Notes under the pieces: model-generated
The model's database searches: none
What the model was told of the DNA's origin: nothing
The model's input: only the letters and a program-made list of their open reading frames with translations
Made by a program: the position numbers and the translations under genes
Part shown: positions 1 to 64,000 of the stretch, piece by piece
Layout: every line of letters begins with the position of its first letter
How positions within the stretch are numbered: position 1 is the first letter of the stretch
DNA from: Holophagae bacterium
Lineage (GTDB): Bacteria > Acidobacteriota > Holophagae > Acanthopleuribacterales > Acanthopleuribacteraceae
Length of the DNA: 64,000 nucleotides
Direction: 5' to 3'
NCBI GenBank assembly: GCA_029263455.1
Contig: JAJCXM010000035.1
Location: 124,001-188,000, forward strand

Positions 1-186
1 GACGTCCGAGTCGAACGATTCTTGATGTTAGGTTCAGCGCCCCGAAGTGAGGGTTCAGGTGGACCTGGCAAGAGTTATGATGACAAGCAAGGTCAGGACG
101 CGCCTCAGACTTATGGCAAAGCTGCTGACAGCGATTATGATGTCCCCGAAAGCGATAACTTCAATGACGATGACATCCCATTTTAG
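1..186 (+). CDS. ssb: Single-stranded DNA-binding protein, C-terminal fragment
   Basis: The window opens inside this gene; 61 codons and a TAG stop are visible. The first residues (V-R-V-E-R-F-L-M-L-G) fit the last strand of the SSB OB fold. Next comes a long polar, glycine/glutamine-rich linker and the acidic tip D-D-D-I-P-F, the conserved peptide with which SSB recruits replication and repair partners. The OB-fold domain lies upstream of the window. A strong hairpin terminator follows 30 bases after the stop, so this is the end of its transcription unit. Confidence 0.9.
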   Translation, partial: DVRVERFLMLGSAPRSEGSGGPGKSYDDKQGQDAPQTYGKAADSDYDVPESDNFNDDDIPF

Positions 187-215
187 ACAATGATGGTCAT
201 CAACTTGTTCCAATT

Positions 216-243
216 GGGCACGCTGCGGCGTGCCCGTTTTCTT
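216..243 (+). terminator. Rho-independent terminator after ssb
   Basis: Perfect 8-bp GC-rich stem GGGCACGC / GCGTGCCC with a 4-base loop, followed by GTTTTCTT. It separates ssb from dut. Confidence 0.85.
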
Positions 244-275
244 ACATGAAGAGTTACTGGAGATTGTGAGCATTT

Positions 276-725
276 ATGGGACCCGTGACTGTGCGAATAA
301 CGAGACTACCTCACCATGATGGGCTTGACCTGCCTCAATATCAAACAGCACATGCTGCTGGCGTAGACTTACAGGCAGCCATTGATGACAGCTTTATCCT
401 TGAGCCGCTGCAACGGGTCTTGGTACCGACTGGAATCGCAGTCGCCATCCCCGAAGGCTTTGAAGGTCAAGTCCGTCCGCGTTCCGGACTCGCCATTCGC
501 CATGGTTTAAGCATGGTAAACACACCGGGAACTATCGATGCAGATTATCGCGGCGAAGTTTCGGTTGCACTGATCAATCTCTCGAACGAACCGATACGTA
601 TCGAGCGAGCCATGCGTATCGCACAATTTGTTTTGTGCCCTGTTGCCAAGCTTGAGTGGCAGGTGGTTTCAGATCTGCCCGAGACTGATCGTGGCTCCGG
701 CGGCTTTGGGCACACGGGACAATAA
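276..725 (+). CDS. dut: Deoxyuridine 5'-triphosphate nucleotidohydrolase (dUTPase)
   Basis: Hydrolyses dUTP to dUMP and pyrophosphate, supplying dTMP precursor and keeping uracil out of DNA. At 149 residues it has the usual length of a trimeric dUTPase. All five family motifs are visible in order: A-G-V-D-L, R-P-R-S-G-L-A, N-T-P-G-T-I-D-A-D-Y-R-G-E-V with the catalytic Asp, R-I-A-Q, and the C-terminal glycine-rich R-G-S-G-G-F-G-H-T-G that closes over the substrate. ATG start; the only in-frame alternative just upstream (TTG at 264) runs straight into a stop. Cytoplasmic. Confidence 0.97.
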   Translation: MGPVTVRITRLPHHDGLDLPQYQTAHAAGVDLQAAIDDSFILEPLQRVLVPTGIAVAIPEGFEGQVRPRSGLAIRHGLSMVNTPGTIDADYRGEVSVALINLSNEPIRIERAMRIAQFVLCPVAKLEWQVVSDLPETDRGSGGFGHTGQ

Positions 726-811
726 CGTTTTCCATCACGCTTACGTAAAACAAAAGGATCAAGGGTGGACTAGCCTAATCAAATGGATTAAGCTTGGTTT
801 GGGAGTAATGT

Positions 812-1102
812 ATGGAACTTGATGACACGATGAAGGCCTTGCTAAAAGACTTGGGAATGGCCCTGCATCAAGCGTTAACAAAAGACGAAAACGTAAAGTC
901 ACTGACGGATAAGATCAAATCCACCGGCTATGACATTTACCTGATCATGGAGGCCAACATTGCGCTCGATAAGCGCGATGACCAGTCTGAAGGTAACCTT
1001 TTTCTGCACAGCCCGGAGCGCGACGAAGAGGCACGCGCGTCTTTTAACCAATACGACACCGATTTTTTGGCCAGTTTAAAAATAAAACCTGATGAAGCCT
1101 AA
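812..1102 (+). CDS. Small acidic protein of unknown function upstream of rlmN
   Basis: A 96-residue cytoplasmic protein that I do not recognise. It is mostly helical and charged, with no Cys pair, signal peptide or membrane segment. A good Shine-Dalgarno (GGGAG) sits just before the ATG, and its end overlaps the rlmN start by 11 bases, so the two are almost certainly co-translated. The reading frame is favoured by the RBS and the overlap rather than by homology. Confidence 0.75.
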   Translation: MELDDTMKALLKDLGMALHQALTKDENVKSLTDKIKSTGYDIYLIMEANIALDKRDDQSEGNLFLHSPERDEEARASFNQYDTDFLASLKIKPDEA

Positions 1103-2159
1103 GGGCACGAAGTTAAACTTATTTGGCTGTACCAAACAAGAACTCGTCGATTTAGCACTTAAACAAGGTCAGCCCGCATTTAGAGGCAGTCAAGTCTTTC
1201 AGTGGATTTATCAGAAGCGTGTCACTGCCATCAGTGAAATGAGCAATTTGCCTTTAGCCTGGCGTGATCAGCTTGAGTCCGAATGTGTGATCAAAATGCC
1301 AACCATTAGTCGCCGGCACGTATCTCAGGACGAATCCATCAAGTATATTTTCAACTTGGACGATGGCAGCGAAGTTGAAGCCGTCTATATGAAGATGACA
1401 AAGGGCGTCACCTTGTGTTTGTCGTCTCAAGTTGGTTGCGCTCAAGACTGCTCGTTTTGTCTAACCGCAAGTATGGGATTCATCCGCAACCTCAGTTGTG
1501 GCGAGATGGTTGGGCAAGTATTCGCTATTGCCCAAGATATCGATTTACCCGTGCCATTTAACGTCGTCATGATGGGTATGGGCGAACCTCTATTAAATTT
1601 GAAGAATCTTCAACGGATGTTAAAGGTTTTGACTGATGAGCACTGCTTTAGCCTGTCGCCCAAACGAATCACGGTATCCACATCGGGGCATGCACGCAAC
1701 CTGCAAAAACTAGCGGAATCAGAAATAGTCCCACGCTTAGCCATTTCACTCAACGCCACCACCGACGAACAACGCGACGCCTTGATGCCAGTCAACCTGA
1801 AGTGGAACATCAAAGAGTTATTAGAAATCTGCCGCCATCTACCCTTGAAACCACGCGAACGTTTAACTTTTGAATACGTGATGATTCGTGACCTCAACGA
1901 CTCAGATGCCGATGCAAAGCGATTAATACGACTAGTCAGAGGCATCCGCTGCAAGATAAACCTGATCCCGTTTAATGAAACCCCCGAATTGAATTACCAA
2001 CAATCGTTACTGGAACGCATAGAAGCATTTCATCAAATACTTAATCAAGCTCGCGTCACCAACACGGTGCGCTGGTCGAAGGGTCGCGATATAGGCGCAG
2101 CATGCGGTCAACTAGCTCGACCTACCAGCGAGCCAGGCGCTCATATCCTCGCCGTCTAG
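1092..2159 (+). CDS. rlmN: Dual-specificity RNA methyltransferase RlmN (radical SAM)
   Basis: Methylates C2 of adenosine 2503 in 23S rRNA and A37 in some tRNAs, using a radical SAM mechanism. The 355-residue length is normal. The radical SAM cluster motif is C116-A-Q-D-C120-S-F-C123. The two catalytic cysteines are both present: C109 in T-L-C-L-S-S-Q-V-G-C (equivalent to E. coli C118) and C338 in A-A-C-G-Q-L (equivalent to C355). The N-terminal region contains the usual F-R-G-x-Q-x-F-x-W-I-Y motif at about 30-40. The gene overlaps the upstream 96-aa ORF by 11 bases. Confidence 0.97.
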   Translation: MKPKGTKLNLFGCTKQELVDLALKQGQPAFRGSQVFQWIYQKRVTAISEMSNLPLAWRDQLESECVIKMPTISRRHVSQDESIKYIFNLDDGSEVEAVYMKMTKGVTLCLSSQVGCAQDCSFCLTASMGFIRNLSCGEMVGQVFAIAQDIDLPVPFNVVMMGMGEPLLNLKNLQRMLKVLTDEHCFSLSPKRITVSTSGHARNLQKLAESEIVPRLAISLNATTDEQRDALMPVNLKWNIKELLEICRHLPLKPRERLTFEYVMIRDLNDSDADAKRLIRLVRGIRCKINLIPFNETPELNYQQSLLERIEAFHQILNQARVTNTVRWSKGRDIGAACGQLARPTSEPGAHILAV

Positions 2160-2313
2160 ACGATGTCCCGGTTGCAAAATTCCTGATCGATTTCGTTGAT
2201 TTAGCCGCCTTACAAAAAATTGAAGGCTAGACACATCCCATTTGCTTCGTCTATCCTTCCGAACTTGGGCCAACCATCCGGGTACGGGTCACATTGGAAT
2301 CAGGAGAAATCTA

Positions 2314-2604
2314 ATGGAACACGAAGTTTCTATCGAGGATCTAAGTTGCGAATGGGAAGAAGATGGGGAGCTCAAAGTAGAACAGCTCGACAAAAACATT
2401 TTGACTAAGGGCGCCTGGGCAACCATTATGTTCTTGTTTCGCGACAAAAAAACCGATGGCTCTTGGGCCGAACCTAAAGTGCGAATACAACGCTACAAGA
2501 AACAATACGGGCGTTACACAAACCAAGCAAAATTCAATATTAGCTCGGCCAAACAAGCTAAGTTAATTGCCACTCAGCTACAAGCGTGGTTTCCAGAAGA
2601 ATAG
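2314..2604 (+). CDS. Small conserved-looking protein of unknown function
   Basis: 96 residues if read from the ATG at 2314, which has a strong Shine-Dalgarno (AGGAG, 8 bases upstream). The frame is open back to 2242, but that longer version has no RBS. The protein has an acidic N-terminal third and a basic middle with K, R, Y and Q, with no signal peptide or membrane segment. Its end overlaps the following methyltransferase gene by 19 bases, suggesting co-translation with an RNA-modifying enzyme. Family not recognised. Confidence 0.75.
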   Translation: MEHEVSIEDLSCEWEEDGELKVEQLDKNILTKGAWATIMFLFRDKKTDGSWAEPKVRIQRYKKQYGRYTNQAKFNISSAKQAKLIATQLQAWFPEE

Positions 2605-3359
2605 AACCCCAGACCATCCTTAGCCGCCAAAACCAAAAGGTTAAAGCGCTTAGGGCTTGGTTACATCGTCCGGCGCTAGCTCCCTACGTATTCGTAGAAG
2701 GGGCAAAACTAGGTGCCGAGGCGTTGAATGCTGGATTGCAGTGCTCTGCTATATGGACGTGTGATTCAGAGACGCGCATTGCTGAAGACATCCCAACCTA
2801 CCTCGTAGGAAAGGATATGTTTCAGCAATTATCAACGCTAAAGTCGCCACAACCACCATTATTTCTGTTCCAACGACCGACCCTGGAAATGCATGGTTTT
2901 GATCGCATTGAACAAGGTCTATTGATAGATCACATCCAAGATCCAGGCAACGCTGGTGCATTGGTACGAGCGGCTGCGGCATTTGGTATTCGCGACTTAC
3001 TTTGGCTAAGTGGCTGTGATCCGTTCCACCCGGCGCTGATCCGCGCATCGGCGGGACATGTGCTGCAGGTCAGGAATTGGCGTATCAGTACAGCAAACCT
3101 CAAAGATATTCCGGCCTTAGTTTATGCCTCAGCAGATGCGCGATGCACATTAGGTGAATTCAAGTGGCCTGACCGTTTTGTGCTAGCGCTTGGCAATGAA
3201 GGTCATGGTCCAAGTAATGCGGTGATAGAAGCCGCTCAACAAGGTATTCGCATTCCTATCGCCAATCAGGTGGAATCACTAAACGTGATGGGCGCCGCAC
3301 ACATCCTACTTTACGCCTACGCTGCACAGGTAGGCCCTTTGAAGACATGTAAAACGTAA
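2586..3359 (+). CDS. TrmH/SpoU-family RNA 2'-O-ribose methyltransferase
   Basis: SPOUT-class methyltransferase that likely methylates a ribose 2'-OH in rRNA or tRNA with SAM. The 257-residue protein has a short N-terminal substrate-binding domain (about 1-100) and a catalytic knotted domain. SpoU motif 1 is about 112-134 (D-P-x-N-A-G-A-L-V-R-A-A), motif 2 about 199-209 (L-A-L-G-N-E-G-H-G), and motif 3 about 226-245 (I-P-I ... V-E-S-L-N-V ... A-A-H-I-L-L-Y). GTG start inside the preceding gene. The exact target position cannot be told from sequence, so no symbol is given. Confidence 0.92.
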   Translation: MVSRRIEPQTILSRQNQKVKALRAWLHRPALAPYVFVEGAKLGAEALNAGLQCSAIWTCDSETRIAEDIPTYLVGKDMFQQLSTLKSPQPPLFLFQRPTLEMHGFDRIEQGLLIDHIQDPGNAGALVRAAAAFGIRDLLWLSGCDPFHPALIRASAGHVLQVRNWRISTANLKDIPALVYASADARCTLGEFKWPDRFVLALGNEGHGPSNAVIEAAQQGIRIPIANQVESLNVMGAAHILLYAYAAQVGPLKTCKT

Positions 3360-3360
3360 C

Positions 3361-3393
3361 AAAAATATGCGCGACTTAGTCGCTAACGCGCAT
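3361..3393 (-). terminator. Probable terminator of the HU gene
   Basis: On the minus strand, ATGCGCG and CGCGCAT form a 7-bp stem overlapping the last codons of the HU gene. An alternative inner stem is GCGAC/GTCGC. ATTTTTG follows. It lies in the 16-base gap of a convergent gene pair, so it may serve both genes. Confidence 0.5.
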
Positions 3394-3645
3394 CGCAATT
3401 CCAGGCTTGAACTTCACTGTATGGGTTTCCGGGATTTCAATCGTCTTGGCACGTTGAATGTCTCTACCCACACTTTTCTTGCGCAGCTTTTTCTGGAAAA
3501 CTCCAAAACCACGAATTTCAATACGTTCGTCATTAACCAACGCATCTTTCATGGTATCCAGAATTTCATCCACCGCTTTCAGAGCCAAAACACGAGGTAT
3601 GTCTACACGTTTGGTAATGTTTTCCGCGATATCTATCTTAATCAC
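3376..3645 (-). CDS. HU/IHF-family nucleoid DNA-binding protein
   Basis: Histone-like DNA-bending protein of the HU/IHF family, acting as a dimer on the nucleoid. Read from the GTG at 3645 it has 89 residues, the family's usual size. That start has a perfect AGGAGG Shine-Dalgarno 9 bases away, whereas the frame's upstream ATG at 3711 would add 22 residues not seen in the family. The two N-terminal helices are followed by the signature region I-E-I-R-G-F-G-V-F and the basic arm ending with the F-K-P-G-I motif. Whether it is HU or IHF cannot be decided. It is convergent with the methyltransferase gene and divergent from purM. Confidence 0.93.
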   Translation of the reverse strand: MIKIDIAENITKRVDIPRVLALKAVDEILDTMKDALVNDERIEIRGFGVFQKKLRKKSVGRDIQRAKTIEIPETHTVKFKPGIAMRVSD

Positions 3646-3817
3646 TCCCAAAATCCTCCTCTGTAAGTTTTCACACAGTGTCTTACCTTCAATATATACC
3701 TTAAACACCAATAAGCTTGTTAAAAATTCAGGTAGTTACGAAAAGTAAACACTGCCAAGACAAAAAGCGAAATTCATGCCACCCTGTCTGTCTTAGGGTC
3801 AGAGAACCCGTAGTGGC

Positions 3818-3846
3818 TTGGACTAATGCTTGAGCTGAACTACAAT
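3818..3846 (+). promoter_or_regulatory. Candidate promoter of purM
   Basis: TTGGAC at 3818-3823 and TACAAT at 3841-3846 with exactly 17 bases between them, ending 48 bases before the purM ATG. The -10 is good (5 of 6) and the -35 weak (3 of 6). I see no clear purine-regulator operator beside it. Confidence 0.45.
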
Positions 3847-3893
3847 GGGCGTTGCCTCAAACAGGGCTGTAACTGGGTGCAGGGAGAGCAATC

Positions 3894-4925
3894 ATGAATT
3901 CATCAAGATATGAAGAAGCGGGCGTATCAATAGATGCCCAAGACGCATCCATCAAAGCCATACGTGCCGATGTACAGTCAACATCCATACCACAGGTACT
4001 TTCCGAGATAGGTAGCTTTGGCGGACTCTTTGACGCCCGTTTTCCCGACATCCCAAGTCCGGTCTTAGTTGCTTCAGCTGACGGAATCGGCACAAAACTT
4101 AAAGTTGCATTTGAAGCTGACAAGCACGATACCGTAGGTGCCTGCTTAGTAAACCACTGTATTAATGACATTCTTGTCCAAGGTGCCAAGCCCCTTTTTT
4201 TTATGGACTATATAGCCACCGGGAAATTGAAGCCTAATGTCGTACGGGAGGTTTTGGCGGGAATGGCACAAGCCTGCCGTCAATCGGGATTAGCCATTTT
4301 GGGTGGCGAGATGGCAGAAATGCCGGGTTTTTATCAAGCCGGTGAATACGACGTTGCTGGCTTCATTGTGGGTGTCGTTGATAAAAACAAAATCCTCGGT
4401 TCGCAAAGAGTGAAACCTGGGCAGTTGATCATTGGACTGGCATCAAGTGGCCTGCACACAAACGGCTATTCATTGGCCCGCAAGATCATTTTTGAGGAAG
4501 CCTGTCTCCAATTGGACGACAAAATTCCGGGCTGCAGTCAAACGGTGCAAGAATCGCTACTGGCCGTGCACAAACCCTACTACCATGCAGTCAGGCACTT
4601 ATTAGAACAAGATATGATCCACGCCATGGCGCATATCACCGGTGGCGGCTTTTTAGATAACGTACCTCGAATATTGCCGGAGGGTGTATCAGTCTCGCTG
4701 CGCAAGAACGCTCATCCAGTGCCCCCGCTCTTTAAATTCTTGGTGGACAAAGGCAAGGTTAGCGAACAAGAAGCCTATCGCGTATTCAACATGGGTATCG
4801 GCTTAATGGTTTTTATTGATCCGGATGACAAGGATAACGTCATGGCTCACTTCGAGCAGCAAGGCGAATTAGCCTATGTTGTTGGTGAAACGCACGTTGG
4901 CGGTGAAAAAGTCAGTCTCGTTTAA
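3894..4925 (+). CDS. purM: Phosphoribosylformylglycinamidine cyclo-ligase (AIR synthetase)
   Basis: Fifth step of purine synthesis: ATP-dependent ring closure of FGAM to AIR. The 343-residue length matches the family. The family signature S-A-D-G-I-G-T-K-L-K is at about 62-71, followed by V-N-H-C-I-N-D-I-L-V-Q-G-A (nucleotide and metal binding). The glycine-rich C-terminal domain contains H-I-T-G-G-G-F. ATG preceded by GGGAG. The 3' end overlaps the convergent purN by 14 bases, so the two purine genes share their ends but not an mRNA. Confidence 0.97.
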   Translation: MNSSRYEEAGVSIDAQDASIKAIRADVQSTSIPQVLSEIGSFGGLFDARFPDIPSPVLVASADGIGTKLKVAFEADKHDTVGACLVNHCINDILVQGAKPLFFMDYIATGKLKPNVVREVLAGMAQACRQSGLAILGGEMAEMPGFYQAGEYDVAGFIVGVVDKNKILGSQRVKPGQLIIGLASSGLHTNGYSLARKIIFEEACLQLDDKIPGCSQTVQESLLAVHKPYYHAVRHLLEQDMIHAMAHITGGGFLDNVPRILPEGVSVSLRKNAHPVPPLFKFLVDKGKVSEQEAYRVFNMGIGLMVFIDPDDKDNVMAHFEQQGELAYVVGETHVGGEKVSLV

Positions 4926-5535
4926 TGACGACACGCCCGTTTACCACCCTGACTTGACGATTAGCAAACAATTGGATTGCATCTGGATATGCATCACATT
5001 CCAGCTCAAATACACGTTTTTGAATGTCGTGTGGCAAATCGTCGTCGTTTAACGCAACCGTCCGTTGCAGAACAATCGGGCCAGCGTCATATTCATCATT
5101 AACCAAATGAACCGTACATCCCGATACTCGGCAACCACGACTCCAGACGGCTTCATGCACTTTCATGCCATAAAACCCCTTTCCACAAAAGGCTGGGATC
5201 AAGGAAGGGTGGATATTTACACACTTATCCTTGAACGCTGAACCAGGTAAATAACGTTTGAGGAAACCGCCTAACACCACTAAGTCAACTTGATGCTGTG
5301 TCAGGACTAAATTGACCTGCTCGCTATAGGCTTCATCGCTTAATGATTTGTGCTTGGGCAAGACAAGTAACGGTATGTCGTGGTCCTGAACCTTTGCGTT
5401 GCCAGTCGCCTTGTAACTTGACGACACCACACACACGATTTCCGCTGGCAAGCGCCCGTCCTGGATCGAATTAATGAGATTGATACACGTCGTTCCACCA
5501 CCTGAGATCAAGACGCCCAAACGTAGTGAATTCAA
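4912..5535 (-). CDS. purN: Phosphoribosylglycinamide formyltransferase (GART)
   Basis: Third step of purine synthesis, transferring a formyl group from 10-formyl-THF to GAR. At 207 residues it is near the usual length. The catalytic N-I-H-P-S motif is at about 106-110, and the D-E-Y-D-A-G-P motif with the catalytic Asp is near 145-151. The N-terminal phosphate loop is S-G-G-G-T-T. The start is a TTG whose bases overlap the stop of the upstream sigma-54 activator (TTGA), with AAGGA 6 bases before it. It is therefore translated from the regulator's mRNA. Confidence 0.95.
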   Translation of the reverse strand: MNSLRLGVLISGGGTTCINLINSIQDGRLPAEIVCVVSSSYKATGNAKVQDHDIPLLVLPKHKSLSDEAYSEQVNLVLTQHQVDLVVLGGFLKRYLPGSAFKDKCVNIHPSLIPAFCGKGFYGMKVHEAVWSRGCRVSGCTVHLVNDEYDAGPIVLQRTVALNDDDLPHDIQKRVFELECDAYPDAIQLFANRQVRVVNGRVVIKRD

Positions 5536-7208
5536 CTCTCGTCCTTAGCGACAGCGGTAATATCAATGCCAGCACGTTTCATTAATTTATAGAAAAGAGT
5601 GCGATTTATGTCAGCCAACTCTGCAGCTTTACGTGCCGAACCATCTGCGCGCCGCAGTAACTCCATCAAGAATCGCCTTTCGAGGTCGCGTCCGTAGCTT
5701 ACGGACACCTGCTCAACGTCATGCTTTAACTGACGCAGGGTCTCGCGATCCGACGGCACCACAACGTCGTATTTTTCGAATGGATGTAATTGATAAAAAC
5801 CGAGTTGTGAGGGGCCAACTGCCTGCTTAACTTCATCTGGCAAGTCACGTAATCTAATTTTGTTGCCCTTTGCCATAACCACAGTGCGTTGAATAATGTT
5901 GTCAAGCTCGCGCACGTTCCCTTTGAATTCATACATTTGAAGGGCTTCAAAAACAGCTTCTTCAACGGTTCTTCGGCTGGCGCGACTCTTGTGAATGTAT
6001 TTTTCAAATAGGATATTCGCGATCAGCCGCACATCCATCCCACGTTCACGTAATGGAGGGATATCGATAGGGATCACGTGGATACGATAATAAAGATCTT
6101 CTCGGAAAGTCTTCTCCGAGACCATCTCTTTCAAATCGCGATGGGTAGCCACAACCACACGCGCATCGGAACTAACTGTCTGATTGCCGCCAACACGTGT
6201 GAACTGTTTTTCTTGCAGATAGCGCAATAACTTGGCTTGAAAGGCTAGCGGCATCTCGCCTATCTCGTCCAAGAACAAGGTGCCTCCATGCGCCTGTTCT
6301 ACGCGGCCGATCTTGCGGTAATAGGCGCCGGTAAAGGCCCCTTTCTCATGGCCGAACATCTCACTTTCAATGAGTTCGTGTGGGATCGCTGACGTGTTGA
6401 TGGCGACAAAGGGACCGTTACCGCGAGGGCTTATTCGATGTAAACGCCTAGCAAATAGCTCTTTGCCGGTACCTGATTCTCCTCGGATATAGACGGAAGC
6501 CTCGGAGTCTGCAGCGCGTTCGAGTTTCTGGATAGCTTCAACAAAGCGCGGATCGCTGCCGATAATTTCATCGTCGTCACGTAGCTTATCGGCTCCTGTG
6601 ATGACGACGGCGTTTTCCATCTCCACGCCTGCACCCAAGTAAGGTTCAATAACGGCAAACAGGAGTTCCGCAAATTTCGCTAAAACACGTAGTCGCGTAG
6701 TCAAAATACGCGGCGTTTTCACGCGACTGCGAATACGTATTGCTAAACTACTCTGATTCGCCACCGGGCTCTTAAATATGAGATGTTGGGCCCAGTCAGT
6801 TGACTCAATGGTCACAAAGTCCCGCTGACTACCCGGCGGGATTTGCGTATCTTGGTCATCCTCCCCTTCAATAGGGTGAACGCGAACCCAATCGGGCTCG
6901 GTCGTTGCAAAATAAATAACCGTTTCCTCTGCCCTCAAATATTTGGCCAGCTCGGAGCAAACATGTTCTAGGAAGAACCATCGTCTTTGATTTGCTTTAC
7001 TACGAATGAGGGCCAAACGATTGATCATGGCCCAAAAAACGATCTCATCACGTAGCTCCTCAACGTGTACGAGACCGTCGCGTAGTGGACCTAACAGGTC
7101 GCCGGAAAAACTGGGTGGAAGATGAGCAGGATCAATGAAGTCTAAGCTTTTCACCAGCGTTTCTGCAGCAGATAGCCAAGTGCCAACTGATTCGCTTTGA
7201 TCGGTCAA
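5532..7208 (-). CDS. Sigma-54-dependent transcriptional activator (GAF-like, AAA+, Fis HTH)
   Basis: Enhancer-binding protein that remodels sigma-54 RNA polymerase with ATP. Read from the TTG at 7208 (GGGAG 6 bases upstream) it has 558 residues. The frame is open further up, but that part has no RBS and a non-domain sequence. Residues 1-200 look like a degenerate GAF-type sensor domain, not a response-regulator receiver. The AAA+ domain has Walker A G-E-S-G-T-G-K-E (about 241), the sigma-54 contact loop G-A-F-T-G-A (about 288) and Walker B L-F-L-D-E-I-G (about 308). The C-terminus is a Fis-type helix-turn-helix (about 525-550, R-K-A-A-E-L-A-D-I-N-R-T-L-F-Y). Translationally coupled to purN; targets unknown. 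Confidence 0.93.
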   Translation of the reverse strand: MTDQSESVGTWLSAAETLVKSLDFIDPAHLPPSFSGDLLGPLRDGLVHVEELRDEIVFWAMINRLALIRSKANQRRWFFLEHVCSELAKYLRAEETVIYFATTEPDWVRVHPIEGEDDQDTQIPPGSQRDFVTIESTDWAQHLIFKSPVANQSSLAIRIRSRVKTPRILTTRLRVLAKFAELLFAVIEPYLGAGVEMENAVVITGADKLRDDDEIIGSDPRFVEAIQKLERAADSEASVYIRGESGTGKELFARRLHRISPRGNGPFVAINTSAIPHELIESEMFGHEKGAFTGAYYRKIGRVEQAHGGTLFLDEIGEMPLAFQAKLLRYLQEKQFTRVGGNQTVSSDARVVVATHRDLKEMVSEKTFREDLYYRIHVIPIDIPPLRERGMDVRLIANILFEKYIHKSRASRRTVEEAVFEALQMYEFKGNVRELDNIIQRTVVMAKGNKIRLRDLPDEVKQAVGPSQLGFYQLHPFEKYDVVVPSDRETLRQLKHDVEQVSVSYGRDLERRFLMELLRRADGSARKAAELADINRTLFYKLMKRAGIDITAVAKDES

Positions 7209-7340
7209 GTAAAGCTCCCTTCGCGTAAGGCGACTTAGTGCGCATTCTACTCGTCTCCCTTGAATGTGACAACTTGAATAGCAATATATATGTCGAATAT
7301 GGACTGCATGCTTGCTTCGCAATCCTGCTCAATGAATGGC

Positions 7341-7346
7341 TATAAT
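7341..7346 (+). promoter_or_regulatory. Candidate -10 element of the acyltransferase gene
   Basis: Perfect TATAAT in the divergent region, 29 bases before the TTG start and 20 bases before its Shine-Dalgarno. No convincing -35 lies at 16-18 bases (CGCAAT at 17). Confidence 0.4.
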
Positions 7347-7374
7347 GCTCTAAATTCTAGTTAGGGAGGTCAGA

Positions 7375-7950
7375 TTGGGGCAGTGGTTGGCAAAATGGGC
7401 GTTGCGACTAACGGGTTGGACGTTAACCGCAGAACCACCTCGACAGGGCAAGTACGTCATGGTCGTTGCGCCGCACACCTCGAACTGGGACTTTGTGGTG
7501 CTGTACCTCTTCAAAGTAGCCTTTGCTATCGAGGCAACATGGATGGGAAAACACACGTTATTCAACAAACCGATTCTCGGAAAGTTCATGTATGCGTCAG
7601 GTGGTGTGCCCATAGACCGTCGTCAGAACCACAACGTCGTCTCTCAGATGGTTGATCGATTCGAAAGCGCCACAAACCTCACTTTGGTGTTGGCCCCAGA
7701 AGGCCGTCGACGTTATATGAGTCACTGGCGCTCGGGTTTTTATCAAATCGCCATAAACGCAAAAGTCCCCTTACTACCACTCTTCCTGGACTATCGCTTA
7801 AAACAAGCCGGATTTGGGAAACCCTATCAACTAACTGGCAACCCTTCCACCGATATGGATTACCTGCGTAAGTTCTTTGAAAAAAAATACGGGAAACGCA
7901 ATCAACATGCAGGTCCTATCCAGCTAAAGGATGAAAGCCAATCTAATTAG
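7375..7950 (+). CDS. 1-acyl-glycerol-3-phosphate acyltransferase-like (PlsC family) protein
   Basis: Probable phospholipid-type acyltransferase. The 191-residue protein has the family's catalytic H-x4-D motif at 34-39 (H-T-S-N-W-D). A second block contains G-V-P-I-D-R, and A-P-E-G-R-R is at about 107-112, which fits the acceptor-binding E-G motif. It is short and has no obvious long membrane anchor, as in the small YihG/YjgF-neighbour type acyltransferases. TTG start with a strong AGGGAGG 4-5 bases away. Substrate not predictable. Confidence 0.85.
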   Translation: MGQWLAKWALRLTGWTLTAEPPRQGKYVMVVAPHTSNWDFVVLYLFKVAFAIEATWMGKHTLFNKPILGKFMYASGGVPIDRRQNHNVVSQMVDRFESATNLTLVLAPEGRRRYMSHWRSGFYQIAINAKVPLLPLFLDYRLKQAGFGKPYQLTGNPSTDMDYLRKFFEKKYGKRNQHAGPIQLKDESQSN

Positions 7951-7994
7951 ATCGACTTTTTCGATGACGTCCATCACATAGAACCCTGGTCCGC

Positions 7995-8056
7995 GTGACT
8001 GCAGTCATTCTAACCACTATATTTACAACTCCACCTCTCTTGGCTAGTTAACTAGC
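7995..8056 (+). promoter_or_regulatory. Promoter of the 1242-aa exported protein, flanked by two perfect palindromes
   Basis: GTGACT (7995-8000) and TATATT (8018-8023), 17 bases apart, make a plausible sigma-70-like promoter. A perfect 12-bp palindrome TGACTGCAGTCA (7996-8007) covers the -35. A perfect 14-bp palindrome GCTAGTTAACTAGC (8043-8056) lies in the predicted leader, 29 bases before the ATG. Both are operator-like; no binding protein is known. Confidence 0.5.
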
Positions 8057-8084
8057 GCATAGCAAATACAACATAAGGTCGACA

Positions 8085-11000
8085 ATGAAATATTTATTAA
8101 TGCTTGGCTTTACGTTCGCAATAGCCCAAACCGGAATCATAAGCCATCCTGAATTTGATCCATTCACGACGGACGTACAACCTGTCCTTTTTCTTGCCAG
8201 CTCGAGCGACGTTGAATGGACCACCTCCGACGGTCAAACGGCTACTGGCATCACCTTCCTTTTCGAAGCGCCCGGCAGTGGCAGATTCCGAATCAAAGCG
8301 ACATTAAACGGCGTCACCGAGGACCGATTTGTTTATGTGCAATCAACCGACCCATCTCGTGCCATTTCCTGGCCACGCATTCAGGGTTTCTCGCGTTCAC
8401 TAACGACGGTTAATCCAGGCCAGGAAACCATCATTCGACCGGTTATTAGCGATCAAGACTCGTTTGGACCATGGGCCGTACATTGGTTTTATCTTAAGGA
8501 CGGTCAACCACGACGCCTGACCGCCGATGAACTGCGATTTCGATCAACACAAGAATCACCTGAAGGTATTCCTATCTATGCGGTAGTGGCTGATAATGAC
8601 GGTAACTTTTCCCCGCACAGCTCAACGGAGGTTTTTGTACTTGAAGGCAACTTACCGCCCACATCTCGAGTCATCGAGCCCAAATACATTCAAGGTTTTG
8701 CAACGGTTGGTGAACCTATCCGCTTCTTCGCAGACGCTATCGATCCCGAAGGGGATGTGGTCAGTTACACTTGGCGTGAAATTCAGTCCGGCGACGAGTA
8801 TTCAGGCAATCCCGTTGATGTGACTTTCGATAGCGAAGGTCTCAGAGTATTTCAACTTCGTGCCGTCGATTCAGGTGGTCACATTGACCCATCATTTCCT
8901 CAGTTCAACGTAAACGTTTACGCACAGGAACAAGTACCCACAACCATCATTTCGCTGCCTTTACAGAATCAGCGCCTTGATGTGGGCGACTCCGTCGTAC
9001 TGGGTGGACAGTCTTTCCATCCCAGCGGCGCGAACCTCGATGTCGCCTGGCGGATCTTGAGAAACGATCAACTATTGGAGACACGAGCGGGTCAAGGACC
9101 CCATCGCGTTTTCGTCAATCAGACAGGGATCTATCAAATCCAGCTTGATGCGGTCGGTTTTCCGGCCACACGGTCCAGTAGCAATACACGTTTCTTAGCT
9201 GTCCACGAGCCCAAGACGAACAAGCCACCCGAATTCACCCACACGAATATCGGCACGACACTACTTGTCGCCAATCAGTCCACTCAGACCCTGTCCCTGA
9301 GCGCCAATGATCCTGAGGGCGACGAGATCACCTATGAGTGGTTCTCGGAAGGTGTACGGCTTGCTGGAACCACATCGACCCAAACAATAAATTTCGATTT
9401 TCCTGAAGATGCTTTTCAAGGTGGTCTTGCACGCTTAAATTTTGCCGCATTCGCTCGCGACAGTTCAGGTAACTACACGAAAACACCCGGCGGCATTTTT
9501 GTGACGGTTTATGAAGATCGAATGCCGCCATCAGCAAACATTAGTGGTTTCGATAGCCTGTCGACCATCCGTATTGAGCGGGGCAGCTTGTTTAACCTAT
9601 TCACTGAACTGGAAAACGCAGAAGGATTGGACCTCAACTTCTTCTGGAGCATCACTCGTGACAGAGACTCGTTCTTCTTTAGCGATCAACGCGAGCCGGG
9701 CCAAATTCGTTTCGACGAAGCCGGTGTGTACTTTGTCTCACTTTTCCTCAACACCTCTGATTTCAGTCTAGCCACCGCATTTGTGCCATCAATTTGGCTG
9801 CACGTTTATGAGCCCGACCAAACACCCGATACCTTGATCACACGACCCTTGGAGTCCGCACTCTTTATCGAATCAGGCACCACCGTGCAATTTGATGGAG
9901 TGGTCCGCGAACCAGCATTTGTCGACTCAGATTCACCTATCTCAACATTCGATCAAGTCATTAATCGGCTCTCGTGGGTGATCGACGGACCCAGTGGACA
10001 AGTCGTGATTGAAAGCGACGAATTAGTCAATTACTGCTTCGACCAGGAAGGCAGTTACACGGTCAAACTAGAAACCATCAATTCACTGGGCCTCGTTGAT
10101 GCGAATCCCGACTCGTTGACAATCACGGTACTTGGCGTACGAAGCGATAGTTCTTTAGAGCCCAACGACACACGCGAGCAAGCTGCAACCATCGTGGCAG
10201 GCAACTACAGCCAACTGAGTCTTGATGATAACGACCCGGTCGACTGGTACCGCTTCTTCTTAACCGAGACCGGCGCAACCATTGAACTAACGTTTGATTT
10301 ACTAGCGAGCGCGACAGACGGGAAAGTTGAAGTATATGCGGGCGACACACTATTGCAAGTCAGTCCACTCCGCGCCGGTCGTCTAAATCCATTTATTTTT
10401 AATGGGAGCCACGCTGGCCAATACGACATGAAAGTTAGCTTGAATGACGCGAACAAGGGTCCAGGCAGCCTCAACTTTGGCGTGGGAATAACCACGGCTA
10501 ATCCTCGACTAATCTTCCCTTATCCAAAATACGACGTCGTTGACACAACCTCATTAACCGTCGTTAATCCATTCTCAGAGCCTGCCGTGGTTGTTTTTGA
10601 AGCGCGCAACAAAGTAGGACAAACATTAAGTGAAGTGACGGTCACGCTCGAGCCCTTCGCGCGAACGGAGCGTTCAATAGAGCAGCTATTTCCCCAACTT
10701 AATGTGCTCGATCTGGATTGGGTACGGGTGAGATCTAATCGTAGCGTCATCGGCATGGGACTCACCCTAGCCCGCGACCAGAAGACCGCTATCGCCGAAC
10801 CGGCCATCATCGGGAACCTAAACGAGTTAGTCATTCCACACATCGCACAAAACACAGAGCAATGGTACACAAAGGCCGCTGTGATCAATAACAGTTCAGT
10901 GAGTGCTTCGGCACTTTTCAATTCTGTGGCCGGTGATTGGTCTGTCAATTCGATTACTGACCCTTATGCGCACGATCTCTTTGATTTTGTGCAGTTTCTG

Positions 11001-11813
11001 GGTGGATCTTTACCGGCCGGCACGGAGTGGGGACGATTCCTGGAATCCGCCGCAAATCCAGCTATGGCTGGCATGGAAATATTTGGGAAGCGTGACGGCA
11101 ACCTGCAAGTGGCAGGCCTAAACCTGACATCTGACAAACTCAAGAACCCTAACTTCTTCTATATCAAAAAGAACATCATATTCCCACACGTAGCAGCCGA
11201 CACAGTTAACTTTTGGACCGGGATCGCGTTCGTAAACACCGAGAACAGCCCTGTTTCAGCCACATTACGAGCTTATGACGCATCAGGTAATGTCCTTGCA
11301 GAGGAACCCATCATCATCGAGGGAACCGGCAAACGTGTCGGTCTCGCATACCAACTCTTCCCGACGCTCAATGAAAATACGGCCATTAGTTGGGTCCACC
11401 TGGAAACGGACGGATCGATTACCGGTTACGAGTTGTTTGGCAGTAACGATGGCACCAACCGTCGTTTGGCCGGGCTACAAGCAGTAACAGGTGGAGGGAC
11501 CTCGCTGGTCTTCCCCAAAATCTGGGTTGAATCGGGTATTTACTGGACAGGCCTTGCAGCGGTTAATCTGTCACAGAGCGAAAACGCCGTATTAACCTAC
11601 ACGGCTTACGCAGATGATGGCAGCGTTCGAGGAAGCGTTGAGAGGACAATAGGTCCGTTACAAAAAGATGTGGCTCTAGCTGAATCCTTGTTTGATGGCG
11701 TCCTGCCTTATGGCACCACGTGGATCAAAGTCAACGCCACGCAACCCATTGCGGCCTTTGAGTTGGTAGGCGATATTCAAGGAGAATTCTTAGCTGGACT
11801 GATTGCTCAATAG
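8085..11813 (+). CDS. Large exported protein with Ig/PKD-like repeats, PPC domain and C-terminal tandem repeats
   Basis: A 1242-residue secreted or surface protein with an N-terminal signal peptide (M-K-Y-L-L-M-L-G-F-T-F-A-I-A). Residues about 100-680 hold a series of PKD/Ig-like beta sandwiches, recognisable by D-P-E-G-D-x-(V/I)-x-Y-x-W and by strands ending in V-x-V-Y-E before proline-rich links. About 691-790 is a bacterial pre-peptidase C-terminal (PPC) domain (E-P-N-D-T ... D-D-N-D-P-V-D-W-Y-R-F). From about 809 four units of 100-115 residues follow (starts near 809, 915, 1031, 1141). Each begins with (I/V)-F-P-like strands, has W-x-T-G-x-A-x-x-N, and ends with W-(V/I)-x-V ... A-G-L. AAGG 6 bases before the ATG. 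Probably adhesive or structural; no catalytic motif is seen. Confidence 0.85.
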   Translation: MKYLLMLGFTFAIAQTGIISHPEFDPFTTDVQPVLFLASSSDVEWTTSDGQTATGITFLFEAPGSGRFRIKATLNGVTEDRFVYVQSTDPSRAISWPRIQGFSRSLTTVNPGQETIIRPVISDQDSFGPWAVHWFYLKDGQPRRLTADELRFRSTQESPEGIPIYAVVADNDGNFSPHSSTEVFVLEGNLPPTSRVIEPKYIQGFATVGEPIRFFADAIDPEGDVVSYTWREIQSGDEYSGNPVDVTFDSEGLRVFQLRAVDSGGHIDPSFPQFNVNVYAQEQVPTTIISLPLQNQRLDVGDSVVLGGQSFHPSGANLDVAWRILRNDQLLETRAGQGPHRVFVNQTGIYQIQLDAVGFPATRSSSNTRFLAVHEPKTNKPPEFTHTNIGTTLLVANQSTQTLSLSANDPEGDEITYEWFSEGVRLAGTTSTQTINFDFPEDAFQGGLARLNFAAFARDSSGNYTKTPGGIFVTVYEDRMPPSANISGFDSLSTIRIERGSLFNLFTELENAEGLDLNFFWSITRDRDSFFFSDQREPGQIRFDEAGVYFVSLFLNTSDFSLATAFVPSIWLHVYEPDQTPDTLITRPLESALFIESGTTVQFDGVVREPAFVDSDSPISTFDQVINRLSWVIDGPSGQVVIESDELVNYCFDQEGSYTVKLETINSLGLVDANPDSLTITVLGVRSDSSLEPNDTREQAATIVAGNYSQLSLDDNDPVDWYRFFLTETGATIELTFDLLASATDGKVEVYAGDTLLQVSPLRAGRLNPFIFNGSHAGQYDMKVSLNDANKGPGSLNFGVGITTANPRLIFPYPKYDVVDTTSLTVVNPFSEPAVVVFEARNKVGQTLSEVTVTLEPFARTERSIEQLFPQLNVLDLDWVRVRSNRSVIGMGLTLARDQKTAIAEPAIIGNLNELVIPHIAQNTEQWYTKAAVINNSSVSASALFNSVAGDWSVNSITDPYAHDLFDFVQFLGGSLPAGTEWGRFLESAANPAMAGMEIFGKRDGNLQVAGLNLTSDKLKNPNFFYIKKNIIFPHVAADTVNFWTGIAFVNTENSPVSATLRAYDASGNVLAEEPIIIEGTGKRVGLAYQLFPTLNENTAISWVHLETDGSITGYELFGSNDGTNRRLAGLQAVTGGGTSLVFPKIWVESGIYWTGLAAVNLSQSENAVLTYTAYADDGSVRGSVERTIGPLQKDVALAESLFDGVLPYGTTWIKVNATQPIAAFELVGDIQGEFLAGLIAQ

Positions 11814-11905
11814 TCGAAGACAATAAAAAACCGTTACGCTTGATCGGTGGCGATACTCAACCCTAGCCAACATTGTTTCGTATAAAGAAACGGGAGGCGC
11901 ATAGG

Positions 11906-14173
11906 GTGCAGGCAAAATCAGGAACCGTTTCGTTTGATCGCTGGACATTTGACAAGCGATCCGGTGATCTTAGCTATAACGGCGAAAAGGTCGAAACCCT
12001 GAGGCCTAAGACCGCTCTGTTGTTGCACATTCTTCTTTTACAGCCACATGCTATTTTGAGCCAAGATGAGCTATTGAAAAGTGTCTGGCCGGAAACAACC
12101 GTCAGTTCAAATGTCTTGTTACAAAGTATTCGGGAGCTGCGCTCGGCACTAGGGGACGATGCCAAACATCCTCAATACATCAAAACACATGCTAAACGCG
12201 GATACGAATGGCTGATGTCGGCAACCCAGCCACAGGGTGCGATATTCAAAAGGTCAAAGGCATGGCTGCTGGCCATACCCATACTGGCGTCGATTTTACT
12301 CTTCGCCCTATCTCGCCACCAAGAACCGACGCCAGAACCACCATCAAGCGCTGGCGACGTTGCGGTTCTTCCGTTTATTAACGATACGGGCGATCCTGAC
12401 TATCAATGGGTTGAGCACGGATTACGTGACATGGTTTCAACAGCCGTTGACCATGCCTTGCACGTTAACGCCCTACCCGGCTATGCCATCGAGTCAAAGT
12501 GGGTTGATCTACGATCGCTTAAGAGCTCACTAGTTCAAGGCAAGCTAGAGGGTTTAAGGACAGACTTGGGCGTGTCTTATGTCGTATTTGTTCGGGTAAG
12601 TGAAGCAATCCCTTTTCAATTCCACATTATTGTGGCCAGCGAGATAGGGCTGCGCTACGACGAACTTGTGGTTGCAGATTTTAGTGAAGTTGTGCCGGTC
12701 ATCATTCAGCATCTGGCGCCCTTAATAGGTGAAAACACAGCTGAGATCGACCTGCGTCATCTTGGTGTCTCAGTAAATCCAGAAGCTAACGAAGCCTTTG
12801 CTAGAGGTATTCAATCACTTCGAACGGAGGGTGCATCACAAGCTATTCATTATTTCGAACGAGCCAACATATTTGACTCCGAATATCAGTGGCCGCGAGT
12901 CTATGCCGCTATGGCATGGGCCCAACTTGGTCACGGTGTTCAAGCAGAGAAAGCATTTGAAACTGTGTATCGAGAGACTTCTTGGACCGAACCCAATGTG
13001 AGCGCCTTTTGTTTGACGCAATGGGCGGCCCTAGATATTCAGTATGGAGACATCAAACGCGCCGAAACCCACATTGATGAAGCCATCGCTATTTCTAGGG
13101 CTTATGAGTTTCGTTTCGGGCTGGCGCAGGCATTGCTCAAGAAAGGCTATTTATTAACGCTTTCAGGTCATTGGACCCTTGCACAAGCAATTTACGAAGA
13201 AGCGCTGGGCATTAGTCGTGACCTTAAAGACCCAAATACCGAAGCGGCTTCGTTATTGAGTATGGCGTCAAATTATCAATCGATTGAAGCCTTCCAAGGC
13301 CACGAGGACCATTTCATGCGCGCTATCAATTTTTACCGCATAAGTGGTAACAAGCGTGATTTGGCCAGCGCCTACTTCATGTATGGTCTATTGATGCCCG
13401 CCGATCGCGCCGAAGAACGCGCCAACCTCCTCGATAGAGCCCAAAAGGAATATGCAAACCTGTCCGATCCAATGGGAATGGCAACCGTGGATCTAGCGCG
13501 CGGAGTACAAGCCATTCAAGCGAATGAGAGCGAACTTGCCGCTGGCTATTTCTCTTGTTCGTATCAAACCAGCATCGATTACGAAACTGCGCTGTTCACC
13601 GCCGAAACCAACAGATTAAGCGGCTGGGCGAAAGGCGTGCACGGCGTGCGATCAGGTAGTCCCGCTATGATTTTTCAAGCCAAGACACAAATAGATTCGG
13701 CACTTGATGAATTCCGATTCATCGGTGTGCCCATTGGCGTGGCGGCGGCTCAATTCTTCCTCGCCATTCTTGATTTCGAATTGGGTAACTTTGATGCAGC
13801 GATCGTTTTACTGACTCAAGCGAGGCTCACCTTTGAAGCTGCTGGTATGGGTCGTGTCATGGCTTATTCAGACTTGCAAATAGGTGAAATTCATATGCGT
13901 AAGCGCAATTGGGCGCAGGCTTTCTCTTCGCTTGAGAAGGCTAACCAATATTTCAATTTCACAGATGGTCGTACTTTAGAGTTGATGGCCCGCTGTCAGT
14001 TTGAACAACAACACTTTCAACGTGCCGTTGACCTTCAGTTGCAGGCTGCTGCCGGCAAACCGTCCGACTCTTGGTCATTTCGCGAAAATCGTCTCACACA
14101 CTATCAGGATGCGCAGGCCGGTCGCGTCGTCCCGGATCTCGGTCATGAACCCAGCTATGTTGCATCGATGTAG
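11906..14173 (+). CDS. Membrane-bound winged-helix (ToxR/CadC-like) regulator with TPR domain
   Basis: Predicted one-component transmembrane transcription factor. Read from the GTG at 11906 (GGGAGG 8 bases upstream) it has 755 residues. Residues about 4-95 are an OmpR/PhoB-type winged helix (L-R-P-K-T-A-L-L-L ... S-Q-D-E-L-L-K-S-V-W-P ... V-x-T-H-A-K-R-G-Y-E-W). One membrane span lies at about 118-135. Next is a domain starting D-V-A-V-L-P-F-I-N-D-T-G, common in such regulators, then TPR repeats to the end. There is no catalytic domain. It sits between two exported-protein genes in the same direction, which are natural candidates for its control. The upstream TTG at 11873 lacks an RBS. Confidence 0.88.
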   Translation: MQAKSGTVSFDRWTFDKRSGDLSYNGEKVETLRPKTALLLHILLLQPHAILSQDELLKSVWPETTVSSNVLLQSIRELRSALGDDAKHPQYIKTHAKRGYEWLMSATQPQGAIFKRSKAWLLAIPILASILLFALSRHQEPTPEPPSSAGDVAVLPFINDTGDPDYQWVEHGLRDMVSTAVDHALHVNALPGYAIESKWVDLRSLKSSLVQGKLEGLRTDLGVSYVVFVRVSEAIPFQFHIIVASEIGLRYDELVVADFSEVVPVIIQHLAPLIGENTAEIDLRHLGVSVNPEANEAFARGIQSLRTEGASQAIHYFERANIFDSEYQWPRVYAAMAWAQLGHGVQAEKAFETVYRETSWTEPNVSAFCLTQWAALDIQYGDIKRAETHIDEAIAISRAYEFRFGLAQALLKKGYLLTLSGHWTLAQAIYEEALGISRDLKDPNTEAASLLSMASNYQSIEAFQGHEDHFMRAINFYRISGNKRDLASAYFMYGLLMPADRAEERANLLDRAQKEYANLSDPMGMATVDLARGVQAIQANESELAAGYFSCSYQTSIDYETALFTAETNRLSGWAKGVHGVRSGSPAMIFQAKTQIDSALDEFRFIGVPIGVAAAQFFLAILDFELGNFDAAIVLLTQARLTFEAAGMGRVMAYSDLQIGEIHMRKRNWAQAFSSLEKANQYFNFTDGRTLELMARCQFEQQHFQRAVDLQLQAAAGKPSDSWSFRENRLTHYQDAQAGRVVPDLGHEPSYVASM

Positions 14174-14272
14174 GTCTTTCAGCTTTTTTTCATCGCAATT
14201 TATCGAGCCTTTCACAACACCTCACTTCCTGATGACGTAACCAGCATCATCCAAAATCTGAGGAGGCTCATA

Positions 14273-15439
14273 ATGAAACATTTGTTTATGTCCGTGATGG
14301 TGATGTTGTCAGTCCATGCATTGGCATCTGATCACGTAATCAAATTTGTACAAGACCTGCGCGTCGGACCCACATCCGAAGATCCAGTGTTCGATTGGGT
14401 TGGGCCCAACGTGTCCGTTACCGCTGATAGTGAAGGTCATATCTATGTGACAGACCCGAAAGAGAATCGCATCATCCAGCTCGACCCAATCGGGAAATTC
14501 GTGCGCCAGATTGGAGGGCCAGGACAAGGTCCGGGTGAGTTCCAGTTCTTAGTCTCAACCCATATCCTCGCCGACGGTACAGCAATGGTATTTGAGAATC
14601 AACAAGCGACCAACATATTCAATAGCTTTGGTCCTGGCTTCCAGTATCGCGACAAAATAGTACGTCAGGATCTCAGCCTAATGATGCAGAACATCAGTTA
14701 CGCGCCCAATGGCAAGATGCTTGGCGGTGCGGCTGCTGCTTTGGATCAATCCGACAATTCACTGATTACAAAATCATTTGTTGCCGACGAGAATTTCAAA
14801 ATAATCAAAGAATGGGAACTTGACAAGTCGCCTGCATTCGATCCAGCCAAGATCAGTGATCGTGCTTATTGGGTCAAGTTCCTGGCTAGTCGGTTCAAGA
14901 TATTCGCTAATGGTAAGACAGGCTATGTCACCTTTGATGAAGAGAATCGCGTCTACACGGCTATGGCCAACCGCTATGAGATCCAGTGTTGGAATAGAGA
15001 TATGAGTGCCTTTAGAAGCTTCAATCACAAATACAAACCCATACCGCGAACACAGCAAGAAATCGACGCAACCGTTGCTCCGGTCCATGAGGCCATTGTG
15101 GCGGCTTTACCCGCTCAACTTCAATCATTGGTCAATAACGAAGTCGTCCGTGAAGCGATCGAAATGGCTGAATTTGCGCCGGTACAGAATCCGATTAACG
15201 GCCTAAGGGCAAGTAACGATGGCAAAATTGCTGTCTTCCATGAGTTGAGTTACGCAAAGAATTTGGCTTTCATTGATTTCTTCACCACTCAAGGTGATTA
15301 TATCGGCTCGTACGCTCATCCAAACGTAGGGGCGGCGAACATGTTCTTAGCTGACGGCTATGCCTACATGGTCGAAAGCAATGACCAAGATGATAAAGAA
15401 GTTGTCCGCTACCGTATCGAGTTCACGCCAGAGTCCTAG
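14273..15439 (+). CDS. Exported 6-bladed beta-propeller (NHL-type) protein
   Basis: 388-residue exported protein with a signal peptide ending in H-A-L-A-S. The first blade pair is typical of the 6-bladed beta-propeller/NHL group: I-Y-V-T-D-P-K-E-N-R-I-I-Q-L-D, then G-K-F-V-R-Q-I-G-G-x-G-Q-G-P-G-E-F. Such proteins usually bind ligands or partners in the periplasm or on the surface; no enzyme motif is seen. Strong Shine-Dalgarno (GAGGAGG). The gene follows the membrane-bound regulator by 99 bases and ends at a hairpin. Confidence 0.85.
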   Translation: MKHLFMSVMVMLSVHALASDHVIKFVQDLRVGPTSEDPVFDWVGPNVSVTADSEGHIYVTDPKENRIIQLDPIGKFVRQIGGPGQGPGEFQFLVSTHILADGTAMVFENQQATNIFNSFGPGFQYRDKIVRQDLSLMMQNISYAPNGKMLGGAAAALDQSDNSLITKSFVADENFKIIKEWELDKSPAFDPAKISDRAYWVKFLASRFKIFANGKTGYVTFDEENRVYTAMANRYEIQCWNRDMSAFRSFNHKYKPIPRTQQEIDATVAPVHEAIVAALPAQLQSLVNNEVVREAIEMAEFAPVQNPINGLRASNDGKIAVFHELSYAKNLAFIDFFTTQGDYIGSYAHPNVGAANMFLADGYAYMVESNDQDDKEVVRYRIEFTPES

Positions 15440-15448
15440 TCCTACAAC

Positions 15449-15480
15449 GGAGCCGCTAACGCGGCTCCTCCTCTAATTAA
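15449..15480 (+). terminator. Hairpin terminator in a convergent intergenic region
   Basis: Perfect 8-bp stem GGAGCCGC-TAAC-GCGGCTCC (15449-15468) ten bases after the propeller gene's stop, followed by a T-poor TCCTCTAATTAA. The stem is convincing and the tail weak, so it could work in both directions between the convergent genes. Confidence 0.55.
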
Positions 15481-15527
15481 TCCGTCTGTCTGGGCAGGCA
15501 GATACCAAAAACAAGACAGTTAATTAG
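15473..15527. repeat. Nested inverted repeat between convergent genes
   Basis: CTAATTAA (15473-15480) and TTAATTAG (15520-15527) are perfect 8-bp arms. Inside them CTGTCT/AGACAG can extend the stem, and CTGTCTG-GG-CAGGCAG can form a smaller imperfect hairpin. The right arm includes the stop codon of the CocE-type hydrolase gene. Confidence 0.4.
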
Positions 15528-17385
15528 AATCACGCAGCACTCCAATCTCGATCCGGCTGGCATGGTCAGCGCTGTGGTAGACCTTGTGGGTTGCACTAAC
15601 AAAGTCCTGCTCTGTAGCCAGGTTAATATTTTCGACAAAACGCTGCGGGTTGCGGTCAAACAATGGGAACCATGAACTCTGGATCTGGACCATGACTCGA
15701 TGACCTTTTTTGAAGCGATGCAGAATGTCTTGCAGCTCAAACTTGACCCGAGTGACTTCACCAGGCTTAAAAGGAATGGGATTGCTATAGGAGTCGCGAT
15801 AGCGACCACGAAAAATGTCACCGCGAACCATTTGCTGCATTCCACCGCGAATGTAATCTTCTGATTCAGCTGGCACGCCTTCAATTACATCCGGGTACTG
15901 GTCAATCAATTTCACCACCCAATCAGCATCTGACTCTGAAGTTGAAACCCACAGATCGACCATCATCGGTCCTGCAATGGTTAGATCTTCCGTAAGCACA
16001 TCGCTTTCAAAAACAAGTACATCGGGGCGTTGTGAAGCAAATCTCTGATCTTCCGTCATGTAGGTCTTTTCCCACATTGTTGTAATCTTCTTCGTATACG
16101 GGACCGGTTTAGAAGGATCACTTTGGTAGCTTGAATAAGCAGCTTGACGACCGTCAGGTGGGGCCAACTCGATCCGACCATTGGCATGCATGTAAATGGC
16201 CTGTTGCTCCCGTCCTTCAGGCGGCCAGCGATCAAATTCACGCCATCGATTTGAGCCTGTCTCGAACATCATTGCTTCAGGTAATTCAGAGGCCGGCCCA
16301 TCCTGAAGATAATGTTGGAACCACTGAAATTCAATTGCCTGGTAGTCCGGTGAGGTTGCTTCGCCGAACCGCGCGTCACCCAGTTCTGATCCATCCATGC
16401 GGTGCCAACCGCCGTGTGACCAGGGCCCCATGATAATTCGATTATCGGCCTTGGGGTTCTTGGCTTCCACTGATGCATATGTCTTCAAGGGACCATACAG
16501 ATCCTCAGCGTCGAACCAACCGCCAACAACTAAGACCGCTGTCGTAATGTTCTTGAGGTGAGGAATGATGTTGCGGCTCTGCCAGAAGTGGTCATAGTTG
16601 GGATGTGCCATCAATTGGTTCCAGAACTCTATATCATCATTGAAATGCCGTTCGTTGACGTTCTTGAGTGGCCCAAGTTCTAGGAAAAAGTCGTAACCAT
16701 CGGGCGTATTGAATTGAAATCTAGGCGACCATTCCGTCGTAAGCTCAGGCCGATCCACACCAAACACCGAAAAGAAAGCAAAAGTGAGATTAAGTGACAG
16801 CGCTCCATGATGGTGCATATCGTCCCAATACCAATCAGCAATACAGGCTTGAGGTGATACGGCCTTGAGGGCTGGATGGGAATCGATCATGCCTGCTGAT
16901 GAATAAAAGCCCGGATAAGAAATGCCCCACATCCCGACACGACCGTTATTCCCTTCAACATGCTCTAAGAGCCAACTAATGGTGTCATAGGTATCCGTGC
17001 TTTCGTCAATGTCGCGTTGATTCACCTTTTGACTCAAGTGAGGGCGCATATTCACATACGATCCCTCAGACATGAATCGACCTCGAACGTCTTGGAAAAC
17101 AAAGATGTACCCTGCTTCTTCATAAGCAGCTGAAGGACCGAGTCTGGTCTTGAATGCCTCTCCATACGGATTAACCTGGTAAGGCGTTCTTACCATTAAA
17201 ATCGGATGCTTTTTAGATTGATCTTTTGGCGTATAAATCGACGTGAATAACCTAACACCGTCGCGCATCACAACTTGTTCTTCGGATTTGAGATACTGGT
17301 CCTGGATATATTGGGCGCGCACGTCAATATCTGTGTCGGTTAACGAAACACCGAAAAAAAGACCCGCGATCATTAAAGCTACCAC
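15520..17385 (-). CDS. Exported CocE/NonD-family alpha/beta hydrolase (S15-type)
   Basis: 621-residue hydrolase of the X-Pro dipeptidyl-peptidase/cocaine-esterase group, probably acting on acyl esters or amides in the periplasm. An N-terminal hydrophobic signal-like segment covers about 2-15. The nucleophile elbow is G-I-S156-Y-P-G, the oxyanion-side motif is Q-D-V-R-G-R-F (about 98-104), and G-P-W-S-H-G-G-W carries the likely catalytic His. The C-terminal region (about 400-615) is the jelly-roll domain of the family. GTG start with GGGAGGG directly upstream. Substrate unknown. Confidence 0.92.
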   Translation of the reverse strand: MVALMIAGLFFGVSLTDTDIDVRAQYIQDQYLKSEEQVVMRDGVRLFTSIYTPKDQSKKHPILMVRTPYQVNPYGEAFKTRLGPSAAYEEAGYIFVFQDVRGRFMSEGSYVNMRPHLSQKVNQRDIDESTDTYDTISWLLEHVEGNNGRVGMWGISYPGFYSSAGMIDSHPALKAVSPQACIADWYWDDMHHHGALSLNLTFAFFSVFGVDRPELTTEWSPRFQFNTPDGYDFFLELGPLKNVNERHFNDDIEFWNQLMAHPNYDHFWQSRNIIPHLKNITTAVLVVGGWFDAEDLYGPLKTYASVEAKNPKADNRIIMGPWSHGGWHRMDGSELGDARFGEATSPDYQAIEFQWFQHYLQDGPASELPEAMMFETGSNRWREFDRWPPEGREQQAIYMHANGRIELAPPDGRQAAYSSYQSDPSKPVPYTKKITTMWEKTYMTEDQRFASQRPDVLVFESDVLTEDLTIAGPMMVDLWVSTSESDADWVVKLIDQYPDVIEGVPAESEDYIRGGMQQMVRGDIFRGRYRDSYSNPIPFKPGEVTRVKFELQDILHRFKKGHRVMVQIQSSWFPLFDRNPQRFVENINLATEQDFVSATHKVYHSADHASRIEIGVLRDSN

Positions 17386-17607
17386 TTAACCCTCCCGAAA
17401 TTCCAAATAGTGCCCATTGCAAAACGGCGCAAACGCCTCCAATCATAACCAGCGAAGGGGCATCCTGCTAAACATTAAATGAGGGCTAACTCATCAAGCG
17501 TCCAGCTAACCGCTCTAACCTGGGCAGTCAACAGCAAGTGCGTCTGTTCTGATACAGCCCTAATGGCCCTAGCCTTCATTCATCCGCGCAACCGCCAGAA
17601 TTCGTCG

Positions 17608-18939
17608 CTAGTTATTTATCGAAACATAGCCTTCTTGATGGAACGTGGTTGATTCGGTCCGACTACAATTCACCTGTACCTGGCGAAACCTACCTTTCCC
17701 GTCCTCAGGCGCAAGATAGCCAAGCATGTAACGTACGTTCACCGCCTCAGCCACTCGTTGGATGGCCTTTGCCAAATCGGCACGCACAAAATGTAAGCCA
17801 CCTGTCGCTGCCGCCAACTGTTGTAAACCATCAATCTGTATTTGCTGGTCGGTCGCATAAATGCGCCCGGTATCGATCCTGTCCCCAGTCACGGTCGACA
17901 TACTGGCCATTTGTCGCTCTCGTTCACCAGATATAGGAATGGAAAAGGTGTGCACAGCCGACCTGGACCTCAACGCCAGATGCCCGAGTTGTTGCAGAAA
18001 AGGTTCAAGCGATAAGGTCTCCAATTCCGAGGAATCGGCAATGAAATGTGGCGCATAGGCATCACTAATGTCGGATCTTGACTGCGGTGTGGCCGCCACC
18101 AGCTTATTAGCTTTGGCGCGTAATTTGCGAGTGTACTTTTGCGCAAGTTCAGAACCCGACTGCCCCACGTTTAATGGGATTCCGCCCGAAACAAAGTAGA
18201 TATCTTTTGGACCAGTTAACCGTTCCACTTGGGTCATAACTCGACTCAATACACCCAAACGCCTCTCCAGTTCGCGAACCTGATTGCCGTAATAGCGCTG
18301 ATACGACGCTCTAAAGCAGATCTGTCCAGCCTCCAATGCTGCCTGTTGCATTTCAGGTGACGGTGCCATGGATTTTGGGAAACAACGAATCAGTTCCTCT
18401 TCTAAATCCACAAGGCCACCCTGCTTGAATTGCTGGCGGTGACTCACTTGTTCATCTGCAAATCCTAGAACGTATATTTCCAAATCGGCGAGTGCCTGTT
18501 TCACGTCAGCCGTGAAGCCCTGGGTGATGCTGCCCGCGTCGATGTCATAAATCAGAAACTGCTGATTGGGGGTCTCTGGCCACTGATGAAACAGGTGTTT
18601 CATCTCCGCCAAGATAGATTCCACATCATCAGGCGCGAAATGGCTGAAATCGAACAAGAAAATAAACGTTTGAGCCAACGGCAATGGATCCTGATCAGTC
18701 ATCTCAAACGGATTAACTGGCGGTGGCAAGGCATCGCGGTACTTAATAACATGGAAAAACTCAACATCTACTTTTTCGCCCTCGTCGGTAATGACAAAGT
18801 CATGAACATCGAGACCATCAATGGCCGTTCCGTTCGCATCAACGACCGCCACATCCAATAAAACGTAAGGTACTCTGAGCGTTTCTTGGACATCCTGGAC
18901 AAAACACAGTGTCGCGAGGCTAAGGCAAAGCGTGATCAT
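17608..18939 (-). CDS. Exported VWFA-related (acidobacterial type) domain protein
   Basis: 443-residue exported protein with a short signal peptide. After it comes V-P-Y-V-L-L-D-V-A-V-V-D-A-N-G and D-F-V-I-T-D-E-G, the pattern of the 'VWFA-related Acidobacterial domain' group. A von Willebrand A-like domain begins at about 90 with F-D-F-S-H, which has the D-x-S of a MIDAS metal site. The C-terminal strand region (R-Y-M-L-G-Y-L-A-P) is also typical. Likely a surface or periplasmic interaction protein. TAGGTAGG lies 10 bases before the ATG. The upstream 206-base gap has no other gene. Confidence 0.85.
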   Translation of the reverse strand: MITLCLSLATLCFVQDVQETLRVPYVLLDVAVVDANGTAIDGLDVHDFVITDEGEKVDVEFFHVIKYRDALPPPVNPFEMTDQDPLPLAQTFIFLFDFSHFAPDDVESILAEMKHLFHQWPETPNQQFLIYDIDAGSITQGFTADVKQALADLEIYVLGFADEQVSHRQQFKQGGLVDLEEELIRCFPKSMAPSPEMQQAALEAGQICFRASYQRYYGNQVRELERRLGVLSRVMTQVERLTGPKDIYFVSGGIPLNVGQSGSELAQKYTRKLRAKANKLVAATPQSRSDISDAYAPHFIADSSELETLSLEPFLQQLGHLALRSRSAVHTFSIPISGERERQMASMSTVTGDRIDTGRIYATDQQIQIDGLQQLAAATGGLHFVRADLAKAIQRVAEAVNVRYMLGYLAPEDGKGRFRQVQVNCSRTESTTFHQEGYVSINN

Positions 18940-19145
18940 GGTTTTGGACCTACCTAATTGTCATATTGCAAACTTACGTCCGCGCTGCCGAGAGGGCAAG
19001 ATAAAGTTAAGAAATACCTAATCAGAGCACTGCGCTCAACATGACTCAATTCCGTTCAACAAAATTCGTAAATGGGTTTGAATCATGCAGGATCCAAAAA
19101 AGTCATTCTGAAAAGGAATGTCCTCATTTGATTCTGGATTGATCT

Positions 19146-21140
19146 TTATCGCACTAGACTTGAAAGTTTTGAGGGTTGCTTGGAGACGCTGAGTCCTAAA
19201 TTGAGATAGCGTTCGGCTTCATTGGGGTCGCCTACTCTGCGCAAGTGTTGCACTAAGGTTGAATATGAGTCGGTGTGGTTTGGTTCAATTTCCAGTGCGC
19301 GAATCAACGCATCTTTAGCTTTGTCATATTCGCCCAATATGATCAGCACTCGTCCCTTATACAACCACGCGAGGTGCATGTTGGACCGTAAGGCAATGGC
19401 GGCATTGAGTTGGGTCAACGCCAATTCATGCTGCTTACAAGAGAGTAGAGCCAGCGCGAGGTTAAAGTGGCCATCGGGGGTCGAATATTTCTCAATTGAC
19501 CGTTCAAACGTTTCCACCGCCTCATCCTTTTTTCCCTGCCTCAATTGAACGACTCCCCACAGATTTAAGCTAGCCGCCAAGTCAGGGTGAAGTTTCTGCA
19601 GGTGGAGCATTGTTTTCTCTGCGCCCATGTGATCTCGGAGCCTAACTTGAACCGTCAGAAGATCTAGAAAGGGCGTTGGACTGGTAAGATTCGATTCATA
19701 CACTATTCGTGACGTCGCTGAGGCGATGTTTGCGCTACCAAGGGCACGAATAATTGCTGTCATTCGATAAATCTCCCCCAGTTCTCCTCGAGGCACGTTG
19801 CCAAAAGGCAGCAACCCAATGTCGGTTATTGGCGCCTGCTCTGTTTTACTTACAACTGCGCTAACAGGCTCGAACGGGCCCACCGCAATGCGATGGTCGG
19901 TCATGGTGACCTGAATGACATCATCGGTCCTTCTAGTTGGCATATGACAGGACACGCAATCTCTGCGAACCTTAGCGTCGAGTAATTCAAGATGTTGGTG
20001 GTCTGCGTGGCACGACACACAGCGTTTGGCAACGCTTGCTCGGAAAACAGAACTCTCCGGTTTTTCGTGAGGATTATGACAACTTATACAACCTAGTTCC
20101 CCTTGACTTTGTTGGTAACAGGCACTTTGTGTGAGTCGGTAGCCATGATGATTTATCTCAAATCTCTCGTGCCCGTCACGTGTTACCTCAACGTGAACCA
20201 TGTAATCGGCCAATGACTCTCCAGGCCGGAACGAATAGTCGCTGCGCTCAAATCGACGTGCACCACCAATGCTGACGGCTGGCAACATATGGCACTGAAA
20301 ACAAACGGAATCACGTTTTTCGGGAGTCAATTTCCTGGGGTTGACAATGCGCTCGTGGATGACTTCAACCGGTTCGCTGTCCATTACCGCCTGAATATGC
20401 GCCAAACCCGGACCATGACATCTCTGGCATCCAGTCCCGTGGGGTAGTTGTTTTGGGAACCGTTGCGGTTTCCAATCGAGATCGTCACCCTTGGGCACAT
20501 CAGGGAATGCGTTATGGCAAAACATGCAGCTTCGTTTAACTTGCCGATGTATTCCGGGATGATCCGCCTCTTCGTAGCCAGGTGACATGGCCCATATCCC
20601 GCGTTCGCTATACCAGCCAAGAGGCAATTCGAAAAGCTCACCCCATTCGGTTTGGTAAATATAACTTCGAGCGCGATTGCCTGAACCCATCACCCAGTCG
20701 ACGTTTGTTTCGAATACATTGATGGCAACCCCAAGCTTGTCTTTTTGGTAACGCCTAAACACGAGCATTTGTCCATCGCGCCGTATTTGATAGTAGCGCT
20801 GAGATGGTGCATGGTAATACTCGGCTCCAAAGTCTTCGATTACCTTTGCTTGGGAAGCCGAAACAAACGACTTCGCCATACCCACATGCTGATAGCTTTT
20901 GTAGATAAGGGCATGACAGGTGCCGCACGCTTTGTCGTCAACATAACCTGGCGCAGCGCCTTGAGTCGCCTGAAACAGCAATTCCAATTTTGGTGGTGCC
21001 TGTTCCTGAGCATGTATCGACCCAATCGTCATCAGACAGCACCACAGCATGACTTTTATGAATCGCATCAAGGCGATGTCATCGAATAGATCTAGTCGCA
21101 CTTGTAAACAGCCGATTTCGCGCGCCGCGTATTGCGTCAT
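19146..21140 (-). CDS. Seven-heme cytochrome c with C-terminal TPR repeats
   Basis: 664-residue periplasmic electron-carrier-type protein. Seven C-x-x-C-H heme-binding motifs are visible in order: CGTCH (72-76), then CMFCH, CQRCH, CFQCH, CISCH, CVSCH and CVSCH. They resemble the cytochrome c554/NrfA-like multiheme group. The last ~160 residues are TPR repeats (for example A-W-L-Y-K-G-R-V-L ... A-L-E-I-E-P-N-H). Start uncertain: ATG at 21140 has AGGATGG and sits 12 bases after the aldolase stop, but puts 24 acidic residues ahead of the signal peptide. ATG at 21068 begins exactly at the signal peptide (M-R-F-I-K-V-M-L-W) but has no clear RBS. Confidence 0.9.
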   Translation of the reverse strand: MTQYAAREIGCLQVRLDLFDDIALMRFIKVMLWCCLMTIGSIHAQEQAPPKLELLFQATQGAAPGYVDDKACGTCHALIYKSYQHVGMAKSFVSASQAKVIEDFGAEYYHAPSQRYYQIRRDGQMLVFRRYQKDKLGVAINVFETNVDWVMGSGNRARSYIYQTEWGELFELPLGWYSERGIWAMSPGYEEADHPGIHRQVKRSCMFCHNAFPDVPKGDDLDWKPQRFPKQLPHGTGCQRCHGPGLAHIQAVMDSEPVEVIHERIVNPRKLTPEKRDSVCFQCHMLPAVSIGGARRFERSDYSFRPGESLADYMVHVEVTRDGHERFEINHHGYRLTQSACYQQSQGELGCISCHNPHEKPESSVFRASVAKRCVSCHADHQHLELLDAKVRRDCVSCHMPTRRTDDVIQVTMTDHRIAVGPFEPVSAVVSKTEQAPITDIGLLPFGNVPRGELGEIYRMTAIIRALGSANIASATSRIVYESNLTSPTPFLDLLTVQVRLRDHMGAEKTMLHLQKLHPDLAASLNLWGVVQLRQGKKDEAVETFERSIEKYSTPDGHFNLALALLSCKQHELALTQLNAAIALRSNMHLAWLYKGRVLIILGEYDKAKDALIRALEIEPNHTDSYSTLVQHLRRVGDPNEAERYLNLGLSVSKQPSKLSSLVR

Positions 21141-21152
21141 GATCGCGCCATC

Positions 21153-22190
21153 CTAATCCCTCTGCTCAGCACTCACCGATTTGATTGCCGATACGAAGGC
21201 ATGCACGTCCGCGACACGTGTGTCATAGGCTGTCATCCAACGAACAATGCTTTGCTTTTCATCCCACACCGAAAACAAAAATTTTGCTTGAAGCGGTGCG
21301 ATCCAGCCTCGAGGAATACGCGCGAATACGGCGTTGCTTTCAACAGGCATCGCCATAACCACTTCAGGTATCGCCTTTAGCTCATTAGCAAGCAAAGCAG
21401 CCATTTTATTTGCATGTGTTGCCAGTTGACGCCAAAGTTGATCTTCAAAATAGGCCGTGAACTGGGCGGCAACATAACGCATCTTAGAAGCTAGTTGCAT
21501 TGCCTGTTTTCGGTAGGCGGCCGTCCGCGATGCTAAGTTCTGATCACGGATAACGATGGCTTCAGCGCCCATGAGCCCATTCTTGGTACCGCCCAAAGAA
21601 AGCAGATCAACGCCACACTCAAAGGAGGCTTCCCCGAGCGTTAGATTAAGGGCCGCCGCAGCGTTGGCCAATCTGGCCCCATCCATGTGCAGCCACAAAC
21701 CACGTTGACGACAGAGTTCAGATAAACGACTCAATTCTTGTGGCGTATAGACCGTTCCCCATTCAGTGGGCTGAGCCAAGGAAAGGACTGTTGGCTTGCT
21801 GCGATGTACGTCCTCACCGTCTTGTAACAAGGCAAGCACAGATTCAGCTGACAGCTTGCCTTGCGTCGTTTTGGCCGTCAGGATCTTACAGCCGATGAAC
21901 TTTTCAGGGGCCCCGCACTCGTCCAAATGGAGGTGAGCGCTGTCGGCACAAATAACGGCTTCAACGGAGCTAACGACACTCTGCAATGCAACCACATTGG
22001 CTGCAGTACCCGTCAACATAAGAAAAGTGGAGACTGTGCCAAACTGTTCGCGAAAAAGGTGTTGCATACGCTGGCTAATCTTGTCTTCACCATAAGCGGG
22101 CTCATGGCCACGATTACAATTGACCAGCGCCTCCATCACCTTGTCGTGGACGGGCGCGGCGTTATCGCTTAAGAAAGATCGGGCGTGCAT
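21153..22190 (-). CDS. Threonine aldolase-family PLP enzyme (beta-eliminating lyase fold)
   Basis: Probable low-specificity L-threonine aldolase, splitting threonine or allo-threonine to glycine and acetaldehyde. The 345-residue length is typical. The PLP lysine is K203 in L-G-G-T-K-N-G, D170 in H-M-D-G-A-R is the pyridine-nitrogen Asp, and the N-terminal S-D-N-A and H-E-P-A-Y-G-E-D motifs are conserved. AGGA 6 bases before the ATG. The multiheme cytochrome gene follows 12 bases later, an odd partner for an amino-acid enzyme. A related beta-eliminating activity cannot be excluded. Confidence 0.93.
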   Translation of the reverse strand: MHARSFLSDNAAPVHDKVMEALVNCNRGHEPAYGEDKISQRMQHLFREQFGTVSTFLMLTGTAANVVALQSVVSSVEAVICADSAHLHLDECGAPEKFIGCKILTAKTTQGKLSAESVLALLQDGEDVHRSKPTVLSLAQPTEWGTVYTPQELSRLSELCRQRGLWLHMDGARLANAAAALNLTLGEASFECGVDLLSLGGTKNGLMGAEAIVIRDQNLASRTAAYRKQAMQLASKMRYVAAQFTAYFEDQLWRQLATHANKMAALLANELKAIPEVVMAMPVESNAVFARIPRGWIAPLQAKFLFSVWDEKQSIVRWMTAYDTRVADVHAFVSAIKSVSAEQRD

Positions 22191-22297
22191 GAGTTTTCCT
22201 TAACCAAGATTACCTACCCTAACAGATTGTTAGATCGATTCAATCAACTCTAGCTATACGCCTGTTAGAATGACGAAAATGACGTAGAGGGTTCATC

Positions 22298-22759
22298 ATG
22301 GTATGGCTTGCAATTATTCATCTTTGTGGAAATCCCAGTTCGTTGGAATCCATCGCCACTCGCTACTTTGAGCACTATGCCACACGATCAGATTTCGCCG
22401 GATTCATGTCTTATTATGCTGAGAATGCGATCCTTGAGGATCTCGTTTACGGTGATCGCAAAGTCGGGCGCGACGCCATTCGGCGTTTTTTTGATTGGGG
22501 TAATTCCGATTTTGACGGACATTCACCCAATCTGAAAGTCGAGAGCATGGTCATACAGGGGCAGCAGGCCGTGGCACGAGGCTATTTCAATTCGTTCTCG
22601 TTCAAGGGTCAGAAAATGGGTCCCTGGTATTTTGTGATTTGGTTAGAATTCGACGCACAAAACAAAATCAAACACCAAATCGATTTCATCAATTACGATA
22701 ACGACCTGTTAGTCCACCGTAAAGATGCCAATCAATGGATCCAACTAGATACACCGTAA
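22298..22759 (+). CDS. SnoaL/NTF2-like protein
   Basis: 153 residues. The NTF2-like fold is suggested by Y-F-E-H-Y-A-T-R-S-D-F-A-G-F, Y-A-E-N-A-I-L-E-D, G-R-D-A-I-R-R-F-F and the later strands W-Y-F-V-I-W-L-E-F-D. Proteins of this kind are small-molecule binders or isomerases, and most are uncharacterised. The first ~11 residues are hydrophobic, possibly a poor signal peptide. AGAGGG 7 bases before the ATG. It stands alone between a divergent aldolase gene and a large membrane-protein gene. A 6-bp inverted repeat (CTAACA-GAT-TGTTAG) lies about 80 bases upstream. Confidence 0.75.
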   Translation: MVWLAIIHLCGNPSSLESIATRYFEHYATRSDFAGFMSYYAENAILEDLVYGDRKVGRDAIRRFFDWGNSDFDGHSPNLKVESMVIQGQQAVARGYFNSFSFKGQKMGPWYFVIWLEFDAQNKIKHQIDFINYDNDLLVHRKDANQWIQLDTP

Positions 22760-22824
22760 ATATCTTTGTAGCATCGCGCTCAAACAGAATCACGAAAGTT
22801 TAAAGGTCTCAAGCCAAAGCCAGC

Positions 22825-25365
22825 ATGCCATTCGCTCTTAAACCACCTTCACCAATCAAGAAAATTGCAGGACTAATTTGGGAAGAACTCGCAAGCAACC
22901 CATACATAATCGTGCTCACACTTCTTTGTTCCGCTCACCTGTATGCGACTTTAGCTTTAGGGGCTGGCGTAAGCCCAGACTCAACCACTTACATTGAAGG
23001 CGCAATAAATCTCGTTGCAGGTGATGGCTACACACAACAGGTTGCGGCCAATAAATTTAGTGCCATTGTGCATTTTCCTCCCCTATATTCGTACAGCCTG
23101 GCCTTGCTTATGTGGGCCGGTGTGCCCGTGGCCAATGCACCTGCTTTACTCAATTGTTTCTGTTTTGCCACTTGTATGATGATGCTTGCTTACAGCATAC
23201 GTCGATTAACCGGCAGTCACCTGCTGGTGGTTGCTTCAATACTGTGGCTATTCACATCGCCTTCAATGTTTGATGTTTTTCGAATGGCTTGGAGTGAGCC
23301 GCTCTTCATGGTTTTGATATTGCTGGGCTTAGGTACTGCGATACAACATTTATTGGCGGGTGGTCGTTTGTGGATCGCTTTCGCCTGTATCCTGCTTTCG
23401 CTGGCGTTTATATGTCGATTTGCGGGATTCACGGCCATTGCCACCGCAGCCTTGCTAATTGCCGCATTCGGCGAAGGACGCCTTTGGGAAAGAGGATTTA
23501 GAGCCTTCGTCTTTGGCGCAGTGGCATCGCTGCCAACGCTACTTTGGATGGCTTGGCGTTCGTCAAATAATTTGGCGGGACGAACCCTAAGCTGGCACCC
23601 AATTGGACGCGTACACATTCACCAGGCTGCTGAAACCGTTTCCAGTTGGATTCATGTTGATTTGCCGCTCTGGCTGAAAGCCTTGATTGCCGTATTCTTA
23701 GCCATTGGTGCGGTTGCCGCTTGTTTTCGTGTTCGCCATGGCAATCGCGCTCAGCACTTGGTTTTCATGACAGCGATTTTATTTTCAGTCATCTATGCGG
23801 CCTTCATAGGCGCTTCTATAACACTGGTCGATTTCAATACGCCACTCAATAATCGCATTTTGGCACCCGTACTAATGGTTGCCATTTTCGCGGTCATATT
23901 GAGCCTACATTCGTGGTCAACGTCGTCGGAGCTCCCATTTCTCGGCCGTCTCCTTCCCTTTTCGATCGTTATCGTCGCAGTGTTCTTTCAGACACCAGAA
24001 CTGTGGCAGAAGTGGTCGGACATGCGCACTCAAGGCGAAGGATATGCGAGCGCTCGATGGCAGCATTCAAGCCTGCTAAATGAAGCAAAAAACGTCCCAT
24101 TGGAACTAGCCATATATTCTAATATGCCAGATCTGATCAGACAGTCTACACAGCGACCCACTTACGGTTTCCCGTCACCCTTTGACCCCATCAAAAATCA
24201 AGAAAATCCCCACTTCCCCGCATTGATAAAGCAAGAGTTGGAAAGGGCCAAGAACAGTTCAAGCATCATCTTTTTCATCACATCCATCGCTCGACCCCAT
24301 TCGATTTCGTTAGAGACAATCTTTGAGCAGGGTGGCTGGACGCTATATGCGGCATTTGACGATGGCGTACTGCTCGTCCCGCCAAACGCGTCGGCGCTCA
24401 AAACTCTGCAAGAATGTGGCGTGCTGCAAAACATCAATCGCAGTTACGGTTTTTGGGAACTTCCGCTCCATTCGGTCAGGCTGGATACAACTCGCTGCGA
24501 ATATCAGACTAATTCTGATGGGTCCATCGAAATTCGTTCAAACAGCCATGATCCGTTTTTTGTATGGTCTGCAGGACGAGCGAACATCCCTATTCACGGT
24601 ATTTCGGTTGCGATAAATCACGAACTTAAGGAATCGACTTGGTTTGAGTTGAGCCTAAGAGACCGTGACACCGGTGCAATCACCACTAGGCGCCAAGCCG
24701 TCAGCCCAGCATCTTCAGCGCAAACACACAATTTTTGGTTCTCGTTTGACAACCCACAAGAAACCGATTTGATTCGTTTCGATCCCACGGATGGGCTAGG
24801 CTCCATAAAGGTTGAATCCGTTTTCCTACACACCCCACTCTATTGGGCCGGTCACAAAGACCTACAGCGGAAGCGGCCATTGACAGAATATTATGGGTAT
24901 TTGCCCGCACTACGTCCCGATATCTCCTCTTGGGAGTTGCTACTAGGCGATCAAGTATTTGCCGTTTACCATGCTGAAACGATTATGGATGGGCAGCGCC
25001 TCAAAATCACAAGCGACAATAACGACCCTTTCCTGATTTGGGCTCGACGTGATTTAGCGCTCCCGGTTCTGGGCGTATCAATCACAGTCGAATCAGAGGG
25101 CGTCAAACCGGACGCACAAATCGTTCAAATCTTCCTTCGGGACCCTGTAACGCAAGCACTCACCGACGTGCACCTAAGTTACCAGCAAGAGAAAAGAGTT
25201 CACATTTGGTTTAATGAAGGTCATGCACTTATGACAGACCTTATTCGAATTGATCCAATGGCGGGTCCGGGTACGTCATGGATATCAAATATTGTTGTCC
25301 ATACGCCAAATGGTCCTATCACGTCGGCCGATCTTGTTCGCGCCCTTCAGCCGCCAAATCCATAG
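22825..25365 (+). CDS. GT-C-like polytopic membrane protein with two C-terminal repeat domains
   Basis: 846 residues. The first ~420 hold about ten hydrophobic spans with the early loop V-S-P-D-S-T-T-Y-I-E-G-A, the D-x-x-x-Y pattern of GT-C/ArnT-like glycosyltransferases that use polyprenyl-phosphate sugars. Later, W-S-E-P-L-F-M also fits such enzymes. After the membrane part, two related beta-rich domains occur at about 569-673 and 726-830. Each has (I)-x-S-x-(S/N)-(H/N)-D-P-F-x-(V/I)-W, L-R-D-x-x-T, (F/I)-W-F, T-D-L-I-R-x-D-P and ends V-H-T-P. Weak RBS. It starts the island of similar membrane proteins. Function inferred only; donor and acceptor unknown. Confidence 0.8.
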   Translation: MPFALKPPSPIKKIAGLIWEELASNPYIIVLTLLCSAHLYATLALGAGVSPDSTTYIEGAINLVAGDGYTQQVAANKFSAIVHFPPLYSYSLALLMWAGVPVANAPALLNCFCFATCMMMLAYSIRRLTGSHLLVVASILWLFTSPSMFDVFRMAWSEPLFMVLILLGLGTAIQHLLAGGRLWIAFACILLSLAFICRFAGFTAIATAALLIAAFGEGRLWERGFRAFVFGAVASLPTLLWMAWRSSNNLAGRTLSWHPIGRVHIHQAAETVSSWIHVDLPLWLKALIAVFLAIGAVAACFRVRHGNRAQHLVFMTAILFSVIYAAFIGASITLVDFNTPLNNRILAPVLMVAIFAVILSLHSWSTSSELPFLGRLLPFSIVIVAVFFQTPELWQKWSDMRTQGEGYASARWQHSSLLNEAKNVPLELAIYSNMPDLIRQSTQRPTYGFPSPFDPIKNQENPHFPALIKQELERAKNSSSIIFFITSIARPHSISLETIFEQGGWTLYAAFDDGVLLVPPNASALKTLQECGVLQNINRSYGFWELPLHSVRLDTTRCEYQTNSDGSIEIRSNSHDPFFVWSAGRANIPIHGISVAINHELKESTWFELSLRDRDTGAITTRRQAVSPASSAQTHNFWFSFDNPQETDLIRFDPTDGLGSIKVESVFLHTPLYWAGHKDLQRKRPLTEYYGYLPALRPDISSWELLLGDQVFAVYHAETIMDGQRLKITSDNNDPFLIWARRDLALPVLGVSITVESEGVKPDAQIVQIFLRDPVTQALTDVHLSYQQEKRVHIWFNEGHALMTDLIRIDPMAGPGTSWISNIVVHTPNGPITSADLVRALQPPNP

Positions 25366-25450
25366 TCACTCCGGCGCTCATTTCAGGTAATTCGATTTGG
25401 CGTGCCGGATGGATTGTTGACCCACCCTCCGCTGTTCAGGCGTCATTCAG

Positions 25451-25479
25451 CGGTCAGAAGAAGCTCCAAGTCGTATAAT
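25451..25479 (+). promoter_or_regulatory. Candidate promoter of the first TMTC-like gene
   Basis: Perfect TATAAT at 25474-25479 with CGGTCA 17 bases upstream (25451-25456), 41 bases before the first ATG. The -35 is weak (3 of 6). Confidence 0.45.
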
Positions 25480-25519
25480 GTTCGTTTAGTCAATAGCCGC
25501 TTAATTCATAGATACCGTT

Positions 25520-27472
25520 ATGGAAACACATATGAAACCTACACGCTACATATGGGCGGGATTCGCTCTTTTGGTCGCTTCCATTTTTTGGGTATATTGG
25601 CCAGCCCTCAATGGCGCATTCGTATTTGACGATCGATATAACCTTTTGGATAATCCCAATTTTCGTGGATTTAGCGTGGATAATTTGATTTGGGCCTTCA
25701 CCCAATCACACATTGGTCATTATCAACCCCTCACGTGGCTTTCTTTCATGGTGGATTACAGTTTTTGGGGCATGGATCCCGTTGGATACCACGCGGTAAG
25801 CATCTCACTACACGCCGTCAATGCCGTCTTGTTCACGATTCTGGCTGCAAAGCTCTTTTACCTCGCCGCAACAAAGGAAACGCGTGCCGGACATTCAATC
25901 CAATACGCTGCATTTCTATCGGGCGCCATATTTGCCCTACATCCGCTACGGGTGGAATCGGTGGCTTGGATTACCGAGCGACGTGATGTTTTGTGCACGT
26001 TCTTTTTCCTTTTGTCACTTATGGCCTACCTCAAATGGGTCAGATCGGACGGCCCAAAACGAACTCGCTGGTACGTGTTAGCAGTTTTGTGTTTCCTAAT
26101 GTCATTGATGAGTAAAGCCCTTGCCATGGCCCTGCCGGTTGTTTTGATTACCTTGGATGGTTGGCCTCTTGATCGCCTGCGCCGTGGCCAAATAAAAAAT
26201 ATTCTTGTTGAAAAAATCCCGTTCATGGCATTGACCATCGTATTTATGGTCATGGCATTCGCCGCTCAATCAACGGCCGTTGTCACGCTTGGCGCTCATC
26301 CTCTCAGTGCGAGGATTGCACAAGCTTTTTACGGCCTTGTTTTTTATATACGCGCCACGTTTTTTGCGATCGACTTGGTTCCTCTCTATGAGATTTCGTT
26401 CCCACTTAACCCGTTTGAGTTGCGCTTCATTTTGTCAGCAATTCTGGTCGTGTTTGTTAGTGTATTTACGCTCTCAATGCGGCGGAAATGGCCTGCATTA
26501 TTGGCGTTTTGGGTTGCATATATCGCCCTCTTGAGTCCCGTCCTTGGTTTCGCTCAATCAGGCAATCAACTTGTGGCAGATCGTTATAGTTATATAGCCT
26601 GCCTAGGCCTTTCGATGCTGCTTGGTTGGAATCTTACTCGACTTTGGTTAGCATCGAAGCAGGTTGTGGCGTTGCGCGTTCTCGTAGGCTTATTCATCAT
26701 AACCATGATCGTTGGATGGGCATTCTTAGCTCGAAAGCAAACCAGGGTATGGCAAAACGAACAGGTTCTTTGGGAACATGTCTTAAATAACGGTCCCTCA
26801 GCCATAGGATTCAACAATTTGGGCGTTCTGCAAAGTCGCGCAGGGCGCCCGGCCGCCGCCGTAACCTATTTCGCCCGCTCACTAAGCGTCGCCGCCAACT
26901 ACACGATTGCACTTAACAATTTGTTGCCAGCGCTACAGGCTTCGTTAAATGACTTGCAACCTCAAACATTGCGGCACATTGAAAAACCCTTTCGAGACGC
27001 CATGACAAAACATCCGAAAAAGAGTGAAGGCTGGTTTATGCTCGGAGTGATCATGATGAAACTCAATATGTACCAGCAGGCCTCAATCGATTTCAAGAAT
27101 GCCCTTGCAGCCAATCCAACCCTCGCAGCGGCTGATTTTCAACTTGGGTTAGCACTTCAAATCCAAGGGCACGGTGAAGAGGCCAATGAGCATTATCGAC
27201 GTGCGCTAAAGAACGATCCAGCCTTAACCGAGGCACGTCTAGCCCTTGGCGTAGGATTGCTTGAATTGGGCGACTATGAAGCGGCCATCACCATTTTCGA
27301 CGACACTATCCGGGAAAAACCAAGAAATGCGATCGCCTGGACGGGATTGGGTGCATCGCGGCTACATTTGGGCGATCGATCAGGAGCCATCAAAGCACTA
27401 GAGCGGGCTCTCGAGCTCGATCCCAATAATCGCAAGGCGGCCAGTCTCTTGAGCCAAGCGCGTGCTCATTAG
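25520..27472 (+). CDS. TMTC-like polytopic membrane protein with TPR tail (putative O-glycosyltransferase)
   Basis: 650 residues. About ten membrane spans occupy the first ~400 and TPR repeats fill about 415-645. The first periplasmic loop has F-V-F-D-D-R-Y-N (the acidic pair of TMTC/GT-C enzymes). Further hallmarks are F-A-L-H-P-L-R-V-E-S-V-A-W and, near 340-355, V-A-D-R-Y-S-Y-I. Eukaryotic TMTC proteins with this layout O-mannosylate cadherin folds; the bacterial relatives are mostly uncharacterised. ATG at 25520 is used here; ATG at 25532 (M-K-P-T-R) is equally possible. Same strand as the CRTAC1 gene that follows. Confidence 0.85.
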   Translation: METHMKPTRYIWAGFALLVASIFWVYWPALNGAFVFDDRYNLLDNPNFRGFSVDNLIWAFTQSHIGHYQPLTWLSFMVDYSFWGMDPVGYHAVSISLHAVNAVLFTILAAKLFYLAATKETRAGHSIQYAAFLSGAIFALHPLRVESVAWITERRDVLCTFFFLLSLMAYLKWVRSDGPKRTRWYVLAVLCFLMSLMSKALAMALPVVLITLDGWPLDRLRRGQIKNILVEKIPFMALTIVFMVMAFAAQSTAVVTLGAHPLSARIAQAFYGLVFYIRATFFAIDLVPLYEISFPLNPFELRFILSAILVVFVSVFTLSMRRKWPALLAFWVAYIALLSPVLGFAQSGNQLVADRYSYIACLGLSMLLGWNLTRLWLASKQVVALRVLVGLFIITMIVGWAFLARKQTRVWQNEQVLWEHVLNNGPSAIGFNNLGVLQSRAGRPAAAVTYFARSLSVAANYTIALNNLLPALQASLNDLQPQTLRHIEKPFRDAMTKHPKKSEGWFMLGVIMMKLNMYQQASIDFKNALAANPTLAAADFQLGLALQIQGHGEEANEHYRRALKNDPALTEARLALGVGLLELGDYEAAITIFDDTIREKPRNAIAWTGLGASRLHLGDRSGAIKALERALELDPNNRKAASLLSQARAH

Positions 27473-27610
27473 GCACAAGATATACCCCAGACTTACTTGA
27501 TGGTGACGGGCTGATGCTGCTGCCTTCGCGGAACCAGCAGTGTCGACAGTTCCACGAGCATGTTATAGGATTTCATTGTTTCGCTATGAGATAGGTATTT
27601 CATTCATAAG

Positions 27611-29326
27611 ATGACACTTCATTCTGGCTATGTTTCTATTGGCATATTATTGATTTGCGGTTGCAACAATCCACGAGTCCAACCAGATTCGCGTGTACAA
27701 AATCAGATTTTTGTCGCCGTACCTGATAATGCTGGTATTCACTTTACACACACAAATGGAATGACAGGACGACTCTACATTGCTGAACTAATGGGTGCTG
27801 GAGCCGGCTGGCTTGATTACGACCGTGATGGCGACTTGGATTTATTCCTGGTTCAAGGCAGGATGTTAGGAAATCATGAGCAAAGCGAGCTGCTGGTAGA
27901 TTGGCAGGGAGACCCACCATGCGACAGGCTATTTCGCAACGAATTGGTCCCCTCGGGTCACTTAGATTTTGTGGATGTAACCCAAGAAAGCGGTATTTTG
28001 GGTCTTGAGTATGGAATGGGTGTCGCGGTAGGAGATTACGATCGCAATGGATTCCCTGACCTATATGTCACAAACCTGGGTAACAACAGACTGTGGCGCA
28101 ACAATGGCGACGGCACGTTCCATGATGCCACGCCAGTTGCGCTGGTCAATGATTCCCGATGGTCAACCGCCGCAATCTTCTTTGACTATGATAGAGATCA
28201 ATATTTAGATTTGTTTGTATGCAACTACGCTGAATTCAATGCGAACTTCGAAAAAGAGTGCGCCACGCCTCAGGGTACACTTGATTATTGTGGACCTTTG
28301 AGCTTTGCGAGCATCACTGACCGCCTTTTCCACAATAACGGGGACGGCACATTTGAAGATGTCACCGGTTCTTCGGGCATTGCATCGGCTTATGGTCGTG
28401 GTTTGGGCGTAATCGCATCTGATCTCAACGATGACGGATGGCTCGACCTATATGTGGCCAACGATTCAAGCGCTAACCAACTTTGGATTAACCAAGGAGG
28501 CCATCGCTTTGAAGATAATGCCCTCATGGCCGGTTGTGCATATAACGGATCTGGTAAAGCCGAAGGCAGTATGGGTATCGAAATCGGCGACATCGACGGC
28601 GACGGACAAGACGATCTTTTTGTCACTCATTTTGTAAACGAAACCAACACGCTCTATCGCGGTAAGGGCAAGGGCCTTTTTGAGGACGCGACCGATTTCG
28701 TTAATTTGGCGACCGCAAGCCGTTCGCTCACTGGGTTTGGATGTGCATTCATCGACGTTGACAACGACGGCGATCTAGATCTATTGGTTGCGAATGGCGC
28801 CGTGAAAATAAAGTGGGATCAGCAAACAAAGGGTGAGATTTATCCCCTAAAGGAACCGAATCAACTCTTTCGAAACAATGCGGGCCAATTTGAGGTCATC
28901 AAGACAGAGCCTGAGTTGAATAAATGGGCCGTCAGTAGAGCTGTAGCCATGGCGGACGCTGATAACGACGGCGATATCGATGTCCTAATTACAGAAAGTA
29001 ATGGTCCAACGAAGTTGTTACTGAACCATTCCCAGTTAAACTGGGTCGGTTTCACGTTGCTCGATAAGCAGAACATTGAGGTTTATGGTGCTCGATTGAC
29101 GTTGTGTTTAGGCGATGGAACAAAGTTGACCCGTTGCGTGCGAGTTGATGGTAGTTATTTGAGCAGCCATGATCCCCGGGTTAACATCGGAATTACTGGT
29201 AGGACGCTCAGTTCAGCCTATCTGATGGTCAATTGGCCCGATGGCGGTTTGGAAAAATTCGAGGGACCGTTCATTGAGCGCACATATATTAGGGTTCAGA
29301 AAGGCTCAGGAATTGACAGTCATTGA
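27611..29326 (+). CDS. CRTAC1-family protein with FG-GAP/VCBS repeats and ASPIC/UnbV domain
   Basis: 571-residue exported protein, possibly a lipoprotein (hydrophobic N-terminus ending L-L-I-C-G-C-N-N). At least seven calcium-binding-type blade motifs are visible, such as D-Y-D-R-D-G-D-L-D-L-F, D-Y-D-R-N-G-F-P-D-L-Y, D-L-N-D-D-G-W-L-D-L-Y, D-I-D-G-D-G-Q-D-D-L-F and D-A-D-N-D-G-D-I-D-V, building an integrin-like beta propeller. The last ~80 residues are the ASPIC/UnbV domain (N-W-P-D-G-G-L-E-K-F). No strong RBS. The TPR gene that follows overlaps its 3' end, so the two products likely work together on the outer surface or in the periplasm. Confidence 0.9.
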   Translation: MTLHSGYVSIGILLICGCNNPRVQPDSRVQNQIFVAVPDNAGIHFTHTNGMTGRLYIAELMGAGAGWLDYDRDGDLDLFLVQGRMLGNHEQSELLVDWQGDPPCDRLFRNELVPSGHLDFVDVTQESGILGLEYGMGVAVGDYDRNGFPDLYVTNLGNNRLWRNNGDGTFHDATPVALVNDSRWSTAAIFFDYDRDQYLDLFVCNYAEFNANFEKECATPQGTLDYCGPLSFASITDRLFHNNGDGTFEDVTGSSGIASAYGRGLGVIASDLNDDGWLDLYVANDSSANQLWINQGGHRFEDNALMAGCAYNGSGKAEGSMGIEIGDIDGDGQDDLFVTHFVNETNTLYRGKGKGLFEDATDFVNLATASRSLTGFGCAFIDVDNDGDLDLLVANGAVKIKWDQQTKGEIYPLKEPNQLFRNNAGQFEVIKTEPELNKWAVSRAVAMADADNDGDIDVLITESNGPTKLLLNHSQLNWVGFTLLDKQNIEVYGARLTLCLGDGTKLTRCVRVDGSYLSSHDPRVNIGITGRTLSSAYLMVNWPDGGLEKFEGPFIERTYIRVQKGSGIDSH

Positions 29327-30893
29327 TCCAGCCTCCGTAGCGGCGACATCCTGTGCAGCTGAACCACGGCTAGCGATTTTTTGCTTGTGTCTATCACTCA
29401 TGTTTTGGCAAATAGCGTGTCAAAGTGTAACGATGCAGGACGTTGATCATCCAAGTTATGATCGCCTCGAACAAGCGACAATCGATATCATTGAGGGAAT
29501 CAAGCAGAACTTGGACGATCCCGCCAAGCAGGACCCCTACCAGCTTGGCTTCCACTATTCTGAGCTTGGGAGGTGGTATTACTCGCTTGAGTTTGATCAG
29601 GCCGCTCTCACCTGTTTCCGAAACAAGCGGCAACTAGCTGACGATTATGGATCAGCCTATTACGAAGGGCGAATTGCGCACACTTTAGGGGACCTACCCG
29701 CTTGTATCAAGGCCATGATTGATTGCTTGGAAATGTATCCGAGCTATTTACCAGCAAGCGTCTTTTTGTCTCAAGCCTATCGCGAATCAGGTGAGTTGAT
29801 GAAAGCTCAATCAGTACTTGACGAAGTTGACGATCAAGGCGCCGCCATCCTATACGAGCGCGCACTCATTGCACAACGCCAGGGGGACCCCAACAAAGTC
29901 ATCCAATTCGCAAGAAGAGCGTTAGAACAGGAGCCGGAGGCCAACGCGCTCAACTACCCGCTAGGAATCGCGTTGCGCGACACAGGCGAAACCGAGCTGG
30001 CTGAGAAGTATTTATCTGCACGGGGCAATCGCAACCCGCAACTAGAAGATCCATTGATGGATGACATCGCCAATCTACAAGCAGGCAATCGCGCATTGGC
30101 TCAAGATGCTTTAACAGATGTGCTTCGTGGTGATCACAGCGCGGCGTTAGAAAAGTATCGTAAGTGCATTGCTGAAGAGCCTGAGAACGCACGCCTTCAT
30201 CGCAATATGGCGGTGGCACTAAAGATGAGCGGAGACTTGGAGTCGGCGTTATCGTCTCTAACCATTTCGCTCGAACTTGAACCTTCGCATCCAAAAACGC
30301 TCTTCAACTTGGGAACCGTACTGTCGCTTTTGGGACGTGATGAAGAAGCCACGGTCTATTATCAAAATGCACTTCAAGCAGCCCCTGAATTCACCGATGC
30401 AGCATTCAATCTGGCAAACCTTTTACGCCGTCAACATAACTATGAAGATTCGGTGCACTGGTTTGACCATGTTCTCAAGGCTCGACCAGGTAACCGCGAC
30501 GCCCACATGGGTTACATCGTTGGGCTTATCGGTCTTGAAGATTGGGAATCAGCCGAGAATGCAGTGCAGACGGCTATTCTTGGAGTGCCCACCGACCCCA
30601 TATTCAAGAACCTTTCAATTCGATTACAGGTTGCGGTTCCAGACAGGTTCCAAACCCCAACCCAGGAAGTCTTCGATGAAGCCTCTCTTTTGTATCGCAG
30701 CGAAACGAATCTAATCAATGCCGAAACCTACGCCATGATTTTGGCCGCCATCCATCGTTGGCCAGAGGCAGAAGCACTACAGTTGGATATCATCAAAGCA
30801 GCTGATACGGCAAAAAAGCATGAAATCCTGCCACGGTTACAAAAAAACCTCGCTGCTTATCAGGCTCACAAGCATGCTCAAATCGCTTGGTGA
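29313..30893 (+). CDS. Exported TPR-repeat protein coupled to the CRTAC1 gene
   Basis: About 527 residues from the TTG at 29313 (AAAGG 8 bases upstream, 14-base overlap with the CRTAC1 stop). The frame is open from 29241, but that ATG would overlap the upstream gene by 86 bases. A hydrophobic stretch ending in Q-I-A-C suggests export, perhaps as a lipoprotein with a non-ideal lipobox. The rest is TPR repeats (for example A-L-E-K-Y-R-K-C-I-A-E-E-P-E-N-A). CRTAC1/ASPIC proteins are often found beside such TPR proteins. Probably an adaptor or scaffold in the same process. Confidence 0.8.
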   Translation: MTVIDPASVAATSCAAEPRLAIFCLCLSLMFWQIACQSVTMQDVDHPSYDRLEQATIDIIEGIKQNLDDPAKQDPYQLGFHYSELGRWYYSLEFDQAALTCFRNKRQLADDYGSAYYEGRIAHTLGDLPACIKAMIDCLEMYPSYLPASVFLSQAYRESGELMKAQSVLDEVDDQGAAILYERALIAQRQGDPNKVIQFARRALEQEPEANALNYPLGIALRDTGETELAEKYLSARGNRNPQLEDPLMDDIANLQAGNRALAQDALTDVLRGDHSAALEKYRKCIAEEPENARLHRNMAVALKMSGDLESALSSLTISLELEPSHPKTLFNLGTVLSLLGRDEEATVYYQNALQAAPEFTDAAFNLANLLRRQHNYEDSVHWFDHVLKARPGNRDAHMGYIVGLIGLEDWESAENAVQTAILGVPTDPIFKNLSIRLQVAVPDRFQTPTQEVFDEASLLYRSETNLINAETYAMILAAIHRWPEAEALQLDIIKAADTAKKHEILPRLQKNLAAYQAHKHAQIAW

Positions 30894-30915
30894 GCCTAGT
30901 TAAACGGTCAATTTT

Positions 30916-32811
30916 TTATTGTTGCACGAATTGAGCAAGGATTCGCTGAGCTTGAATACGACCTTGGACGGAAACTTCATCCTGGTAACCATCAATACTG
31001 TCTAAATAGGCCAATAGCAGCGTCCTTCCATTCTCCAAATTGCCTGCCTGGATCTCGATAGTAGCCAACAGGTACCGAGCTCGTTTCGCGATTGCATCCG
31101 GTTCAAGATCAATGCGCTCGATACAGGCTTCAAGGTTTTCTTTGATGACATCGGTGCTACCCTGTTGCGAATACAAAACCACCAGGTTCGTTGTTAGCCG
31201 ACAATAATGATGTGGTAATTGTTGACGGGCGTTTTCTAAAGCCATAATCGCCTCGTCGATACGTTCAAGTGCAACCAAACAAGAAGCAAAATTTTCTAGG
31301 GCCACCAGTTGGTCTGGGTATATCTCAAGCACATTTTGAAAATCGATTATGGCGTCGTTGAATCGCCCTTCTGTTTGGGCAATCAAGCCACGATTAATCA
31401 ATGCATGGGTGACGGGTGCAATGGCAAGCGATTCATTAAATGCGGCTTTTGCATCTTCCAAAAGACCTTTATATCTTAGCGCGACGCCAAGCTGCGCCCA
31501 GTTATAACTCGACGAAGGGTCAACCTCGACAGCCTTCTGCCAAAGACTAAGCTCCGATTGCCATACATGAGCGTAATGCCAACTACGCCATGCGAAAACG
31601 CTCATGAGCATCACAAATCCGGAAATGATTATCGGTTGCAGAATCTTGGTGTGGACAAGCCGAACCTTTCTGCCGAGACAAGCTACTAGAATCGCTATAC
31701 CGATTAGTGATGTGTACAAGTAACGATCATGAACCAGTTGTTCCTGCATGAAGACTCGAATATTCAAAACTGGCATCAACGGAAGCATAAACCATAACGA
31801 TACCTTCCAGAGACGTCGTTTTGGTAAGAGCTTGAAACAGAGTATGCCTACCAATAGCACCGCCAATCCAGGTGCCACCCAGCCACTCCACTCACTGAAT
31901 TCGGTTAGGCGAACCGGATAAGACGGCCCCAATAGGGTCAGCGGAAAAAATGACTGTTTTAGATAAAACCACAACACAGGGAAACATGTGGCCAATGCAT
32001 CAGTTAATGGATAGTCCCACGGCGCAGATAACATGTGACCTTTGATCACAAAATAACGCATTGCAAGGAATACCATATCTACAACCAACATCGGCATGAC
32101 AATTGTGAGCGTCGTCTTTACTCGAGTGGCTAATGGATTTCCGCGACTGTCAATCCACCATTCGACCCCAACAAGAACTGGCAGCAGGATCGCGATTTCT
32201 TTGGCGGTCAGAGCCAGCACCATACATAAGAGTGCCGCAACTTTCGTCTTCAAACTAAGATTGTTTTGCGGTCTTAACAGAATCACGACCCAGATCATAA
32301 ATAGGGTTGCAAGCGGGGTATGAGCACCCGAAATCCAGGCAACCGATTCGACCTGTGTTGGATGCAGCGCAAAAAATGTAGATCCGGCGAGGGACGGAAA
32401 AAGTGAGAATCCATATATCTTAAATAGGTACATCAAACTAAGAATGACCATCAAATGCAGCATGATGGCACTCGCATGCCAGCCAGCGGGATTGAGGCCA
32501 AAGATCGTGTAATTAGCGATCAGCCAAGTCACGAATGTAGGTCGCCAATAGTTGCTCCATGCTTTCTCTCGTGCCGGTCCCTTAAACGCCCATACATCCG
32601 AAGTCATCGCCTCCCAAAAGAGACTCGGGTTCTGGATCAGATGGTTCTCGACGATTTGAGAACGATCGTCGTACACAAACTCGCCATCCAAAGTACGCCA
32701 ATAGACGAGTGTCGTGACGAGCAATAACCCTATCGTTGCGAGCACCCACGATCTTGGTCTGTCAGTCCGCTCATGCCCCTGTTCGACGATATTTGAAGTA
32801 TCGTTAGACAT
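30916..32811 (-). CDS. Second TMTC-like membrane protein with TPR tail
   Basis: About 631 residues from the ATG at 32811 (M-S-N-D-T-S); a TTG at 32817 is better spaced from the GGGAG. The frame is open to 32877, but that start would run into the upstream gene. About ten spans are followed by TPRs from about 430. Family marks: F-V-Y-D-D-R-S-Q in the first loop, F-F-A-L-H-P-T-Q-V-E-S-V-A-W, and V-H-D-R-Y-L-Y. It is a paralogue of the 25520 gene in layout and motifs, on the opposite strand. It forms an operon with the membrane-TPR gene upstream, 28 bases away. Confidence 0.83.
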   Translation of the reverse strand: MSNDTSNIVEQGHERTDRPRSWVLATIGLLLVTTLVYWRTLDGEFVYDDRSQIVENHLIQNPSLFWEAMTSDVWAFKGPAREKAWSNYWRPTFVTWLIANYTIFGLNPAGWHASAIMLHLMVILSLMYLFKIYGFSLFPSLAGSTFFALHPTQVESVAWISGAHTPLATLFMIWVVILLRPQNNLSLKTKVAALLCMVLALTAKEIAILLPVLVGVEWWIDSRGNPLATRVKTTLTIVMPMLVVDMVFLAMRYFVIKGHMLSAPWDYPLTDALATCFPVLWFYLKQSFFPLTLLGPSYPVRLTEFSEWSGWVAPGLAVLLVGILCFKLLPKRRLWKVSLWFMLPLMPVLNIRVFMQEQLVHDRYLYTSLIGIAILVACLGRKVRLVHTKILQPIIISGFVMLMSVFAWRSWHYAHVWQSELSLWQKAVEVDPSSSYNWAQLGVALRYKGLLEDAKAAFNESLAIAPVTHALINRGLIAQTEGRFNDAIIDFQNVLEIYPDQLVALENFASCLVALERIDEAIMALENARQQLPHHYCRLTTNLVVLYSQQGSTDVIKENLEACIERIDLEPDAIAKRARYLLATIEIQAGNLENGRTLLLAYLDSIDGYQDEVSVQGRIQAQRILAQFVQQ

Positions 32812-32839
32812 ATTCAAGAGAGCTCTCCCATGTGTGACA

Positions 32840-35170
32840 TTAAGGCACCTGAGTATTTCCCAATTCGACTTCTTCAATCTGGTGGCTTAGCTGGCTCAAT
32901 AGAACATTACCCGGGTCTTTTTCAAGGCCCATCTCAACGTAGAACCTTGCTTGAGATATATCGTTTTCAGAAAGATAGACAATTGCCAAGTCACTGTAAA
33001 GTGACCCATCGACCTGATTGAGTTGCAATGCCAATTCAAGAATTTTCTTCGCCTCAGCGGATCTCTTTGTTTTGACAAGCACGCGAGCCAAATTCTTGCT
33101 GTACACCGTGTTTTGCGAATCGAGTTCATAAGCGTGTTGATAGCCTTCCACTGATCTGGCCATATCGCCCAAACGGTAAGAAAGCTTCCCAAGTAATGCC
33201 CAACCGTGAGCATGATCCGGCTCAAGTATCAGTGCCCGATCTAACACATCCCTTCCCTGACTGATTTCGCCTTGTTTAACGTAGAGCGCCGCTAATTCAA
33301 AATAGACCTGAGAATATGGTGTTTCTTGATCCGCAAGCACCCTATACCTTTTGATTGCCGAGGTTATGTCACCGGATTGATTGAGGGCCGTGGCAAGCGA
33401 TAACGCATAAAGCTGATTATTGGGCTGAGTTTCAGCAGCATCAGTCAAAAACGAAACAGCCTCCAGGGGACGGCCTAGTGCCAGCAAGAATTGACCAAGG
33501 CGAATGTGAACAGTCGGAGAATATGACCGTTCCATTAAGCGCAACCGATCAAGTGCTTTAACGGCTGGGAGCTTGGATCTAAGTTGGTCAGCAAGTTGGG
33601 CAATCTGATCGCCCGTTAATGCTTGAATATCGGAACGAACCGTCTGGTGCAGGAATACGGCGTCGATTTCGTCGAAATAGACCAAGCGCCAAGCTGAATC
33701 ATTTAGCACTTCATCTAACATTCCAGTGTTCAGATTCAAAAGCAAGACACTGAATCCATAATGTTCGGCCGCCCGTCTCCAAGCATCTGGATCGTTAAAT
33801 AGCCCGACAAATTCAATCACTCGCCGTTCCCCGTAGACTTCAAGCCGTGGATCAAAAAAGACTTTCTGATGGCGTGCTGTTAAATAGGAACCGTCAGCCA
33901 TCGAATGAAAAATGGGGCCTTGAATGCCGTTTTCAGTGACAAATGAAACGGCATTTTGGGGATACCTGTGACTAGCTAAGCCAAGCCCGAATTGATTTGT
34001 ATCGCCTTGACGGACGTAGAACCGATCAGTCGTTAACTCACGCATGTACCAAAAGCAAGCGCTGATAATAACAATCGCATAAAGCTGTTGCATTAACAAT
34101 CGGCTGCGCACCATCCATGGCCACTTCAGCCCGGCACTGTTGTTGACCAAAACCGAGTTAACGTTGAAAACGAACAGAGGAATTGCAACCAGACCAAATA
34201 GTGGCAGGTTTCTAATCGAAAGGTTCGAAAGATAGAATTGCGAAATAGCCAGGAGCGTCCAAAACGCATCTAGCCGCCTCCAATTCGCAACCATCGAGCC
34301 TAAACAAAGGAAAACCAACCATTTATAGTAGACGAGAGCTGTGAACGGGGTCTGAAAGGCAAATGGACCGTGAAACTCTCCAATAACCTGTTTTAGACCC
34401 GTGCCGCTAATCTCTTGGAACAATGTAAATGGGAACAATGCCCCGTCTAAGCCATAAGGGTTTAACAAACACGCCAATATGGTCAGCAGACAAATGATAC
34501 CCAATTGCAGGGAGAGTCGCCCCTTATCGCATTCTTTACTCTTTTTCGTGTGTCGCGCAAAAAACCAGGGAGCGGCGGTGACGGTAAAGTAGAGTCCCAT
34601 CAACAAGGGTCCCAAAATGAAGAGAGTATGCGAATTTGTCCAGACAATTTGCAAAAGAGGCAGTAAGAAAAGACATTTTTTAGGTATTCTGCCGTCGCGG
34701 CTGGCAGCTATCATGAAAATGAATAACGCCATAAAAAAGAATGTCACTATCTCCGGACGCAGAAAAAATCTTTGGCTGGAGGCTAGCACCGAAACCATCA
34801 ACACCGTCACAGTAGCCAGAGTTGCTTTCTTCGTGAAGACAGCCGCACTAACCAACGCAAACGCGGAGGCGATGCATAGAGTCTTAAGGAGGACGGCTGC
34901 CGAAAACCCTAATGAATTGACAGTAAAATATAGAGCGAGACAATATAGCCAACGTAGCTCAATCCAAACATGACTGGCCGATGTGTAGGAGAAGCTGTCG
35001 AGTTTAGGGAATCCATGTAGGACTATGTATTCGCCTGTCGCGTATTGCCACCAAAAATCGACACACCATATTCGGCGCGTACATGCCAATACCAACACGA
35101 CACTGACTGACAACAGTGCGGCGACCGCAAATCGGCCCGTTACCCTTTCCTTCGCATGGGAGATGGTCAA
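32840..35170 (-). CDS. Polytopic membrane protein with C-terminal TPR repeats (GT-C-like)
   Basis: 776 residues. About ten to twelve membrane spans fill residues 15-400, and a TPR array runs from about 530 to the end. The first loop has D-F-W-W-Q-Y-A-T-G-E-Y-I, then F-S-Y-T, a pattern seen in bacterial GT-C-like membrane proteins, though it lacks the D-D-R motif of its TMTC-like neighbours. Between the membrane part and the TPRs, about 400-520 forms a periplasmic domain (D-G-S-Y-L-T-A-R-H-Q-K-V-F-F-D-P-R). TTG start with a GGTAGGT-like RBS. Co-directional with the second TMTC-like gene. Confidence 0.78.
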   Translation of the reverse strand: MTISHAKERVTGRFAVAALLSVSVVLVLACTRRIWCVDFWWQYATGEYIVLHGFPKLDSFSYTSASHVWIELRWLYCLALYFTVNSLGFSAAVLLKTLCIASAFALVSAAVFTKKATLATVTVLMVSVLASSQRFFLRPEIVTFFFMALFIFMIAASRDGRIPKKCLFLLPLLQIVWTNSHTLFILGPLLMGLYFTVTAAPWFFARHTKKSKECDKGRLSLQLGIICLLTILACLLNPYGLDGALFPFTLFQEISGTGLKQVIGEFHGPFAFQTPFTALVYYKWLVFLCLGSMVANWRRLDAFWTLLAISQFYLSNLSIRNLPLFGLVAIPLFVFNVNSVLVNNSAGLKWPWMVRSRLLMQQLYAIVIISACFWYMRELTTDRFYVRQGDTNQFGLGLASHRYPQNAVSFVTENGIQGPIFHSMADGSYLTARHQKVFFDPRLEVYGERRVIEFVGLFNDPDAWRRAAEHYGFSVLLLNLNTGMLDEVLNDSAWRLVYFDEIDAVFLHQTVRSDIQALTGDQIAQLADQLRSKLPAVKALDRLRLMERSYSPTVHIRLGQFLLALGRPLEAVSFLTDAAETQPNNQLYALSLATALNQSGDITSAIKRYRVLADQETPYSQVYFELAALYVKQGEISQGRDVLDRALILEPDHAHGWALLGKLSYRLGDMARSVEGYQHAYELDSQNTVYSKNLARVLVKTKRSAEAKKILELALQLNQVDGSLYSDLAIVYLSENDISQARFYVEMGLEKDPGNVLLSQLSHQIEEVELGNTQVP

Positions 35171-35238
35171 CCCAATTACCTACCCAATGGCTTTCAAATT
35201 CGCTCAGGTTAATCCTTGCGGCAGGCCTAATAAGACAC

Positions 35239-35274
35239 AAAAAGGCCACGGAAATCCGCAAAGATTCCCGCGAC
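35239..35274 (-). terminator. Terminator after the IPTL-CTERM protein gene
   Basis: On the minus strand, GGTCGCGGGAATC pairs with GGATTTCCGTGGCC (about 13 bp, several G-T pairs, 5-base loop), followed directly by TTTTT. It begins 30 bases after the stop at 35304 and separates this gene from the downstream membrane-TPR gene. Confidence 0.7.
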
Positions 35275-35303
35275 CTCTTAATGGTCTAATTTCGAACTGA
35301 TTG

Positions 35304-36005
35304 TTAGGTAAGCTGTTGGCGGTTACGACGCATATAGAACAATGCGGCTGCTACCAAGAGCGTGATAAACACGATGGTTCCCCATTCGCCCAATGTTGGG
35401 ATTTGCACACCAAACGTTCCGGTTGGCATTAAGCACCATTGGTCCAGCGTGCCTGTATCGCCACCGGCATTGTCGGAAATAGTCAAAGTCCAATCGCCAA
35501 CGAGGTCCATGCCATTAAAGACGGCAAGTGACTGAGCTGGCTGAAAAGCACCATTAATGGTGGGGTCTGATGCAGCACAAACGTTTTCAGCGGTGCCAGC
35601 AGCAGCATCATCGAATACGGCAGAAATATTATTCATGCTGCAACCGAATGTAGAAGCTGGCACGCCTGCTTGATCTAATAGCACAACGGTCGTACCATCG
35701 TGCTCCAAGGTCACGATAATGTCGCCAACCCAAGAATGAGTGACGTCCAAGGACACATCAAGATCATCAATTGTACCGGCATCAACAATGGTGATCGTGC
35801 GGCTCAAGCCCGCAGGTGTATTGTCTGGGATGGCAGTGGCAGCCGGATCACAAATAGGTGCGGTTCCACGCACAACGGTCGATGTGTAAGGTGTTACACG
35901 GGTAGGTTCTGGTGAGTCAGGGTCAGCAATTTTCTGAGCAAATACATCCATACATAACAGAGAAATCGCGATACAAAGGAACATGCGACTGGGTCTATTT
36001 AACAT
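35304..36005 (-). CDS. Proprotein-convertase P-domain protein with IPTL-CTERM sorting tail
   Basis: 233-residue surface protein. Signal peptide (about 1-23). P-domain-like beta sandwich at about 45-195, with D-V-S-L-D-V-T-H-S-W-V-G-D-I, then V-G-D-W-T-L-T-I-S-D, G-T-L-D-Q-W-C. The C-terminal sorting signal starts at about 202 with I-P-T-L-G-E-W-G, followed by one membrane span and a basic R-R-N-R tail, the layout of IPTL-CTERM proteins. Unlike subtilisin-linked P-domains it has no protease domain. Strong Shine-Dalgarno GGAGGAG. It is probably anchored or processed at the envelope by a sorting enzyme not in this window. Confidence 0.9.
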   Translation of the reverse strand: MLNRPSRMFLCIAISLLCMDVFAQKIADPDSPEPTRVTPYTSTVVRGTAPICDPAATAIPDNTPAGLSRTITIVDAGTIDDLDVSLDVTHSWVGDIIVTLEHDGTTVVLLDQAGVPASTFGCSMNNISAVFDDAAAGTAENVCAASDPTINGAFQPAQSLAVFNGMDLVGDWTLTISDNAGGDTGTLDQWCLMPTGTFGVQIPTLGEWGTIVFITLLVAAALFYMRRNRQQLT

Positions 36006-36141
36006 TTAGGTCTCCTCCAAGATGTTCATAAACAAATTATTCATAATTGTAAAAAACGAGTGCGTGGCATAGTGGCAGCAAGCGGATATTACCTTTCATA
36101 ATAACCAGCGCACTTCTCGAAGTCAATACAGTTATCATGTG

Positions 36142-36208
36142 TTTTGTTAACGGAACAAAAGATTATTTGCGCAAGATCCAATTCATATTCTTACTACGAA
36201 CTGTAAGA
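36142..36208. repeat. Two inverted repeats upstream of the IPTL-CTERM gene
   Basis: TTTTGTT-AACGG-AACAAAA (36142-36160) and TCTTAC-TACGAACT-GTAAGA (36189-36208) are perfect 7-bp and 6-bp dyads within an AT-rich 238-base gap. They could be operators or weak hairpins; no T-tract supports a terminator. Confidence 0.4.
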
Positions 36209-36243
36209 TTATTCACAGATAAGGGACACTGAGCATCTGACCT

Positions 36244-37656
36244 TCATTCTTCGAAACGGAGCAACGCATGGTTTCGTCCGCTCTGTATCCATCGATTGAC
36301 TAAACTCACTTGAACGGTCCGTATCTGAGGGGATCGGTACGGTGGAGCGCGGTCCGCTGGCGGCCAATCAAAAAATAGTTCGGCACGCCCGTTGCGACCA
36401 AATTCTGGTCGCCAAACCCAGTCTCGCCCGCCAATGATGTGCCAGACTTCGAGACTCATGTCGGCCGAAAGCTGGTCAACATTCACACGTATCTTTTCCG
36501 GCTGTCTTAAGCGCACGTCGCGCCACTCTATTTCAATCGTTAGTTTGGGAGGTGATGATTTGGGTTCAAAACCAATTCGACCCACGTAAAAACTGGGGGC
36601 ATTGACTAATACATTAACGATGGCATGGTTTTCCTCATGATCATCATCTTCAAACGATAATATCCGGTCACCCAACCAACCGGATAGCAAGTAGGTAACC
36701 TTGAGCGTACTTCCTGATGTTAAAGCCAGATGAAGCGATCTTTGGCCACTACTTAATAGGCTCAGCACAGCGGCTGGCGACATGGTTGAGGTTTTTCCCG
36801 CGTTAGTGACTCGTGCGTCTTGTTCCTGTTGCCATTCAACATCAATGATCGGCAAACGGCAATCCAACAAAACTTCTGGCTGTTCAGGATTGAATTGCGT
36901 TTCAACCACAAGTTCATATAGAGGAATGACATGTGTTCGATGCTGAGTCGCCGGTACTTGTGTCAGCGGCAATAGGCTTGTGGCATCAGTGAACCTGGGT
37001 CTAAGCGTAGCCATCTGGTGAGCCGATATCTTTAACCTGGGGCTGGGGATACCAACAGTCGGCTCTAAATAGGCAAGTTCTCCACTGCTGATCATGCCAA
37101 TTAGAGTTTGGTTGTCATAGCCAACTGGATCTAGACCTGATCTCGACCATGCAGACGGCTTTCGCAAGTCTTCGGTCGCTAACGAAACGCCATTTTGGAC
37201 AAAAACAACACCATGTTGAGGATCACAGGCACGCCAGCTTTCGCCGTACCGGTACTCGGTCATTACATGTTTTTGAGTCGCAACGATTCGAGAAATAATG
37301 CCATATTCGCTCCATAACCCCGTCAAGACACGAGCTTGCTCCCCGCAGAGTCCGAAACCGGTTCCATACCAAAGTGCTGTGACATCTAAGCTAGGATCGG
37401 CGTTCCATGTGTGAAAACGTTCGTGTACCAAATCGAATAGGTCTAACGCGCCAGGGGACTCAATTTCAATGGCTTCAACAAAACAAGGCAGCTTAAATAG
37501 ATCATCTATAGGTCCTTCGAAACGGATAGATTTATGTACTACCGGTTGCAGGGATGCTTCGCGAATACGGTGATGGCAGCCCATAAGCCAAAGCAGTGAG
37601 AACGCAACGGGAACGCTCAGATTTCGAATGGGAGCCCAACTAGATCGGCAAATCAT
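36244..37656 (-). CDS. Lipoprotein with transglutaminase-like catalytic triad
   Basis: 470 residues. Lipobox L-M-G-C27 after a hydrophobic stretch marks an envelope lipoprotein. A transglutaminase/cysteine-protease-like core lies at about 70-150: C104 in G-F-G-L-C-G-E-Q, H130 in K-H-V-M-T-E-Y and D145 in C-D-P-Q-H-G, in the usual Cys-His-Asp order. The C-terminal ~250 residues are beta-rich (W-L-G-D-R, W-R-P-E-F) and unassigned. It may crosslink or cleave peptides or process glycopeptides. It ends a minus-strand run that starts at 40079; the gap to the IPTL-CTERM gene is 238 bases. Confidence 0.72.
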   Translation of the reverse strand: MICRSSWAPIRNLSVPVAFSLLWLMGCHHRIREASLQPVVHKSIRFEGPIDDLFKLPCFVEAIEIESPGALDLFDLVHERFHTWNADPSLDVTALWYGTGFGLCGEQARVLTGLWSEYGIISRIVATQKHVMTEYRYGESWRACDPQHGVVFVQNGVSLATEDLRKPSAWSRSGLDPVGYDNQTLIGMISSGELAYLEPTVGIPSPRLKISAHQMATLRPRFTDATSLLPLTQVPATQHRTHVIPLYELVVETQFNPEQPEVLLDCRLPIIDVEWQQEQDARVTNAGKTSTMSPAAVLSLLSSGQRSLHLALTSGSTLKVTYLLSGWLGDRILSFEDDDHEENHAIVNVLVNAPSFYVGRIGFEPKSSPPKLTIEIEWRDVRLRQPEKIRVNVDQLSADMSLEVWHIIGGRDWVWRPEFGRNGRAELFFDWPPADRAPPYRSPQIRTVQVSLVNRWIQSGRNHALLRFEE

Positions 37657-37677
37657 TCGTGACCCCAGCCACTCAAC

Positions 37678-37917
37678 CTAAAGGTTCTGACTTGACCGTT
37701 GGTGTTGCAAGGTAGCCCCCACGCTTGAAAAAGTCGAAACGAGATAAGGAACCGTAATTGTCAGCCCCATCTTGATCACCCGAGTTGCGTTGAGTTCCCC
37801 GCGTATCAATGCATCACCATGATTGATTGCGATTAAGACAGCACCGACGACCATTGCATAAGCAAGAGCCCTTTTTACTACCGACTTGCTACTAGCTACC
37901 TGTACCCACTCATTCAT
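37678..37917 (-). CDS. nrtS: NrtS-like small nitrate/nitrite transporter
   Basis: 79 residues from the ATG at 37917; the frame is open to 37977, but that part overlaps the upstream gene and is hydrophilic. Two membrane spans surround the family-like stretch A-I-N-H-G-D-A-L, with V-P-Y-L-V-S-T-F-S-S-V in the second span, matching the small NrtS proteins known from cyanobacteria and other bacteria. No nitrate or nitrite reductase is nearby, so the substrate assignment rests on sequence memory only. It lies 10 bases after the preceding small gene. Confidence 0.7.
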   Translation of the reverse strand: MNEWVQVASSKSVVKRALAYAMVVGAVLIAINHGDALIRGELNATRVIKMGLTITVPYLVSTFSSVGATLQHQRSSQNL

Positions 37918-37927
37918 CGTTTTCTGC

Positions 37928-38185
37928 CTAGGCCATTTGATGGACTTTAATCGCAGTGAGGTCGCTTGTCTCTGCATCTATCTGTAAACGTTTATAACTG
38001 CGCTGAAAGAGATCTAGGCCCAACGAGCCTTGCGGCATATCGTCAAAACCAATAATGACCCACCAACTTTTCTTGTCTGCAGCTAATTCAATTTCCTCAA
38101 CATGGACGCGCGTATACTCTTCTTCGCTATACACGTCTGAAAAATGCTGCATCGCTTTTTGGGCAGCCGATTTTATATCAATCAT
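37928..38185 (-). CDS. Small protein of unknown function preceding nrtS
   Basis: 85-residue soluble protein, unrecognised. It has an acidic N-terminal helix and a strand pattern W-W-V-I-I-G-F, then R-S-Y-K-R-L-Q-I-D-A-E-T-S-D-L-T, suggesting a small alpha-beta fold of the kind seen in PepSY-like or immunity-like proteins. It sits 10 bases before nrtS and 50 bases after the preceding gene, in a minus-strand operon. No Cys, signal or membrane segment. Confidence 0.7.
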   Translation of the reverse strand: MIDIKSAAQKAMQHFSDVYSEEEYTRVHVEEIELAADKKSWWVIIGFDDMPQGSLGLDLFQRSYKRLQIDAETSDLTAIKVHQMA

Positions 38186-38235
38186 GATTCACGTCGCAAT
38201 TTCCTATATTTATACTTACGTTCGTATGCACACCC

Positions 38236-38982
38236 TCATGGATCTATACGAAGTACACTAACATCACCACGATTACTATGAATGTGCAAGCGCGGCTCAG
38301 CCTGCCCAAGAACGATCAAACTATGCTTCAATCTTTCTCGGCCCACCCAATTAACATCCATCGTGAAGTCACTTGTCAAGCGGCCCTTGGTTGACGTTTC
38401 TATCTTTAGATCCGCTTCACTGTTTAACATCACTTCAATGGCACCCAGCAGTGACGACAGCTTTTGGTCCGTCTTCCAGTGGGTCCCGGTCAGTTGACCT
38501 TTCAAGGCGCCTTGCTGTGATTGGATTTCGACCGGTCCACGAACCGCAAAGACAACATCACCGCGTTCGGTAACTATCTTTAAGGGGCCCTCGTGACCTT
38601 TGACCTCAACCAAGCCATGTTTACCTTCAATATCCACTCCAGGATACGCTGGCATGAGCACCGTCAAATCTACTCGTCTAATCCACTTCTCACCGTCAGC
38701 CGGGGGTCTATCGTCGCCCACATAAACCACTTCGACAATTAAAGTATCGCCATCTTCTCTTACGCGAATATCAACCTTTAATGGGTCTGATTTTATGCGC
38801 TGGATATTGCCGATTAACTGCATGTCGTCAGTTTGTAATGCTCGGGTCCTAACGTCGCCATAATGATTAATGATGCGAATCAGTTTTTGGTCAGTGATTT
38901 TTCGAGCTTGATTAAACTTCAATAATTCCCAGTTCTCCTGGGCAAACGAAGTTCCAATCAGCAATAGCAATAAATAACGCAT
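38236..38982 (-). CDS. Exported DUF4097-like beta-helix protein
   Basis: 248-residue exported protein from the ATG at 38982 (GAGG 7 bases upstream; a TTG directly before is the alternative). Signal peptide M-R-Y-L-L-L-L-L-I-G-T-S-F-A-Q. The rest is repetitive beta strands (D-I-E-G-K-H-G-L-V-E-V-K-G, I-V-T-E-R-G-D-V, I-H-S-N-R-G-D-V-S-V) typical of putative adhesin/DUF4097-type right-handed helices. No enzyme motif. It is transcribed 20 bases after the repeat protein at 39006-40079, with which it may act at the envelope. Confidence 0.75.
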   Translation of the reverse strand: MRYLLLLLIGTSFAQENWELLKFNQARKITDQKLIRIINHYGDVRTRALQTDDMQLIGNIQRIKSDPLKVDIRVREDGDTLIVEVVYVGDDRPPADGEKWIRRVDLTVLMPAYPGVDIEGKHGLVEVKGHEGPLKIVTERGDVVFAVRGPVEIQSQQGALKGQLTGTHWKTDQKLSSLLGAIEVMLNSEADLKIETSTKGRLTSDFTMDVNWVGRERLKHSLIVLGQAEPRLHIHSNRGDVSVLRIDP

Positions 38983-39005
38983 CAATTAACCTCGTGAATT
39001 AGGCA

Positions 39006-40079
39006 CTAAAAGGGGTTATAGACCAATTGCTCCACAAAGCCCTCTGCATCAAACAAATTGATGTGTATAAGTCCATCTGTACCATAGGCATCTTGATAAC
39101 GTTCCGCTAGTGCATTCAAATCAAACGTGACCTGAGGTCTCGCAAACTGCCGGTTGCAATGGCCTGGAACGATGCGATAAACCGCCGACACATTTACTTG
39201 TACAGGAGTTGACTCCATAAAACCGCCTGACATGACCAGGTCAACTTCATAAGCACAATCTACGGAGAATTCCACATCGAGGTACAACAATTCTTCTGCG
39301 ATCTGAGCATTGATTATCTTGAAAGGCTCCTCGACAAGTTCGCCTGGCTGCTTGCTAGAGAAGATAATGTTGGGATATTCAAATGAAGGCAAAGCGACCA
39401 CGTTCCACAAAGCAGTCCCCTGGTTGATGCCAGCCAAAGACATCAAGGAAATCGCATGGTTGGCACGAACGCGGATGGCATGCACGTCGCTCGCGTCTAC
39501 AGGCAAAAACTCACTATTTACCCAAACACGCTTGGCACCTGGTGCCATCAAAAAGTCCACCTCACCTAAAACATCACCAACAAGATTAATTTGTTCCACG
39601 GTCACCTGGTTTTGGTGCACGCTAGCATTGACCACCGCAAATCCTTCCCAAATAGGAACTGAAGGCTGTTGCGCGGCGGAGTAGGCCAAATACGATGTCA
39701 CACCCACAGGTTGTTCGAGCAGATATGCGGTGGCTGCTTGATCCTCTTTAGATTGAAATGAGACCGAAACTTGTACGCGCTCGGATCCCAAGACAAAAAA
39801 GTGGCTTGCTTGCGGTAACCACTGTTGAGCCGAAATCTCTCTCGTTTCTCGTGGACCCAGCGTAAAACTAATTGCCGTGGAGGGTTCTCCCTTTTGGTTA
39901 TAGGGTAATAACTGTATTGTCTTCGACTGTCGAGACGAATTGTAGATCTGGATCTTTGTCTCATAACCACCGCTATCGGCAGCTAAGTGTGGCACGACAC
40001 GATTGGCAATCGTATTGCCACTAAAGAGTCCCGTACCCCAGAAGGCGATTGTAACCATCACTACCCAGTATCTAAACAT
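39006..40079 (-). CDS. Exported protein with two units of the C-terminal repeat of the 1242-aa protein
   Basis: 357 residues with a signal peptide (about 1-24). Residues 27-125 (V-V-P-H-L-A-A-D, then Y-E-T-K-I-Q-I-Y-N) and about 130-230 (V-P-I-W-E-G-F-A-V-V-N-A) look like two copies of the ~105-residue unit found four times in the exported protein at 8085-11813, including the strand spacing and the V-x-x-x-I-S-L-M end. The last ~120 residues are a separate domain with two cysteines. Strong RBS (AAGGAGG). Probably surface; function unknown. Confidence 0.75.
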   Translation of the reverse strand: MFRYWVVMVTIAFWGTGLFSGNTIANRVVPHLAADSGGYETKIQIYNSSRQSKTIQLLPYNQKGEPSTAISFTLGPRETREISAQQWLPQASHFFVLGSERVQVSVSFQSKEDQAATAYLLEQPVGVTSYLAYSAAQQPSVPIWEGFAVVNASVHQNQVTVEQINLVGDVLGEVDFLMAPGAKRVWVNSEFLPVDASDVHAIRVRANHAISLMSLAGINQGTALWNVVALPSFEYPNIIFSSKQPGELVEEPFKIINAQIAEELLYLDVEFSVDCAYEVDLVMSGGFMESTPVQVNVSAVYRIVPGHCNRQFARPQVTFDLNALAERYQDAYGTDGLIHINLFDAEGFVEQLVYNPF

Positions 40080-40164
40080 CCGGTCCTCCTTAAGAAATAT
40101 CTAATCACGATCATGATTCACGCTTACTTATAAAAAAAGGAGCAAATTCCGCACCATCAGACAT

Positions 40165-40617
40165 CTATTCTCCGATTTGGTAGCGAGTGATCTTCCAGGT
40201 ACCATCACGTTCTATTAACTCGAATTCGGTGTCTATTGATTCGCCCGAAACCAACTTCAAGCTACCTGAAAAACTGGCCCGGTTGTTTTCAACCGAACGA
40301 TTATTGAATGTGGAATCCACAATCTTTAGCAATTCACTATGATCAATCATTGCAAGTTCAAAATCGTCAAAACTCTGTTCTTGCTGGAGCTCGTCGGAAC
40401 ATGCTTCATAGGCCGATGCATAATCGCCGACGGCTAGATCATCAAGAAATCCTGTGATGACCGCATGGGGTTCAGCGGTTAATTTAAATACACCAAAGAA
40501 TATGATCCCGATAAAGGCGACGAAAGCAATCGTTGCACAACCACAGCCGCCAACAATCCAAGGCCAAACCGGCCGCTTTTTTGGAAGCGCAGGGGGAATA
40601 GATGCCGAACTACTCAC
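40165..40617 (-). CDS. Membrane-anchored NTF2/DUF4864-like protein
   Basis: 150 residues. A proline-rich basic N-terminus leads into a single span (about 19-46, G-G-C-G-C-A-T-I-A-F-V-A-F), then a periplasmic NTF2-like domain: F-L-D-D-L-A-V-G-D-Y-A-S-A-Y, then a strand ending W-K-I-T-R-Y. The GTG start has GGAG 5 bases upstream. Such anchored domains usually bind small ligands or peptidoglycan fragments; function unknown. Confidence 0.7.
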   Translation of the reverse strand: MSSSASIPPALPKKRPVWPWIVGGCGCATIAFVAFIGIIFFGVFKLTAEPHAVITGFLDDLAVGDYASAYEACSDELQQEQSFDDFELAMIDHSELLKIVDSTFNNRSVENNRASFSGSLKLVSGESIDTEFELIERDGTWKITRYQIGE

Positions 40618-40721
40618 GTGAACTCCTCAACTCAGCTTAAGCTAGCCATAGCATACCAGGATCCGTATCAAAGCGATTCATTGTTCATGTTAAGATCGCT
40701 CTCCTACGGAATTGAAACATC

Positions 40722-41369
40722 ATGACATACCATCGAATAACCGACATCAAAACACCCCCATTTGCGTACGTCGTCAACCGCGATGTGGCGATACAATCTT
40801 GTGCCTTATGCATGATGCCCTCCCCTTGCTTGAATGAATCACTTAAAGCCGAGATATTTACGACCGAAGTAGATAACTGGCAGCAGGAAATTCAGGGGCA
40901 GCCATTAATGGCAGAGCATTGGCTTATTGGGGATCAGTTATTCGTAGACCGGCTCCGCGACATCTTAGGGCCTTGTTTTGACGTCGAATCAATTGAAATT
41001 GTTTCCTGGCTATCTCGCAGTCCGACAGCGTTACGATCACAGCAGACCGCCGACAGCACGGCATCAAAACGGGTCCCTGAGTTTTTCCGCGTGATTCCTC
41101 ATCAAACTGTGCCCTTGGACCATGGCCTAACTGACCGATTCCCGCCCATAAACTGTAGCTCGTGCCAAAGAGATATTCCAGATATCCCATTTGATGTTCA
41201 ACTCGTTCCCGACGAGTCAGGTGCCCAGCCAGCCTTTGCTTACCTGGCCGACATACACTACGAAGGTTATGACTACCTCATCCGCGCGGATCGAAGTGAT
41301 GTCCTATCAAAACACTTCCCTAGAATGATTCTCGAACCCCTTGAACCCGGTGAGCCAAGCTTATTTTGA
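40722..41369 (+). CDS. Unknown protein with two CxxC pairs
   Basis: 215 residues, cytoplasmic, not confidently assigned. C-A-L-C (about 27-30) and C-S-S-C (about 146-149) could together bind one zinc. The layout and the final I-R-A-D-R-S-D-V-L-S-K-H-F-P recall 'double-CxxC' immunity-like proteins described in myxobacteria, but I cannot verify this and the second pair lacks the usual glycine. Isolated between two minus-strand genes, with a weak RBS. Confidence 0.6.
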   Translation: MTYHRITDIKTPPFAYVVNRDVAIQSCALCMMPSPCLNESLKAEIFTTEVDNWQQEIQGQPLMAEHWLIGDQLFVDRLRDILGPCFDVESIEIVSWLSRSPTALRSQQTADSTASKRVPEFFRVIPHQTVPLDHGLTDRFPPINCSSCQRDIPDIPFDVQLVPDESGAQPAFAYLADIHYEGYDYLIRADRSDVLSKHFPRMILEPLEPGEPSLF

Positions 41370-41558
41370 CAACGCTCGGCGTGCTACCAAAACGAGCAAA
41401 TTACGCCATTCATTTTCGCGTTTGAGGTGGCCCTTCATTTAGAGTCTTTTTAGGGCACAGTCGTCATCTGTTGGAATTGCCTAATTAACATCAAACTATG
41501 TCGCCAACATGAATGAGCTTGCTGCAGTACTTCGCAAGGCGGCCCCTCGTTCGTCCGT

Positions 41559-42482
41559 CTAAGTCTTAAGATAGTGGTCATCGGAACCTAAGGCCTCGAA
41601 CTCGTCGGCCAGATAGTCAATAAGCGCGCGCACACTTGGTAACAAACCACGTCGTGATGCAAACACCGCGTGGATGATTTCACGAGGCGGTGACCATTCT
41701 GGCAGGACTCTTACTAAAACGCCTTTTTGCAACTCTACTCTAACCAACATGGTTGGTAATTGAACAAGGCCAACACCGGCCACCGCAGCTTCCCTCAACG
41801 CATTCATGTCGCCCGTTACTAGCCTTGGTCGATGTTTTATCTCAACACGTTGTTTTTTTGGGCCCTCTAAACGCCATACGTGGTCCGGTCTAGGTATTCC
41901 GTGGTCCATACTCGGGAATTGAGCCAATTCAGCAGGTCCTTGCAAGTGACCCATACGTGCTACTAGAGCGGGGCTGGCAAGTATACTTTGACTACGGTCA
42001 GAGAATACTTTCATGACTAACCCTGAATCATCGAGGGGCGGCGGACGTACACGAATCGCAATATCTACGCCCTCGTTTACTAAATCGACCTGCCTATTTG
42101 AAGCCTCCAATTGGATCTCGACACGGGGGTTTTGCGCCATGAATTTGGCCAACATCACCCCCACATGGGCATCCATGAGTGCCATGGGGCATGTCAAACG
42201 AACCGTGCCGCAAGGTTCTGAACGGGTCAGGTCTACCGCCTCCTGCGCCGAACGCGCCTCAACAAGCATGGCTTGGCAATGCCTATAATATGTGTGTCCG
42301 ATCTCTGTTACGGAGAATTGACGGGTCGAACGCTGAATCAAACGCACACCCAGTCGCTTTTCTAAGCGGGCGACACGACGACTTAATTTAGACTTTGGCT
42401 CGCCCAATGCCCGACCCGCAGACGCAAACCCTTGGTGTTCGACAACCTGCGCATAATAAAAGAGATCATTCAAATCAAACAT
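41559..42482 (-). CDS. LysR-family transcriptional regulator
   Basis: 307 residues, the usual LTTR length. The N-terminal winged helix-turn-helix (about 1-60) has G-F-A-S-A-G-R-A-L, L-S-R-R-V-A-R-L-E and T-E-I-G. A periplasmic-binding-like effector domain follows (about 90-300). It is divergent from a pirin gene with 115 bases between them, a common LysR-pirin arrangement, so it probably controls that gene and itself. Effector unknown. Confidence 0.92.
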   Translation of the reverse strand: MFDLNDLFYYAQVVEHQGFASAGRALGEPKSKLSRRVARLEKRLGVRLIQRSTRQFSVTEIGHTYYRHCQAMLVEARSAQEAVDLTRSEPCGTVRLTCPMALMDAHVGVMLAKFMAQNPRVEIQLEASNRQVDLVNEGVDIAIRVRPPPLDDSGLVMKVFSDRSQSILASPALVARMGHLQGPAELAQFPSMDHGIPRPDHVWRLEGPKKQRVEIKHRPRLVTGDMNALREAAVAGVGLVQLPTMLVRVELQKGVLVRVLPEWSPPREIIHAVFASRRGLLPSVRALIDYLADEFEALGSDDHYLKT

Positions 42483-42524
42483 ATTTATCGTTCTGAATAC
42501 GGAACACAGAGTGCGATATTCGCT

Positions 42525-42560
42525 ATCTATCGATTCATTCGTTCTTTTTATATGATAGAT
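42525..42560. promoter_or_regulatory. Inverted repeat in the LysR-pirin divergent region
   Basis: ATCTATC (42525-42531) and GATAGAT (42554-42560) are perfect 7-bp arms 22 bases apart. A TATGAT (42551-42556), good as a -10 for pirin, is inside the right arm. This suits an operator for the divergent LysR protein. Confidence 0.45.
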
Positions 42561-42597
42561 TCCAAGGTTGGATCACGTCAACCGGAAGGAGTGACAA

Positions 42598-43464
42598 ATG
42601 AAAAAAGTGCTAGCTATCCACAAAGCGCCACACAAACATTGGGTCGGCGACGGTTTCCCGGTTCGCTCACTATTCTCTTATAACGATCACGGCAAAGACT
42701 TGAGTCCGTTCTTGTTGCTTGACTATGCTGAGGCAACGGAATTCTCGCCCACATCACAGCCTCGCGGCGTTGGTCAACACCCACATCGCGGGTTCGAAAC
42801 CGTTACCATCGTTTATCACGGCGAAGTGGCGCACCGCGATTCAACCGGGAGCGGCGGGTTAATTGGACCAGGAGATGTGCAGTGGATGACTGCAGCGGGC
42901 GGTATTATCCACGAAGAATTTCACTCAAAATCGTTCAGCGAATCAGGCGGCACACTTGAAATGGTGCAACTTTGGGTAAACCTTCCCGCGGCCAATAAGA
43001 TGAGTCATCCCCGATACCAGACTCTGTTGAGCGCTGATATTCCCCATGTTGAGCTCCCTGGCCAGGCTGGCAAATTGAGGGTAATCGCGGGCCAATATCA
43101 GACATTTGAGGGACCTGCTCAAACATTTACGCCACTAAACGTTTGGGATTTGTCTCTGAACGCAGGTAAAAGGATTGATCTTCAGTTTGAGCCCGGACAC
43201 ACCTTGGCTGTGGTTGTTTTGCAGGGAGAGCTGATCATCAACGATCACCGCCTGTCAGCCTGTCAGCTGGCGATCCTTGATTCAGAGCATAGGGATTTAG
43301 TATTGCAAGCACAGGATGACTCAAAAGTATTGCTCCTCAGCGGGCAACCTCTAGATGAGCCCATGGTCGGATACGGTCCATTCGTGATGAACCAGCCTAT
43401 CGAGATCGAGCAAGCCATTGAAGACTTCAACCAAGGCAGGTTCGGACGCATTAGCGCCAGTTAG
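42598..43464 (+). CDS. Pirin-family protein (cupin metalloprotein)
   Basis: 288 residues of two cupin domains. The pirin metal site is complete: H61-P-H63-R-G-F-E-T, and H105-E-E107 after G-D-V-Q-W-M-T-A. These match the two His plus His-Glu pattern of iron-binding pirins, some of which are quercetinases. The C-terminal cupin has lost metal residues, as is normal. Excellent RBS (GGAAGGAG). Probably under the divergent LysR regulator. The exact role (regulator or dioxygenase) cannot be told. Confidence 0.93.
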   Translation: MKKVLAIHKAPHKHWVGDGFPVRSLFSYNDHGKDLSPFLLLDYAEATEFSPTSQPRGVGQHPHRGFETVTIVYHGEVAHRDSTGSGGLIGPGDVQWMTAAGGIIHEEFHSKSFSESGGTLEMVQLWVNLPAANKMSHPRYQTLLSADIPHVELPGQAGKLRVIAGQYQTFEGPAQTFTPLNVWDLSLNAGKRIDLQFEPGHTLAVVVLQGELIINDHRLSACQLAILDSEHRDLVLQAQDDSKVLLLSGQPLDEPMVGYGPFVMNQPIEIEQAIEDFNQGRFGRISAS

Positions 43465-43486
43465 GATGTATTGAGCGAAACCGGAC

Positions 43487-45307
43487 CTAGTGAGCGTTCG
43501 ACTGGCCCTCTTGAGGCGGGTGATGGACCAACCCAGGTACCATGCCCGCCAACGAGGAAATCCAATGTAGGGGGCCAGAGCGCCACATGCTTGCTAAAGC
43601 TAACAAAGTAATGGCAATGACAGCAACCCAATCCCACCATACCCAACTATGTTCGTGAAATTCCATGATATCTAGAGTCGCTGGGTCGTAAACGGCGTTT
43701 ACCACCAAACCAACAGCAACTGACCAACCCAACGCCAATGCGCCAAATCGAAGCCCTTTGCCCGGCCCAAAGACTTTGTTGACCGTCAGCACCGTCGAAA
43801 TGTTGGTGGCAGGACCCGCAAACAGAAAAACGAGTACCGCGCCCACTGAAAATCCGTGCTGCAAAAGGATCAGTGCGATAGGTACCGAAGCAGAAGCACA
43901 CACATAGAATGGAATCCCCAATAGCCCCAGCAGCAAGATATCCCAATTACCAAACTGGTTTTGCATAAGGTCAACTGGCCAGAGAACCTGAGCCAAAGCG
44001 GCGACGATGAGGCCGAACATGATCAGCGGAAATATGTCATCAACGAGATCGACAAAAGCAAACCGCCACCAAACCGGAGGATCAACAGCACCTTCTTGTT
44101 TCGGATCGGATTCACAACAAGCTTTTGTTTCTTCAATGACTTGAGGTTTTCCGATCCAGGCTACCGCGCTAAGTGCAATCGCGACAGGCAAAAATACAGC
44201 CGCAATGAGTCGAACAATTGTAAATTGCCAGCCCAAGAGTTTAGCTGAAATCAAAAAGGAATCGATGCCGAGTTCCGGCGTAGCTATAAGAAATGCCAAC
44301 AAGGCTGCTGTAGGAAGCCCTTTTTTCGACAGGCCCAGAAACAAAGGTAGAACGCCACAAGAACAAATCGGGAGGGGCAAACCAAACAGCATGCCTTTAA
44401 TACTCTGCGTGAGCGGACGCCCACGGTTCAGCCATTGGATAGGTCGCTGAGGCATAAACTGATGCAAGATGCCCGAAATCAGTAACCCTAGCAACAGATA
44501 AGGCGCTGTTGCTTGCAGTAACACCAGAAATGCGTCAGCAAAATGACCACTTCCGGCTGCCGAATCATGTAGTTCGGCATGGCCGACGCTGTCCGCCCAA
44601 GCACCCTGAGACCAAAAAAAGATGGCAATGCCGACAAAAAATGCTCCAAATTCCCAATGTCGGTCACTGGGCCTATGAGCATGAAAATCGATGAAATCGT
44701 GGATCAGCAAATGGATAAACGAACCACTAATGAACGCATATGAAGCGTTAATGACACCGGAATCGAGAACGTCTCCTAGAGACGCCGCACCCAGAGCGCC
44801 AACCATCGTAGCTAAACCCATGGCACCTAACCTAAGCCAGGCACCGCGGTGATCGCCTCGACGTACAAATAGCCACATCACAATAGCAGCGACCGGAACG
44901 CGATGGGCGATTACCATCCAGGCCATAGGCGCGTCGTTCGCCATGTTCTCGGTTGCCAGCGCCAGTCCTATTCCATCTGTCAGTTGGTGAATTAGAAGTC
45001 CAACCCACACCATCTCTGCTGTGAAAAATCGGTTCGATTCTCCACCATCGTGATGGTCGCCCGGCAGAAGTCGCTCCAACATGATCATGGCAAAAAAGCC
45101 CAGAGCGACAAAAACGAAGCTGATTCCGCCTAAACGCTGATAGGCTTCCGGAATCAAATGAACAAGTAGCAGACAGCCAAAAAAACTAGCCATCAACCCC
45201 TTCAGCGCAGCTATCCCCCAGCCTCTGGTATGCATGACTTTGGCAAAGACAGCGCCTATGAACAAGGCAAAGATACTGGCTATTATGAGAGGCCAAAGAG
45301 ACGTCAT
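43487..45307 (-). CDS. ZIP-like and SO_0444/YraQ-type permease fusion (metal transport)
   Basis: 606 residues, a two-module membrane protein. Residues 1-250 form ZIP-like spans with H-L-I-P-E-A (50-55), H-Q-L-T-D-G (107-112) and A-H135-R-V-P, close to the metal motifs of ZIP importers. Residues ~270-606 form a DUF318-type permease with P-I-C-S-C-G-V-L-P (about 312-320), a loop with C-C-E-S-D, and F-A-G-P-A-T-N, as in the SO_0444/YraQ/ArsP group of metal or metalloid efflux proteins. The ATG overlaps the gpmI stop (ATGA), so it is translationally coupled. An earlier ATG at 45337 lacks an RBS. Direction and metal unknown. Confidence 0.82.
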   Translation of the reverse strand: MTSLWPLIIASIFALFIGAVFAKVMHTRGWGIAALKGLMASFFGCLLLVHLIPEAYQRLGGISFVFVALGFFAMIMLERLLPGDHHDGGESNRFFTAEMVWVGLLIHQLTDGIGLALATENMANDAPMAWMVIAHRVPVAAIVMWLFVRRGDHRGAWLRLGAMGLATMVGALGAASLGDVLDSGVINASYAFISGSFIHLLIHDFIDFHAHRPSDRHWEFGAFFVGIAIFFWSQGAWADSVGHAELHDSAAGSGHFADAFLVLLQATAPYLLLGLLISGILHQFMPQRPIQWLNRGRPLTQSIKGMLFGLPLPICSCGVLPLFLGLSKKGLPTAALLAFLIATPELGIDSFLISAKLLGWQFTIVRLIAAVFLPVAIALSAVAWIGKPQVIEETKACCESDPKQEGAVDPPVWWRFAFVDLVDDIFPLIMFGLIVAALAQVLWPVDLMQNQFGNWDILLLGLLGIPFYVCASASVPIALILLQHGFSVGAVLVFLFAGPATNISTVLTVNKVFGPGKGLRFGALALGWSVAVGLVVNAVYDPATLDIMEFHEHSWVWWDWVAVIAITLLALASMWRSGPLHWISSLAGMVPGLVHHPPQEGQSNAH

Positions 45308-46932
45308 AGGGGCTTGACCAAAAGGGAAGGGCGCCATGATTTGGGAGACGGTAAGCCTAGGAGCTCCGCAATCGTGGAGGCAATATTACTGATACCCCAT
45401 TCGGCACCTTGCCTTAACGTAAAGGGAACTTGCTGTTGAGGGTCGAACAGAATAAAGGGCACCGGGTTTAGGCTATGTGACGTCTTAACCGCCGGAATTC
45501 CGGCTGCTGTAAGAACGACTGCCCCGTCTTTGGCATGTTCAAACATTTCTTCGGCATTACCGTGGTCAGCGGTAATCAAAGCAACTCCGCCGGATTTGGT
45601 GACAGCCTTCAGCAAACGACCTAGTTCCAGATCAAGACAAGTCATCGCAGTTATGGTTGCTTGCAAATTGCCCGTATGCCCGACCATGTCGCCATTGGCA
45701 TAGTTGGCCCGAATGAACTTGCTTCGACCTGATCCGATTTCTGCAATCAGCGAGTCGGTAATCTCGGCTGCTTTCATCCACGGACGTTGTTCAAACGGTA
45801 ATAAATCCGAAGGGATTTCAACAAAGTGTTCTTTTGCGGGAGCCATTTTCCCGGAGCGGTTTCCGTTCCAGAAATAGGTAACGTGCCCATATTTTTGTGT
45901 CTCGGAGATAGCGTATTGCGTCACATCCGCTTCAACTAACAACTCGGTCAGTGTTTGCCTAATTTCCGGCGGCGAAACCAAATAACGATTCGGAATTAAC
46001 AAGTCACCATCGTATTGCATCATGCCGGCATAAAAGACGTTAGGTACGCGTTCTCGTTCAAACTCAGTAAATGAATCATCCTCGTCAAAAGCCCGCGAAA
46101 TTTCGATTGCCCGATCGCCGCGAAAATTGAAAAGGATGACACCATCACCATCAAGAATAGGTCCGACAGGGCCAGCTTCGTCGCAAATGACAAAGCCCGG
46201 TAGGTATTGGTCGATGACGCCAGGATCTTCATCTCGCAGCGTCTTTAATGCTTGATCAGCACTGGAAAATTGACGTCCTTCCCCTAAGACATGATGGCGC
46301 CAGCCCCTTTCAACCATGGCCCATTCGGCCTCGTAGCGATCCATGGTTAGGAACATGCGACCACCACCACTGGCGATACGCGCGTCGTGGCCCGTGTCAC
46401 TTAGGTCATTTAACAAGGACTGTAAACGCTGAAGATAGAGATGAGCGGTTGTTTCACCAACATCACGTCCATCCAATAAGACATGCACGCGAACGCGCGC
46501 TAATCCTTCCCTTTTTGCCTGTCTCAGAAGGGCTTCGAGATGATCAATATGGGCATGGACATTGCCATCCGAGAGCAGACCCAAAAGGTGCAATGTTCCC
46601 GATTGTTGTTTGACAAATTGAACTAATTCTCGCCACACAGTTCCATTAAACAAGGAGCCAGACTGAATGGCATTGTTCACCAACAACGCACCTTGATCAA
46701 CAATTTGACCCGCTCCCAACGCATTGTGACCCACTTCTGAATTGCCCATGTCCTGATCGCTAGGCATGCCCACAGCGCGACCGTGCGCGGTTAGTGGACA
46801 GAAGGCGTGCGACGCCATAAGTTCATCGAGCACCGGCGTATGCGCCAGTGTGAACGCGTTTCCAGCGTCAGAAGTAGACAGACCAACCCCATCCATGATG
46901 ATCAGAGTTAGTGGGCCATTAATCGCTTTCAC
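45304..46932 (-). CDS. gpmI: 2,3-bisphosphoglycerate-independent phosphoglycerate mutase
   Basis: Interconverts 3- and 2-phosphoglycerate in glycolysis via a phosphoserine. The 542-residue length is typical of the two-metal alkaline-phosphatase-type enzyme. The first metal Asp is D14 (M-D-G-V-G). The nucleophile is S65 in M-G-N-S-E-V-G-H-N-A-L-G-A-G. Later metal-site motifs are A-D-H-G-N-A-E and the S-H-S-L-N-P-V-P region. GTG start with AAGGAG 7 bases upstream. Middle of the valS operon, 15 bases after the preceding gene. Confidence 0.96.
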   Translation of the reverse strand: MKAINGPLTLIIMDGVGLSTSDAGNAFTLAHTPVLDELMASHAFCPLTAHGRAVGMPSDQDMGNSEVGHNALGAGQIVDQGALLVNNAIQSGSLFNGTVWRELVQFVKQQSGTLHLLGLLSDGNVHAHIDHLEALLRQAKREGLARVRVHVLLDGRDVGETTAHLYLQRLQSLLNDLSDTGHDARIASGGGRMFLTMDRYEAEWAMVERGWRHHVLGEGRQFSSADQALKTLRDEDPGVIDQYLPGFVICDEAGPVGPILDGDGVILFNFRGDRAIEISRAFDEDDSFTEFERERVPNVFYAGMMQYDGDLLIPNRYLVSPPEIRQTLTELLVEADVTQYAISETQKYGHVTYFWNGNRSGKMAPAKEHFVEIPSDLLPFEQRPWMKAAEITDSLIAEIGSGRSKFIRANYANGDMVGHTGNLQATITAMTCLDLELGRLLKAVTKSGGVALITADHGNAEEMFEHAKDGAVVLTAAGIPAVKTSHSLNPVPFILFDPQQQVPFTLRQGAEWGISNIASTIAELLGLPSPKSWRPSLLVKPL

Positions 46933-46947
46933 GTGGAAACTCCTTAG

Positions 46948-47403
46948 TTAGTAGCCGTAAACGTCACCCCAGCGCGCGCTCCATAAGCGCCACTGGCCTT
47001 GTTCTTCACGAAAACTTAAAAAGAACTCACCTTTGTCGGTCGGTAAGGTGGATTCACTCATTAATAAGACTAACTGGGCTTCATAAATAAGTGGATTTGA
47101 GCTTTCTTGTACGTCTAGCGTCATCACGTTCAACGAAATCGATGGATGTCTCAAAAATATGGCTCTGATCACATTAAGTACATCGGTCTTGGAGCGTCCG
47201 CTCTCATCTCTGAAATCATCACTAAGGTGCAACTTAAACGCATCAAGATCTTTAGACTCAGCGCCTGATACCATTTCACGTAATGCCGTCTTGATGATGA
47301 CGTCAGGCGAACCCGGATCCGATTTTTGACTCATATAGATGATGCCAGCTAAAAAAATGGCCAGCACCACGGCCGATTGCTTCTGTCGGTTTGTCCAAAT
47401 CAT
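46948..47403 (-). CDS. Membrane-anchored NTF2-like protein in the valS-gpmI operon
   Basis: 151 residues. An N-terminal span (about 10-24, S-A-V-V-L-A-I-F-L-A-G-I-I-Y) is followed by an NTF2-like fold: V-S-G-A-E-S-K-D-L-D-A-F-K-L-H-L-S-D-D-F, F-F-L-S-F-R-E-E-Q-G-Q-W-R-L-W-S-A. Its ATG directly follows the stop of the AlbA_2 gene with no spacer. Ligand unknown. Confidence 0.75.
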   Translation of the reverse strand: MIWTNRQKQSAVVLAIFLAGIIYMSQKSDPGSPDVIIKTALREMVSGAESKDLDAFKLHLSDDFRDESGRSKTDVLNVIRAIFLRHPSISLNVMTLDVQESSNPLIYEAQLVLLMSESTLPTDKGEFFLSFREEQGQWRLWSARWGDVYGY

Positions 47404-48066
47404 CTAACGTCTTCTCCAAACGACGGCAAGAGAATATTCGCGTCGCTTTTCGTTGAGGTAACCATGGACCCAACCCATTCGTTCAAGATTCACCAGTATC
47501 TTTTTTGCACGATGATTTGAAATATTCAGTGATTTCGCCAATTGGCCCAGCGATTGCCTGGGATGTGCATCCAACGAATCAAGTATCTTGCGCTCAACTT
47601 TATCCAGCTTATCAATTTCTTCGTCGACCGGTTTACTGAGAACACGACTCATCGTCTTGAGGCTCTTCCGGTCCAAGGGTAGATTCTCTCGGTCCGACCT
47701 AAAATAAGGCCAGGTGTCACTCTTATGATTGGCGTCTATTGCATAGACGGGCTTTACGCCCGCTTCAGGGACCTCAACAACCAATATATCAATCCCTTTC
47801 AGGGGCTCCCAGGTGTGGGTGACAATCTCAATCGGAGGTTCGCAATAGAATTGACTAACTTGGTCAACGAGTTCTTTCGTTCCCTTCACATGCCCTAAAC
47901 CAACACAAGCGCCGTCATCGTCGACGCCAAAGAAGACGGTCCCGCCAGATGAGTTTGAAAAGGCAGAAAAGGTCTTTGCCAAACGTAATAACTTGGGGCA
48001 CTGGCGTTTAAATTCTACCTGCACGCCTTCGCCTCGACGCACCAAGTCTGTCCAGTTTGTTGTCAT
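47404..48066 (-). CDS. AlbA_2 (Schlafen-type) domain protein with C-terminal winged helix
   Basis: 220 residues from the ATG at 48066, one base after the valS stop; the longer GTG at 48096 would overlap valS. The N-terminal AlbA_2/SLFN domain has V-E-F-K-R, then F-S-N-S-S-G-G-T-V-F-F-G-V-D-D-D-G. About 150-215 is a winged helix (L-D-A-H-P-R-Q-S-L-G-Q-L-A-K-S-L-N-I). AlbA_2 proteins are ATP- or nucleic-acid-linked, and Schlafen relatives cleave tRNA in animals. Here the neighbour is a tRNA synthetase. Function not known. Confidence 0.85.
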   Translation of the reverse strand: MTTNWTDLVRRGEGVQVEFKRQCPKLLRLAKTFSAFSNSSGGTVFFGVDDDGACVGLGHVKGTKELVDQVSQFYCEPPIEIVTHTWEPLKGIDILVVEVPEAGVKPVYAIDANHKSDTWPYFRSDRENLPLDRKSLKTMSRVLSKPVDEEIDKLDKVERKILDSLDAHPRQSLGQLAKSLNISNHRAKKILVNLERMGWVHGYLNEKRREYSLAVVWRRR

Positions 48067-48067
48067 C

Positions 48068-50713
48068 TTATGACGCACCCATCTGCGTGAAGTCACTTCT
48101 TGATTGCGCTAGCGTTTCCATCTGGCGGTCTAACTCAGCCATGTCCGCGCGGGCCTTGTCGACCACTTCTTGAGGAGCGCGATCAACGAATTTTGGATTC
48201 TTTAATCGACCTTCCAGCGCTGCCTTCTCTTTCTGCAGTTTGTCTAAACGACCATCAATCTTTTTGATCTCAGCCGCCACATCCAAATGACTGCGTAAAT
48301 CAAGATAAGCGTCCATGCCAGACAACGCAAGCGCGACCCATCCCTTTTCCGGCACCCGGCCCTCGAGCGCAGCAATCGAGGAAATACGGCCAAGGAACGC
48401 GATTTGGGGCTCGATTTCTCGGACACGGTCAATCGTCTCTTGATCGGCGTCGATTACCAAGGGTAGTTCCGCACTATTAGGCAAATTATTCGATTTGCGC
48501 ACGCCACGTACGGACGAAATAAGCGCCTGCAGCAGGGCCATCGCACCATCGGCTGGTTCGTCAACCCAATCAAGATTCGACTCCGGCCACGCCTCAGCGC
48601 CAATAAAATGATCATCTGGGTGTGCCCCGAGATGATGCCATATTTCTTCAGACACGAATGGCATAAAGGGATGCAGCAATCGCAGACAAGTATCAATAAC
48701 GTATTGCGTTCGACCTAAAATGACCGACTTCTCTGCATCCGACCCATTGCGAACAGCAGGTTTCAAGAATTCTACGTACCAATCGCAAAATTCTCCCCAA
48801 AAGAAATTGTAGATCGTACTTGCAGCAGCCGCGAGTTTAAACTCTTCAATTTCGTGGGTTACGGTCGTTACGGTGGCTGACAGTCGGCTCAAGATCCAAC
48901 GGCCCACCAAGTCGCTTTGGGCTTGGCGCCAATTGGGATCTGCCTCAATGCCCTCAAAACTCATTTCCACGAAGCGAAATGCATTCCAGATCTTGGTACA
49001 GAAACCGCGGCCCAAATCACAAGAATCCGAGGCAAAACGACTATCCGCGCCAAATGGTGTTTGATAAACGATCGTGAATCGCAAGGCATCTGCCCCGTAG
49101 TCGTGAATAACATCGAGCGGATCAGGACTATTACCCAATTGTTTAGACATCTTTCGTCCCTCAAGATCACGGACGATGCCATTGAAATACACGCGTTTAA
49201 AGGGAATCTCACCCATAAACTGCTGACCAGCGATGATCATGCGGGCTACCCAAAAGAAAATGATATCGGCAGCGGTAACCAACGTATCCGTTGGGTAGTA
49301 ATAGGCCAATTCATCTGTCTTCTCGGGCCAGTCAAACACCGAAAAAGGCCACAGCCACGAGCTCGCCCAGGTGTCGAGCACATCTGGATCTTGTTCAAGT
49401 TCTGTGGATCCGCAAGTCTTACAGCTGCTCGGGACCTCGGTCGCGCAGGTTTGATGGCCCGACTCGCAATACCAAACCGGAATACGATGTCCCCATTTGA
49501 GCTGACGTGAAATACACCAGTCCTTAATATTGGTTAACCAATGCTCATAGGTCTTTACCCAACGATCCGGGTAAAAAGCAATCTCGCCTTCTAAAACGGG
49601 AGGCAACGCCCGGTCAGCCAAGCCCCGCATGCGAATGAACCACTGCTCACTGAGATATGGCTCAATGACATCTTTAGTCCGATAGCAACGGCCAACGGCC
49701 ACCGTGTGATCTTCGATCTTCTCCAGAAAACCGGCCTCATCCATTGCTTTGACAACCGCTTTGCGAGCGATGTATCGATCCAGACCACGAAAAGGCTCCG
49801 GAACGTTGTCATTCATATGGGCCGATTTGTCCATTATTGTGATGAACTCAAGCCCATGTGCCTGACCCATCTCGAAATCATTCAAATCATGGGCAGGCGT
49901 CACTTTGACGCAGCCTGTCCCGAAATCCATCTCCACATGCTCGTCGGCAACAATGGGAATTTCACGGCCTACCAACGGTAAGCGTATCATTTTGCCTACT
50001 AGATGTTTATAGCGCTCGTCATTCGGGTTTACAGCAACACCCGTGTCACCAAACATGGTTTCCGGACGCGTCGTAGCCACCACTAATTGGTCGGATCCGT
50101 CAGCCAACGGGTAGCGAAAATGCCACAAATGACTGGCTTCGTCACTACGTTCCACTTCATCGTCAGACAAAGCTGTCTGCAAGGTCGGACACCAATTCAC
50201 AATATAACGACCGCGATAAATTAGCCCTTGATCAAAGAGTTCAACGAAGGTCTGCAATACGGCGTTGGAAAGACCCTCGTCCATGGTGAATCGTTCGCGG
50301 TCCCAATCACAACTTGCACCTAACTTGCGCAGCTGCTGGATAATGATGCCGCCAAACTTTTCTTTCCAGTCCCAAACCTTATCCAGAAATTCATCGCGTG
50401 AGAGCGACTCTGGGTCTATACCCTCAGAGCGCAACTGCTCTTCGACCTTGTTTTGGGTCGCGATTCCGGCGTGATCGGTACCTGGCACCCAGCAAACGCT
50501 AAAGCCGCGCATCCGCTTGTACCTTGCCAGGATATCTTGCACCGTATTATTCAGAACATGGCCCATGTGTAAAATGCCAGTTACGTTAGGGGGTGGAATC
50601 ACCATGCAAAACGGAGGTTTTTGAGCATCAACGACACCCTTAAACATGCCACTTGACTCCCATTTCTGGTACCACTTCTCTTCGATGGGCAAATGACTAT
50701 AGTGCTTATCCAT
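48068..50713 (-). CDS. valS: Valine--tRNA ligase
   Basis: Charges tRNA-Val. 881 residues from the ATG at 50713, whose GGAG is 8 bases upstream; the ATG at 50719 is too close to it. The class I motifs are H-M-G-H (49-52, the HIGH equivalent) and K-M-S-K-Q (about 521, the KMSKS equivalent). The large editing (CP1) domain lies between them, containing T-T-R-P-E-T-M-F-G-D. The C-terminal ~70 residues form the coiled coil that touches tRNA-Val (I-K-K-I-D-G-R-L-D-K-L). First gene of a five-gene operon. No T-box is seen in the short leader. Confidence 0.97.
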   Translation of the reverse strand: MDKHYSHLPIEEKWYQKWESSGMFKGVVDAQKPPFCMVIPPPNVTGILHMGHVLNNTVQDILARYKRMRGFSVCWVPGTDHAGIATQNKVEEQLRSEGIDPESLSRDEFLDKVWDWKEKFGGIIIQQLRKLGASCDWDRERFTMDEGLSNAVLQTFVELFDQGLIYRGRYIVNWCPTLQTALSDDEVERSDEASHLWHFRYPLADGSDQLVVATTRPETMFGDTGVAVNPNDERYKHLVGKMIRLPLVGREIPIVADEHVEMDFGTGCVKVTPAHDLNDFEMGQAHGLEFITIMDKSAHMNDNVPEPFRGLDRYIARKAVVKAMDEAGFLEKIEDHTVAVGRCYRTKDVIEPYLSEQWFIRMRGLADRALPPVLEGEIAFYPDRWVKTYEHWLTNIKDWCISRQLKWGHRIPVWYCESGHQTCATEVPSSCKTCGSTELEQDPDVLDTWASSWLWPFSVFDWPEKTDELAYYYPTDTLVTAADIIFFWVARMIIAGQQFMGEIPFKRVYFNGIVRDLEGRKMSKQLGNSPDPLDVIHDYGADALRFTIVYQTPFGADSRFASDSCDLGRGFCTKIWNAFRFVEMSFEGIEADPNWRQAQSDLVGRWILSRLSATVTTVTHEIEEFKLAAAASTIYNFFWGEFCDWYVEFLKPAVRNGSDAEKSVILGRTQYVIDTCLRLLHPFMPFVSEEIWHHLGAHPDDHFIGAEAWPESNLDWVDEPADGAMALLQALISSVRGVRKSNNLPNSAELPLVIDADQETIDRVREIEPQIAFLGRISSIAALEGRVPEKGWVALALSGMDAYLDLRSHLDVAAEIKKIDGRLDKLQKEKAALEGRLKNPKFVDRAPQEVVDKARADMAELDRQMETLAQSRSDFTQMGAS

Positions 50714-50855
50714 GTACATAACTCCAGCCGGGTAATACCCCTAAAACAAGCCCTATAGCATACCCTATCTCGTGTTCTTGAGCACAAAGAATGGCATCGC
50801 CCGTCGATTACCATTGTCCAAGGACAAGGCTAAGCCGTTTTCGTTACAGACAATT

Positions 50856-50887
50856 AGAGCTTGAGCTCTGGGATCGTAAACTATAGT
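50856..50887 (+). promoter_or_regulatory. Dyad and -10-like element before the TMEM175-type gene
   Basis: AGAGCT-TG-AGCTCT (50856-50869) is a 14-base dyad. TATAGT (50882-50887) is 12 bases further and 33 bases before the ATG. TTGAGC inside the dyad could be a -35 at a short 15-base spacing. Confidence 0.35.
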
Positions 50888-50919
50888 GTTTAGCAAGGAT
50901 GTGACCATGAGATCTTCTA

Positions 50920-51672
50920 ATGCCGATTAGGGACCACCTACTTCAAGTCCGTGCACCCGCAGATCCATGGTTCCGTTGGCGCGGCGCTGAACCGTCACGG
51001 ATGGAGGGTCTTTCGGACGGCATCTTTGCCGTCACGCTGACATTGCTTGTGGCGTCTTTGGACGTTCCTGAGACCTTCTACGATTTGTGGCTTACCGTCA
51101 CTAGGATCCCTGTCTTTGCGATCTGTTTCACCGCGATCCTTGCGCTTTGGCGTATGCATGATCTTTATTACAGAAGGTATGGGCTGCAAGACGGTGTAAC
51201 CGTCGTCCTAAATAGTGCCTTGCTGTTCCTAGTGGTTTGTTATGCCTACCCACTCAAATTCATGGTCAGTTTTTTGTGGTCCGCCGTTTTGGCTCAGGAC
51301 ACATCGGCCATGTTCTTAGTGCCACAGGGTGTTGTATGGAGCCAATCAGACCTATTCCAAAGGGCCGGCATGTTGTTTTTTTATGGCATTGGCGTCATCG
51401 GCGTATTTGGTATTGCCCTTTTGATGTTGCTCCATGCTTTGCGGCACAAACAGGTACTCGAACTTGATGATCTGGAACTGGAACTTACGCACCGTGCACT
51501 TCGCAGTCACATCATTTCTATTTGTTTTGCGCTGATATCCATCGCGATACTGATGACGGGTGCTCAACCTGGTATTGCTGGCATCCCTTACCTCTTAATG
51601 ATCATTGTGCACTTTATGCATTTGCTTTGGTCGCGCGTGCGGTTCTCCCAGTTAAAACGAACCAAAGTGTAA
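50920..51672 (+). CDS. TMEM175/DUF1211-family membrane channel
   Basis: 250 residues with about six spans. The family signature R-M-E-G-L-S-D-G-I-F-A-V-T-L-T-L-L-V is at about 27-44, the helix that lines the potassium pore in TMEM175 relatives. The bacterial proteins are K+ channels with weak selectivity. ATG at 50920. The better-placed Shine-Dalgarno (AAGGA) belongs to a 7-codon ORF that begins at 50907 and overlaps this start in another frame, so initiation may be coupled. Divergent from valS. Confidence 0.88.
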   Translation: MPIRDHLLQVRAPADPWFRWRGAEPSRMEGLSDGIFAVTLTLLVASLDVPETFYDLWLTVTRIPVFAICFTAILALWRMHDLYYRRYGLQDGVTVVLNSALLFLVVCYAYPLKFMVSFLWSAVLAQDTSAMFLVPQGVVWSQSDLFQRAGMLFFYGIGVIGVFGIALLMLLHALRHKQVLELDDLELELTHRALRSHIISICFALISIAILMTGAQPGIAGIPYLLMIIVHFMHLLWSRVRFSQLKRTKV

Positions 51673-51869
51673 CTTCCGGTCGCTTTTCGATCTAAGTCGC
51701 TTCAAGGGCAACACTAAATGTGTTAGGTCATGCATTTTCTGATAGTTGCGGAATAAGACATTTGAACCCTAACCAAGCATTGGATAAAGGGACGATTTTT
51801 TTCAGCTGGTCGAACTTGACGGTTACTAACCTTTTATGAAAGATTGTGACACCAAATGAGGGGGGCGTA

Positions 51870-53831
51870 ATGCTGACATTCATTCTTTTTATGGTTGTCG
51901 CACAGCAAAACGAAGTCGATTTTGCGAAAAAGATTCCTGCAGCCGATTGGCAAGTGGTCGAAGATCCCAAGCAGGATATCTATGATGCGGTCATCTTAGA
52001 ATCCAATATAATAATTAATTCCCAAGTCATTCAACACTATCGACGAATTCGTGTGCTGTCTGAGCGGGGAAAGAACGCAGCAGAATTGACCGATATTTCT
52101 GGTCGTTCGAAAGAGATCGTCGGCCGCGTCGTTCAACTGGACGGAACGGAGATCAAATTTACGCAAGCCGATTTAATTGAGACATTGGGCGCGAAGCACC
52201 GACATGACCGGACGAAGATTAAATTACTTGTTCCCCCTGGCTTATCCGACGACTGTATCGTTGAAATGTCTTGGATTGAGCCCGCCGAGGACGGATTGCC
52301 CACCTCGAGCTACGAAAAAAGATATGTCGTTCCAGACGTTTATTTCACCCAAGAAAAGAAGGTTCTGATTTCAAGTGAAGCCATTCGCAATCAGAGGAAC
52401 TATTTGCCAACGCAATTTTCTTGGACAGGCATCGCCCCGCCCGCGACGTTCGAACTCAAAGAGGAAAGGAGCGGGCGCATGTTGGTGTATCGCCAGGTTC
52501 CCGCTCTGCAGGATGAACCTTACGGAAACCCTTACCTGGATCAAAGCATTGCCTTCGTATTGCTTTACAAAACTTTTCCCAACTATGGAGAGCAACCGAA
52601 CGTTTTTTGGACTGATTTTGGTGATGGCTTCGTCAAGGATCGGTTCAATAAGCCGTACACAACACCGTCGGCTTATGACGACTGGATCGACGGCCTCAAG
52701 AAACAGAAAACCGGTGACCTGCCACAGGACGTCGAGCTCATCTACAACGCGTTCCGTCATAAGTTTAGGCCCCAGCATTTCTTGACCTCTGAAGAACGCG
52801 TGGAGATCAAGAAAGACACGGAATTCGAAAATGATCGGCAACTCATTGGTCAGATCTTGAAGGCGGGCTACGCCCCCTCACACCTCATCGCGGGTTTGCT
52901 ATACAAAGTACTCGACGATCTCGAAATCCCGGCAAAACTTTCTTTTGGGGCATCGGTCTATGGACCACCATTCAACTTAGAACATATGAATCCTTTTACA
53001 ACGGATTATTGGCGCCCCATCGTGGTCGTGCCTGTTGGCGAGAGCTGGCTACCACTTTGTCCCTTTTATCCTGAATATGGTGCTGGAGTGGTGCCCACCT
53101 ACTTGCGAGGTGCACCCAGCATCGCCTTTGGAAAAGGTGATAAATGGAGACCCGAGCCGATCCGCATTGAACGCTTACCTTGGCAATCAAATATACGCCT
53201 AAGGCAATACGCTATCGCGCTAGCTAGTTCGGGTGAAGCCACCTTCGAAGTGGTTGAAAAAGGCAAAGGGGTTTTTGACGCTTACACCAGGGACGACTAC
53301 TATGCTTTGCCAGCCGATGAACGTGATGACGAGCTTAAACGGCGATGGCAGAGTCGTGCTCGGAGCTGGGAAATCACGGAAGCTAAAGTCGAAGCAGCAC
53401 GTTCTTTTGAGCAGGTGGTTTCCTGCACTGTAAAAGCAGCAGTTGAATGGGACCTTGAAGGCGAAACTTGGATAACGTTTAATCCGTTTCCTGGCGATTC
53501 GTTCATGATGCGACGCAACCACAGTTGGGCAGAAACACGCCGACAACCTATTATCCTGCCTTGGAATGCCGCGCAAATTGATGAATCACAATGCGTGCTA
53601 CCCGCCGGTTGGCAGCTAAAGGGCGCACCTTCATGGGAAAAGAGAAACGCTATCGGGCTCGTCAGAATGAGTATCAGCCAACAAGGCAACACCCTATCGA
53701 CAAAACGCGAGATTGTCATCGAACAAAGTATTCTTTCACCGCAAAGTCAGGACCTAGTCATTGATTTCTTGGCCTGGGTTGATGAGGCCATGAAACAAAC
53801 ACTTGCCATTGAAATTGGAGTTGGATCATGA
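51870..53831 (+). CDS. DUF3857 transglutaminase-like protein, catalytically degenerate
   Basis: 653 residues from the ATG at 51870 (GAGGGG 6 bases upstream), beginning with a signal peptide (M-L-T-F-I-L-F-M-V-V-A-Q). The N-terminal half is a DUF3857-type beta domain. The following transglutaminase-like core has G-Y-A-P-S-H-L-I-A where family members have G-D-C-K-D, and L-P-L-C-P-F where they have D-P. The catalytic Cys and Asp are therefore missing. The stop overlaps the start of the next, catalytically complete gene (ATGA), so the two are made together. Confidence 0.85.
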   Translation: MLTFILFMVVAQQNEVDFAKKIPAADWQVVEDPKQDIYDAVILESNIIINSQVIQHYRRIRVLSERGKNAAELTDISGRSKEIVGRVVQLDGTEIKFTQADLIETLGAKHRHDRTKIKLLVPPGLSDDCIVEMSWIEPAEDGLPTSSYEKRYVVPDVYFTQEKKVLISSEAIRNQRNYLPTQFSWTGIAPPATFELKEERSGRMLVYRQVPALQDEPYGNPYLDQSIAFVLLYKTFPNYGEQPNVFWTDFGDGFVKDRFNKPYTTPSAYDDWIDGLKKQKTGDLPQDVELIYNAFRHKFRPQHFLTSEERVEIKKDTEFENDRQLIGQILKAGYAPSHLIAGLLYKVLDDLEIPAKLSFGASVYGPPFNLEHMNPFTTDYWRPIVVVPVGESWLPLCPFYPEYGAGVVPTYLRGAPSIAFGKGDKWRPEPIRIERLPWQSNIRLRQYAIALASSGEATFEVVEKGKGVFDAYTRDDYYALPADERDDELKRRWQSRARSWEITEAKVEAARSFEQVVSCTVKAAVEWDLEGETWITFNPFPGDSFMMRRNHSWAETRRQPIILPWNAAQIDESQCVLPAGWQLKGAPSWEKRNAIGLVRMSISQQGNTLSTKREIVIEQSILSPQSQDLVIDFLAWVDEAMKQTLAIEIGVGS

Positions 53832-55735
53832 AGATATTATGTTTATTGATGAGTTCAACCCTTGTATTCGCGCAATATAAAGGTCTACCTGACTGGGCAG
53901 CAGACGCGTTGAACGCCTCTACAACCGTCAGCAAACCCAAGGCCGATATTTGGCGCATTCTGGATGAAACACGCATTACGGTCGAAAAGGGATCGCTCTT
54001 CACCGAACGTCGATTAGTACAGCTTGTGTTAAATGAACGTGGATCTGAAGAAGCGGCCATCTTCTTGGCAGATGGTACTGAGGGTTCACGAAAAATTCTC
54101 AAGCTCAAGGGATGGCACCTTAAACCCAGTGGCGCGCTCAACAAGCTGGATCGCGATAACGTCGTAACCATAGGCGAAGCGAATTATCATGAAATCACAT
54201 ACGACACCACCACACTGGCCTACTTTGATCACGTATCTAAGGGCTCTATTATTGTTTTTCAAAGCCGCGAACAAGAATCTTCGTTCTTAGGGCCGCTTGC
54301 AAACATACCGGTTGTCAGTGGTGTGCCAATCTTGAAGAGGACGATACGTTTGGAACCAGACGCGTCGAACAAATTCGATCTCTACCCGCGCCAATTTGAA
54401 GCATGGGGTTTGGATGCGGCGATCAGCACTGGCACCATAACCGTTCACAACGTCCCTGCTCTTGACGATGACACATTGTTACCCTGGCGCAGCGATCACT
54501 ATCCTTCCGTCATGATCAAAGGTCGGGCTTCACAAGAGAGTGAAGATCGATACCAAACATGGGATCACTTGGCGCGCTGGTACCACAAACTGTTTATCAC
54601 TGCATCCGGGATCTCGGAAACAGCTTCAACGACCAGTGTAGACATGGAAACACTTAAGCAATCATTAAACGAGCTGCAGACCAAAGTTCGTTACAAGCAA
54701 GTCTACTTGGATTCATCCCGCTCGTGGACGCCAAGTGCAGGTGACGAAGTTATGCGTCGCGCCTATGGTGATTGCAAAGATATGGTCGCCTGTTTGGCAC
54801 GTTCAGGTGGGTCGAACTTCCGTGTGACACCCGCCTTAGCCAACATCGAAAACGGACCGGACGTTGGGCCGGATGATCTCGTTTACCCCGCCTTCAATCA
54901 TTTGATAGCCGCTATTCGTTTGCCTCAATCGCTTGGTTTGGCATCAGAAATAGAGATCGATAACGAACTCTATTTGCTCATTGATCCGACGGCTAAAGAC
55001 ACGGCACTAGGAAAATTACCGTTCACGTTCCGCAACCGACAAGTAATGATTTGCCAGGCTGAGGGCGCGCGCTGGGTTTTAGTCCCTGATAGCGCCTTGG
55101 AAGCGGGCGAAGTTACCGTCAAGCTCACAGGTACTTTGGACCTCAATAAAACACTGGTCGGCTCCATTGACGTTTTGGAAAGCGGCAATGTCCATGGCCT
55201 TAGAACGGCAAGTCGTGCCTTTAATGATCGTGACATTCAGGATCTTGTTCGGGATGCTCTTGATCTCCCTCCTGTTGTACGTCTCTCAAATGGGGCACAT
55301 CGTGTTACCGACACGGGCGACGCGAAATTGACATACCAGGTGTATTGGCCCAGTTTCTTGGCAAGGGATGCGGACGGCTTTCGGCTCCCCTCAGCAATCG
55401 TTCAGGGGGCTCGTTGGACTTTAACGAAAGGCGACGAATCGCGATATGCCCCGGTTGCGTTCCGCGGCTTCCCGAAAACAACATGGTCACTAGATATTCA
55501 TAGCGAAACATTACTACGGCCGGGCCAAGCTGAATTCAAATGGGAAAGTGAAACACGCTCATTTAATTGGCAGTGCGATGCTCAATCTCGCCTCAAGCTG
55601 ATTTTCGAGTTGCAAGGCCAGGAGAAAGTCTTCCTGGATCAGGCAGATCGTGAAGCGGGCGAAGAAGCCTGGCGAGACTATCGTCAGAACTACAACGCTT
55701 TTTTCAAAAACGTGGCCATTCTAAGAGCTATTTAA
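53828..55735 (+). CDS. DUF3857 transglutaminase-like protein with complete triad
   Basis: 635 residues, exported (signal peptide M-K-I-L-C-L-L-M-S-S-T-L-V-F-A). DUF3857-like N-terminal region, then a transglutaminase core with C316 (Y-G-D-C-K-D), H358 (F-N-H-L-I-A) and D386 (L-I-D-P-T-A), in the usual order and spacing. The C-terminal third is a further beta domain. Such proteins may crosslink or cut peptides in the periplasm. Translationally coupled to the degenerate paralogue before it. It ends one base before the stop of the convergent neighbour. Confidence 0.88.
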   Translation: MKILCLLMSSTLVFAQYKGLPDWAADALNASTTVSKPKADIWRILDETRITVEKGSLFTERRLVQLVLNERGSEEAAIFLADGTEGSRKILKLKGWHLKPSGALNKLDRDNVVTIGEANYHEITYDTTTLAYFDHVSKGSIIVFQSREQESSFLGPLANIPVVSGVPILKRTIRLEPDASNKFDLYPRQFEAWGLDAAISTGTITVHNVPALDDDTLLPWRSDHYPSVMIKGRASQESEDRYQTWDHLARWYHKLFITASGISETASTTSVDMETLKQSLNELQTKVRYKQVYLDSSRSWTPSAGDEVMRRAYGDCKDMVACLARSGGSNFRVTPALANIENGPDVGPDDLVYPAFNHLIAAIRLPQSLGLASEIEIDNELYLLIDPTAKDTALGKLPFTFRNRQVMICQAEGARWVLVPDSALEAGEVTVKLTGTLDLNKTLVGSIDVLESGNVHGLRTASRAFNDRDIQDLVRDALDLPPVVRLSNGAHRVTDTGDAKLTYQVYWPSFLARDADGFRLPSAIVQGARWTLTKGDESRYAPVAFRGFPKTTWSLDIHSETLLRPGQAEFKWESETRSFNWQCDAQSRLKLIFELQGQEKVFLDQADREAGEEAWRDYRQNYNAFFKNVAILRAI

Positions 55736-55736
55736 T

Positions 55737-56162
55737 TTATTTGGTTTCCATGTAATCGAGACATTCAGCTATGGATTGCGTGTAGATTCCAGCCGACCCT
55801 TTTCGATAGGCCTCAAGCCACCGAGCATAAGACTCCTGAATATTTGGGAGCTCGGGGCTTGTGCCCATCAACTCAGTGACGCTGTGATTAAACGCTTCGG
55901 CCGTGATGGGCAAATGAGCAATGACATCGGCGTAGCCGGCGGGTAGACTGGACTGTTTGACACGAACAGATTCGATGAATAGGTGAATGATGGTTTGGCC
56001 ATTGAAATGGTCAATCTTAGCGATAGTGGCCGTTGAATTCTTTTCATGAGTGCGGGTTTGGTACCGCCAGACTTGGCCAACCTCAAACTCCTGGGCCTTC
56101 ACCGTCATTGTGAAGCTGAATACGAACGCGAAGAGCGTTAGCAGAATACGAAGCAGATGCAT
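55737..56162 (-). CDS. Small exported protein after the CDF transporter
   Basis: 141 residues from the ATG at 56162; a GTG at 56177 that overlaps the CDF stop by one base (TAGTG) is possible and would indicate coupling. Signal peptide about 1-24 ending in T-V-K-A-Q. The rest (V-G-Q-V-W-R-Y-Q-T-R-T, H-L-F-I-E-S-V-R-V) is a small beta domain I do not recognise. Its position suggests a role with cation transport, but nothing in the sequence shows this. Confidence 0.72.
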   Translation of the reverse strand: MHLLRILLTLFAFVFSFTMTVKAQEFEVGQVWRYQTRTHEKNSTATIAKIDHFNGQTIIHLFIESVRVKQSSLPAGYADVIAHLPITAEAFNHSVTELMGTSPELPNIQESYARWLEAYRKGSAGIYTQSIAECLDYMETK

Positions 56163-56176
56163 TGTTAATAATCGCA

Positions 56177-57079
56177 CTAGATAGGGTGCAGTTTGCTGAC
56201 TTTCGAGTCGTCGGTTGGATCCATGTGCATATTACACACCCAAGTACGCTGCTCAATGCGACGAATTTCGGCTGCCAAGCGGTCCGCAACTGTGTGAGCA
56301 TCCATTAGACTTATATGCTTATCAAAGACCAAATGGACATCCACAAAATAGACATCGGCACTTTGGCGCGTCCTCAACGCGTGGTAACTGCTTAATCGAT
56401 CCTCATCCTCAAATAATTGACGGATTTTGGCCACAACATCCGCGTCTAAGGCACGGTCCATTAGCATATAGAAACCGCTACGCATGAGGGGAATGGTGGC
56501 ATAAATGAGATAGGCGGAAACAGCCATTGAAACCAGGGCATCTATAAGAAACCAACCCGTGAACTGAATTACCACGAGGGAGCCCATAATACCCAAATTA
56601 CTTAACAGATCCGCCTTGTAATGGATGACATCTGCCTGAATCACGGTATTACGCGTTTTCTTGACGACAATTGACAGATACTGAACCAGCGCAAATGTAA
56701 TCACCAGTGAGATAAGCATTGTTATGGTGGCAGCGGGTAATTCGCTCATTTCGCTGCGCCTCAGTAGCCTCATTAGTCCGGCAACCAATATCAGCAGAGC
56801 CGATACAAAAATGACACAACCCTCGATGATACTGGCAATGGCTTCGAGCTTACCGCGCCCGTAGTTGTAATGTTCATCACTAGGTTGGCCAGACTTCTTC
56901 AACACGAAAAAGTTGAAGACTGAGATCAATAGATCAAAAGCAGAGTCTGCGGCTGATGCCAACAATGAAAGTGTACCGGTGGCCAATCCCACAGCAACCT
57001 TAAGGATCACCAACACAAGGGCCGTACCCGATGCAACAAGAGCGGCTGTTTTTTGATGGAACAAGGTCACGCGAATCAC
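56177..57079 (-). CDS. Cation diffusion facilitator (FieF-like Zn/Fe exporter)
   Basis: 300-residue proton-coupled divalent metal exporter. The transport site matches FieF exactly in position: D45 and D49 in A-D-S-A-F-D (TM2), H153 and D157 in H-Y-K-A-D (TM5). The D-D/H-D set is that of Zn/Fe-type CDF proteins. A cytoplasmic C-terminal domain (about 210-300) has the ferredoxin-like fold with H-L-V-F-D and H-M-D-P. Six spans as usual. A strong dyad with a TATGAT lies just upstream, suggesting metal-dependent control. Confidence 0.94.
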   Translation of the reverse strand: MIRVTLFHQKTAALVASGTALVLVILKVAVGLATGTLSLLASAADSAFDLLISVFNFFVLKKSGQPSDEHYNYGRGKLEAIASIIEGCVIFVSALLILVAGLMRLLRRSEMSELPAATITMLISLVITFALVQYLSIVVKKTRNTVIQADVIHYKADLLSNLGIMGSLVVIQFTGWFLIDALVSMAVSAYLIYATIPLMRSGFYMLMDRALDADVVAKIRQLFEDEDRLSSYHALRTRQSADVYFVDVHLVFDKHISLMDAHTVADRLAAEIRRIEQRTWVCNMHMDPTDDSKVSKLHPI

Positions 57080-57097
57080 TCCCCATTTCGAATCTGG

Positions 57098-57132
57098 ATC
57101 ATATCAAAATTCTTTGCACGACTATTCGTGCA
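57098..57132 (-). promoter_or_regulatory. Operator-like dyad and -10 upstream of the CDF gene
   Basis: A perfect 7-bp dyad TGCACGA-CTAT-TCGTGCA (57115-57132) lies 36 bases before the CDF start. On the minus strand a TATGAT (57098-57103) follows 11 bases after it, so the dyad covers the -35 region. The predicted -35 (AATAGT) is poor, as expected for a regulated promoter. Confidence 0.5.
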
Positions 57133-57235
57133 GCATAAAGGTCAGCTAGTTTACCTCAGTGCAACGCGTAAGTTTCCTTTATTAGCCAGGAATCAGGCAA
57201 AAGGCAATGCTACCTAAGTACGCGCCATGTCTTTG

Positions 57236-57250
57236 CAAATTCGCAATTTG
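57236..57250. repeat. Short dyad before the 308-aa exported protein gene
   Basis: CAAATT-CGC-AATTTG, a perfect 6-bp dyad, is 39 bases before the ATG at 57289. It may be an operator; no clear promoter is seen beside it. Confidence 0.3.
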
Positions 57251-57288
57251 AGTTAGACTTACGGGATTCTGACCGAATTGGGTGCTAT

Positions 57289-58215
57289 ATGTTGCTTAAT
57301 CTTGCGTTTAGTGTGATCTTTTACGGTTTGTCCCTTGTCGACCCATCACAGGTAGTGCCAAGCCAGGCAGAACGTGCATCACAAACAACAGATATTGACA
57401 ATAAACAAACGCTGAATCTGGGATCGGTAGGGTCGCTACTCATTTACGTGGAACCCTTACCACCAACGCCCGATGGTATGACCGGTTATCGTGTGCGGTC
57501 GCAAACCGAAAAAAGCCGTCCCAACGACAACAAGATCGTTGCCTTTGAGATCCTATATGAATTGCGTGAAAAGCTGGACAGAGATCAGAGTGAAAGGTTA
57601 TTTGTGGCCATCAATGGACTTGATTTTCAATTCAAACGCACGTCAAACGGGGCTTGGATTCACCTGCCCGACCAGGACGAATCACTCTTATTCGAAAACC
57701 AACTATTGGGATTTGCCATCGAAAGGCACCCTGCTTGGTCCCTGCATTGGTTGACCGAACCGGAATCTCGTCCTCAGAAACAGGAAACACTGGAGAAGCG
57801 CCTAAAGGAGGTGCTTCGTTTTGCAACATTGAACAATCATTTATCATTCACGCGCTTCCCAGAGCCATTCGCAGGCGTCAATCCCAGTTTTAATGTATCT
57901 ATCTACGCTGTGCAACAACCCAGTCCCGACCCCGCGCGTAAGTACCTAGAACAGTTGTTGATCCGCGCTCAGCCGCTTGAAGTCCCGCAAGAACTCAGTG
58001 CAACAAAAATCGGGGCGGTTGACGGGTGGACGGCGCGCATGGTTGTTAAGGGTCTTGTGGACGGTCAAAGTTATCCGATGACTGTCGATCTGTGGGTCGC
58101 TACAAAAGACAACCTGATCACCTTTATCAACGCCGGCTACCGACAAGACGATCCGAAAATTGATATATGGGCAACTCATGCGAAGCAGATGGTGGCTTCA
58201 ATGCGATTCCTATGA
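57289..58215 (+). CDS. Exported protein of unknown function
   Basis: 308 residues with a signal peptide (about 1-16) and a soluble alpha-beta remainder. Visible patterns are L-N-L-G-S-V-G-S-L-L-I-Y-V-E-P and, near the C-terminus, V-D-L-W-V-A-T-K-D-N-L-I-T-F-I. I do not recognise the family. Divergent from the CDF gene with a 209-base gap. Its 3' end overlaps the convergent WYL regulator by 6 bases. Confidence 0.75.
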   Translation: MLLNLAFSVIFYGLSLVDPSQVVPSQAERASQTTDIDNKQTLNLGSVGSLLIYVEPLPPTPDGMTGYRVRSQTEKSRPNDNKIVAFEILYELREKLDRDQSERLFVAINGLDFQFKRTSNGAWIHLPDQDESLLFENQLLGFAIERHPAWSLHWLTEPESRPQKQETLEKRLKEVLRFATLNNHLSFTRFPEPFAGVNPSFNVSIYAVQQPSPDPARKYLEQLLIRAQPLEVPQELSATKIGAVDGWTARMVVKGLVDGQSYPMTVDLWVATKDNLITFINAGYRQDDPKIDIWATHAKQMVASMRFL

Positions 58216-59265
58216 CGGCTGCAATCTCAGACTGTTGATATCTGGGCCCTTGGACTGCAACGCTTGTCGGTGCCTATCTTCGACGGTATCACGAAGTTTT
58301 TTAGGCGAAATGACACTTAAATAGGAACCATAAGAAAGCATCCAGCTTATCAGCTCTTCATTTACAGCCACGTGCATACTTAAGAGTGCAGAGCCATCTC
58401 TCAGACGTTCCATTTCTTGACTTGGATGCCATGTTCTACTGACAACATTCTCTGCAACCTGTGCGTTGAACCACAGCACAAGATCTTCAGCTTCACCACC
58501 TACCAGTCCAAAATGATGCTGGAACCTTTGCGCAGGATCGTAATTGGAAGGATAGGAGAATCCTTCTTCACACACCTTAACCGCTCGAATGCGTTCGACG
58601 GCAAAGGTTAAGTCCCTCGCCTGTTGACCAACTTTTCGGCCAATTAGATACAGACCACGTTTGTACATCAACAACGTGAGCGGTTCGATCAAATGAGATT
58701 TGGCATCGCGTTGCGGCGCTTGGTACTGAATCTCCAGGTGATGTTGGCGGATGAGTCCGTCAATGATTAATTCGAGTTGACGGTTCATTTGGCGGTAATC
58801 TTTTGGTGCTTCAGACCAATGGTGAAATTTGCGGTCGAAGTCTTTCATCAGCAAGGCCGCTTTATGATTGCCGGTGCGGCGCATCAGCTCATGAAAACGC
58901 TGCATCACATCGCGCGCGCCATCACGAAACAGAGTACCTTCGAGAAAGGCCATTAGGTCCAAGGCCAGAAATAGACTTAATAATTCAAGGGCGGAACCAT
59001 CAAGCGGTAATTCTCGACGGCGAAACCTCAACCTAGACGCCCCTTCCGTACGAATCACTTCAACTAAAGGCTGTCCATCGTCTCCGATAAGAGCCTCTTT
59101 GAGCACTTGTACATAGCGGGCAATCGTTCTATCGGAAACATTGAGGCGGTCGCGTAACTCATCTAAGGAAACGCCCAGCGGACTTTGATGCAACCAGTGA
59201 ACGATTTGAATCGTGCGTGAGGCACTACCATAGGTAGGCGCAAAACTAGGAGGGAACTCGCTCAT
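58210..59265 (-). CDS. WYL-domain transcriptional regulator
   Basis: 351 residues. N-terminal helix-turn-helix at about 15-70 (L-G-V-S-L-D-E-L-R-D-R-L-N-V-S-D-R-T-I-A-R-Y), of the DeoR/YafY kind. A WYL sensor domain lies at about 150-230, with E-P-L-T-L-L-M-Y-K-R-G-L-Y-L-I-G-R. WYL proteins bind nucleotides or nucleic acids and act in DNA repair, phage defence and metabolism. Its ATG overlaps the stop of the MBL hydrolase gene (ATGA), so the two are co-translated. Possible regulator of the divergent hemB promoter. Confidence 0.92.
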   Translation of the reverse strand: MSEFPPSFAPTYGSASRTIQIVHWLHQSPLGVSLDELRDRLNVSDRTIARYVQVLKEALIGDDGQPLVEVIRTEGASRLRFRRRELPLDGSALELLSLFLALDLMAFLEGTLFRDGARDVMQRFHELMRRTGNHKAALLMKDFDRKFHHWSEAPKDYRQMNRQLELIIDGLIRQHHLEIQYQAPQRDAKSHLIEPLTLLMYKRGLYLIGRKVGQQARDLTFAVERIRAVKVCEEGFSYPSNYDPAQRFQHHFGLVGGEAEDLVLWFNAQVAENVVSRTWHPSQEMERLRDGSALLSMHVAVNEELISWMLSYGSYLSVISPKKLRDTVEDRHRQALQSKGPDINSLRLQPS

Positions 59266-60089
59266 ACCTCAATGACGTCATGAATGCGGTCTTGTCTAGC
59301 AATAGAAAACGCCAATTCAGGCAGACCAATACGACGTAAGGTCTGGCGTATCTGTGCTCGCAGTAATTGGGCATTGTTGTTGGTATCACTTAGGTGTCCG
59401 AACACAACGTGTTCTAGTCGGTCGTGGGCAACTTCTTGTAGAACTTCGAGCATCGCATCATTAGATAAATGACCCAACTTACTGGCGATCCGTTGTTTCA
59501 GTGACCACGGATATGGACCGTTTCGCAGCAATTCCAAATCGTGATTGGCCTCAAGAAGCATGAGATCACAATCACGCAGGCTCTCTCGAACCAGGCCACT
59601 CACGTAACCGAAATCGGTCATATGAGCCATCACACGACCTTCACATTCGATCCTAAACCCCACTGGGTCCGACGCATCGTGAGGTAAGGAGATTGGATGA
59701 AAAGTCATCGCACCAAGCTGAAAACTTCGGCCCGGAAAAACTTCAACCCAGTCGTACAGTTTCTTTTCACGCAAGGCCGTATCATACGTGCCTTCCGACG
59801 TGAACACGGGAATGGAGAGACGGCGACTCAGTGTATGGGCCGCGCGAATATGATCGCCATGTTCGTGGGTCACAAGAACAGCGGTCAACGATTGTGCCTC
59901 AACCCCAAACTGCTGCAGCCTTGCATCGATTTCTTTGTATGAGAAACCTGCATCAACCAAGACATGGGTATCTTGATGAGATATCAGGCTGCAATTCCCT
60001 GAGCTACCACTTCCTAATACACGAAGTTGAAAGCCTATTTTTGTTAGGCTGGGAGGTAGGAGAATACTTTCTTGAAATTGCAATGCCAT
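59262..60089 (-). CDS. YycJ-like MBL-fold metallo-hydrolase
   Basis: 275 residues. H75-E-H77-G-D79-H80 is the metal motif, G-S-G-S-S-G-N-C at 26-33 is the typical YycJ start, and D-A-G-F and L-L-E-A-N-H-D follow as in the family. Bacillus YycJ is a 5'-exonuclease linked to DNA repair. An N-terminal extension of about 20 residues precedes the usual beginning; no start codon with RBS exists nearer. Co-translated with the WYL regulator. Confidence 0.92.
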   Translation of the reverse strand: MALQFQESILLPPSLTKIGFQLRVLGSGSSGNCSLISHQDTHVLVDAGFSYKEIDARLQQFGVEAQSLTAVLVTHEHGDHIRAAHTLSRRLSIPVFTSEGTYDTALREKKLYDWVEVFPGRSFQLGAMTFHPISLPHDASDPVGFRIECEGRVMAHMTDFGYVSGLVRESLRDCDLMLLEANHDLELLRNGPYPWSLKQRIASKLGHLSNDAMLEVLQEVAHDRLEHVVFGHLSDTNNNAQLLRAQIRQTLRRIGLPELAFSIARQDRIHDVIEV

Positions 60090-60109
60090 GATGTTTTTAA
60101 CTCAGCACG

Positions 60110-60139
60110 ATCATACCTAGAACCCATGGCGCTAATCAA
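60110..60139 (-). promoter_or_regulatory. Promoter of the MBL hydrolase-WYL regulator operon
   Basis: On the minus strand TTGATT (60134-60139) and TATGAT (60110-60115) are 18 bases apart, 20 bases before the ATG. No clear Shine-Dalgarno. This promoter is back-to-back with that of hemB. Confidence 0.55.
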
Positions 60140-60149
60140 GGACCAACTC

Positions 60150-60180
60150 TATAATATGGGGTAATGAATCATTACACCCC
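60150..60180 (+). promoter_or_regulatory. hemB -10 element and palindromic operator candidate
   Basis: Perfect TATAAT (60150-60155) with no good -35. A dyad GTAATGA-A-TCATTAC (60161-60175) lies right after it, where transcription would begin, and flanking GGG/CCC extends it imperfectly. The position suits repression of hemB. Confidence 0.55.
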
Positions 60181-60272
60181 AATATGTAGGGCTGCTTGAT
60201 GACCGACTTAGGCCGTTCGCGCCCAGTTGAATCGTCAATCCTAAGTCAGCAACGGGGTAGGAGGCATCTTCC

Positions 60273-61244
60273 GTGCACATACCAAAAAGATATCGGCGAA
60301 ATCGTTGGAACCAGGGCATCCGAAGCTTAGTCAAAGAGACTGAACTCCGAGCCGGCGACTTGATATACCCCATGTTTGTCGTGGAAGGTACGGGTGTGAA
60401 ACGCGAAATATCCACCATGCCAGGTAACTATCATCTGTCTATTGACCAGTTGGTTAAGGACGCCGAATCGCTTCTAGAGTTAGGCGTACCGGCAGTCAAT
60501 CTATTTGGGTATTGTGAAAACAAGGATGATGGTGCCACTGAATCATATTCAGACAAAAGTCTCATAGCGCGAGCCATTAAGGCTCTAAAACAGGCCCTAC
60601 CCGAATTGTACGTGCAGACCGATATCGCACTAGACCCATACACCAATCACGGACATGACGGTCTGGTGGTAGGCGACGAAATTGTCAATGATGCCAGCGT
60701 CGAAGTACTAGCCAAAATGGCCGTTTGTCATGCACGTGCGGGCGTCGATATGGTTACGCCTTCAGATATGATGGACGGTCGAGTGGGCGCGATTCGACAA
60801 GCATTGGATGATGCCGACTACAGTTACGTCGCCATCATGTCCTATGCGGCAAAATATGCGTCGTGTTTTTATGGTCCATTCCGCGGGGCACTGGACTCGG
60901 CACCCAAATCTGGAGATAAGAAGACGTACCAGATGGACCCTGCCAATCGCAGAGAAGCGATCAAAGAAATAGCGCTAGATATTGAGGAAGGCGCAGATGT
61001 AGTAATGGTTAAACCAGCGATGGCCTATTTAGACGTCATCGCCGACGCTCGGAGCAATTTTAAAGTGCCTATCGCCGCCTATCATGTAAGTGGCGAATAC
61101 GGCATGATCCTAGCCGCTGCAGAAAAGGGCTGGGTCGATAAAGAGCGAGCGATGATTGAATCGACAACGGCTATTAAACGGGCAGGCGCTGACATGATTT
61201 TGACTTATTTTGCGCCAGAACTAGCACGTTACTTAAAAGGTTAA
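60273..61244 (+). CDS. hemB: Delta-aminolevulinic acid dehydratase (porphobilinogen synthase)
   Basis: Condenses two 5-aminolevulinate molecules to porphobilinogen in heme synthesis. 323 residues. The Schiff-base lysines are K194 (M-S-Y-A-A-K-Y-A) and K247 (V-M-V-K-P-A-M). The metal loop reads D-I-A-L-D-P-Y-T-N-H-G-H-D-G, with Asp/Ala where zinc enzymes have cysteines, so this is the Mg-type (non-zinc) enzyme. GTG start with GGAGG 9 bases upstream. A palindrome sits on its promoter. The 40-codon ORF follows 12 bases after the stop. Confidence 0.97.
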   Translation: MHIPKRYRRNRWNQGIRSLVKETELRAGDLIYPMFVVEGTGVKREISTMPGNYHLSIDQLVKDAESLLELGVPAVNLFGYCENKDDGATESYSDKSLIARAIKALKQALPELYVQTDIALDPYTNHGHDGLVVGDEIVNDASVEVLAKMAVCHARAGVDMVTPSDMMDGRVGAIRQALDDADYSYVAIMSYAAKYASCFYGPFRGALDSAPKSGDKKTYQMDPANRREAIKEIALDIEEGADVVMVKPAMAYLDVIADARSNFKVPIAAYHVSGEYGMILAAAEKGWVDKERAMIESTTAIKRAGADMILTYFAPELARYLKG

Positions 61245-61256
61245 GAGGTACAGTCG

Positions 61257-61379
61257 ATGAGCAAAACCTCGTTTATTAGCGGGTCAATCGCGTCAAACCG
61301 TTTGAAACCAAGGCAAAAAAGGGCCATGATATGGATAGAACCCTCCGCGCCACCGATTAATTCATTGAGGGCCAAATGA
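61257..61379 (+). CDS. Possible 40-aa protein linking hemB and the DUF4388 gene
   Basis: ATG at 61257 has AAGAGG 8 bases upstream, and the TGA stop overlaps the start of the next gene (ATGA). The product is basic (M-S-K-T-S-F-I-S-G-S then R-L-K-P-R-Q-K-R-A), without a signal or membrane span. Starting behind hemB and ending in a start overlap, it looks like a true coupled gene, or a leader controlling its neighbour. I recognise no family. Confidence 0.45.
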   Translation: MSKTSFISGSIASNRLKPRQKRAMIWIEPSAPPINSLRAK

Positions 61380-63334
61380 CCACTAGCGAATACTCAAACT
61401 ACGAAATCCACCGAAAACTAATCGAACTGATTCGTAGTGATTTCACGGGCTCACTTACGACCCGTCCGGAAAAACGGAAGTTATTCTTTCAAAATGGAAA
61501 CTTGGTTTATGCCAATTCCGATATTGACGGTGAAAGTTTCGCTGATATTCTCACTGAAATGAATGTGTTATCGCCTGATGTATTGGTTGAACTGAAACTG
61601 CAGGCGCAAGCGGGCTTGAGTTTAGGCAAACGCATTCGTGATGACGGACTGGCAACACCCCATGACCTCGCCTTGGCACTGAAACAGCAGATAATGCGAG
61701 TTGTCAGCCGTATCGTGAACACGAAACAAGGTGAATACGAGGTTGTCGCGGGGAATCTTCCACCAAAAATACCTACGCTCAAAATTCACACCTTGCCATT
61801 GTTCGTCAAATCGTTCTTGTTAGTTGACGACCCATCATTCCCATCAGATATCCATGAGGGTCTTACCCTGCAACTAGCCGTCAAGTTCCAGGACGAGCGA
61901 GATAAGCTAAATCTGCCGATTAGCTACCTCGAAGCATTAAACCGAATGGACCACCCTGAAACCATTGAGCAGATCTGTGCCGAGTCCGATTTGGATATCA
62001 TCCAAGGGAAAAGACTGGCCTATACCCTCACCCTTTTGGGCGCTGCCAATTTGGTTGCCCAAACTCACCCATCACCCGACGACATTCTTGAGCTACCAGA
62101 AGTGCCTGAAATCCCTGAAATCTCTACACAGGAATTGCTAGACGAATTGGATAGCCAAACGACAATTCCCGATCAAGTTATGAATCCAGCTCAATTGGAA
62201 GACACTTTTTTTGGTCGCTTACCTGTCACATCGCAGGACCTAACGGACGAATTAGATGAGCTCGATTCAATAGAACCGCTAGAAACAGCGGCCGACGGTA
62301 TGCTCTCGATTCCGGATGAAGAAGAACCCATTGCAGTCTTGAACGACCCTATCAGCGAACTTAACCGTGTACTAGCCGACCCTGGCCCCGCAAGCGTCGT
62401 GTTTGTGGACGACCATTCTCTTGACGATAGCGAAACCGTGCCAGCAACGCCATTGGACGAATTGTTAGATGACAATTTGGGTGTAGTTCATGGACCTTAC
62501 CTTGATTACAATAGCGACGATTTTTTGTCCGAGGATGCGAATAACACCGCGCCCATGAAAGTCGTTTCGCAAACTACCGAGCCCAGTATTGAATCACCTG
62601 TTGACTTACGTGAACGCGGCTTCATCATGCCGGAACCATCCGAACAAGCTCACGTTCACGCAGGGCCCATCAAAAAGAAATCCTCGCTCACAGGATTAAT
62701 CGTCCTTTTATTCATCGTCGCAATTGGAGCAGCAGCCTTTTTCTACAGGTCCGAAATAATGGCAATCATCGCTAAGCCAGAACCGTTACCAATCGTTGAA
62801 GTTGAACAAGACCCCACGCCTCAAATAGAACCAGCCTTACCGCTGGAAAACAGCTTATTTGAAGATGAGGCTGACGCATCCGATGGCGAAGAGGAACTCG
62901 GTAACGAAACTGAGCTGGAAAGCGTACAAACACCCAACATCGAGTCATCAGCGCCCGACACGAAGAGGGAAGCAAGCACACCTGATATTGCACCTGTAGC
63001 ACAAGCAAAAGCGGAGCCATCCTCATCATCTGAAAGCTACCAAGCCAAATCACTTAGAGACGCATCGGAACTGAGACAAACCCGAGAACGATATGCCATT
63101 GCCTTCACGGTTGCTTGCGAAATGAAGACTTTGGATGACTATTTTGATGCCTTAGACAACCAAAACGGCGTGCGTATCCTACCGCGCAAGATCGGGTCAC
63201 GTTCATGTTTCATTGCCATGTGGGGTTTATTCAAAACTTCTGATGAAGCCAAAGCCGCGATCGCCAGCATGCCTCGTCAACTCAAAACTTCATCAGATCC
63301 GCCTTGGGTCATCAATCTGGATAAATATCTTTAA
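61376..63334 (+). CDS. DUF4388 protein with one span and SPOR-like tail
   Basis: 652 residues. The first ~110 match the DUF4388/PATAN-type domain (G-S-L-T-T-R-P, K-L-F-F-Q-N-G-N-L-V-Y-A-N-S) known from bacterial signalling proteins. About 110-240 has helices including I-S-Y-L-E-A-L. A long acidic, low-complexity linker (rich in L-D-E-L and D-D) follows, then K-K-K-S-S and a membrane span (about 438-457). The tail is acidic, then ends with a SPOR-like domain (about 590-652, ending P-P-W-V-I-N-L-D). Possibly a cell-envelope signalling adaptor. GAGGG 7 bases before the ATG. Confidence 0.82.
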   Translation: MTTSEYSNYEIHRKLIELIRSDFTGSLTTRPEKRKLFFQNGNLVYANSDIDGESFADILTEMNVLSPDVLVELKLQAQAGLSLGKRIRDDGLATPHDLALALKQQIMRVVSRIVNTKQGEYEVVAGNLPPKIPTLKIHTLPLFVKSFLLVDDPSFPSDIHEGLTLQLAVKFQDERDKLNLPISYLEALNRMDHPETIEQICAESDLDIIQGKRLAYTLTLLGAANLVAQTHPSPDDILELPEVPEIPEISTQELLDELDSQTTIPDQVMNPAQLEDTFFGRLPVTSQDLTDELDELDSIEPLETAADGMLSIPDEEEPIAVLNDPISELNRVLADPGPASVVFVDDHSLDDSETVPATPLDELLDDNLGVVHGPYLDYNSDDFLSEDANNTAPMKVVSQTTEPSIESPVDLRERGFIMPEPSEQAHVHAGPIKKKSSLTGLIVLLFIVAIGAAAFFYRSEIMAIIAKPEPLPIVEVEQDPTPQIEPALPLENSLFEDEADASDGEEELGNETELESVQTPNIESSAPDTKREASTPDIAPVAQAKAEPSSSSESYQAKSLRDASELRQTRERYAIAFTVACEMKTLDDYFDALDNQNGVRILPRKIGSRSCFIAMWGLFKTSDEAKAAIASMPRQLKTSSDPPWVINLDKYL

Positions 63335-63402
63335 CTGAATACGGACAGGACGGCAGCGCAGATAACACCCAAGGGTGCTTGTCCAATCTGTATAAATTCG
63401 AA

Positions 63403-64000
63403 ATGATACGCACTATCATCAACCAATACCGCGACGCCTACCAAGGACTACCGCGCGCTGTATGGGTATTGGCTGGGACTTTATTTATCAACCGCACCGG
63501 CGGCATGGTGCTGCCCTTCTTGGCCCTGTATATGACACAGGAAATCCAGGCGACCGCAGCTCAAGTCTCATACGTCTTAGCGGCGCATGGGCTGGGCTCG
63601 ATAATCGGCTCACAACTGGGCGGATGGTTGTGTCGTCACATGAGTTACCACTATATTCAACTCGGTTCACTGGTGGGCTCGGGCATTGGGTTCCTTTGCT
63701 TGACGGTGTTTGATTCGCCAACCGCCATCGCCGTCAACTACCTGCTCATCAGTTCAGTGAACGAAGCCTTTCGGCCAGCCAATGGAGCGGCTGTCGCATC
63801 AGCTTGCCCAAAGGTGGACCGTGCTCGAGGTATGGCACTCATTCGTATGGCCGTTAATTTGGGCATGACCATTGCCCCGGTGGTTGGAGGCCTGCTAGCG
63901 AGTATCGACTACGCCTGGATATTCATTTTTGACGGCGCAACCTGCCTTCTTGCGGCGATATTTATGGCGAATGTTGCCTATGATCGCGGGTCAAATGCGA
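63403..64000 (+). CDS. MFS transporter, N-terminal part
   Basis: The window ends inside this gene; 199 codons are visible. An N-terminal amphipathic stretch leads into the first spans: W-V-L-A-G-T-L-F-I-N-R-T-G-G-M-V-L-P-F-L-A-L-Y-M as in MdtH/YfcJ-type MFS carriers (broken here by the 20-residue limit), and L-A-A-H-G-L-G-S-I-I-G-S-Q-L-G-G. Then R-P-A-N-G-A and the fourth/fifth span region G-M-A-L-I-R-M-A-V-N-L-G. Substrate unknown. ATG at 63403 has no clear Shine-Dalgarno; a TATAAA 7-12 bases before it raises the possibility of a leaderless mRNA. Confidence 0.85.
   Translation, partial: MIRTIINQYRDAYQGLPRAVWVLAGTLFINRTGGMVLPFLALYMTQEIQATAAQVSYVLAAHGLGSIIGSQLGGWLCRHMSYHYIQLGSLVGSGIGFLCLTVFDSPTAIAVNYLLISSVNEAFRPANGAAVASACPKVDRARGMALIRMAVNLGMTIAPVVGGLLASIDYAWIFIFDGATCLLAAIFMANVAYDRGSNA

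Follow-up and report, generated by a model that had tools for sequence, protein, structure and literature searches.

Predicted GT-C membrane proteins, two of them TMTC-like, in a loose gene cluster of a Holophagae bacterium

Introduction

Do the membrane-protein genes crowded into one part of a Holophagae genome work together as a glycosylation system, or are they neighbors with separate roles? The window analyzed here is a stretch of 64,000 nucleotides, in which a first-pass annotation described an island of four GT-C/TMTC-like proteins with CRTAC1 and TPR partners and proposed a dedicated surface-protein glycosylation system. Our data point to a different reading, which we consider likely: the genes form a loose, genome-specific GT-C cluster, two of whose members belong to a widespread bacterial TMTC-like family, beside an unrelated CRTAC1-TPR pair, and the GT-C proteins are predicted to be periplasm-facing transferases that move lipid-linked sugars onto exported proteins.

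Results and discussion

Layout of the locus

All six open reading frames were recovered where the first-pass annotation had placed them. They form two convergent units, one running from 22825 to 30893 on the plus strand and the other from 35170 to 30916 on the minus strand. The features of the locus and its surroundings are as follows.

8085-11813: PKD protein, 1242 aa
22825-25365, plus: 846-aa GT-C membrane protein, Pmt/ArnT-like fold at residues ~16-520 followed by C-terminal repeats (AlphaFold model, VIA-align; no Pfam family)
24454-24837, plus: 846-aa protein, beta repeat 1 of 2 at the C terminus (self-comparison)
24931-25308, plus: 846-aa protein, beta repeat 2 of 2 at the C terminus (self-comparison)
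25520-27472, plus: TMTCa, TMTC-like GT-C domain (residues ~9-410, about 11 membrane helices) and TPR superhelix (414-650) (Pfam TPRs, model, fold match, motifs)
27611-29326, plus: CRTAC1/ASPIC FG-GAP protein with a signal peptide/lipoprotein-like start (PF13517, 8e-47; PF07593, 6e-8)
29313-30893, plus: exported TPR protein, start TTG at 29313 (ORF, start context, Pfam TPRs)
30916-32811, minus: TMTCb, divergent TMTC-like GT-C domain and TPRs (Pfam TPRs, match to TMTCa, motifs, tree)
32840-35170, minus: 776-aa protein, about 7 predicted membrane spans and C-terminal TPRs, 28 bases upstream of TMTCb (Pfam TPRs)
35240-35279, minus: terminator-like hairpin between the 35304-36005 and 32840-35170 genes, an 18-pair stem then a T-rich tail
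35304-36005, minus: P-domain protein with an IPTL-CTERM sorting tail (PF01483, TIGR04174)

The P-domain/IPTL-CTERM gene is probably outside the cluster. GC content is flat throughout the region (0.47-0.51), and a horizontal island by composition was rejected; the word island, which base composition does not support, is therefore a label for gene content only. Elsewhere in the window, the protein encoded at 19146-21140 joins TPRs to a multihaem, cytochrome c554-like cytochrome c with paired CXXCH motifs.

TMTCa and TMTCb share the layout of TMTC enzymes

The structure predicted for TMTCa from 68 aligned sequences has a mean pLDDT of 94.7 and a pTM of 0.90; it shows the membrane fold of GT-C enzymes, and its first outer loop carries acidic residues. 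In structure comparisons, STT3, AglB, Pmt1/2 and Pmt4 match residues ~4-440 of the model over 325-356 residues with Z scores of about 19-21, although identity is 6-14% and the outer domains of STT3, AglB and Pmt are of other kinds and contain no TPRs. Residues ~414-650 match TPR superhelices. Both window proteins thus have the arrangement of TMTC (GT105) enzymes, a GT-C domain followed by TPRs, as seen from Pfam and from the TMTCa model and its fold match. TPRs are the only Pfam matches of TMTCa, TMTC_DUF1736 (PF08409) was found in neither TMTCa nor TMTCb at E 0.1, and neither TMTCa, its family profile nor a profile of the 846-aa protein gave anything meaningful in PDB sequence searches.

The motifs that had suggested a TMTC relationship are all present in both proteins: FVFDDR in TMTCa and FVYDDR in TMTCb, FALHPLRVESVAW and FALHPTQVESVAW, and DRYSY and DRYLY, respectively. 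We compared TMTCa with the seven motifs of animal TMTCs and found the DD motif, the proline after EL1, RxD, the EL3 lysine and the R/Y of EL5. The EL1 aspartates are nearly invariant among the 68 aligned sequences (D37 in 67, D38 in 65; TMTCa numbering). TMTCa lacks both metal-ligand motifs: the E of KE and the EL4 DW, which have been placed at the metal (PMC7801869). At the KE motif (M4, metal/phosphate site) TMTCa reads KA, and E occurs in 2 of the 68 sequences and is missing from 66; at the DW motif (M5, metal site) TMTCa reads LY, TMTCb reads SY and the family reads (F/L)Y, with Y290 invariant. Since the remaining motifs are kept while the E of KE and the EL4 DW are missing, TMTCa is TMTC-like in layout and is not a TMTC by Pfam or metal-site criteria, and O-mannose in particular is not supported, as both metal-ligand motifs are lacking. 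The motif set typical of the bacterial proteins (HPxxVESVAW, ERxD, an invariant K, WPxxLxxFYP and DRYxY) is complete in TMTCa except that FAIDLVPLYE stands at the WPxxLxxFYP element.

Set against the motif table of PMC7801869, TMTCa shares with eukaryotic TMTC1-4, which are cadherin O-mannosyltransferases, the GT-C domain of about 11 helices, DD in the first outer loop, the proline after the DD loop, HPxxxE, RxD, the EL3 lysine, the R/Y of ERxxY and outer-side C-terminal TPRs. It differs in having, like TMTCb, no DUF1736 match and in the changes at KE and EL4, and ERxxY is replaced by DRYxY. Reading the helices of the TMTCa model against the 11-span TMTC scheme of PMC7801869 would place the DD loop and the TPRs in the periplasm.

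TMTCb is 26-29% identical to TMTCa. It contains DD, DRYxY and, alone within the window, KE, and reads GAHT where nearly all other members read ERxD. The loss of this otherwise near-invariant RxD raises the question of whether TMTCb, and perhaps TMTCa as well, has a GT-C fold without activity and serves TPR scaffolds as a membrane anchor or regulator; inactive GT-C proteins do exist, such as PIG-U (PMC7801869). We regard this as improbable given that TMTCb retains DD, KE and DRYxY and that TMTCa retains the conserved family motifs.

In our tree, TMTCa groups with two Elusimicrobia genes, apart from the L053-L060 and L055-L059 pairs common to both genomes of the window's genus, and TMTCb lies nearest to a tandem gene pair (L169) of another same-phylum genome. 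These placements indicate that the cluster is not a recent tandem duplication and that it has no close same-genus counterpart. TMTCa and TMTCb, being mutually distant, could differ in their acceptors, possibly lipids or glycans.

The 846-aa and 776-aa proteins

The confident part of the AlphaFold model of the 846-aa protein was aligned by VIA-align with Pmt4 (Z 22.8) and ArnT (Z 22.1), so that the modeled fold is of GT-C type and closest to Pmt and ArnT. The match to ArnT, an aminoarabinose transferase, extends over 436 residues and includes the small outer domain, whereas the 846-aa protein adds two C-terminal repeats. We confirmed these repeats (31% mutual identity over 131 residues, E 2e-15); they are absent from relatives of the protein, and AlphaFold confidence within them is low. 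The sequence contains SPDSxxY, PPLY, AWSEP and NNR, and among the protein and its few relatives E158, R198 and R344 do not vary and D52 hardly varies. Such relatives occur in 8 of 296 other same-phylum genomes, and no match was found in the remaining 60 genomes of the relatives set.

The equally good fit to ArnT and Pmt bears on whether the GT-C proteins of the window modify a glycan or lipid (LPS, capsule, or a side-branch of exopolysaccharide), as do ArnT, GtrII and Aft enzymes, and not proteins. Enzymes of this kind are common (PMC7801869, PMC6801728), and the beta repeats of the 846-aa protein could bind carbohydrate. Against this, TPR partners are usually proteins, and pilin genes recur near TMTC-like genes, as described below. 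For the GT-C proteins as a group we find a glycan or lipid acceptor rather unlikely; the case is stronger for the 846-aa protein, which might use a glycan acceptor, than for TMTCa and TMTCb.

The 776-aa protein has no Pfam matches beyond its TPRs, and hhalign profile comparison with A1 and A3 revealed no GT-C link. Its one distant same-genus relative (L071) is without TPRs. Of the four proteins first described as GT-C/TMTC-like, the models and motifs support a GT-C fold and TMTC-like architecture, while profiles do not tie the 32840-35170 protein to GT-C; the TPRs proposed for TMTCa, TMTCb, the 776-aa protein and the exported protein were all confirmed by Pfam.

The gene group is not a conserved system

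The first-pass annotation named a neighborhood search in advance as decisive against its proposal should the gene order vary between genomes. We found neither the same gene set nor the same order at any other locus in 61 related genomes, one of them from the same genus, or in the other same-phylum genomes examined, so the group does not behave as a conserved multi-gene glycosylation system. Synteny with the same-genus genome, using the flanking genes as anchors, gave weak matches only.

The proposed CRTAC1 partner was identified correctly: the 27611-29326 protein combines FG-GAP repeats with the UnbV_ASPIC domain (PF07593). The 14-base overlap with the downstream TPR gene is also correct if that gene starts at TTG 29313, which has AAAGG 8 bases upstream. 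CRTAC1 and TPR genes alternate in the window's genome and its relatives (L057, L067, L065), often with 4-base overlaps, and form a separate, stable module. The window's genome has 10 CRTAC1 copies at E<=1e-30, including the window copy, and the sister genome has 8; ASPIC matches number 16 in the window's genome, and 30 of 80 genomes are positive. A 1057-aa multi-span protein between CRTAC1 genes (L065) was considered as a GT-C candidate and rejected, as it matches a spermidine-synthase domain behind membrane spans.

CRTAC1 genes were found in none of 80 TMTC-like loci of other genomes and TMTC-like genes in none of 51 CRTAC1 loci, and we rejected CRTAC1 as a partner of TMTC-like proteins. One exception, L153 (G128), has a TMTC-like gene directly upstream of CRTAC1 on the same strand with a 54-base gap. 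Its enzyme belongs to another clade of the tree, which indicates that the pairing arose separately. In this same-phylum genome (L153:6974-14095), a further CRTAC1 gene lies two genes away. Since the window's genome has many copies of both genes in its 6.2 Mb (~0.1 meetings expected, a rough estimate), one chance meeting there is not very surprising.

The large Ig/PKD protein, suggested earlier as a substrate, is not singled out by anything that we found. A 53% identical copy is retained in the same-genus genome, which has no close counterparts of the window GT-C genes, and the C-terminal part recurs about 24 times per genome; for these reasons the protein is not marked as a specific substrate. 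The C-terminal ~420 residues occur at about 24 places in the window's genome and 26 in the sister, and this shared module belongs to large, probably exported proteins. No sorting-tail model matched the PKD protein.

These data bear directly on the proposal of a dedicated surface-protein O-glycosylation system in which Ig/PKD proteins are the joint target of four GT-C-like proteins, CRTAC1 and the TPR protein. The presence of four GT-C-like genes within 12 kb and the repeated TMTC-like to CRTAC1 order in L153 speak for it. The lack of linkage elsewhere, the separate origin of the L153 pairing, the unmatched 846-aa protein in the 60 other genomes and the PKD protein retained in a genome without these genes speak against it, and we judge such a system very improbable. 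The grouping of these genes is either accidental and local or specific to the lineage; it is no established system.

TMTC-like genes are widespread and recur near GT2 and pilin genes

TMTC-like proteins exist in prokaryotes (PMC7801869). We found such genes in 56 of 80 same-phylum genomes, with 8 copies in the window's genome, and one short pattern gave at least 584 confirmed places across many phyla in a species-level genome collection. It is normal for a locus to carry more than one of them (37 of 80 loci). Bacterial members are 22-37% identical to TMTCa, and among 203 family sequences the EL3 lysine never varies, DD is present in 193 and the R of RxD in 196, and DRYxY is dominant.

One paralogue in the window's genome (L056:8567-10333, minus strand; G000:C8, about 578.6-580.4 kb) matches Pfam TMTC_DUF1736 above cut-off (E 1.9e-7) and carries the animal-type motifs EYRPLT, GRAD, CKESG and ERTLY. 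Three prepilin-like genes lie beside it, together with genes for a 1320-aa protein and a further prepilin and a GT2 gene, and no ATG, GTG or TTG start lies upstream of its first membrane span.

Across the 80 loci, GT2 genes are enriched directly beside TMTC-like genes (10 of 19 versus 163 of 770 ORFs overall, p 0.002), as are prepilins within three genes of them (13 of 14 versus 392 of 770, p 0.001); both are binomial tests chosen after the data were seen, on mechanical ORF calls. A GT2 gene followed by a TMTC-like gene occurs in the window's genome (L055), is kept in the same-genus genome (L059) and has a similar pair in a more distant relative (L064). For the L055 and L056 GT2 genes of the window's genome, the nearest NCBIfam models all score below their cut-offs; AglJ, dolichyl-phosphate hexose transferase, ArnC and PpgS are among them, and the set includes synthases of polyprenyl- or dolichyl-phosphate sugars.

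In seven loci (L084, L089, L099, L123, L133, L146 and L151), one to five TMTC-like genes follow a pilA-like gene on the same strand. These loci are titled delta proteobacterium, Desulfobacterales, Syntrophaceae, Desulfobacteraceae or Desulfonema (Desulfobacterota-type). Their pilins read GFTLIELM... AIAIPxF, and L084 also has a GT2 gene. They are likely pilin glycosylation arrays and seem to be undescribed as TMTC-like. A pilA cluster of cable bacteria, described independently by others, contains a methyltransferase, two glycosyltransferases and TPR proteins, and looks like the same arrangement, with no TMTC link drawn in the portion of the source available to us (PMC10580974). The window resembles that cluster in having TPR-protein genes beside sugar enzymes; it differs in that the TPR proteins there are not called TMTC-like in that portion, and in that no pilin gene stands beside the window copies. 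The seven arrays contain TMTC-like GT-C/TPR genes of the window's family, whereas the window is without an adjoining pilin. Because no GT2 or pilin gene adjoins the window copies, it is their paralogues and relatives that provide the pilin clue.

Three TMTC-like genes of the window's genome and its relative each have an IPTL gene within about 9 kb. A pattern scan for PEP- or IPTL-type tails in the 80 loci and in 18 other TMTC-like loci found none, and IPTL-CTERM sorting substrates were dropped as candidate acceptors.

A model for TMTC-like proteins and its implications

On the reading of a loose cluster beside an unrelated CRTAC1-TPR pair, the TMTC-like proteins would probably be active enzymes of the inner membrane whose catalytic DD loop and TPR superhelix both face the periplasm. 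The predicted sugar donor is a polyprenyl-phosphate carrier, which would be made by a GT2 enzyme encoded elsewhere, and the sugar would be passed to an exported protein gripped by the TPRs of the enzyme. A separate protein-binding domain of the enzyme also chooses the acceptor in FlmG of Caulobacter (PMC7591256), but FlmG modifies flagellin in the cytoplasm and is not a membrane GT-C.

More tentatively, and with the balance of our judgment still somewhat against it, bacterial TMTC-like GT-C/TPR proteins may be a large unrecognized class of protein O-glycosyltransferases that work in the periplasm. They would receive their sugars from dedicated polyprenyl-phosphate-sugar synthases and modify type IV pilins along with other exported proteins. 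The animal TMTC cadherin pathway would then be a descendant of this class or have a common origin with it, and the window copies would be members with other exported acceptors.

We found no function, activity, sugar or acceptor described in the literature for any bacterial TMTC-like member, although the family is as common as the counts above indicate (56 of 80 same-phylum genomes; at least 584 places). The GT2 and pilin links point directly to an acceptor that can be tested for at least part of this family, which the window alone would not have shown.

Follow-up and report, generated by a model that had tools for sequence, protein, structure and literature searches.

One gene of a Holophagae bacterium raises the question of why a single protein should combine a module resembling a metal importer with a module resembling a metal exporter. 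A first-pass annotation of the 64,000-nt stretch of DNA that carries the gene (hereafter, the window) described it as a ZIP-like module fused to an SO_0444/YraQ-type permease, and suggested that it may tune metal supply to the mutase encoded by the adjacent gpmI. We considered whether the fusion is real, to which families its halves belong, how widely it occurs and what it may do.

The fused reading frame

The gene is read on the minus strand, from 45307 to 43487, as an open reading frame of 606 residues without an internal stop; an in-frame ATG upstream, at 45337, is an alternative start that would give a product of 616 aa. All four motifs that had been assigned to a single frame, i.e. HQLTDG, AHRVP (residues 134-138 of the translation), PICSCG and CC, were located in it. 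The features are as follows.

43487..45307, minus strand: fusion gene, ZIP-like module plus permease, 606 aa (open frame; fusion in 7/7 genomes of the family)
44594..45307, minus strand: N-terminal ZIP-fold module, residues 1-238, eight predicted TM helices (AlphaFold models, Foldseek, VIA, hhalign)
44972..44989, minus strand: HQLTDG of helix 4, residues 107-112, with H107 and D111 (sequence and family conservation)
44891..44905, minus strand: HRVPV of helix 5, residues 135-139, V139 being at the Glu position of stand-alone ZIPs (family alignment)
44696..44713, minus strand: His/Asp of helix 7, residues 199-204, with H199, H203 and D204 (family alignment)
43673..44572, minus strand: C-terminal ArsP_1/SO_0444-like permease, residues ~246-545 (PF03773; predicted fold of ArsB/INDY type)
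44354..44371, minus strand: PICSCG, residues 313-318 (sequence)
44114..44119, minus strand: CC pair, residues 397-398 (sequence; unconserved across the family alignment)
45304..46932, minus strand: gpmI, upstream neighbour of the fusion gene (TIGR01307, 422 bits, cut-off 330.65; its stop overlaps the fusion start)

A stop or frameshift between the halves is ruled out by the open frame and by a congener (G001), which encodes the same fusion protein at 70% identity without a stop; a sequencing artefact is therefore excluded. Between the two congeners, for which synonymous sites are saturated, pN/pS was 0.27 in the N-terminal half and 0.22 in the C-terminal half, and both halves are under purifying selection.

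Fold and descent of the N-terminal half

The domain search that had been proposed for the two halves recovered PF03773 in the C-terminal half, but a Pfam scan of the window protein gave no hit to the ZIP family (PF02535) at E <= 1. The N-terminal half thus fails the curated Pfam cut-off for ZIP, and no Pfam family matched it at E <= 0.01. Searches of PDB sequences with phmmer and hmmsearch returned weak chance matches or none. Of the N-modules scanned, 18/36 matched PF02535 at E <= 0.01.

Comparison with stand-alone ZIPs of the same class gave a different picture. A profile of the N-terminal half aligned with six of them by hhalign at 98.6% probability (E 5e-16; in a repeat comparison 98.6%, E 7e-16), against 1.0% for the control pairing of permease and ZIP. 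Homology was also found by phmmer for the stand-alone class ZIPs L011-L016, which are 240-246 aa long (E 2e-14 to 2e-12), and the three class ZIPs that were scanned clear the Pfam ZIP cut-off (66-77 bits vs 35.1). For the AlphaFold model of the N-terminal half (pLDDT 88.5), the best eight Foldseek matches were all ZIP entries with probability 1.00, and VIA gave Z 10.4-12.8 against ZIP structures over 204-226 residues (12.8 for BbZIP), the best non-ZIP row being 8.3. The top Foldseek match of the whole-protein model was also BbZIP, at an E of only 0.016.

Since profile comparison, permease control and predicted structure agree, we placed the N-terminal half in the ZIP fold: its model has the eight helices of ZIPs, and its sequence is homologous, by profile, to accepted ZIPs. 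The agreement of fold and profile, together with the clean control, rules out chance motif matches, and no assignment to a different family emerged. The ZIP-like character of this half therefore stands as to fold and descent, but not as to function as a canonical importer.

The altered metal site

The binuclear site of BbZIP comprises M99, H177, N178, E181, Q207, D208, E211 and E240, and the helix-7 residues H275/E276 are described as coordinating metal in the release path (excerpts of PMC9873690 and PMC11429975). By alignment through stand-alone class ZIPs and by numbering offsets in the fold match, H177, N178, E181, Q207, D208, E211 and H275/E276 correspond to positions 107, 108, 111, 135, 136, 139 and 203/204 of the window protein; M99 and E240 were left unmapped. 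Conservation was counted in a script-made alignment of 80 family members.

H107 is present in 79/80 members (Arg in L097) and H135 likewise in 79/80 (Pro in L060), position 111 is acidic (D/E) in 80/80, and H199 occurs in all 79 members that reach that position, where the stand-alone class relatives compared have Tyr. Residue 139 is V in 68, I in 8, M in 2, L in 1 and T in 1; Glu is found in none of the 80, and in each of the three stand-alone class relatives compared. Hence, of the M1 site (His and acid of helix 4, His/Gln and Glu of helix 5; ligand roles as given in the text consulted of PMC9873690), three of the four elements are present. Residue 204, the equivalent of BbZIP E276, is acidic (Asp) in only 3 members, the window protein among them. 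Judged from these residues, the N-terminal half is not a canonical ZIP, having lost the helix-5 glutamate, which is Val here and absent in 80/80, and gained a histidine in helix 7.

The C-terminal permease

PF03773 matched residues 256-537 with 114.4 bits, well above the Pfam cut-off for ArsP_1 (32.3). The nearest NCBIfam model was the SO_0444 Cu/Zn efflux equivalog (NF033936), at 231.5 bits (cut-off 300). The permease assignment thus held as a relative of SO_0444, but equivalog status is unsupported because the score lies below the cut-off. SO_0444 is reported to be needed for growth of Shewanella under Zn or Cu stress and is proposed to be an efflux protein (PMC3219624, in part).

The predicted fold of residues 245-545 resembled ArsB, INDY and YdaH-type carriers with Z 11-13 (VIA Z 12.7), a likeness which may reflect a shared arrangement only. 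Carriers of the INDY/ArsB type are elevator transporters, as is BbZIP. In gammaproteobacterial fusions (e.g. L074, L066, L079) CSC has mostly become C-x-P and TPE has become TPI or API, C315 and C470 being retained. The Psychromonas fusion protein reaches up to 774 aa.

Distribution and history of the fusion

All seven family genomes (7/7) have the fusion, and the titles of the records in which it was found name six phyla. Scanning genome contigs yielded 66 loci. In 47 of them the fusion is complete and its permease intact; the other 19 comprise 2 contig-cut fusions with an intact permease, 11 stand-alone genes, 2 cut stand-alone genes, 1 frameshifted, 2 permease-decayed and 1 (L116) that is cut by the contig end. 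Complete fusions came from records titled Acidobacteriota, Pseudomonadota (Psychromonas, Moritella, Motilimonas and Neiella), Gemmatimonadota, Planctomycetota, Binatota and Bdellovibrionota, the phylum labels being those titles and many matches being metagenome bins. Within the phylum, 65/396 sampled genomes matched the N-module profile, mostly through ZIPs like the canonical ones of the class and not through fusions. No relative of the fusion was found in the viral contigs searched. In the window genome the fusion itself was the sole match to the fusion protein, and PF02535 had no match at E <= 1, against 13/14 control genomes with one. At G331:C39:50855-51740 there is an apparent broken fusion gene, its ZIP-like and permease matches being partial and split into separate pieces.

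Of 55 fused permeases in the permease tree, 54 group in a single clade (SH-aLRT 84), separate from the stand-alone permeases; the permease of L061 lies outside it on a long branch. In the N-module tree, several forks of which are weakly supported, a stand-alone Kangiellaceae clade adjoins fused rows inside the fused set, and so does a stand-alone clade of Acidobacteriota. The window lineage may tentatively be taken as an early branch of this tree, which is rooted by a long outgroup branch and in which the window lineage is itself long. Acanthopleuribacter pedis (L064, 7887-9794, and L017, 4898-7030) and Sulfidibacter corallicola (L080 and L097) each have two fusion copies on different tree branches. 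One fusion event followed by losses would be the simplest reading of the trees. The ZIP-like/permease pairing is real, old and widespread. Among the titles and abstract openings listed by literature searches we found no description of such a fusion; ZIP and ArsP are named as separate items in the part consulted of PMC7997004.

The halves are also separable, which argues against their strict coupling. H107, D/E111, H135 and H199 are retained in 16/16 complete stand-alone forms and in 6/6 permease-decayed fusions (L057, L058, L059, L061, L088, L117; L116, where the gene merely ends with the contig, was excluded). In these six, C470 is present in 0/6 and a Cys aligns at 315 in at most one. Because the ligands persist in stand-alone and decayed forms, the ZIP-derived half is the constant element, with a role beyond that permease. 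A permease match of some kind was present in each of the 22 genomes searched among those with stand-alone or decayed forms; in some it is just the fusion or a fragment. The Kangiellaceae permeases are not the detached partner, because they group with the stand-alone permease lineage in the tree.

Gene neighbourhoods

The gpmI gene lies directly upstream, its TGA overlapping the fusion ATG as ATGA (TGATG in the congener), and valS is on the same strand, three genes further upstream. The order valS, gpmI, fusion was present only in the window and the congener: at no other locus compared was the gpmI gene cluster seen within four genes, and these loci include the seven remaining fusions of the five other family genomes. 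A conserved gpmI partner was thus rejected, as was a constant metal-regulator neighbour: the 125 neighbours scanned matched 171 Pfam families, each in at most 4 of them, and the ArsR-type regulator family HTH_5 was hit in only 4/125.

Some neighbours hint at metal, none specified. One A. pedis fusion copy has an adjacent member of an ArsR-type gene cluster, and Motilimonas has a CzcR/CopR-like regulator near its fusion genes (254 bits, below the cut-off of 279). Divergently oriented genes upstream of the fusion encode imelysin and di-haem oxidoreductase in A. pedis, Holophagae 8_bin.70 and Sulfidibacter; imelysin-like proteins are thought to be active in iron uptake (PMC3143127, in part). In Kangiellaceae and their relatives (L089, L093, L111, L119, L122 and related loci) the unfused ZIP-like genes overlap or abut a conserved upstream gene of 460 aa, and they mostly precede a histidine kinase and a sigma-54-type response regulator.

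Discussion

The reading we favour, by a modest degree, is that of a conserved two-module membrane protein of metal homeostasis, an efflux-type permease joined to an unusual ZIP-derived metal module; beyond the observed fusion and altered site, metal binding, substrate, direction and co-operation of the halves are inferred. The C-terminal half is an efflux-type carrier of the ArsP_1/SO_0444 kind, with its INDY/ArsB-like predicted fold. For the N-terminal half the most probable function is to bind or move a transition metal via H107, D111, H135 and H199, in a way that differs from that of a canonical zinc importer. Most plausibly, metal would be taken up or sensed by the ZIP-derived half and exported by the permease half, Cu or Zn being the probable substrate. 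This reading is favoured by the fusions in all seven family genomes, the evidence for the ZIP fold, the kept ligands, the PF03773 score and the Zn/Cu phenotype of SO_0444. Against it stand the score below the SO_0444 cut-off, the varied neighbourhoods with so few HTH_5 genes, and the gammaproteobacterial permease motif, which is mostly C-x-P and not CSC.

An unlikely alternative is that the ZIP-like half no longer transports and has become a metal sensor or a dimerisation module through which the exporter half is gated. The loss of the TM5 Glu in every member and the rarity of an acidic residue at the E276 position of TM7 agree with it, since Ala at the E276 equivalent is reported to abolish transport by human ZIP4 (PMC11429975, in part); the window protein, however, retains D204, and a pure regulator would not need ligands that persist where the permease is absent or decayed. 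We give the same low credence to a further proposal, an importer of altered selectivity whose fused permease exports, making a two-way homeostat in one chain. Three of the four named M1 ligands, the new helix-7 His and purifying selection on both halves suit such a protein, but residues essential in the ZIPs studied are missing and import activity is putative. Rather improbable, in our judgement, is a bolder reading, in which the N-terminal half would be a distinct ZIP-derived transporter class, with His in place of the site carboxylate and a softer metal such as copper; the ancestral fusion would then pass metal between two elevator-type carriers in one chain, as a self-contained homeostat or exchanger, later broken up in several lineages that retained the ZIP-derived half.

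The tuning of metal supply to GpmI did not fare well. The overlap with gpmI in both congeners speaks for it; yet gpmI is adjacent in this genus alone, other loci have different neighbours, and no evidence ties the fusion substrate to Mn. Because the gpmI/valS setting is genus-specific, the link to the mutase is unsupported, and we regard it as very improbable.

The fusion is commoner than the window alone could reveal, and what makes it interesting is the rewired ZIP site, together with the persistence of that site without the exporter. A second module is revealed in a gene where Pfam reports the permease half alone (PF03773). Across the loci the ZIP transport site is rewired and the attached exporter is kept, decayed or lost. 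This natural series makes it testable which residues ZIPs need for transport, and whether a carrier of import type and one of export type can act as one protein.

Comparison with known systems

With the ZIP family (BbZIP, PDB 5TSA/7Z6M; PF02535) the N-terminal half shares the eight-helix fold, the H..D-G of helix 4 and the H-R-x-P of helix 5; it differs in having V, I, M, L or T for the TM5 Glu, in its attachment to a second transporter and, in the window protein, in the lack of a PF02535 match. The stand-alone class ZIPs (L011-L016), in contrast, are unfused and, in those compared, have Glu in helix 5 and Tyr/Ser in helix 7, Tyr being at the position of H199. With the SO_0444 family (NF033936; PF03773) the C-terminal half shares homology and the PICSCG motif, whereas the fused permease scores below the equivalog cut-off, forms its own clade and is joined to a ZIP-fold module.
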